Virus record (IMG/VR): IMGVR_UViG_3300011114_000945
Location: 1 to 22,749 of that record
Strand: one strand, 5' to 3'
DNA length: 22,749 nucleotides
DNA from: a virus
Shown here: positions 1 to 22,749 of the stretch, in pieces
Numbering within the stretch: the first letter of the stretch is position 1
Layout of the letters: the number at the start of each line of letters is the position of its first letter
Program-made: the position numbers and the translations under genes
The notes under the pieces: model-generated
Told to the model about the DNA's origin: nothing
The model's database searches: none
What the model saw: the letters and a program-made list of their open reading frames with translations, nothing else

Positions 1-79
1 TCTTTTAGAGCAGACTATAAATAATTGGCTAGAAGTTCTTTTTAGCGGTTTTGAAGATAAAGGCTTTTGAAATCAAACA

Positions 80-430
80 GTGATAACTGGACCTTGTTTA
101 TCTTCTTTTGCTAGTCATGAATTTTTAATAGGCTTTTGCTTGATGGTTAAAACAGGATTTTTAGAAGAATATGGGTTTTTAGATGAGGAGTTTTCTCCGG
201 GATGGGGAGAGGATATTGACCTATGTCTTCGCGCTAAATCTTATGGATTTAAATTTACTCAAGTTGGAGATGGTCATAATCAAGTGGGAGATTTAAATGT
301 CGGTACATTTCCAATTTACCACGAGGGCGAGGCTACTTATCATCTATATCCTAATTTGGTATCAAAAGGTCAGAAACTTCATCAAAAAATGATTGACAGA
401 ATCAACTCTGGATATTATAATCTTAAATAA
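80..430 (+). CDS. GT2-family glycosyltransferase, C-terminal part (interrupted or 5'-truncated)
   Basis: This is the acceptor-side half of a GT-A fold, family 2 glycosyltransferase. The run GFCLMVKTGFLEEYGFLDEEF followed by GWGEDIDLCLRA is the classic C-terminal signature (ED-x-D with a downstream LCLRA helix); such enzymes transfer a sugar from a nucleotide sugar, usually to a surface glycan. The track opens at a GTG after an in-frame TGA at 68-70, but the 22 codons before the TGA also read like the same protein (INNWLEVLFSGFEDKGF). The gene is therefore either disrupted, recoded at TGA, or carries a sequence error; the N-terminal nucleotide-binding half lies outside the window. Its last codons overlap a near-perfect promoter for the next gene. 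The family is fairly certain, the intactness is not. Confidence 0.6.
   Translation: MITGPCLSSFASHEFLIGFCLMVKTGFLEEYGFLDEEFSPGWGEDIDLCLRAKSYGFKFTQVGDGHNQVGDLNVGTFPIYHEGEATYHLYPNLVSKGQKLHQKMIDRINSGYYNLK
393..421 (+). promoter_or_regulatory. Consensus sigma70-type promoter
   Basis: TTGACA at 393-398, a 17-base spacer and TATAAT at 416-421 match the bacterial housekeeping promoter at all twelve positions. It lies inside the 3' end of the glycosyltransferase gene. A start point about 7 bases downstream (near 428) would leave a leader of only about 4 bases before the ATG at 432, so the message for the YopX-like gene would be nearly leaderless. Confidence 0.7.
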
Positions 431-431
431 G

Positions 432-803
432 ATGCCAACAGTAACCAATATTAAATATAGAGTGTGGTCGAGGCAATTAGGAAAATTCCTTCAGAACCAT
501 TTACCTTTTATCGCTCCAGATGGTAGATTATATTTATACTACGCAGGAGAACTTCTTGAAGAAAAAGATGGTTACAGCGATTTTGTTGTCCAATCATGGA
601 CTCGATTTAAAGACCATGATGGAAAAGAGATTTACGAAGGTGACTTGATTAAGGTAGACGAAGAAGATTCTAAGTATTTAGTATTTTTTAATGGAGTAGA
701 TTACTCTATCTGCGTTCCCGGAACAAGAATTTATCAATTAGATGAGTTTCTTAACGAACGTTCTTATGCTGTTGTAGTTGGGCACGACTTTGATAAAAAT
801 TAA
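432..803 (+). CDS. YopX-like phage protein
   Basis: About 123 aa. It begins with the IKYRVWS motif and has FKDHDGKEIYEGDLIKV in the middle, the two signatures of the YopX family: small phage and prophage proteins of unknown biochemical role, with an SH3-like C-terminal half. A longer frame opens at a TTG at 393, but that lies inside the promoter and the upstream gene, so the ATG at 432 that places the conserved IKYRVW at the extreme N-terminus is preferred. A second, diverged copy occurs at 7076-7408. It is probably a host-takeover or regulatory accessory protein; no function can be derived from the sequence. Confidence 0.75.
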   Translation: MPTVTNIKYRVWSRQLGKFLQNHLPFIAPDGRLYLYYAGELLEEKDGYSDFVVQSWTRFKDHDGKEIYEGDLIKVDEEDSKYLVFFNGVDYSICVPGTRIYQLDEFLNERSYAVVVGHDFDKN

Positions 804-805
804 AT

Positions 806-1648
806 ATGAAAATAGGAATAATTGGATATGGTTATGTAGGTAAATCTATAGAGAGCTTCTTTATTTCAAACGTAGATACTATAATCTATGATAATAAATT
901 TAATGGAGGAGATTCATATCTTTATTTCGATTCTACTAAAAATGTATTTACAAATAATATCGACCTTTTAAAAGATTGCGATTTTGTATTCATTTGCGTA
1001 CCAACTCCAGAAAGCGCAGATGGAAGTTGTGATACGAGTATTGTAACTTCTTGTTTAGAAGATTTGTATAAAATTAAATATAAAGGAATCGTAATAATTA
1101 AATCTACTGTTCCAGTTGGATTTACTGATGGAACTAGCGATAAATATAAATTTAGTATTGTTTTTAGTCCAGAATTTGCTGGTGAGAATAAATATATTTC
1201 TAATCATAAGTTTTTAAAGGATATTAAAGAAAGTCAATTCTTTATTTTTGGCGGAAATCCTTTAGATACTCATAAAGCTGTTCAATTATTTCAATCTATT
1301 GGTGGTCCAGAAAAGAAGTATATTGAATGCGACGCCAAGAGCGCCGAAATGATGAAGCTAATGAATAATTCATTCTTTGCTTTAAAGGTTGCTTTCTGCA
1401 ATGAGATGTTTGATATTTGTAATGCGTATGGTCTTTATTACTCTAAAGTTAGAGAACTATGGCTCCTTGACCCAAGGAATACTCCAGATTTCACCTTAGT
1501 ATTTGAAGATAACCGAGGTTTTGGCGGTAAATGTTTTCCAAAGGATATTTCGTCGCTAATTAATGTTGCAAAAAAGGAAGATGCTGATAGTCTTATACTT
1601 GAAGCGGCGAAGAAGAGTAACAATAAAGTAAGGAATAAAAATGATTAA
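806..1648 (+). CDS. UDP-glucose/GDP-mannose dehydrogenase family protein, short form
   Basis: 280 aa. The N-terminus has the Rossmann NAD-binding signature GYGYVG (residues 7-12), followed by CVPTP (64-68), STVPVG (100-105) and SPEFAGEN (121-128). The central helix carries the conserved Lys184 and Asn188, and GFGGKCFPKD contains the catalytic Cys243. These are the active-site elements of UDP-glucose 6-dehydrogenase, which oxidises UDP-glucose to UDP-glucuronate through a thiohemiacetal. The usual family length is about 380-450 aa; this protein stops soon after the catalytic Cys and lacks the C-terminal nucleotide-sugar-binding domain. Active-site residues are intact, so it may be active on an unusual substrate or need a partner. 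It overlaps the next gene by 8 bp and fits the glycan theme of the window (sugar kinase and glycosyltransferases). Confidence 0.8.
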   Translation: MKIGIIGYGYVGKSIESFFISNVDTIIYDNKFNGGDSYLYFDSTKNVFTNNIDLLKDCDFVFICVPTPESADGSCDTSIVTSCLEDLYKIKYKGIVIIKSTVPVGFTDGTSDKYKFSIVFSPEFAGENKYISNHKFLKDIKESQFFIFGGNPLDTHKAVQLFQSIGGPEKKYIECDAKSAEMMKLMNNSFFALKVAFCNEMFDICNAYGLYYSKVRELWLLDPRNTPDFTLVFEDNRGFGGKCFPKDISSLINVAKKEDADSLILEAAKKSNNKVRNKND

Positions 1649-1916
1649 AGTAAATGTAACTAAAAAAGATATTTCAAAGGCTAGAAAAATGATTCGTATG
1701 GGTGGAAAAGCCTCTTGCGATAATTGCCCAATTGCCCTAGCTCTAAAAAGAACTCAAAAGAAAAGCGTTAAAGTCTATAAATCTGACGAGATTTACATTA
1801 ATGAAAGGACTTATTATTGTAAAAAAGATTCTTCAAGTATTGTGAATAGATTTATTGATTCGTTCGATGCAGAAATAGAAGTAAGCCCAATTAAATTCGA
1901 TATTTACCCACAATAG
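1641..1916 (+). CDS. Small cysteine-containing phage protein, unknown function
   Basis: 91 aa, basic N-terminus. It contains SCDNCPIALAL near residues 25-35 and a lone Cys near residue 60. The layout, a lysine-rich start followed by CxxCP(I/V)A, resembles small conserved proteins seen in many phages, but I cannot name a function. It starts inside the end of the dehydrogenase gene (8-bp overlap), suggesting translational coupling, and ends 10 bp before thyX. No signal peptide or membrane segment is visible. Confidence 0.65.
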   Translation: MIKVNVTKKDISKARKMIRMGGKASCDNCPIALALKRTQKKSVKVYKSDEIYINERTYYCKKDSSSIVNRFIDSFDAEIEVSPIKFDIYPQ

Positions 1917-1926
1917 TTTAAATATT

Positions 1927-2853
1927 ATGATTTCAGCTAAAATTATTGCGGATAGTATTAATCCAAAGAACTGTAGGCTTACTACATTCGTACTTACTTT
2001 TCCTAGGATTGTCCTAGCCGAACTCAATACGCACAGGGTTCTATCAAAGAATTCTGCGAGTTCACGCGCTATTCCTTTTGAGAAAATGTTGGAAATGGTT
2101 AAGACAAATCCATTTATTCCTATTAGATTCCAAAAAGACCATAAAGGAATGCAGGGAACAGAGTATTTTAAAGGCTCTGAGTACGATGAATGCGTGAAAG
2201 ACTGGCTTGCGGCAAGAGACTCAGCGGTAAAGGCGGCTACTGATTTTAAGAATCCAGTAACTAAACAGTTGAGAAATCGTTTACTTGAGCCATTTATGTG
2301 GCATACCGTTATTCTAAGTGGTACTGATTTTAATAACTTTTTCGCTTTGCGTGCTCATGAAGATGCGGAGATTCATATTTGCGAACTTGCTTATAAGATG
2401 CTTGAGGCGTATAATAAATCAGAACCAGTATCTTTAAGAGAAGGAGAATGGCACATTCCTTTTGGAGATAACTTTGACGAATCTAGATTAAAAAACATGC
2501 CTTTCGTAAAAGAAGAGGCTAAAAAATTAGATAGTGGATTATTTTATGGTGATTACGCTCCAACATTTTATGCAAAACGCGAAGCCAAGAAAAAGATAGC
2601 TATTGCTAGATGTGCTCGTGTATCTTATTATAATTTTGAAGGCAAAGACGACTATGAAGCCGATATTAAACTTTGTGACCGTTTATTTGGCGCTGTTCCT
2701 AGGCACATGAGCCCAACAGAACATGTAGCCCAAAGCTTAAACTCTGATAGTTTCTTTGGAAACTTTAGAGGCTTTAAACAGTACCGTAAATTCTTTTCAG
2801 ATGAAAATATACTTGAAGACTCAAGAGTAATTAAAAAATATTACAAATTATAA
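1927..2853 (+). CDS. thyX: Flavin-dependent thymidylate synthase-like protein (ThyX)
   Basis: 308 aa. THRVLSKNSASSR at residues 35-47 matches the ThyX signature RHRxxSxNxxSxR, with Thr replacing the first Arg. Further ThyX features are SPTEHVAQ near the C-terminus (the TPxEH element) and NFRGFKQYR, the end of the fold. ThyX makes dTMP from dUMP with methylenetetrahydrofolate, FAD and NADPH, and is common in phages that need thymidine for replication. The protein is longer than the usual 220-250 aa, with a middle segment (about residues 60-200) longer than usual. The ATG at 1927 is the only sensible start; it follows an A/T-rich leader without a Shine-Dalgarno. Confidence 0.85.
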   Translation: MISAKIIADSINPKNCRLTTFVLTFPRIVLAELNTHRVLSKNSASSRAIPFEKMLEMVKTNPFIPIRFQKDHKGMQGTEYFKGSEYDECVKDWLAARDSAVKAATDFKNPVTKQLRNRLLEPFMWHTVILSGTDFNNFFALRAHEDAEIHICELAYKMLEAYNKSEPVSLREGEWHIPFGDNFDESRLKNMPFVKEEAKKLDSGLFYGDYAPTFYAKREAKKKIAIARCARVSYYNFEGKDDYEADIKLCDRLFGAVPRHMSPTEHVAQSLNSDSFFGNFRGFKQYRKFFSDENILEDSRVIKKYYKL

Positions 2854-2855
2854 AA

Positions 2856-3035
2856 ATGACAAAATTAGATTATAATCGTTCCCTCATTGGGAAAAATGCA
2901 GAAGTTAAAAATGGCGATTTTACTTGGAAGGGTATTATCGTCGGTGTTAAAGATAAAGATACATTTCTAGTTAGTAGGCTAGATAGGGATAAGCAGGAAG
3001 AAGTTGATATTTACGATATTTTATCTACTGAATAA
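2856..3035 (+). CDS. Small protein of unknown function (59 aa)
   Basis: A complete ATG-to-TAA frame that fills the gap between thyX and the ATP-grasp gene almost exactly: it starts 2 bp after one stop and ends 2 bp before the next start. The protein is charged and begins MTKLDYNRSLIGKNAEV; the segment GDFTWKGIIVGVKDKDTFLV suggests a small beta-barrel of SH3/KOW type. The spacing to both neighbours and the absence of any competing frame support it as a real gene. Function unknown. Confidence 0.65.
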   Translation: MTKLDYNRSLIGKNAEVKNGDFTWKGIIVGVKDKDTFLVSRLDRDKQEEVDIYDILSTE

Positions 3036-3037
3036 AT

Positions 3038-3856
3038 ATGAGTAAATTAGTCTTTGTAGTTGAAGACGATAAAGACTCTACAGCCGATAGTGAACTTAAA
3101 AAATCAATAAGTAAACTATCTAATCTCGTCTTAGCTAAAGATGGTAAAAACGTATCTTACGGTCTTGAATACGATAGATGTTTCGCGTTTGGTCGCATTC
3201 CATTTCTATCTGATTTTTATTGTAATGTTAGATATGGAACTTTAGACCTTCATTATAAATCCTCTGAATGCTATTATCATAACTGCTTTAGATATACAAA
3301 AAGTTTAGAGTTGTTTAAAGAAAATCATATTAACTCAGACCATTTCTCTGTAACCCCAATCGAAGATTTACTAAAAAATAAATGGGATTTTTACAGAATA
3401 TATGCAGAAGAAGCCAAAATATTCGTTAGACCTGATTCTACATATAAATTATTTAATGGTGGATTATTTGATATAGAAGATATTGATAGAGAATTCGAAA
3501 GTATTGACGTATTTAAAGATACTATTTGCGTTGTTTCAAGTCCTAAAAAAATTAGGGCTGAATGGAGACTTATTTGCTCTAGCGAAAAAGTCGTTACTGG
3601 GTCTTTGTATCTATACCAAGGTCTTCGGGCTCTAGTTAAAGGTTATCCTCCTGCTGTTGAGAAATTAGCTAAATACGCTATTGACAAAATAGGTAAATTT
3701 CCTATGATGTTCGTAGTTGATATCTGCTTAATGGAAAGCGGAGAGTATAAAATAGTAGAATTGAATCCAATTAATTCCGCTGGACTTTATGCATGTGATA
3801 GAGATAAAATTGTAGAAGAAATTATTAGAAATTATGACCTCACTAGCTCAGACTAG
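3038..3856 (+). CDS. ATP-grasp domain protein, R2K-like clade
   Basis: 272 aa. The C-terminal half has the pattern of R2K-type ATP-grasp enzymes: IFVRPDSTYKLFNG near residues 128-141, EWRLICSSEKVVTGSLY near residues 175-191, and VVDICLMESGEYKIVELNPINSAGLY near residues 226-251, where the Asp, Glu and Asn would bind Mg-ATP. The clade is known from phages and is predicted to ligate an amino or carboxyl group onto peptides or proteins; the substrate here is unknown. The N-terminal ~110 residues are less conserved. The last 23 bp overlap the RNA ligase gene, implying coupled translation. Confidence 0.72.
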   Translation: MSKLVFVVEDDKDSTADSELKKSISKLSNLVLAKDGKNVSYGLEYDRCFAFGRIPFLSDFYCNVRYGTLDLHYKSSECYYHNCFRYTKSLELFKENHINSDHFSVTPIEDLLKNKWDFYRIYAEEAKIFVRPDSTYKLFNGGLFDIEDIDREFESIDVFKDTICVVSSPKKIRAEWRLICSSEKVVTGSLYLYQGLRALVKGYPPAVEKLAKYAIDKIGKFPMMFVVDICLMESGEYKIVELNPINSAGLYACDRDKIVEEIIRNYDLTSSD

Positions 3857-4955
3857 AATTAAAGAAGCTTTAGAGCTTTGCAATAAAGAAGATTTTCGCT
3901 TTGTCCCTTGCGAATTTGGCGGGGACGCTTGCACTTTAGTTTGCCCAGTTGGTTTCCCCAAGTGGACTCAAAAGACCAAGTATCTTCGAAGCTTGATTTA
4001 TCGAAATAGCGATTATCTACCTATTTCCGTTGGGTTTCCTAAATTCGTTAATCTAGGTGAAAATCCAGAGCATTTTCCTCCTCCTAAGAGCCTAGATGGA
4101 TGGAGCGTTCTAGAGAAATTAGATGGAAGCCTTTTAATTGTTTCAAAGCATAAAGGCCAACTTATTTTTAGAACTCGCGGCTCAACTGATGTAGAAAGAT
4201 GCTCTAACAAAGATGAAATTGATGTCTTTAAAAAAGAGTATGAAAACATAATTCATCCTTCCCCAGTTTGGCCTTATTCTTTGTTATTTGAATGGTGCTC
4301 TCGTTCTCAGAAAATTGTTTTAGATTACGGCGAGAAGCCAAAATTGTTCTTAATAGGAATGATTTATCATGATTCTCTTAATATTGCTCATCCAAATTTC
4401 ATTAAGGAGATTGGAGAATACTATAAAATTGAAACTCCAAAACAATATCCGATTAACGATAAAAATTTAGACTTATTGATTTCAGATGTTAGAATTTGGA
4501 AGAATAAAGAAGGAGTAGTGCTTTATCGCGGCCAAGAAATGTTTAAGAGTAAAAGTGAAGACTATCTTGTTAAGCATAGATTTAAGTCTAATCTCAATTT
4601 TGAAAGCTTACTTGACCTTTTTATTACGTTAGGTAAACCTGTTGACCCAAAGGTCGTTTTCGACTATATTGAGAAAAATCACGATTTTGAGTGTGCTACA
4701 TCTGCTAGTGGACTAGTTGAAGAGATTTGTGAAATTTACGTATTCTTTTTAGAACAATTATGGGATATTAAAGTTCTCATAGATTCTCTTAAGGCTAATA
4801 AAACTATTAGTAGAGCTGAAGTCGCTAAAGCGATTAAAAACAAATACTCTAATTTAGAAGTATCTTTGTGTTTTCAAATTTATGACGGTAAGGAATTTAC
4901 AGACGCTTTTGTAAAAAAGTTTATTAATTATTATTATGATGAAATCCCTTTTTGA
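3834..4955 (+). CDS. T4 Rnl1-like RNA ligase
   Basis: 373 aa. It carries the nucleotidyltransferase motifs in order: motif I EKLDGS with the predicted adenylated Lys95, motif III SLLFEW around Glu153, motif IV KEGVVLY with Glu226, and motif V MFKSKSEDYLVKHR with Lys238 and Lys240. The KxDGS-FEW-EGVV-KxK combination and the all-helical C-terminal segment match T4 RNA ligase 1, which reseals tRNAs cut in the anticodon loop by host anticodon nucleases. It uses ATP to join 3'-OH and 5'-phosphate RNA ends. Several kb downstream lie a large tRNA array and a second ligase, which fits a tRNA-repair or tRNA-maturation role (inference). It overlaps both neighbours by about 20 bp. Confidence 0.82.
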   Translation: MTSLAQTRIKEALELCNKEDFRFVPCEFGGDACTLVCPVGFPKWTQKTKYLRSLIYRNSDYLPISVGFPKFVNLGENPEHFPPPKSLDGWSVLEKLDGSLLIVSKHKGQLIFRTRGSTDVERCSNKDEIDVFKKEYENIIHPSPVWPYSLLFEWCSRSQKIVLDYGEKPKLFLIGMIYHDSLNIAHPNFIKEIGEYYKIETPKQYPINDKNLDLLISDVRIWKNKEGVVLYRGQEMFKSKSEDYLVKHRFKSNLNFESLLDLFITLGKPVDPKVVFDYIEKNHDFECATSASGLVEEICEIYVFFLEQLWDIKVLIDSLKANKTISRAEVAKAIKNKYSNLEVSLCFQIYDGKEFTDAFVKKFINYYYDEIPF

Positions 4956-6279
4956 AGAGTTCGTTAAACAACCTGTATATAGTAAGTTTACGGATTGCCA
5001 GAAGAAGTTTATTACAGCGGTTTTCGAGGAAAGGAATATTCTATTAACTGGTCCAGCCGGTTCTGGTAAGTCTTTCTGCTTGAAGGCGTTATTTAACTTT
5101 CTTGAAGATGAGGGTATTTCTATTAGCAAAACAGCTTTGACGGGTGTTGCCGCTCTTAATATCGGCGGTAGCACCCTTCATTCATGGGCTGGAATTGGCT
5201 TAGCTAAAGAAGAACTTGATGAGCTTTTAAAGATTGTCCGCTATAATAAGAAAGCGACTACAAGAATTAAGAAAGCTAGGATTCTATTTGTTGATGAAAT
5301 CTCTATGGCAAGCGCATCCTTGATTGAGAAGTTAGATTCTATTTTTAAGCTTATCAGAAAGAGCGAGAAACCATTTGGCGGTCTTCAAATGATTTTCGTT
5401 GGCGATTTTCTTCAGCTTCCTCCCGTATTTAAGTCTTCGGTAAATGAACAGGAACTTGGATTCGCTTTTAAAGCTAAGGCTTGGAAAAGAGCAGAAATTA
5501 AGACAATCTCCCTAAAGGAAATCAAGCGCCAAAACTCTAATTCAGATTTTGCTAAAATGCTTAATCTTATTCGCGTCGGCGATGCTAGTATGATTCATCT
5601 TTTGAAAGATAGAATTAACTTCAAGTTTAAAGATGATGGTATCAAACCAGTTAGAATCTTTTGTAAGAATATTGACGTAACTAGAATCAATCAGTTAGAG
5701 CTCGATAAGATTCAAGGCCAAGAGTATACGTTTTTCGCGTATGACTCCGGTTCTGAACATCATATTAAATTTCTTGACAAGAACTGCAAGGCTCCTACAA
5801 ATCTAAAACTAAAAATTGGTGCTCAAGTAATGCTCTTGACTAATGTAGACGTTGACCTTGGATTGGTAAATGGTTCTATTGGAGTTGTTGAGCGCGTCGG
5901 AAGTGGCACAGTAGGAACAGGATACGTCGATGTTTTATTTGCTAATGGGCAAAGGCATTCAATTACTAAATCTAAATGGGAAATAAAAGAAGATGAATTG
6001 GGTATTGATGGCAAGATTAGGTCAAAGTCTATTGCTAAGAGAGAACAAATCCCGCTTTGCCTTGCTTGGGCGACAACGGTGCATAAGAGTCAGGGCTCAA
6101 CGATTAATCGCGCAGAAGTTGACGTTAGCGAGGCTTTCACGGCTGGTCAGGTCTATGTTGCTCTTTCGAGGGTTAGAGACCTAGAATCTCTAAGCGTCAA
6201 ACCTTTTAATGTAAGTAGAATCATGGTCAATGAGGAATGTCTTGAATTTTACCAAAAAATGGAGGATATTGATTTATGA
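4936..6279 (+). CDS. Pif1/Dda-like SF1B DNA helicase
   Basis: 447 aa. Walker A GPAGSGKS at residues 39-46, Walker B VDEISM at about 119-124, the GDFLQLPPV element typical of Pif1/RecD2/Dda helicases, and a C-terminal motif V/VI pair, TVHKSQGST and VYVALSRVR. These define an SF1B 5'-to-3' helicase that unwinds DNA during phage replication or recombination. An SH3-like insertion (residues about 285-340, GAQVMLLTNVDVDLGLVNGS) is typical of Dda/Pif1. Two adjacent ATGs open the frame; the first is given. It overlaps the RNA ligase by 20 bp and shares an ATGA with the next gene. Confidence 0.88.
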   Translation: MMKSLFEEFVKQPVYSKFTDCQKKFITAVFEERNILLTGPAGSGKSFCLKALFNFLEDEGISISKTALTGVAALNIGGSTLHSWAGIGLAKEELDELLKIVRYNKKATTRIKKARILFVDEISMASASLIEKLDSIFKLIRKSEKPFGGLQMIFVGDFLQLPPVFKSSVNEQELGFAFKAKAWKRAEIKTISLKEIKRQNSNSDFAKMLNLIRVGDASMIHLLKDRINFKFKDDGIKPVRIFCKNIDVTRINQLELDKIQGQEYTFFAYDSGSEHHIKFLDKNCKAPTNLKLKIGAQVMLLTNVDVDLGLVNGSIGVVERVGSGTVGTGYVDVLFANGQRHSITKSKWEIKEDELGIDGKIRSKSIAKREQIPLCLAWATTVHKSQGSTINRAEVDVSEAFTAGQVYVALSRVRDLESLSVKPFNVSRIMVNEECLEFYQKMEDIDL

Positions 6280-7079
6280 ATATTTTAGTAATCGGAGACG
6301 TTTGTACGGACTCTTTTCAATATGGGAAAATCACACGTATTAACCCAGAAGCTCCAACTCCAATTTTTGTACCAAATCGCAGGAGAGAAGTAAATATAGG
6401 AATGGCTGGGAATGTAATATCTAATTTAGAGTCTTTGAAAAATAGCGGCGATGCTGTTTATAGTATTACAAATGATTACGCGGATATTACTAAAGACAGA
6501 TTGGTTGATGAAACATCTAATTATATTATTTTAAGAGTCGATACAGAAAAAGTTACTTCTCATTTTAATTTAGAAGAATTTCGGAAAACTATTAAAAAAT
6601 ATGGAATCGATTGTATCGTTATATCTGATTACAATAAAGGATTTCTTACACGTAGCGATATCTCTGATATTTCTATTTATGCTCGTCAGGAAAGTATTCC
6701 TGTATTTTTGGATACAAAGAAAATCTTAGGAGAATGGAGTAGTAAAATTGACTTTGTTAAAATAAATAAAAGTGAATACGATAAAAATTTACAAGAAACT
6801 GATTGCCCTATAGACTTATGGTGCAAAAATTTAATAGTAACTTTAGGCGCTGATGGATGTTCTCTTCAAGCTCCTTGGAGGGAAATAAAAACTTTCTCTC
6901 AAGAACCAGTTAAAGTTAGAGATGTTGTTGGAGCTGGTGATACATTTTTAGCTGCATTTGCTATTAAATATATGGAATCTGGTAGTATTACTGAAGCTTG
7001 CGTATTTGCCAATAAAGCGGCTGGCGTAGCTGTATCTAAACCCGGTGTTGTTTGCGTAAAAAGAGAAGAAATTAAATGA
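6276..7079 (+). CDS. PfkB-family sugar kinase, HldE/RfaE N-domain-like
   Basis: 267 aa ribokinase-fold kinase. The N-terminus MNILVIGDVCTDSF and the element RINPEAPTPIF closely follow the heptose-7-phosphate kinase domain of HldE (RISPEAPVPV). SDYNKG at 117-122, VTLGADG at 188-194 and the catalytic GAGD at 219-222 complete the PfkB active site (Asp222 as base). HldE kinase phosphorylates D-glycero-D-manno-heptose-7-phosphate at C1 on the way to ADP-heptose for lipopolysaccharide. Whether heptose is the substrate here cannot be told; the protein is shorter than the ~310-residue bacterial domain and lacks the cytidylyltransferase half. It overlaps both neighbours by 4 bp. Confidence 0.8.
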   Translation: MNILVIGDVCTDSFQYGKITRINPEAPTPIFVPNRRREVNIGMAGNVISNLESLKNSGDAVYSITNDYADITKDRLVDETSNYIILRVDTEKVTSHFNLEEFRKTIKKYGIDCIVISDYNKGFLTRSDISDISIYARQESIPVFLDTKKILGEWSSKIDFVKINKSEYDKNLQETDCPIDLWCKNLIVTLGADGCSLQAPWREIKTFSQEPVKVRDVVGAGDTFLAAFAIKYMESGSITEACVFANKAAGVAVSKPGVVCVKREEIK

Positions 7080-7408
7080 GGAAAATTAAATTTCGTATTT
7101 GGGATATTAATCTTGGTCGATACATATCTTATAATTCCCTTCCAGTTCATAATTTTGATTCAAAAGATTATATTTATGAACAGCATACGGGGAAAAACGA
7201 TAGAAATGGAATAGAGATATATGAAGGGGATATTTTAGAATGTTCTGGCTCTCTTTATATTATTCGCTATAATATTACTTCATTTGTTATGTCTTTCACC
7301 TATGGAGATAAGGACATAGATATTAGTTGGATTGAAAACGCTGGAGTAGTAGTTGGAAATAAATTAGAAAATAAAGAACTTTATGAGTCAAATTTTAAAA
7401 AATACTAA
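7076..7408 (+). CDS. YopX-like phage protein, second copy
   Basis: 110 aa. IKFRIWD at the N-terminus and TGKNDRNGIEIYEGDIL in the middle are textbook YopX features, better preserved than in the copy at 432. It ends VVVGNKLENKELY, matching the usual G(N)xxENPELL tail of the family. ATGA overlap with the sugar kinase and a 26-bp overlap with the next gene indicate coupled translation. Function unknown; paralogous YopX genes are common in large phages. Confidence 0.78.
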   Translation: MRKIKFRIWDINLGRYISYNSLPVHNFDSKDYIYEQHTGKNDRNGIEIYEGDILECSGSLYIIRYNITSFVMSFTYGDKDIDISWIENAGVVVGNKLENKELYESNFKKY

Positions 7409-7925
7409 GGTTTATCTCGTGGGCGCAATGGAATATGACGAAAACGCTAGAGAATGGCGCGATAGAGTAACGGAGCAATTGGACAAATTATCTATTAAAG
7501 TCTTTAATCCTTTTAAAAAACCGTTCGTAAATTCTGTTCCAGAGGATGAATTCACTAAAGCTTTTCTTCATAACAAACTAGCAGAAGGAGATTATGATAC
7601 TGTTAAAAATCACATGAAGTTGATTAGGGCTTATGATTTAAGATGCGTAGATTTATCTGACTTCATTATCGCTTATATTGACCCTAAAGTAGCTTCATGG
7701 GGAAGCGCGGATGAGATTTATACATCATTAAGAATGAGAAAGCCGGTATTCTTAGTCGTTAAAGGTGGAGTCAAGAAGTGCCCGCTATGGATGCTTGCAA
7801 GTATTCCTATTGAGTTTATTTACGATTCATTTGATGCTGTAATAGCTGATTTAGAAGATATCCATGATGGTATTAAAGATATCGATTATAAATATTGGAA
7901 GCTGTTGAGAGAAGATTTAAGATAG
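7383..7925 (+). CDS. Nucleoside 2-deoxyribosyltransferase-like protein
   Basis: 180 aa. The N-terminus TKVYLVGAMEYDENAREWRDRVTEQL, followed by VFNPF, has the start of the nucleoside 2-deoxyribosyltransferase/TIR-like Rossmann fold. RAYDLRCVDLSDFIIAYIDPKVASWGSADEIYTSLRMRKPVFLVV has the D-LxxxDxSDxxIA-SxGsxxE pattern in which the Glu is the catalytic nucleophile. Family enzymes exchange bases on deoxynucleosides or hydrolyse modified nucleotides. The exact substrate is not deducible. A strong promoter starts 3 bp after its stop. Confidence 0.68.
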   Translation: MSQILKNTKVYLVGAMEYDENAREWRDRVTEQLDKLSIKVFNPFKKPFVNSVPEDEFTKAFLHNKLAEGDYDTVKNHMKLIRAYDLRCVDLSDFIIAYIDPKVASWGSADEIYTSLRMRKPVFLVVKGGVKKCPLWMLASIPIEFIYDSFDAVIADLEDIHDGIKDIDYKYWKLLREDLR

Positions 7926-7927
7926 AC

Positions 7928-7956
7928 TTGACATTATACTGGGTAATCAGTAATAT
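7928..7956 (+). promoter_or_regulatory. Near-consensus sigma70-type promoter
   Basis: TTGACA at 7928-7933, a 17-base spacer and TAATAT at 7951-7956, placed in the 38-base gap after the deoxyribosyltransferase-like gene. The predicted start point (about 7963) falls next to the ATG at 7964, so the transcript would be leaderless or nearly so, as at the promoter 393-421. Confidence 0.65.
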
Positions 7957-7963
7957 ATTTTTT

Positions 7964-8251
7964 ATGACACCTAATGGTCAAGATAGGGTAAATGTTTTAT
8001 CTGTTCCGTCTGATACAGCAAGAATAAATTCAGAAGACTGGCAAGAAATGCTTTTGGATAATTATTCTAGAGTTATTAATGGAAGCGTAAGATACTTTCA
8101 AGGTATCCCAATTGGTTCTAACACGTTCGCTGTTAAGCTTTTGCCTAAAGAATGGGGAAAAGAGTTTGGAACAGTTCAACTCGACCCGCGTACTAAATGG
8201 ATTACTAGCGGAACCGGACTCCATCTTAACGCTAATAAATGCAACAAATGA
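7964..8251 (+). CDS. Hypothetical protein (95 aa)
   Basis: The frame is open from 7895, but the first in-frame ATG after the intergenic promoter is at 7964 (MTPNGQDRVNVL) and is preferred. The protein has no recognisable motif, signal peptide or membrane span; it is mixed alpha/beta by composition and ends in a short Asn/Lys tail. It shares an ATGA with the following HAD phosphatase gene. Function unknown. Confidence 0.6.
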   Translation: MTPNGQDRVNVLSVPSDTARINSEDWQEMLLDNYSRVINGSVRYFQGIPIGSNTFAVKLLPKEWGKEFGTVQLDPRTKWITSGTGLHLNANKCNK

Positions 8252-8676
8252 AAGACGATATCTATTGGATTGGGTTTGATTTTGATGGAACTTTATCAAT
8301 TCATAATCATAACGATAAAAAATTAGAAGGTAAACCAACCGATTTAGTTAATCTTTTAAAAAATTATCAAAATGAATATAAAATTAAGATTCTAACAGCT
8401 CGCCCTAAAAAAGAATGGGGAATTATTAGAAAATTCTTAAATGACAATAACTTAGGAAATTTAGAAATAACTAATAAAAAAGACCCCGGAATGCGTTTGC
8501 TTTATGATGATAGAGCTGTTACTGTTATTAGAAATACGGGTGTTCCATTAGAGAATTTATTAAAAGAAATCATTGATTTAATTAATGATGAAAATCAAGT
8601 TGAAAGCAAAATAAAAATAATGCAACTTTGCAGTGCCACTTTGGTAATTCTCTCTCAACAATTACAAAAAAAATGA
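8248..8676 (+). CDS. HAD-superfamily hydrolase
   Basis: About 142 aa. GFDFDGTLS near the N-terminus supplies the nucleophile Asp11 and acid/base Asp13 of HAD phosphatases; ILTARP gives motif II (Thr50), and LLYDDRA carries the acidic motif IV pair. There is no cap domain. Start: an ATG at 8239 is in frame, but 8248 gives the ATGA overlap seen throughout this block. Substrates of such minimal HADs include nucleotides, sugar phosphates and, as in the phosphatase half of T4 Pnkp, RNA or DNA 3' phosphates. Given the neighbouring phosphoesterase and RNA ligases, a nucleic-acid end-repair role is possible but unproven. Confidence 0.75.
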   Translation: MKDDIYWIGFDFDGTLSIHNHNDKKLEGKPTDLVNLLKNYQNEYKIKILTARPKKEWGIIRKFLNDNNLGNLEITNKKDPGMRLLYDDRAVTVIRNTGVPLENLLKEIIDLINDENQVESKIKIMQLCSATLVILSQQLQKK

Positions 8677-9347
8677 AAGCCTTAAAATTTAATACAACTA
8701 AAGATAGTAACGTTTTCTTTTTTAGCGATTTTCATGCTTGCCATGAAAGAGACTTTATCTTGGGTCCAAGAGGATTTAGGGACGCTAAAGAGGCTAGAGA
8801 GACCCTAATTAAAAATTGGAATTCTAAGGTTACTTGTAATGATATCGTTTTTTTATTGGGAGATACTGTTGTCGGCGCTGGAACAGAAGCTTTGAATGTT
8901 TTTAACGAACTTCTTTTCTCTCTTAATTATAAAGCTATTTATATCATGCCGGGTAATCATCCATCTGGCTATGCTCAAAAATTCTATGAAGTATTAAATA
9001 TGAATGGAATTGATGATTTTTATAGATTATCTTTTCGCCCAAGTGACCATCAAGATAAAATAGTTCATTTAATTCCAAATTATTTTGAAATCACCGTTGA
9101 TAATAAGTTTATCGTCCTAAGTCATTATCCTATTTTCTCGTATAATAATATATCCAAGAATGCTTGGATGTTATTCGGGCATTGTCACAATAATTTATCT
9201 AAAAGCGAGTTAGGAAAAGAATATTTAAAAGGAAAAGTTTTAGATGTCGGACCTGAATCTATAGGCAATTTTCCTATTTCGTTTAGCGAATTGTCGGTTA
9301 TTCTTAATGGAAAAGAAAATTTAGATATAGACCATCATAGTAAATAA
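8673..9347 (+). CDS. Calcineurin-like metallophosphoesterase
   Basis: About 224 aa from the ATG at 8673 (ATGA overlap with the HAD gene; an upstream ATG at 8628 lies inside that gene and is not used). All five metal-binding blocks are present: SDFHACH (Asp19, His21), LLGDTV (Asp64), MPGNHPS (Asn95, His96), VLSHYP (His151) and FGHCHNN (His170, His172). The arrangement matches small phage and bacterial phosphodiesterases active on nucleotides or RNA 2',3'-cyclic phosphates. Its position between a HAD phosphatase and, one gene on, an RNA ligase makes RNA end-healing an attractive guess; the sequence alone does not prove the substrate. Confidence 0.8.
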   Translation: MKALKFNTTKDSNVFFFSDFHACHERDFILGPRGFRDAKEARETLIKNWNSKVTCNDIVFLLGDTVVGAGTEALNVFNELLFSLNYKAIYIMPGNHPSGYAQKFYEVLNMNGIDDFYRLSFRPSDHQDKIVHLIPNYFEITVDNKFIVLSHYPIFSYNNISKNAWMLFGHCHNNLSKSELGKEYLKGKVLDVGPESIGNFPISFSELSVILNGKENLDIDHHSK

Positions 9348-9348
9348 T

Positions 9349-9813
9349 ATGAATAAATTAACTAAAGAAGATATAATTACTGTTTTAACCGTTCTTAAAG
9401 ATTATTCTTACTGGATGTATTTTAGTAAAGAAGCAGTTGAAGAATTAAATAAGTCAGTTGCTAATTCAGATAAAGAACCTGTTAGAGTAAATGTAAGAGA
9501 TGATGGATTCATTGAATTGATAAGGATTCGAGACGGTAAAATTGGAATTTTCGATGTCGTTGTCCATACTACACAAAGAGTACCAGACACTTTGGATAAT
9601 CTTGGATTCAAAGCTAAATTGCTTAACGAAAATGAGCTTTCAGAAGAAGATATAGCATTCTTTAAAGATATTAATGTTTTTGTTTTGGGTTATTTTCAAA
9701 GAGCTATATCATTCACATTCTTTTCAAGGATGCATTCAGAAACAATTGGTAATATTGCCGGTGCTCTTCATGGAGCTTTAGAGAAAGAAGCTGAAAATAA
9801 TAAATTATTGTAA
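9349..9813 (+). CDS. Hypothetical protein (154 aa)
   Basis: Starts 1 bp after the phosphoesterase stop and ends 9 bp before the second RNA ligase gene, so it is part of the same operon. The protein is acidic, with charged helices and a hydrophobic patch near residues 104-120 (INVFVLGYFQRAISFTFF) too polar for a clear membrane span. No motif recognised. Confidence 0.6.
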   Translation: MNKLTKEDIITVLTVLKDYSYWMYFSKEAVEELNKSVANSDKEPVRVNVRDDGFIELIRIRDGKIGIFDVVVHTTQRVPDTLDNLGFKAKLLNENELSEEDIAFFKDINVFVLGYFQRAISFTFFSRMHSETIGNIAGALHGALEKEAENNKLL

Positions 9814-9822
9814 TATTATATT

Positions 9823-10815
9823 ATGTCAAAAATTGCATCAATTGAAATCATTTCGTCTTTAGTCAAACATCCTAATCCAGAAGTTAATACATTATCTATT
9901 GCTACTGTTTTGGGATGGGAAGTTGTTGTAAAAACCGAATGTTACAACGTCGGCGATAGAGTCGTTTTCATTGAACCTGATTCGGTAGTACCAGAGATTC
10001 CTGAATTCGAATTCATGCGTAAATGCGGATTTAGAGTTAGGACCGTTAAGTTCAAAGGGTATCCATCTAATGGCCTATGTGTTCCCGCTAAAGAGCTATC
10101 TAGATTTAATCTTGATAATATCTATGTAGGAGAATCTGTAGCTGAATTAATTGGGATTAAACATTATGAGAAGCCAATTGCTATTGTTCCCGGAGAAGCC
10201 AAGGGTAAATTGCCATCTATCGTAAAGAGAACTGATGAAGATAATCTTAGGTCCACTCCAAGAGACTATCATCTTCTTGTTGGTAAAGAGTGCGTTATAA
10301 CAATGAAAATGGATGGCCAAAGCGCAAGTTTCTTTACCAAAGAAGGACAATTTGGAGTATGCTCTAGAGAATTAGAAATTAAAGAATCTGACAATTCTAA
10401 ATTTTGGATACTTGCTAGAAAATATGATATTGAAAGGAAAATGCTAGCTTTGAATAAAGATTTCGTAATTCAGGGCGAAAGCGCCGGTCCCGGAATTCAA
10501 GGTAATAGTTGTGGGTTAGAGACTAATCAATTATTCGTATTTAATGGACTCGAAAATCTTAAATACTGGAATCATGACCAGCTTTTTGATTTCTGTAAAG
10601 CTGTAGATATTCCAACCGTACCTGTTCTATGGAGAGGAATTTTTAATTTCACAATTAAAGAACTTCAAGAAATGGCTAATGACTTGAAATATCCAAGTGG
10701 AAATTTAGCTGAAGGTATTGTTATTCGTCCAGTCATTGAGAGTTTTGATTCTTCTGGTAGCAGACTATCTAAAAAAGTCGTTTCGGATGTTTTTAAGATA
10801 AAGAAGAAAGAATAG
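9823..10815 (+). CDS. Rnl5/DRB0094-like RNA ligase
   Basis: 330 aa. A ~110-residue N-terminal domain (KTECYNVGDRVVFIEPDSVVP, typical of this family) precedes the nucleotidyltransferase domain: motif I TMKMDGQSASFF with the predicted AMP-accepting Lys162, motif III FVIQGESAGPG around Glu219, motif IV EGIVIRP around Glu297, and motif V SDVFKIKKKE with Lys325 and Lys327 at the very C-terminus. This matches the Deinococcus DraRnl (Rnl5) group, which seals 3'-OH/5'-PO4 nicks in duplex RNA and differs from the Rnl1-type ligase at 3834. Two ligases of different specificity suggest sealing of more than one kind of RNA break. Start ATG lies after an A/T-rich leader. Confidence 0.82.
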   Translation: MSKIASIEIISSLVKHPNPEVNTLSIATVLGWEVVVKTECYNVGDRVVFIEPDSVVPEIPEFEFMRKCGFRVRTVKFKGYPSNGLCVPAKELSRFNLDNIYVGESVAELIGIKHYEKPIAIVPGEAKGKLPSIVKRTDEDNLRSTPRDYHLLVGKECVITMKMDGQSASFFTKEGQFGVCSRELEIKESDNSKFWILARKYDIERKMLALNKDFVIQGESAGPGIQGNSCGLETNQLFVFNGLENLKYWNHDQLFDFCKAVDIPTVPVLWRGIFNFTIKELQEMANDLKYPSGNLAEGIVIRPVIESFDSSGSRLSKKVVSDVFKIKKKE

Positions 10816-10822
10816 GTGTAAC
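10815..10822 (+). promoter_or_regulatory. GTGTAA start-proximal motif
   Basis: GGTGTAAC, with GTGTAA beginning 15 bases before the ATG at 10831. It is one of about seven copies of the same motif in front of genes from here to the end of the window. Confidence 0.4.
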
Positions 10823-10830
10823 TAGTTCGT

Positions 10831-10920
10831 ATGAAAAAGCCTACTGGTGGAAAATCAAGTGATAAGAAACAAATGACTGATAAAAAGTCTATGTGTAAGA
10901 ATAAGAAAAAGGGTTGCTAG
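10831..10920 (+). CDS. Lysine-rich micro-protein (29 aa)
   Basis: A complete frame of 29 codons encoding a very basic peptide (about 11 Lys, two Cys near the C-terminus, start MKKPTGGKSSDKK). It is preceded by the GTGTAA motif found before several other genes, which is the best argument that it is real. Its TAG overlaps, in a palindromic CTAG, the stop codon of the convergent glycosyltransferase gene. A nucleic-acid-binding role is suggested only by charge. Confidence 0.45.
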   Translation: MKKPTGGKSSDKKQMTDKKSMCKNKKKGC

Positions 10921-11852
10921 TAAATATTTTTAATAGCTTCTTGTATTCGTTTTTTAAACCAAAAATCATTTTCTAGGAAATACTGCCTAGCTAAATGATT
11001 TTTTTTTGGTTCAAAATTTGACAGTATATCACAAATAACTTCGAAAGATTTTTCATTAACGAAATACGAATCTCTTAACGGATAAGTCTCTTTTGATTTT
11101 TGACTACTAAATAGTAACGAATTATCTATTCTCTTTTCGGTTGGCAAGAATACTGCTATATCTTTATTAGTAATCTCATTAAATATTGGAGCGTCTGGTA
11201 ATATTAATGTCGCTCCGGTAGACAAAGCCTCAAATACATAATGTCCCCATCCTTCCATTAAGGACGGGCATAAATGAAATGCATTAGAGTTCATCTCATA
11301 TATTTTTTCTTTATTACTAATATATTTTCTATATACTTTAATATTCGGAGCGAAGACTCTCGTCATGTTATTAGAGTCAACAATAGTCAAAGGATAAGGC
11401 TTCTTTAAAAACGTTCTTATTACTAATTCAGTATTCTTTTGTGCGCTTAAACCTTTAAAATGAATAAATTTAGATTGTTTCTTTATACTCTGGTCTTCCA
11501 TATCGAAAGATGTAAACCCGGTAACTATACAATTTTTATTCCTAACTTTTAATAAATCATAAGCAAGTTTCGTTTTACACCATATTTGGTCGCATTTACT
11601 TGATAATTCTACCTCAAAAGTATTGAGCCACTCTTGATTTGGCACTAAAATGTTACGTGGGGCGCTGTCTAAGAAACGATATACGCCGAAGTCAAAGCCT
11701 TGCAAAAATATGTTTACATCTGCTTTAGGAATTGGTTCAAGCCAAATAGAATTAAACAAGACTATCTCATGTCCTTCTAATTCTTTTTGCAGAATTTTAG
11801 CTTCTGTCGTTAATCCAACCCCATTATCATAGTAAATAATATTAATTTTCAA
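10917..11852 (-). CDS. GT4-type (GT-B fold) glycosyltransferase
   Basis: 311 aa on the minus strand. The C-terminal half has FHLCPSLMEGWGHYVFEALSTGATLILPD, the nucleotide-sugar-binding element of GT4 enzymes (EGxG...EALxxG), and the N-terminus MKINIIYYDNGVGLTTEAKIL is the first strand and loop of a GT-B fold. The start is a TTG at 11850-11852; no ATG is available and the N-terminal strand begins there. It is head-to-head with the next gene, the two start codons being 2 bp apart, so each promoter and leader must lie inside the other gene. It probably modifies a host surface glycan or a phage component. Confidence 0.78.
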   Translation of the reverse strand: MKINIIYYDNGVGLTTEAKILQKELEGHEIVLFNSIWLEPIPKADVNIFLQGFDFGVYRFLDSAPRNILVPNQEWLNTFEVELSSKCDQIWCKTKLAYDLLKVRNKNCIVTGFTSFDMEDQSIKKQSKFIHFKGLSAQKNTELVIRTFLKKPYPLTIVDSNNMTRVFAPNIKVYRKYISNKEKIYEMNSNAFHLCPSLMEGWGHYVFEALSTGATLILPDAPIFNEITNKDIAVFLPTEKRIDNSLLFSSQKSKETYPLRDSYFVNEKSFEVICDILSNFEPKKNHLARQYFLENDFWFKKRIQEAIKNIY

Positions 11853-11854
11853 TT

Positions 11855-12526
11855 ATGAAACCTTTCGTTACATTCATAACTTATTATAATAAGAATTTAG
11901 AAGAATGCGGAGATTTTCTTTCTAAACAGCTATCTCAATACTCTCTTGTAAATAATTACTATTTCCTTCAAGAAAAAGATAATGAAGTAATCAAGAGACA
12001 TGCATCTTGGGGTAAATTAGCTAAGATAGGAAGTAAGATTCCAAGCCACTCAATTGTAAATAATGGATGGGTTTTCTGTATTGATGCTGATTGCGTTATT
12101 CTAAATGGCTCTTACGATATGTCATTTTTATCTAAAGTTAACGATAACGTATCCTTTTTAGTATCTAAGGATTGGAATGGCCCTTGTTGTGCCGCAATGG
12201 CCTTTCGCTTAGAGCCTTGGAGCGCATGGTTCGTCGATATGTTGGATAAACTTGGAGATATCTTTAACGATAAAGACGATGAATTTGGCGTTGGATTAGG
12301 ACCGAAGCAGGAGCAGAACTCTTTAAAGGTTCTTATGAAATACTATCCAGCGATTAAAAATAAAGTTGATTTTCTCCCAGATTGGTTTATTTCAGATACT
12401 CCTAATTTTGATAAGCCTGAATTTCTGTGGCATTACGCCGCCGCTAGGAAGGTGGAAGAAAAAGCAGGATTGCTAAATTTTCATGTGAAAAGAAAATTAA
12501 TGCAAAAAAATTTGGAAAAATCGTAA
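11855..12526 (+). CDS. Putative GT-A fold glycosyltransferase
   Basis: 223 aa. VNNGWVFCIDADCVIL places a DxD motif (metal and nucleotide-sugar binding) after a beta strand near residue 75, and EQNSLKVLMKYYPAIKNKVDFLPDWFI followed by LWHYAA resembles the product-side half of GT34/GT8-like transferases. A long Asn/Asp-rich loop separates the two. No membrane segment. It is divergent from the GT4 gene, and a structured leader/terminator element follows its stop. Acceptor and donor unknown. Confidence 0.62.
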   Translation: MKPFVTFITYYNKNLEECGDFLSKQLSQYSLVNNYYFLQEKDNEVIKRHASWGKLAKIGSKIPSHSIVNNGWVFCIDADCVILNGSYDMSFLSKVNDNVSFLVSKDWNGPCCAAMAFRLEPWSAWFVDMLDKLGDIFNDKDDEFGVGLGPKQEQNSLKVLMKYYPAIKNKVDFLPDWFISDTPNFDKPEFLWHYAAARKVEEKAGLLNFHVKRKLMQKNLEKS

Positions 12527-12532
12527 AGATTC

Positions 12533-12580
12533 GTGTAAACTTTAATAAGAGTTGACAATGAACGTTAGTTTTGATACAAA
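12533..12580 (+). promoter_or_regulatory. Candidate promoter region before the RNA-gene block
   Basis: GTGTAA at 12533-12538 is followed by TTGACA at 12552-12557, a 17-base spacer and TACAAA at 12575-12580. Transcription from the sigma70-like element would start near 12587 and run into the hairpin/terminator element; transcription from a GTGTAA-type signal would include the short frame at 12558. Confidence 0.45.
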
Positions 12581-12635
12581 TTTAAGAAGTGAGACCTATC
12601 AGCCGAAGACTTCGGCGATGAAAGGGTCTTTCTAG
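12558..12635 (+). CDS. Possible leader peptide (25 aa)
   Basis: ATG to TAG frame of 26 codons, starting MNVSFDTNLRSETY. An AAGAG sequence sits 7-11 bases upstream of the ATG and a GTGTAA motif 25 bases upstream, as for the accessory genes of this region. Its 3' half covers the hairpin 12594-12630 and it stops immediately before a run of five G that can compete with the terminator. This is the geometry of an attenuator leader peptide; the peptide itself shows no recognisable feature and the call is tentative. Confidence 0.3.
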   Translation: MNVSFDTNLRSETYQPKTSAMKGSF

Positions 12636-12695
12636 GGGGTATAGTCGCTAAGCGACAGGTGCCCCCGGCAATCGAAAGATTGTTCGGGGGTTTTT
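12594..12695 (+). promoter_or_regulatory. Structured leader with mutually exclusive terminator stem
   Basis: AGACC near 12593-12598 pairs with GGGTCT near 12624-12630 around an inner hairpin GCCGAA-GAC-TTCGGC. Next comes GGGGG (12635-12639), a GTCGC-TAA-GCGAC hairpin, CCCCC (12662-12666) and finally CGGGGG (12685-12690). The central CCCCC can pair either with the upstream GGGGG (antiterminator) or with the downstream GGGGG (terminator), the logic of a riboswitch or attenuator. No known riboswitch class was recognised. Confidence 0.5.
12662..12695 (+). terminator. Rho-independent terminator
   Basis: A CCCCCG stem extended by CAATC / GATTG around a GAAA tetraloop, closing with CGGGGG and followed directly by five T (12691-12695). 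Confidence 0.8.
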
Positions 12696-12706
12696 GCTAA
12701 TGTGAG

Positions 12707-12734
12707 TTGACAATTTCGAAGACGGTGTTAGAGT
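12707..12734 (+). promoter_or_regulatory. Weak sigma70-like promoter for the tRNA array
   Basis: TTGACA at 12707-12712 in the same GAGTTGACAAT context as the upstream element, a 16-base spacer and TAGAGT at 12729-12734. It lies just after the terminator and before the first tRNA-like sequence, where a promoter for the array would be expected. The -10 is only a 4/6 match. Confidence 0.4.
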
Positions 12735-12797
12735 TAAGAAGTAGTAAGTAATACATAGTTAGTAAGACGGCTTTTTGGGGATTTTTGAGCCAATCAA

Positions 12798-12868
12798 AAA
12801 GAACGCGCACTGAGCTTCATGTGCCATCGGAAAAGAAATTTTCTGATATAAGAGAAGCTTGTTCTTTA
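12798..12868 (+). ncRNA. tRNA-like folded RNA, no valid anticodon or T-arm
   Basis: AAAGAAC and GTTCTTT form a 7-bp closing stem. Inside are a GCAC/GTGC hairpin with a 10-base loop in the D-arm position and an ATCGGAAAA-GAAA-TTTTCTGAT hairpin in the anticodon position. The T-arm is reduced to AAG-AGAAG-CTT. The overall length is 71 bases and the next tRNA starts 2 bases later. The middle hairpin has a GNRA loop, not an anticodon loop, so it cannot be a decoding tRNA as written. It could be a degenerate tRNA or a tRNA mimic. Confidence 0.4.
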
Positions 12869-12869
12869 T

Positions 12870-12940
12870 GGGGAGGTCGTCTAATAGATAGGACAAAGGC
12901 CATGGGGCCTTAAATGGTGGTTCAAATCCATCCCACCCCG
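12870..12940 (+). tRNA. tRNA, Pro-like anticodon (TGG or GGG), aberrant anticodon arm
   Basis: Acceptor GGGGAGG/CCACCCC with one A-A mismatch, D-stem GTCT/GGAC, T-stem GGTGG/CCATC with a normal TTCAAAT loop, discriminator G. The anticodon arm is one base short: AAGG/CCTT encloses CCATGGGG, an 8-base loop if only four pairs form. Either reading (TGG after A33, or GGG after T33) gives a Pro anticodon, but C72 and G73 are not typical of bacterial tRNA-Pro. A canonical tRNA-Pro(TGG) exists at 19269, so this copy may be degenerate or specialised. Confidence 0.5.
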
Positions 12941-12950
12941 ATATTTTCTT

Positions 12951-13021
12951 GCAGGTATGATGTAATGGTAGCCTGAGAGTTTTCCAAACTTTATGCGCGG
13001 GTCCGATTCCCGCTACCTGCT
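12951..13021 (+). tRNA. tRNA-Gly(TCC)
   Basis: Acceptor GCAGGTA/TACCTGC, D-loop AATGGTA with the normal GG, anticodon arm AGAGT-TTTCCAA-ACTTT (anticodon TCC), T-stem GCGGG/CCCGC with loop TCCGATT, discriminator T. CCA is not encoded. Confidence 0.88.
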
Positions 13022-13030
13022 TTTTAGTTT

Positions 13031-13101
13031 GCGGTATTAATTTAATAGTAGAATTCGTGATTGCCATTCACGGAGCGTCGGAGCGTTACCGACATACCGC
13101 A
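13031..13101 (+). tRNA. tRNA-Gly(GCC) with variant T-loop
   Basis: Acceptor GCGGTAT/ATACCGC, anticodon arm CGTGA-TTGCCAT-TCACG (anticodon GCC), T-stem GTCGG/CCGAC enclosing AGCGTTA in place of TTCRANT. The D-loop has TAATAGTAG, with AG where GG is normal. Discriminator A, no encoded CCA. The same AGCGTTA loop recurs in the second tRNA-Tyr and tRNA-Phe. Confidence 0.8.
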
Positions 13102-13851
13102 CATGGGCCGCGTTCGGTCCTTCAAAATAAACCAACGCAAGTTGGCGAAAGTGAGAGCTGGTTACAAGCTTTTGCCCCATAGCAATATGGGAGAGAACGC
13201 AAGCACAACGGATAAAGTAATCATGTAAGAAATGGTTACGCTGAACTAATCAGGCAATGACAACGGAGAAGTCTCTTAGTCGTGCCGCTTGATAAACGGC
13301 AAGTTGCAATCAACTGAAAGTTGAGTCCGCTAAGTGTAGGGTTATTAGATTGAGCCTTGTAAGCAAAATCTGTTATCCAGATGATTGAAAAAGTTCGCGT
13401 TTAAAAGCGTGAACTAAATTTCAAGTAGTCGTCGCGCTGACAAACAGCGGGAATCAAGATGCGATGTATTTTTTCTTCCAAAAGAAGAGAAAGCGTCTGG
13501 TGACGCGCATCTTAGTGATAAATATATGTCATTATATCAAAGCAAAAGTCGTCACTGACATTGCAGGAAAGACGTTTAATTCTCCACGCTTCGGCGAATG
13601 GAGACTTAGGATAGCTCGCAAGGCTATAATAAGTTTGTAAGTGGTTTGTTAGTAAGCGCCCGCAGCGCATAATAGCCCGCAAGGTTAGCTAATGAATATT
13701 TACTGAGTACTGTAATGGACACTAGTTTAGCTCATGACTAGTATAAAATAGCAACGTTGACACATACGCCTAAAAAGCGTGGAAATGAAACTAACCAATA
13801 AGGTTTCTAAAGTGTGTTATCAAAGGTATATTCTCAGCCTCTTCTCTTCTT
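13102..13851 (+). ncRNA. Large structured non-coding RNA, GOLLD/ROOL-like candidate
   Basis: A 750-base stretch between two intact tRNA genes without any plausible reading frame on either strand, and visibly richer in G/C than the genes around it. It is packed with strong hairpins: CCAAC-GCAA-GTTGG (13132-13145), CCCATA-GCAA-TATGGG (13176-13191), GCCG/CGGC (13284-13300), TCAAC/GTTGA (13310-13324), GTTCGCG/CGTGAAC (13393-13414), a long-range AAGATGCG/CGCATCTT pair (13456-13513) competing with GCGTC-TGGT-GACGC, TCTCC..CGC-TTCG-GCG..GGAGA (13581-13604), ATAGC/GCTAT (13611-13627), ACTAGT/ACTAGT (13721-13742) and ACGC/GCGT (13766-13780). Several are capped by GNRA or UUCG loops. Size, density of stable loops and placement inside a phage tRNA array are those of the large ornate RNAs GOLLD and ROOL. 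I cannot match their conserved sequence from memory, so it may also be a new class. Strand is inferred from the tRNAs. Confidence 0.6.
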
Positions 13852-13923
13852 AGGCAGTTGATGTAACAGCTAGCATGAATCTCTCCAAAAGATTTTGCAA
13901 CGGTGCGAATCCGTTACTGCCTG
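13852..13923 (+). tRNA. tRNA-Trp(CCA)
   Basis: Acceptor AGGCAGT/ACTGCCT, D-stem ATGT/GCAT with loop AACAGCTA (AG instead of GG), anticodon arm AATCT-CTCCAAA-AGATT (anticodon CCA), T-stem AACGG/CCGTT with loop TGCGAAT (G55), discriminator G as usual for Trp. It reads UGG only, so it does not suppress TGA. Confidence 0.88.
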
Positions 13924-13984
13924 ACTTTTTGGATTTTACGTAGGACTTTTTGAAGTGTGCGCGTGATTTCCTGCTGATTTAAAT

Positions 13985-14752
13985 ATGATTCCTAAAATTT
14001 TTCATACTACGTGGCGAAGCATGTTAGATTTAACTAATCGTCGAATTAAACTAATAGATACGGAAGAGGAAATATCATTAGCTAATTGTGTCGATACGTT
14101 TCATAAGAGGAATCAAGGATGGGAATTCAAATTCCATGATGATGCAGCTATAGATAATTTATTTGAAGAAGAATATCCTTTATTTTATCCGTTCTTTAGG
14201 AAGTTGAAGATAATTGAAAAGGTAGATTTGTTTAGATATGCTTGTTTGTATAAATATGGTGGTCTTTTTATTGACCCTGATTGTATTTGTGTAAGACCGC
14301 TAGATGAGTTTGTCGCTCTATTCCCAGACGCTAAAATCATCGTTGGCACTGAGTTTCAACATCTTAGCAATTGGTTCTTTTATCCTCCTCACAAGCAAAT
14401 AAATCTTTGGTCTATTTTCTCTTCAAGAGAGAATCATCACATGAGGAATATATTAGGAGCTGGAATTGGAAATTGTTTAATGAATCCTCAAATGCCTGTT
14501 ATTGAAAAGACTTCGATGGCTTTGTTTGGTGATTATTTATACAAGGCTGCTAAAATAGACGATTCAATTAAAATTGTCGCTGATAGTTATCTTTCGATGG
14601 ATGGACGCTTTAAATATATGCATGAAGATAGTTATGGTATAAAAGATTATTTACCCGCTTATATTTTACATGCTTATCATAGTTCGTGGATTGATGATGA
14701 TTTTCGTAAGTATGCTAAAGAAATGGAAAATCGGGATAATCTTATAAGATAG
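13985..14752 (+). CDS. GT32-like (OCH1-type, DXD) glycosyltransferase
   Basis: 255 aa. MIPKIFHTTWRS at the start and DLFRYACLYKYGGLFIDPDCICVRPLDEF around residues 77-105 are the signature of the DXD sugar-binding family (Gly_transf_sug), in which DPDC supplies the metal-binding acids. Members are cytoplasmic or Golgi-like glycosyltransferases building polysaccharide side chains; in phages they probably modify surface glycans or virion proteins. The C-terminal LHAYHSSWIDDDF is also typical. It sits between tRNA-Trp and tRNA-His on the same strand, with a TTTAAATATG leader like the upstream operon genes. There is no signal peptide. Confidence 0.8.
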   Translation: MIPKIFHTTWRSMLDLTNRRIKLIDTEEEISLANCVDTFHKRNQGWEFKFHDDAAIDNLFEEEYPLFYPFFRKLKIIEKVDLFRYACLYKYGGLFIDPDCICVRPLDEFVALFPDAKIIVGTEFQHLSNWFFYPPHKQINLWSIFSSRENHHMRNILGAGIGNCLMNPQMPVIEKTSMALFGDYLYKAAKIDDSIKIVADSYLSMDGRFKYMHEDSYGIKDYLPAYILHAYHSSWIDDDFRKYAKEMENRDNLIR

Positions 14753-14758
14753 TGTTAT

Positions 14759-14833
14759 GTCCTATGTATCTTAATTAGTTAAAGATTTCGATTGTGAATC
14801 GAAAGAATGCGGGTGCGAATCCCGTCATAGGAC
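14759..14833 (+). tRNA. tRNA-His(GTG)
   Basis: Acceptor TCCTATG/CATAGGA with the His-specific extra G-1 (14759) facing C73. D-stem TCTT/AAGA with loop AATTAGTTA (AG), anticodon arm TTCGA-TTGTGAA-TCGAA (anticodon GTG), T-stem GCGGG/CCCGT with loop TGCGAAT (G55). The intact G-1:C73 pair makes the identity secure. Confidence 0.9.
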
Positions 14834-14839
14834 CATTAT

Positions 14840-15240
14840 GGGCGTGTACTGGTTTCGATTAAAAGTTGGTAATGAAATTACGTCTCATGTCGAGGATTGT
14901 TGTTTGCCTCGTAAAAAATCAACTAAAAAATTAACTGCTAAAAACATTAATTCGGTTGTCAGTGGTATTGATGCGTTGCTTGCCAAGGCTAACAAGGTTG
15001 TTGCCGCTCGTAAGTCCGCCGCTGTCTTCGCCTAATCGGTGAAGCTAGATGTAATTGATTCTCAATAAATTACATTGATTTTTTTTTGAGAAAAGACCCT
15101 GTTCCAGTAAAGCTAATTGGATTTGAGTTAATAAAAGGTTGTTTGTTACCATATTGATTCTAAAAAGCGAAAATAAACTAAACATGTAAAGCGGGTTTAG
15201 TTAGATTTTTAAGACGCAAGTTCAACTCTTGCCACGTCCA
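14840..15240 (+). ncRNA. ssrA: tmRNA with a 32-residue tag
   Basis: The ends form the tRNA-like domain: GGGCGTG (14840-14846) pairs with CACGTCC (15233-15239), followed by discriminator A; the T-arm is GCAAG-TTCAACT-CTTGC. ACTGGTTTCGA near the 5' end and CTAAACATGTA near the 3' end match other tmRNAs. Pseudoknot 1: CGAGG/CCTCG (14891-14911) with GTTG/CAAC. A pseudoknot follows the tag: ATGTAAT/ATTACAT (15049-15075) with TTCTCA/TGAGAA (15059-15092). The resume codon is most likely GCT at 14937, giving a tag that starts AKNINSVV and ends AAVFA before TAA at 15033-15035. It rescues stalled ribosomes and marks the product for proteolysis. CCA is not encoded. Confidence 0.92.
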
Positions 15241-15282
15241 GCTCTTTATTTCAGAATTCCGCTCGTGTCCATTGGTTTATTA

Positions 15283-15288
15283 GTGTAA
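15283..15288 (+). promoter_or_regulatory. GTGTAA start-proximal motif
   Basis: GTGTAACTAAGATT begins 17 bases before the ATG of the HNH gene at 15300. The identical 14 bases precede the minus-strand endonuclease gene at 17016. Confidence 0.4.
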
Positions 15289-15299
15289 CTAAGATTGTA

Positions 15300-15887
15300 A
15301 TGAAGACTATTTTAGTTAAATGTAATAAATGTGGAAAAGATATTCAGAAGTCTAAATATGAATATGATAGAAGAATAAGATTAGGTAAAAATAAATTCTA
15401 TTGTAACAATAGCTGTTCATCTTTAGATAACGAGGTATTAAGGAAAAATGTAAGTTTTGCAAAAGAAAATCCTCAATCTTTTTTACAAGTCGCTAGAAAA
15501 AGCGAAAAATATAAAAAATTCTACGAAAAGAAAAAAGAAGAAAAAAAATTCCAATTATTTAAAGAATTTGTTAGAAGAGCTAAGATGAGAAATGTAAAAA
15601 GTAATAAAGGATGTGATATTACATTTGAATTCTTAAAAGAGCTATGGTTTGAACAAAAAGCTATTTGCCCTTATTCAAAAAGAAATATGACTTTAGATGA
15701 AAGTGAGAATACTTCTCCAAGTACAGCTTCTTTGGATAGGATAGACTCTTCTAAAGGCTATATAAAAGGTAATGTAGAATTTGTCTGTTTATCAGTAAAT
15801 TTTGCAAAGTCAGATTTTACTAAAAATCAGATTTTAGAATTTTTTGATACAAATTCAAAAGAAAATTTAATAGAGTACCTTATCTAA
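15300..15887 (+). CDS. HNH homing endonuclease (free-standing)
   Basis: 195 aa. An N-terminal zinc-finger-like segment (CNKCGKDIQKS ... FYCNNSCSS, residues about 8-40) is followed by a basic linker and a C-terminal HNH-like core, ICPYSKRNMTL ... SLDRIDSSKGYIKGNVEFVCLSVNFAKSD, in which DR-I-S-GY-GNV is the fold seen in many phage HNH enzymes. Such enzymes cut intronless target sites and spread their own gene; tRNA arrays are frequent targets. It lies between the tmRNA and tRNA-Ile, with the GTGTAA motif in front. Lysine-rich composition is typical of these mobile genes. Confidence 0.78.
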   Translation: MKTILVKCNKCGKDIQKSKYEYDRRIRLGKNKFYCNNSCSSLDNEVLRKNVSFAKENPQSFLQVARKSEKYKKFYEKKKEEKKFQLFKEFVRRAKMRNVKSNKGCDITFEFLKELWFEQKAICPYSKRNMTLDESENTSPSTASLDRIDSSKGYIKGNVEFVCLSVNFAKSDFTKNQILEFFDTNSKENLIEYLI

Positions 15888-15906
15888 TATAAATAAATTT
15901 ATTCAT

Positions 15907-15977
15907 CGTCCTTTAGCTCAAAAGCAGAGCGTTCGACTGATAATCGAAAGAAGATGGCGCGATACCATCATGGACGA
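15907..15977 (+). tRNA. tRNA-Ile(GAT)
   Basis: Acceptor CGTCCTT/ATGGACG with one T-T mismatch, D-stem GCTC/GAGC with loop AAAAGCA (AG), anticodon arm TTCGA-CTGATAA-TCGAA (anticodon GAT), T-stem GATGG/CCATC with loop CGCGATA (G55), discriminator A. Confidence 0.82.
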
Positions 15978-15986
15978 ATTTTTAAC

Positions 15987-16051
15987 GCCCCTAGAAAGTT
16001 CCGGTACGTCTTTTGTAAAGATGTCAGCGGGCTGCGATGCTCGTAGGGGCT
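15987..16051 (+). tRNA. tRNA-Thr(TGT), reduced D-arm
   Basis: Acceptor GCCCCTA/TAGGGGC is perfect and the anticodon arm CGTCT-TTTGTAA-AGATG gives anticodon TGT. T-stem CGGGC/GCTCG encloses only six bases (TGCGAT). Just 13 bases separate the acceptor from the anticodon stem, too few for a normal D-arm, and the gene is 65 bases long, as in mitochondrial-type armless tRNAs. It may be minimal or degenerate. Confidence 0.55.
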
Positions 16052-16057
16052 TATTAT

Positions 16058-16142
16058 GGGATGCTAGTTTAATTGGATAAAACACCAGACTGTCGCTCTG
16101 GATACCGAAAGGTTTATACGGATTCGAGTTCCGTGCATCCCG
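16058..16142 (+). tRNA. tRNA-Asp(GTC) with hairpin in the variable loop
   Basis: Acceptor GGGATGC/GCATCCC, D-stem GTTT/AAAC with loop AATTGGATA (GG), anticodon arm CCAGA-CTGTCGC-TCTGG (anticodon GTC), T-stem ACGGA/TCCGT with loop TTCGAGT, discriminator G, all as in tRNA-Asp. The variable region is 16 bases instead of 5 and contains ACC-GAAA-GGT, a GNRA mini-hairpin. The convergent endonuclease gene ends inside the 3' part of this tRNA. Confidence 0.85.
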
Positions 16143-17016
16143 AGATTAATGGTTTTATTTGTTGTTCGTAAATAGGTTTTAAAAAATCATTCATATCTCC
16201 TTTAACGCCCATAATATTAATTTGGAAAAAGTGAAGTTTTAATTCCTGAAGTTTTTGCTTCTTTATTATATCTTTATTCTTTGTCTTTGTTAGTTCCGGT
16301 TCTCCAAAGATTGGTATATAATGACATGGACCATTTAGTTCAATCGCTATTTTTTCGCTTGGTATTAAAACATCTATTTCTAAGCCATCTAATATTTTTC
16401 TATCATTTTCGATGACGATAAGTTCTGGAAAATCAGATTTAATTATATTGACTAGTATAGTTTCAGCTTTGCTTTTATTTACTCCAAATCTAGAACTTTT
16501 GTTAAAAGTCCTATTGCCGTATGAGGCATGGCAAGAGCGACTACAAAATATGTATTTATTGTGTTCTATTTGATATGGTGATTTTTTACATTCGGATGAG
16601 CAATTCATGCATTTTACAGTTTCAGTTTTTTTATATCTAGTAGAACCACCTTTTATTTTCAGAGCTCTAGTTCTGCATTTTAAATTTATTAATATAGGTT
16701 TTCTATTTCTATTGTTGTAAACTGCCGAGCATTTGCTACTGCAAAAATAATTATCATTTTGATTTTTTTCGTGAACGTATCTTGAAATTGGTTTGTTACA
16801 TTCTTTACATTGGGTATTGAACGAGCTATTTTTGACTCTAAATTGGTGAAAACAATTTTTGTTACAGAATGCTCCATTATTACCTCCTAGTTTAAGATTA
16901 TATTTGTAATCTTTTAGTTTTAGGGTGTAATCATCATTACAGTTTAGACATTTTAGTTTTACTGGGTCAAACGTTTTTAGTTTAGCTAATTCTTCTTCGG
17001 TACTAATTAGTATCAT
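16114..17016 (-). CDS. Zinc-finger plus Vsr/DUF559-like nuclease, putative homing endonuclease
   Basis: 300 aa on the minus strand. The N-terminal 170 residues contain repeated CxxC zinc-binding pairs (CLNCND, FCNKNC, CKECNKP, FCSSKC, CMNCSSEC, FCSRSC), about three treble-clef-like units for DNA binding. The C-terminal domain, KSKAETILVNIIK ... GLEIDVLIPSEKIAIELNGPCHY ... KNKDIIKKQKLQELKL, has the E-x(n)-D-x(n)-ExN-H layout of Vsr-like/PD-(D/E)xK nucleases, as in EDxHD homing endonucleases. It starts at the ATG after GTGTAACTAAGATT and its last codons read through the 3' end of tRNA-Asp, so stop and tRNA overlap by about 29 bp. Confidence 0.7.
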   Translation of the reverse strand: MILISTEEELAKLKTFDPVKLKCLNCNDDYTLKLKDYKYNLKLGGNNGAFCNKNCFHQFRVKNSSFNTQCKECNKPISRYVHEKNQNDNYFCSSKCSAVYNNRNRKPILINLKCRTRALKIKGGSTRYKKTETVKCMNCSSECKKSPYQIEHNKYIFCSRSCHASYGNRTFNKSSRFGVNKSKAETILVNIIKSDFPELIVIENDRKILDGLEIDVLIPSEKIAIELNGPCHYIPIFGEPELTKTKNKDIIKKQKLQELKLHFFQINIMGVKGDMNDFLKPIYEQQIKPLISGCTELESV

Positions 17017-17024
17017 AATCTTAG

Positions 17025-17030
17025 TTACAC
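17025..17030 (-). promoter_or_regulatory. GTGTAA start-proximal motif
   Basis: On the minus strand GTGTAACTAAGATT ends directly at the ATG of the zinc-finger nuclease gene (motif start 14 bases before the ATG). Confidence 0.4.
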
Positions 17031-17064
17031 CGAATCCGTTTTAATCAGTAAATTTAATAATTTT

Positions 17065-17316
17065 ATGAAGCTTAAATATTCACACAAAGATATTCACGAT
17101 AAGCTAATCGAAAATAAAAAAACTTTCGCTTTGGTTTACTCAAATGTCCTTGAATCTGGATTTGGTTGTGACACTATTATCTTGTCTGACAATATTAAAG
17201 AGATTCGAGAAAATCTTTTAAAGTTAATGGATAAGACTGGAAATCATTTCCATTCTATAGATGTAAGAATTGTTAGAAGCTATCATATAGATGCGATTGA
17301 AAATATTAATAAATAA
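17065..17316 (+). CDS. Hypothetical protein (83 aa)
   Basis: Small alpha/beta protein (start MKLKYSHKDIHDKL) with no recognised motif, divergent from the zinc-finger nuclease gene. The leader ends TTTAATAATTTTATG with no Shine-Dalgarno. No signal peptide or membrane span. Confidence 0.55.
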   Translation: MKLKYSHKDIHDKLIENKKTFALVYSNVLESGFGCDTIILSDNIKEIRENLLKLMDKTGNHFHSIDVRIVRSYHIDAIENINK

Positions 17317-17358
17317 ATCTTTTCTATTTCTTGGATTGAAGATGTAATTAAAATTGTT

Positions 17359-18486
17359 ATGTCAATGCAATGTTTACATTTGACCCCATGGATGCACGGG
17401 CCATTTTTATATACGGGTTCCCTAACAGGTTTAAATATGACTGGTAGATGGAACATAAACGCAATGCCTGCTCAATCTGGATTTATTTTGAATATTTGTT
17501 CTAGTGGCTATGGATATACCACTGGTGTAAATAGATATGAAACTGGAGTGTGTAGGTATTACCAATCTGGAACTGGATATGGACAAAAAGTATTAAGCAG
17601 AATGTTCATCTCTCCACCTTTAGATAGCGGTAAGCTATTACAGGACATCCTTTATTCTGGAATGATTCCTTGTACTTCTAGAGGCTCTTCTACTGAAACA
17701 GGTTATTTTAGTTTACATGGCTACATGTTGATTATGGGCTCTGGAGGAAACGTAAAAGCTACTTTAGCTGAATTTAATGGAACTAGAACTTTTAGCTCTG
17801 GATTCAGAGAAGAAGAAATACCTCAAAATTATACAGATGTATCTTATACTACTCAACTTGGAGATAGATTAGTAGTTGAATTAGGCGCTAAAAGTCTAAA
17901 TACAAATACTGGATGGAAGAGATTTCAAACTGCTATTTCGAGTTTTGACAGCGACACAAGAACTTTAAGTCCTTATCCCCTTGATATAAATAATTTACCT
18001 CCGTATGTGCCCCCTAACCCATCTTTCGAAGATATACTTAAAAGATATGATATTCCATATACTCCATTATGGGACCGAAACGGAGACGATGGTTCATTAG
18101 TGATTACTGCCGATATGATTGATGATATTCTCGGTGTCGAAAAGCCGCCAACTCTTTATACAGAAATAACATCAGATAAATATGGATATAATCATTATGT
18201 TGCTGGCACTGGCTCTTACGAAGGAGATTCGTATTCAGTTAATTCTTCTGTAAGCGGAGATTATCTTGCCGCAGTTAGAACAATAACTACTGATGCGTAT
18301 GCTATCCAAAATGGAATGCGAACTCCTAAAGATTCTGAGTTTATAACCACTGGAAAACAAGGTGTAGGCGCTGTTACCTATGTAGGAAATCCATGGTATG
18401 AAAATGTATCAGAATTATATTCGTATGCGAATGCAAGTCCGGATGCTGGTGCGTCTGTGACAATGAAATTTAAGAGAAAGCGTTAA
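17359..18486 (+). CDS. Unidentified 375-aa protein, possibly virion-associated
   Basis: Rich in Gly, Ser, Thr and Tyr, with several GYG/GTG turns, and poor in Lys until the KFKRKR end; this differs from the Lys-rich endonucleases around it. The first 200 residues look like beta-sandwich material (TGSLTGLNMTGRW, TYTTQLGDRLVVELGAKS); the phrase GDRLVVELGAK resembles domains of phage tail and neck proteins. A Pro-rich linker (LPPYVPPNPSF, near residues 213-223) leads to a second region. No signal peptide. A strong terminator follows 20 bp after the stop, so it is the last gene of its transcript. The structural role is inference from composition only. Confidence 0.65.
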   Translation: MSMQCLHLTPWMHGPFLYTGSLTGLNMTGRWNINAMPAQSGFILNICSSGYGYTTGVNRYETGVCRYYQSGTGYGQKVLSRMFISPPLDSGKLLQDILYSGMIPCTSRGSSTETGYFSLHGYMLIMGSGGNVKATLAEFNGTRTFSSGFREEEIPQNYTDVSYTTQLGDRLVVELGAKSLNTNTGWKRFQTAISSFDSDTRTLSPYPLDINNLPPYVPPNPSFEDILKRYDIPYTPLWDRNGDDGSLVITADMIDDILGVEKPPTLYTEITSDKYGYNHYVAGTGSYEGDSYSVNSSVSGDYLAAVRTITTDAYAIQNGMRTPKDSEFITTGKQGVGAVTYVGNPWYENVSELYSYANASPDAGASVTMKFKRKR

Positions 18487-18508
18487 AAAATAGTTTGGTA
18501 AAATAAAG

Positions 18509-18536
18509 CGATATGCGTGATACGTATATCGTTTTT
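18509..18536 (+). terminator. Rho-independent terminator
   Basis: CGATATGCGT-GAT-ACGTATATCG forms a 10-bp stem with one G-T pair, followed by five T at 18532-18536. It ends the 17359 gene and separates it from the next tRNA group. Confidence 0.85.
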
Positions 18537-18541
18537 ATTAT

Positions 18542-18614
18542 GGGCTGGCATGTGCCAAGGTGGCGAGAGACACTTGCAATGTTTCTGTGGTGAGTTCGAT
18601 TCTCATCTGGTCCA
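18542..18614 (+). tRNA. tRNA-Ala(TGC)
   Basis: Acceptor GGGCTGG/CTGGTCC contains the G3-T70 wobble that is the main identity element for AlaRS, with discriminator A. Anticodon arm AGACA-CTTGCAA-TGTTT (anticodon TGC), T-stem GTGAG/CTCAT with loop TTCGATT. The D-arm pairs poorly (GCCAAGGTGGC), so the fold there is uncertain. Confidence 0.72.
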
Positions 18615-18643
18615 AATTTTATAATTAGATGAAGGCAACGAAA

Positions 18644-18714
18644 AATGAAATGGTGTAACGGTTAGCATACCGGCATGTCCGCCGAGGGAATTAGTTCAAT
18701 TCTAGTTTTTGCTT
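18644..18714 (+). tRNA. Degenerate tRNA-Asp-like (GTC)
   Basis: D-arm GTGT-AACGGTTA-GCAT and T-stem ATTAG/CTAGT with loop TTCAATT are clear. The anticodon stem CGGC/GCCG encloses only ATGTCC (six bases, GTC after T33). The acceptor AATGAAA/TTTTGCT has one mismatch and two wobbles. It may be a decaying gene, since a better tRNA-Asp is at 16058. Confidence 0.45.
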
Positions 18715-18851
18715 TTCGATTGATGTAGTAAGTAGTTATAAAAGGGCTCGCTTTTTTAGGTGCGCCTAGCTATATATGAGACAAACGACTCGTGAGTACG
18801 GCAGGAAAACGAGGAACCCCAATCATGTGAAATCCTCAAAAAAGCTATTTC
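18715..18851 (+). other. Spacer with unassigned hairpins
   Basis: No gene or canonical tRNA found. TAGCT/AGCTA could close a ~90-base fold containing GAG/CTC, CGT-GAGT-ACG and GAGGA/TCCTC hairpins. It may be another degenerate tRNA-like or small RNA; no further support. Confidence 0.25.
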
Positions 18852-18932
18852 GGGCGTTAAGACTAATGGTGGTCGCCTGACTGTAAATCAGGTAATCCGC
18901 ATGGATAAGCAGTTCGATTCTGCTAGCGCCCA
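18852..18932 (+). tRNA. tRNA-Tyr(GTA), copy 1
   Basis: Acceptor GGGCGTT/AGCGCCC, D-loop with GG, anticodon arm CCTGA-CTGTAAA-TCAGG (anticodon GTA), a long class II variable arm with TCC-GCAT-GGA, T-stem AGCAG/CTGCT with standard loop TTCGATT, discriminator A as expected for Tyr. Confidence 0.9.
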
Positions 18933-18940
18933 TTTTTAAT

Positions 18941-19020
18941 CCGAGGGTAGGAATTATATTTTAGTAAACCGCTCGTTATTCCGGTGACGAGAATAGTTAG
19001 CGCAAATCTAACCCCGAGGG
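18941..19020 (+). tRNA. Aberrant tRNA-like gene, identity unclear
   Basis: T-stem GTTAG/CTAAC with loop CGCAAAT (G55), followed by CCCGAGG, G73 and an encoded CCA. The 5' partner CCGAGGG pairs at five of seven positions with a tandem G-A mismatch in the middle. The D region is 22 bases (GG..TTA/TAA..CC) with TTTTAG, and the anticodon stem CTCGT/ACGAG encloses ten bases (TATTCCGGTG). No anticodon can be chosen safely (TCC, CCG or TTC). Confidence 0.45.
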
Positions 19021-19029
19021 CCATTTTAT

Positions 19030-19102
19030 GCCCAATGAGACGGCTAGTGAAGTCGTTCCTCTGCAAAAGGAAAATTGCTTGGCGCAAAACCAAGATTGGG
19101 CT
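19030..19102 (+). tRNA. tRNA-Cys(GCA)
   Basis: Acceptor GCCCAAT/ATTGGGC, D-loop with AG, anticodon arm TTCCT-CTGCAAA-AGGAA (anticodon GCA), T-stem CTTGG/CCAAG with loop CGCAAAA (G55). Discriminator T73 is the Cys identity base, which supports the call. Confidence 0.87.
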
Positions 19103-19186
19103 AAATTTATCTTGCCAATTGAGTCTCAAATGTGTAAGATATTGTAAGTAGTAGATTATGTGGTGAAAGAAACATATAATTTATCG

Positions 19187-19260
19187 TGCGGTTGGGAGGC
19201 GAGTGTCTTGACCAGTCTCATAAGCTGTGTTTAGCGTGGTTAAACTCCACGATGCCGCAA
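19187..19260 (+). tRNA. tRNA-Met(CAT)-like
   Basis: T-stem CGTGG/CCACG with loop TTAAACT, anticodon loop CTCATAA (anticodon CAT) on an imperfect stem with a bulge, D-stem GAGG/TCTT, acceptor TGCGGTT/TGCCGCA with one T-T mismatch, A73 and an encoded CCA. Could be elongator Met, initiator, or lysidine-type Ile; the irregular stems leave this open. Confidence 0.55.
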
Positions 19261-19268
19261 CCATTTTT

Positions 19269-19342
19269 CAGTCCGTAGCCTAACTTGGTAAGGCGCTACA
19301 TTTGGGGTGTAGAGATTGCGAGTTCAAGTCTCGCCGGGCTGA
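19269..19342 (+). tRNA. tRNA-Pro(TGG)
   Basis: Acceptor CAGTCCG/CGGGCTG (C1-G72, A73 as in bacterial tRNA-Pro), D-loop AACTTGGTA (GG), anticodon arm CTACA-TTTGGGG-TGTAG (anticodon TGG), T-stem GCGAG/CTCGC with loop TTCAAGT, encoded CCA at 19343-19345. Confidence 0.92.
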
Positions 19343-19353
19343 CCATTTTTCAT

Positions 19354-19475
19354 TGCTAAGTCGTTCAAAAGTAGGACCTTCGGTTGTGGGCCGCAAATAA
19401 GAGCTTAATAGAGAGTGAAATTCTCAAAAGGCCAAGAATACCCGAATGATACTCGTGCGAGTCGAGTCTTAGCAG
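19354..19475 (+). tRNA. tRNA with ~51-base insertion in the anticodon loop
   Basis: Outer parts are sound: acceptor TGCTAAG/CTTAGCA (7 of 7), D-stem GTTC/GGAC with loop AAAAGTA (AG), T-stem ACTCG/CGAGT with loop TGCGAGT (G55), discriminator G. TTCGG (19379-19383) pairs perfectly with CCGAA (19442-19446), followed by a 4-base variable loop TGAT, which makes these the anticodon stem. The loop between them is 58 bases and contains GGCC/GGCC and GAGA/TCTC helices. An alternative is anticodon stem TTCGG/CCGCA (four of five pairs, loop TTGTGGG, GTG) with a ~54-base variable region. The insert is too small for a group I intron. The final anticodon is undetermined. Confidence 0.6.
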
Positions 19476-19517
19476 ATTAACAAAAAGAAGTTATTCATAC
19501 TTTGAGTGCAAGTTCTA

Positions 19518-19523
19518 GTGTAA
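19518..19523 (+). promoter_or_regulatory. GTGTAA start-proximal motif
   Basis: GTGTAATAACTT begins 15 bases before the ATG at 19533. Confidence 0.4.
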
Positions 19524-19532
19524 TAACTTAAA

Positions 19533-20291
19533 ATGAGTAATTCAGAATCGGTTAAACGTTGGAGAAAAAGTACTAAATCTAGAATTGTTGAAGCATTTGG
19601 TGGGAAATGTGGAGTTTGTGGATATAATAAATGCCAAGAAGCTTTAGAGCTACATCATTTAGACCCAGAGAAGAAGCATTTTTCATTAGGTTCTATTAGA
19701 GCAAATCCAAAAAATTGGGATTATATAGTAAATGAAATTAGGAAATGTGTTATGATATGCTCTAATTGTCATAGAGAACTACATAATAATTTAATAAAAC
19801 TTGATGATAATATAGTTAAATTTAATGAAGATTTTAGCTGTTTTAAAACCGTGAAGGCTTCTGAGAAGATTAAATCATTGACAGATTCTTGTCCATTTTG
19901 TAGCGGATTAAAAAACACTTGGAGTAAAACCTGTTTTGACCCAAATTGTAAAAGACAGCTTATAGGTAGTTATAATTGGAATAATTTTGATTTAAGAAAG
20001 ATGTTTATAGAAGAAGGAAAATCTTTTAGTGAAATATCTAAAATAGTTGGCTGTTCTGACGTGGCTGTAAAAAAGAAATTAATTAAAGATGGCTTATGTT
20101 CTCCATTCTTTAAAAGAAAATTAGTTAATTGGCCTAGTAATGAGTATTTAGAAGAGAATCTTAAAACTAAATCTATGCTTAAAATCTCACAAGAGATAGG
20201 GTGTTCTTTTAATGGCCTTAAAAAATATTTAAAACAAAACGAAATACGTTACGATACCAGACATTCTTGGAAAAAAAGAAATATGATTTAA
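19533..20291 (+). CDS. HNH homing endonuclease with C-terminal HTH repeats
   Basis: 252 aa. The N-terminal HNH/zinc core is CGVCGYNKCQEALELHHLDPEKK ... CVMICSNCHRELHN (residues about 26-90), with catalytic HH and two CxxC zinc pairs. A second Cys cluster (CPFCSG ... CFDPNC, residues ~115-140) follows. Two helix-turn-helix-like repeats, FSEISKIVGCSDVAVKKKL and MLKISQEIGCSFNGLKKYL, end the protein and probably read the target DNA. It lies between the insertion-bearing tRNA and tRNA-Asn, and is a likely mobile gene targeting the tRNA array. Confidence 0.8.
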   Translation: MSNSESVKRWRKSTKSRIVEAFGGKCGVCGYNKCQEALELHHLDPEKKHFSLGSIRANPKNWDYIVNEIRKCVMICSNCHRELHNNLIKLDDNIVKFNEDFSCFKTVKASEKIKSLTDSCPFCSGLKNTWSKTCFDPNCKRQLIGSYNWNNFDLRKMFIEEGKSFSEISKIVGCSDVAVKKKLIKDGLCSPFFKRKLVNWPSNEYLEENLKTKSMLKISQEIGCSFNGLKKYLKQNEIRYDTRHSWKKRNMI

Positions 20292-20295
20292 TATT

Positions 20296-20368
20296 TTGGG
20301 AATAGTGTATACAATTAGCACAGTAGACAGTTAATCTATAAGACAGGGTATCAAATCCCGTTCCTGAA
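20296..20368 (+). tRNA. tRNA-Asn(GTT), unusual loops
   Basis: Acceptor TTGGGAA/TTCCTGA, D-stem GTGT/GCAC with loop ATACAATTA (no GG), anticodon arm GTAGA-CAGTTAA-TCTAT (anticodon GTT, but A33 instead of the near-universal T33), T-arm centred on GGG/CCC with loop TATCAAAT, A73 and encoded CCA (20369-20371). Confidence 0.7.
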
Positions 20369-20384
20369 CCATTTTAGTAATAAT

Positions 20385-20459
20385 GTTGCCGAATGCAAAG
20401 AGACGAGCGATTAATTTTTCAAATTAATATTTTAGTGGGTGCGAGCCCCACCGGCAATA
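20385..20459 (+). tRNA. tRNA-Glu(TTC)
   Basis: Acceptor GTTGCCG/CGGCAAT, anticodon arm TTAAT-TTTTCAA-ATTAA (anticodon TTC), T-stem GTGGG/CCCAC with loop TGCGAGC (G55), D-stem only TGC/GCG with a 10-base loop containing AG. A73 and encoded CCA. Confidence 0.78.
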
Positions 20460-20508
20460 CCAACCGCCCTTATCCGAGGCATGGGGAAACCTAATATCGG
20501 CGTTTAAA

Positions 20509-20590
20509 CGGCTATGAGTTCAACAAGTGTTGAAGGGAGTCTGTAAAACTTTCGCCTTCGGGACATGAGGAGCGTTACCTCGATAGCCGA
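20509..20590 (+). tRNA. tRNA-Tyr(GTA), copy 2, variant T-loop
   Basis: Acceptor CGGCTAT/ATAGCCG, D-arm TTCA-ACAAGTGT-TGAA (AG), anticodon arm GGAGT-CTGTAAA-ACTTT (anticodon GTA), class II variable arm with CC-TTCG-GG, T-stem TGAGG/CCTCG with loop AGCGTTA, discriminator A. It differs strongly from the canonical copy at 18852, so it is a separate lineage and not a duplication. Confidence 0.8.
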
Positions 20591-20595
20591 TTTTG

Positions 20596-20601
20596 GTGTA
20601 A
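20596..20601 (+). promoter_or_regulatory. GTGTAA start-proximal motif
   Basis: GTGTAACTTGAAT begins 15 bases before the ATG at 20611. Confidence 0.4.
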
Positions 20602-20610
20602 CTTGAATAT

Positions 20611-20988
20611 ATGAGACTTATTAAAACTTTTTCCGCTCTTGCTTTAGCCGCTCTTGTTACTTTTTCCGCTAAGGCTCAAAACGTCCTTCAGACTCCTACT
20701 CCAAGTGGTTTAGTTACATTGACTTGGGATTATCCAGTTAGCGAGTTGACTACAAATATCTTTTTCCATATTCGCGGTACTAATGTAAATACTGCAAATA
20801 AATCTACTTGGCCTGTCATTTCAACAGTAGTTGGAACAAATACAGCAGTCGTTACAATCGTTCCCGGTGAATATTATTTTACCGGCACTGCAAGTAATGT
20901 ATGGGGCCAAACTATCTATTTTAACGTAACAGCTACGCCAGCTCTTCCACGTTCTGACGTTACTGTTAGAATTGCGAAGATTCAATAA
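20611..20988 (+). CDS. Secreted Ig/FnIII-like small protein 1
   Basis: 125 aa with a clear signal peptide: basic MRLIK, a hydrophobic core ALALAALVTF and a likely signal peptidase I site after SAKA (AKA-Q). The mature part is beta-rich: VTLTWDYP at the start, TNIFFHIRGTN, YYFTGTASNVWG and a C-terminal DVTVRIAKIQ strand, the pattern of a single fibronectin-type-III-like domain. It is the first of three tandem paralogs and overlaps the next by one base (TAATG). The product is exported by the infected cell or carried on the virion; the role is unknown. Confidence 0.72.
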   Translation: MRLIKTFSALALAALVTFSAKAQNVLQTPTPSGLVTLTWDYPVSELTTNIFFHIRGTNVNTANKSTWPVISTVVGTNTAVVTIVPGEYYFTGTASNVWGQTIYFNVTATPALPRSDVTVRIAKIQ

Positions 20989-21368
20989 TGAAAAAGATAT
21001 TAGGTTTTTTTGTATCATTTTTATTACTTAGTCAATTAGTGTTTGGGCAACTTCAGACGACTAATTCATCTCTCGTTATAGGGTGGGATTATCCTACTTT
21101 AAATTTAGATACTAATATGGTATTTAATATTATCTCATTAAATGATAATAATAGAACCGTATTAAAGAGATTTAATTTCGATGGAGATTTATCTACTGAC
21201 GTTACCAATAATTCTAAATTTGTCAAATCTAGAGTTTTTATCGAACCCGGAACTAATAATATAATAGTAGTCGCTGAATTAAATTTAGTTAATTCTGAAG
21301 ATTCTAATATACTTAGACTTCCAGAAATAGCAAAACTTACCGTAATAAGAATAAAGGAGATAAAATGA
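20988..21368 (+). CDS. Secreted Ig/FnIII-like small protein 2
   Basis: 126 aa with signal peptide MKKILGFFVSFLLLSQLVFG, cleaved after VFG (Q follows). The mature region repeats the layout of its neighbour: SLVIGWDYP, TNMVFNIISLN, FIEPGTNNIIVVAEL, and the end KLTVIRIKEIK, closely parallel to the VTVRIAKIQ end of protein 1. It is translationally coupled to both neighbours (TAATG upstream, ATGA downstream). Sequence divergence from protein 1 is large apart from the framework residues. Confidence 0.72.
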   Translation: MKKILGFFVSFLLLSQLVFGQLQTTNSSLVIGWDYPTLNLDTNMVFNIISLNDNNRTVLKRFNFDGDLSTDVTNNSKFVKSRVFIEPGTNNIIVVAELNLVNSEDSNILRLPEIAKLTVIRIKEIK

Positions 21369-21685
21369 GAAGACTTTTATTCATGGTTATATTAACATTT
21401 ACGTTAGCTATTCTAGCTGAGACTTTACCAAAAGCTGTGGTAGCTTGGTCTTATCCAGAGCCAAGTACAAATAATGTTTTTAAAGTCTATAGAACTACAG
21501 ATGTTCCAGCTAATCCAACAAGATGTTGGACGGTAATTAAAGTAGTTTCTGGAATTGAAACTTCATGCGTTGTAGATTTAATTCAAGATAAACAAAATTA
21601 TTTTTTAGTAACTGTTAGTAATTCATGGGGAGAAAGTATGTTTTTTCAAAATAGATATATCACCCCAGTACAAGCTTTAAGATAG
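21365..21685 (+). CDS. Secreted Ig/FnIII-like small protein 3
   Basis: 106 aa. N-terminal signal peptide MRRLLFMVILTFTLAILAE, with probable cleavage after ILA. The mature part has VVAWSYP, NNVFKVYRTTD, QNYFLVTVSNSWGESMFFQ and two Cys residues (about 57 and 71) that could form a disulfide, absent in the other two. It has the best Shine-Dalgarno in the window (AAAGGAG six bases before ATG) and overlaps protein 2 by 4 bp. tRNA-Gln follows 8 bp after the stop. Confidence 0.72.
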   Translation: MRRLLFMVILTFTLAILAETLPKAVVAWSYPEPSTNNVFKVYRTTDVPANPTRCWTVIKVVSGIETSCVVDLIQDKQNYFLVTVSNSWGESMFFQNRYITPVQALR

Positions 21686-21693
21686 CGATTCAT

Positions 21694-21766
21694 TCCGGTG
21701 TGGAGTAATTAGTTAGCTCAGCAGACTTTGAATCTGTTAGTCTCCGTGCGAATCGGGGCACCGGGG
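21694..21766 (+). tRNA. tRNA-Gln(TTG)
   Basis: Acceptor TCCGGTG/CACCGGG, D-stem GAGT/GCTC with loop AATTAGTTA (AG), anticodon arm GCAGA-CTTTGAA-TCTGT (anticodon TTG), T-stem CTCCG/CGGGG with loop TGCGAAT (G55), G73 as expected for Gln, encoded CCA (21767-21769). Confidence 0.88.
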
Positions 21767-21771
21767 CCAAT

Positions 21772-21846
21772 GAACGTATGATGGAAATTAGAAAACCTAA
21801 ATCGCTCAAAACGATTTGACTGCAAGTGCAAGTCTTGCTACGTTCA
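21772..21846 (+). tRNA. tRNA with Leu anticodon (CAA), short variable loop
   Basis: Acceptor GAACGTA/TACGTTC is perfect. Anticodon arm AATCG-CTCAAAA-CGATT (anticodon CAA), T-stem GCAAG/CTTGC with loop TGCAAGT (G55), D-loop with TTAG and a weak two- to three-pair D-stem, A73. The variable loop is TGACT (five bases), whereas bacterial tRNA-Leu has a long class II arm. Confidence 0.75.
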
Positions 21847-21848
21847 CA

Positions 21849-22472
21849 TTAGTTATTAAGATTTAGTTGTGTAGGTTCTGCATTTTTTGATAAAATTATT
21901 TTATTAGAATCGTAGTTGTTCACAACTTTTCTACAGAATTCGATAAATTCTTCATGCGTCATGTCTGTTTTCGCCATATTTGCTCTTTTTGATGCTAAAC
22001 CGCAATTTTGCAAAGAGTTATCTCCTCCTCTTGAAGATGGGATGATATGGTCTAATTGATATGAATTTGGTTTAGTTAAATCTATTGGCTCGCCTGTTAA
22101 GTAGCATTTTGGATTTTCGCTAAACTTCTTGAGTATGTCGTCTATTGTAAATGTTTTTTCCATGTATATTCTTTTCCTTATTATTTTATAAGAGCAAAAT
22201 CTAGTTATTCTTGATGTTAAAATTCCTCTAATTTTATTTTTTGATATCTTTTCTTTACTTATATAGGATTTACTATTCAAAAAAGCATATAATTTATGTA
22301 AAATAGGATTATCTTTTCTACTTTCCCTTGTCCTTTCTAAATTTTTTTCTTTCTGATTCTTACTAAATAAATAAGAGATAGTTCCTTTCGAGCAGTTTAA
22401 TTCTTCGGATATTTTATTGTAACTTTTTCCTTCGTTCCTTAATCCAATAATTTTTTGTTGTAGTTTAGTCAT
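21849..22472 (-). CDS. HNH homing endonuclease with N-terminal HTH
   Basis: 207 aa on the minus strand. MTKLQQKIIGLRNEGKSYNKISEELNCSKGTISYLF is a resolvase-like helix-turn-helix. After a basic linker comes the HNH core: CYLTGEPIDL ... YQLDHIIPSSRGGDNSLQNCGLASKRANMAKTDMTHEEFIEFC, with the DH pair, GG-x-N and a final N-x-K helix as in Cas9/McrA-like HNH domains. A Shine-Dalgarno AGGAG lies 10-14 bases before the ATG and GTGTAA 30 bases before it. The gene ends 2 bp from tRNA-Leu(CAA) in opposite orientation. Confidence 0.85.
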   Translation of the reverse strand: MTKLQQKIIGLRNEGKSYNKISEELNCSKGTISYLFSKNQKEKNLERTRESRKDNPILHKLYAFLNSKSYISKEKISKNKIRGILTSRITRFCSYKIIRKRIYMEKTFTIDDILKKFSENPKCYLTGEPIDLTKPNSYQLDHIIPSSRGGDNSLQNCGLASKRANMAKTDMTHEEFIEFCRKVVNNYDSNKIILSKNAEPTQLNLNN

Positions 22473-22496
22473 TTTATTGAACTCCTATAATTTTTA

Positions 22497-22502
22497 TTAC
22501 AC
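22497..22502 (-). promoter_or_regulatory. GTGTAA motif upstream of the HNH gene
   Basis: On the minus strand GTGTAATAAAAATTATA precedes the AGGAG ribosome site and begins 30 bases before the ATG at 22472. The greater distance, with a ribosome site in between, suggests the motif is a transcription signal and not part of translation initiation. Confidence 0.4.
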
Positions 22503-22545
22503 TTAATTTGAACCTTTATTAAGTACGTAACAAAAAAATAAAAAC

Positions 22546-22618
22546 GGCTTCGTAATCCAAAAGAAGAGATAATAATTTTAAAAATTATAAAGTGCGGGTG
22601 CAAGACCCGTCGAAGCTA
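22546..22618 (+). tRNA. tRNA with Leu anticodon (TAA), short variable loop
   Basis: Acceptor GGCTTCG/CGAAGCT, D-loop AAAAGAAG (AG), anticodon arm ATAAT-TTTAAAA-ATTAT (anticodon TAA), variable loop AAAGT (five bases), T-stem GCGGG/CCCGT with loop TGCAAGA (G55), A73 and encoded CCA (22619-22621). Class I variable loop, unlike bacterial tRNA-Leu. Confidence 0.8.
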
Positions 22619-22637
22619 CCATTCTATTAAAACTTAT

Positions 22638-22709
22638 CCGGTTATAACATAAAAGTTTATGTGCTGGTCTGAAAATCCAGAAATATAGGAGCGTTACCTA
22701 TTAACCGGA
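22638..22709 (+). tRNA. tRNA-Phe(GAA), variant T-loop
   Basis: Acceptor CCGGTTA/TAACCGG, D-stem ACAT/ATGT with loop AAAAGTTT (AG), anticodon arm CTGGT-CTGAAAA-TCCAG with a T-T at the 31-39 position (anticodon GAA), T-stem ATAGG/CCTAT with loop AGCGTTA, A73 as in Phe, no encoded CCA. Confidence 0.83.
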
Positions 22710-22711
22710 CA

Positions 22712-22749
22712 TGAAGCATAGCTCAGAAAAAAGGAGCACAAGTCGAAAG
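22712..22749 (+). tRNA. tRNA, 5' part only (cut by window end)
   Basis: TGAAGCA as 5' acceptor strand, T8 A9, D-stem GCTC/GAGC with loop AGAAAAAAG and the start of an anticodon arm. The window ends before the 3' half, so the anticodon cannot be assigned. Confidence 0.5.

Follow-up and report, generated by a model that had tools for sequence, protein, structure and literature searches.

Joint replacement of the elbow bases 18 and 55 by A and G in the tRNAs of a phage and in bacterial tRNA sets

In laboratory-selected E. coli suppressor tRNAs, Doyon, Zagryadskaya, Chen and Steinberg reportedly described, in J Mol Biol in 2004, a 'specific purine trap', in which position 18 is said to be G if position 55 is U, and A if position 55 is G. 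The phage and bacterial tRNAs analysed here follow the same rule, although the trap was obtained by artificial selection on one suppressor tRNA, whereas the present tRNAs are natural, include most isotypes and come from both phages and bacteria. The D-loop GG and the T-loop are also changed in the staphylococcal non-proteinogenic tRNA-Gly, which in this respect resembles the tRNAs described below, but which is a single isotype, translationally weak by design and without the A18-G55 compensation.

G18, G19, U55, and C56 are regarded as hallmarks of tRNAs in all domains of life (e.g. PMC7912444), and searches of an open-access library turned up no natural tRNA described as A18/G55. Certain phage tRNAs, altered relative to those of the host, are thought to survive defence nucleases (PMC10264068, PMC11555353, PMC12409363). 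Like the tRNAs studied here they are phage-encoded and host-divergent, but their changes affect the anticodon loop or stem, the D-loop, or dosage, and a text search of these three papers identified no change in the 18-55 elbow pair. The tRNase CdiA-CT E479 acts on the T-loop, where it cleaves between the conserved T and Psi (PMC9086364). Finally, the trn operon of Anabaena PCC 7120 encodes 26 extra tRNAs that are silent until translational stress and is co-regulated with rtcB as part of the TrcR regulon (PMC10272220).

We examined a viral DNA stretch of 22,749 nucleotides (IMGVR_UViG_3300011114_000945), here called the window, and re-parsed each of its tRNAs by stem pairing and against Rfam RF00005 (Table 1). 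An initial sequence-only reading had proposed that A18/G55 replaces G18/T55 in many of these genes, and the re-parsing confirmed the pattern in 12 tRNA genes, which is about half of the total. The stems were intact in nearly all of them and G19-C56 was kept. Judged against RF00005, the cloverleaf is retained, its four stems (acceptor, D, anticodon, and T) being paired, while the elbow contacts of that family, G18-U55 and G19-C56, are replaced at 18-55 by A-G in the 12 genes. ARAGORN missed the tRNAs for Cys, Ile, and Glu, the second Tyr copy, and others.

Table 1. Positions, elbow states and loop sequences of the tRNA-related features and RNA ligase genes in the window.
Feature	Position	Strand	18/55	D-loop	T-loop	Remarks and evidence
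T4 Rnl1-type RNA ligase (PF09511)	3834..4955	+				Domain match
Second RNA ligase (PF09414 with PHA02142 OB-fold)	9823..10815	+				Domain match
Pro-like tRNA	12870..12940	+	A/T			Without T33; RF00005 and stem-pairing parse
tRNA-Gly(TCC)	12951..13021	+	G/C	AATGGTA	TCCGATT	RF00005 and stem-pairing parse
tRNA-Gly(GCC)	13031..13101	+	A/G	AATAGTA	AGCGTTA	54-58 also swapped (A-T); 4/4 stems fully paired; RF00005
tRNA-Trp(CCA)	13852..13923	+	A/G	AACAGCTA	TGCGAAT	Stems all fully paired
tRNA-His(GTG)	14760..14833	+	A/G	AATTAGTTA	TGCGAAT	Stems all fully paired; RF00005 62.1 bits
tmRNA	14840..15243	+				GG/TTC kept in tRNA-like part; RF00005
tRNA-Ile(GAT)	15907..15977	+	A/G	AAAAGCA	CGCGATA	RF00005 and stem-pairing parse
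tRNA-Asp(GTC)	16058..16142	+	G/T			Additional hairpin in variable region; stem-pairing parse
tRNA-Ala(TGC)	18542..18613	+	G/T			Stem-pairing parse
Asp-like tRNA	18644..18714	+	G/T			Loops canonical GG/TTC; acceptor stem poor; RF00005
tRNA-Tyr(GTA) copy 1	18852..18932	+	G/T			Stem-pairing parse
Aberrant tRNA-like gene	18941..19019	+	G55		CGCAAAT	Acceptor unpaired, no clear D-loop; stem-pairing parse
tRNA-Cys(GCA)	19030..19102	+	A/G	GCTAGTGA	CGCAAAA	Stem-pairing parse; missed by both ARAGORN and Rfam
tRNA-Met(CAT)	19186..19258	+	G/T	GCGAGTGT	TTAAACT	19-56 = U-A; stem-pairing parse
tRNA-Pro(TGG)	19269..19345	+	G/T			Stem-pairing parse
tRNA with long anticodon-loop insert	19354..19474	+	A/G	AAAAGTA	TGCGAGT	Read by eye: acceptor TGCTAAG/CTTAGCA, D-stem GTTC/GGAC, T-stem ACTCG/CGAGT
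tRNA-Glu(TTC)	20385..20459	+	A/G	AAGAGACG	TGCGAGC	Stem-pairing parse
tRNA-Tyr(GTA) copy 2	20509..20590	+	A/G	AACAAGTGT	AGCGTTA	Stem-pairing parse
tRNA-Gln(TTG)	21694..21769	+	A/G	AATTAGTTA	TGCGAAT	Stems all fully paired
tRNA, Leu anticodon CAA	21772..21846	+	A/G	AAATTAGAAA	TGCAAGT	Stem-pairing parse
tRNA, Leu anticodon TAA	22546..22618	+	A/G	AAAAGAAG	TGCAAGA	RF00005 and stem-pairing parse
tRNA-Phe(GAA)	22638..22709	+	A/G	AAAAGTTT	AGCGTTA	Stem-pairing parse

As had also been proposed, the two sites change jointly. With Gly(TCC) excluded and Thr (15986) lacking an assignable 18/55 state, the 19 assignable window tRNAs were distributed as 12 A/G, 1 A/T, 6 G/T, and 0 G/G (hypergeometric p ~3e-4). 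The retention of GG with TTC in Asp, Ala, Pro(19269), Tyr copy 1, and the Asp-like gene was borne out, whereas the aberrant gene at 18941 showed the described G55 but had no clear D-loop in which to read the claimed AG. The Pro-like gene at 12870, which had been set aside as an exception, is the only true one. The Met gene, by contrast, is not a loose fit, since the 19-56 pair covaries through Watson-Crick combinations and has here switched to U-A. The G18/C55 state of Gly(TCC) represents a class absent from the initial reading.

The coupling was also present in an independent sample of 1,815 tRNAs from 205 other viral contigs, in which the 18/55 states were A/G in 63 tRNAs, A/T in 5, G/G in 1, and G/T in 1643 (Fisher p ~1e-107), so that independent variation of the two sites, which would have spoken against the initial proposal, was not observed. 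The 63 A18/G55 tRNAs (3.5% of the viral tRNAs) came from 28 contigs and carried 30 different anticodons. The purine trap reportedly requires A18 only with G55, together with U54-A58 and R57, and places purine 18 between 57 and the 54-58 pair. Its 18/55 rule is followed by 63 of the 68 viral A18 tRNAs, counted with C56 fixed. In the A18/G55 tRNAs position 54 was mostly T, 58 mostly A, and 57 either G or A, and positions 8, 14, 21, 33, 37, 53, 61, and 73 were near their canonical state. Covariation extended to 19-56, for which all four Watson-Crick combinations were present in the viral sample, and to 54-58, where A-T constituted another compensated swap. No A18/G55 tRNA was found among 197 tRNAs scanned in nine well-known phages, which contained only 19-56 swaps (phage G, Lak-A1, and GAP32), and the swap is therefore dispensable for phage tRNAs generally. 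A BLAST search with the window tRNA-His gave no match to phage records.

To trace the origin of the switched genes, we masked the anticodon and base 55 and searched for the nearest canonical tRNA. The isotypes agreed for 36 of the 69 viral tRNAs, where 3.7 agreements were expected, and for 11 of 23 and 16 of 25 tRNAs from bacterial arrays, where 1.4 were expected. This resemblance to their own isotype implies many separate conversions, and descent of all A18/G55 tRNAs from a single gene was ruled out.

In bacteria, the counts from a scan of genome contigs are lower bounds. In the isolate Geminisphaera colitermitum TAV2, G55 was present in each of the 28 tRNAs of two arrays and in 0 of 26 sampled dispersed tRNAs, all of which were canonical (p ~5e-16). 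A gene for the RNA ligase RtcB adjoins six dense G55 arrays in Verrucomicrobia, the two in TAV2 and four related ones, although these belong mostly to one related lineage and RtcB adjacency was counted in G55 arrays only. Genes for sigma-70 and LysR proteins were located near most of the six, and at one locus (L409) a different RtcB was encoded within the array. The extra tRNAs of Anabaena are likewise tied to RtcB, but through co-regulation, whereas the verrucomicrobial arrays are physically beside rtcB and fully G55. Outside the arrays, the 30 Verrucomicrobiota matches that were inspected proved not to be tRNAs. Nor did any of 29 loci inspected in Pseudomonadota, a group in which the G55 T-arm pattern was about as common as its reversed control, prove to be a tRNA. 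Numerous matches in Arthrospira resemble a dispersed repeat.

The Patescibacteria provided a different setting. The only Tyr and the only Phe tRNA found in a Nealsonbacteria genome were A18/G55, as was the only Cys tRNA found in another genome, and these core tRNAs demonstrate that fixation of the swap does not depend on a reserve role. Because it recurs in many phages, in the RtcB-linked sets of Verrucomicrobia and in sole-copy tRNAs of some Patescibacteria, the swap is a working natural variant and not decay. The two sites are coupled, the anatomy is intact, and in some cells these molecules are the sole tRNAs of their type that were found.

We propose that these are working tRNAs with an A18-G55 elbow, selected in reserve sets for evading enzymes that read or cut the elbow, and give this explanation as a whole an even chance. 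Its structural half, that A18-G55 is an equivalent elbow pair, is well supported, and the compensated elbow of the sequence-only reading is strongly upheld. The purine at position 18 would still enter the T-loop, pairing with G55 rather than U55, in a geometry whose exact form we infer; positions 18 and 55 would be forced to change jointly, while 19-56, 54-58, and G53-C61 would maintain the elbow. The other half is that the swap probably conceals reserve tRNAs from enzymes recognising or cleaving the canonical elbow. It deletes the targets of TruB (U55) and of Gm18 formation (G18) and alters the T-loop sequence, and it is concentrated in sets supplying extra tRNAs, whether the arrays of phages or the RtcB-linked ones of bacteria. 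Selection may then have favoured a reserve that is unreadable to defence or toxin tRNases, with RNA ligases as a putative second line that repairs tRNAs. The resistance to a defence nuclease suggested earlier is compatible with the data and gains support from the RtcB-linked arrays and from the two RNA ligases of the phage. The genes for these ligases are separated by 2 to 8 kb from the first tRNA and belong to T4 types that many large phages possess; RtcB had no match within the window. About half of the tRNAs in the phage are canonical or of another variant, and these would not be equally protected. More tentatively, the elbow may be a switchable recognition code, whereby mobile and reserve tRNA sets would be disguised with the fold kept, and would survive putative elbow-directed tRNases or decay factors to which canonical tRNAs fall victim. 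The code would comprise G-U, A-G, and possibly G-C at 18-55; G-C, A-U, U-A, and C-G at 19-56; and U-A and A-U at 54-58.

Neutral compensatory drift, with A18-G55 as an equivalent and purposeless state in a few percent of the tRNAs of fast-evolving phages and reduced genomes, seems to us unlikely. The frequency of 3.5% among viral tRNAs, the accompanying swaps at 19-56 and 54-58, the core tRNAs of Patescibacteria, and the rare intermediates A18/T55 and G18/G55 are all as expected from drift. However, it would hardly yield wholly switched arrays amid canonical sampled dispersed tRNAs in one genome, 12 of about 19 tRNAs in the window far exceeds 3.5%, and the remaining positions show no parallel decay.

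Neither Psi55 nor Gm18 can form where position 55 is G and position 18 is A, and a stable elbow that needs neither these modifications nor TruB as a folding aid could be useful for rapid bulk production of tRNAs. TruB was not detected in 41 of 116 patescibacterial genomes, and G55 T-arm matches were somewhat commoner in these (51% vs 35%), but the difference was not significant (p = 0.11). Moreover, TruB is present in several genomes with A18/G55 tRNAs, including TAV2 with its fully switched arrays, and the canonical tRNAs of the same phage would require equal help. We consider such independence from modification improbable as the driving force, and the earlier suggestion that TruB avoidance was the cause is not sustained; the Psi55 site is certainly lost as a by-product of the swap.

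The elbow is also read by RNase P, the L1 stalk, the stringent factor, and peptidoglycan transferases, and its change could sort the tRNAs into a special pool, as the altered loops of the staphylococcal non-translational tRNA-Gly might suggest. Yet G19-C56, the stacking platform for such factors, is retained in most of the tRNAs, every isotype is affected rather than one, and Patescibacteria use A18/G55 tRNAs as the only ones found, making this explanation highly improbable. That the genes are unexpressed pseudogenes or chance loop patterns, as a few degenerate window genes (Pro-like, the aberrant 18941, Asp-like, and Thr) might indicate, is contradicted by the nearly complete stem pairing of the A18/G55 genes, the coupling across 28 contigs, and their being the sole tRNAs found in some cells, and has a negligible chance of being correct.

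The occurrence of whole natural tRNA sets with covarying elbow partners shows that it is the pair, rather than its individual letters, that is constrained. The A18/G55 tRNAs are natural test pieces for the roles of Psi55 and Gm18, and the altered elbow may account for tRNAs that gene finders miss. They also point to a possible layer of tRNA attack and defence that is directed at the elbow and not at the anticodon.

The window, a 22.7-kb IMG/VR contig from a large tailed phage, encodes a Dda-like helicase, ThyX, two RNA ligases and glycosyltransferases, and contains about 22 tRNA genes between positions 12870 and 22710. The elbow class of every tRNA was re-derived by a stem-pairing parse, which placed 12 tRNAs in the A18-G19 class with G55-C56 and 5 in the G18-G19 class with T55-C56. 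This is the same list of swapped and canonical tRNAs as in the sequence-only reading, which had proposed that A18/G55 systematically replaces G18/T55. Among the exceptions named there, the Pro-like gene at 12870 truly departs from the 18/55 coupling, whereas the Met tRNA represents a class apart, with G18-U55 and U19-A56. Nearly half of the tRNAs have canonical or other variant elbows, and the Tyr genes provide a contrast inside the window, with copy 2 switched and copy 1 canonical.

RNA features of the window and selected loci in other genomes
Feature	Position or locus	Observation
tRNA-Gly(TCC)	12951-13021	G18 with C55, a class of its own
GOLLD RNA	13456-13840	between tRNA-Gly and tRNA-Trp; 204.9 bits, far over the gathering score
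tmRNA	14840-15243	
tRNA-Asp	16058-16142	small additional hairpin (ACCGAAAGGT) in variable region
tRNA with insert	19354-19474	long, internally paired insert (GGGCC...GGCC) enclosed by anticodon stem TTCGG/CCGAA; A18/G55
tRNA-Asn(GTT)	20296-20368	D-loop without GG or AG; T-arm fits an eight-base loop (TATCAAAT)
tRNA, Leu anticodon CAA	21772-21846	short variable loop
tRNA, Leu anticodon TAA	22546-22618	short variable loop
Nealsonbacteria tRNA, anticodon TTA	L551 (G004:C6:9150-9400)	targets would be UAA stop codons
Conserved Verrucomicrobia locus	L671, L673, L674, L440, L379, L452/L698	RtcB next to dense all-G55 array; most copies also have sigma-70 and LysR genes and an unknown protein of 180 residues

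The long insert at 19354-19474 either resembles an intron or belongs to an unusual anticodon arm. Normal bacterial Leu tRNAs have a long variable arm, yet both tRNAs with Leu anticodons listed for the window lack it. The tRNA-Asn(GTT) may represent a second elbow type selected in the laboratory, which reportedly requires an eight-base T-loop.

For a larger sample, ARAGORN was run on three viral contig sets chosen by T-arm patterns, giving 1,815 tRNAs on 205 contigs after exclusion of the chosen tRNAs themselves. With D-loops classed as GG first, then AG, then GA, a rule so simple that individual assignments may be wrong, A18/G55 was found in 63 tRNAs (28 contigs, 30 anticodons, 19 isotypes), G18/T55 in 1,643, A18/T55 in 5 and G18/G55 in 1. 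Because the mixed states are so few, positions 18 and 55 change together, as proposed from the window, rather than independently. Among the T55 tRNAs, positions 19-56 were G-C (1,643), A-U (40), U-A (5) or C-G (3), and U19-A56 and C19-G56 also occur with A18/G55; positions 54-58 were T-A in 1,739 tRNAs and A-T in 53. Each of the three contacts covaries, and the elbow contacts are therefore all kept as pairs. These natural tRNAs fit the rule "U55 needs G18, G55 needs A18", reportedly followed by the E. coli-selected suppressor tRNAs of Doyon et al. 2004. The G18/C55 class contained 18 viral tRNAs, and also Ala, Asn and Thr tRNAs of a Doudnabacteria and a Nealsonbacteria genome. No A18/G55 was seen among 197 tRNAs of nine named phages.

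When the anticodon and base 55 were masked, A18/G55 tRNAs shared their isotype with the closest canonical tRNA in 36 of 69 viral cases (expectation 3.7) and, for the arrays, in 11 of 23 and 16 of 25 cases (expectation 1.4 in both), which indicates that the conversions are independent. Between the two classes of viral tRNA, almost no change was seen at positions 8, 14, 15, 21, 33, 37, 53, 61 and 73, while A57 (41% vs. 17%) and A54-T58 were more frequent in A18/G55 tRNAs.

The same Nealsonbacteria genome carries A18/G55 in the sole Tyr and sole Phe tRNAs found, two Gly and one Met, and the Doudnabacteria genome in the sole Cys found and one Met, "sole" meaning the only one found since both are draft assemblies. 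This contradicts the view that swapped tRNAs are unexpressed pseudogenes; A18/G55 tRNAs appear to work. A G55 T-arm pattern matched 47 of 116 Patescibacteria genomes (60 matches; the reversed pattern gave six). Of 30 loci inspected, 14 were tRNAs, 12 of them with A18; none of 29 loci inspected from 120 Pseudomonadota genomes was a tRNA. TruB was not found in 41 of the 116 genomes (G016-G129) and was present in 14 of 14 controls. Avoidance of TruB, suggested earlier as a reason for the swap, is at best weakly tied to it: the pattern occurred in 21 of 41 TruB-lacking and 26 of 75 TruB-bearing genomes (p = 0.11), and the verrucomicrobial isolate Geminisphaera colitermitum TAV2 has TruB.

Scanning bacterial genomes with the G55 pattern also led to dense tRNA arrays in Verrucomicrobia. 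In TAV2, G55 was present in 28 of 28 tRNAs of two arrays vs. canonical elbows in all 26 dispersed tRNAs fetched as a sample of the core set (p ~5e-16), and six arrays had G55 in all 86 tRNAs detected. Leu tRNAs of the arrays retain the long variable arm, and array tRNAs show further differences from the TAV2 core tRNAs, for example at positions 9, 14, 15 and 33. The all-G55 arrays adjoin an RtcB RNA ligase gene, and most lie by sigma-70 and LysR genes; another array (L409) contains an unrelated RtcB, and a viral contig (L297) has mixed-elbow tRNAs about 3 kb from RtcB. The RtcB link is suggestive, since the six arrays are a single related lineage and the comparison covered G55 arrays only. In a 172-kb phage relative with a 55% identical helicase, most elbows in the tRNA cluster at 137-150 kb are non-canonical, and the four tRNAs clustered at 88-90 kb have canonical ones. 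Neutral drift between equal elbow states is a serious rival that may explain the scattered phage and patescibacterial cases; its weakest point is the arrays in which every tRNA is switched.

In the canonical elbow, G18 stacks within the T-loop, where Psi55 is its pairing partner, and the corner is closed by G19-C56 (PMC7912444). Enzymes that read this elbow are known: CdiA-CT E479 cleaves the T-loop between the conserved T and Psi (PMC9086364), base-specific D-loop contacts have been proposed for AriB (PMC12409363), and Cas12a3 grips the backbone of the T-arm (PMC12851939). The Anabaena rtcB gene is controlled by the same repressor as a reserve operon of 26 tRNAs, and both react to translational stress (PMC10272220). 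The swap takes away U55, the target of TruB, and G18, the target of TrmH. Since, within one cell, the spare tRNA sets and not the core set bear the swap, and since RNA-repair genes accompany those spare sets, we infer that A18/G55 may have been selected in spare sets as an escape from enzymes that read the canonical elbow.
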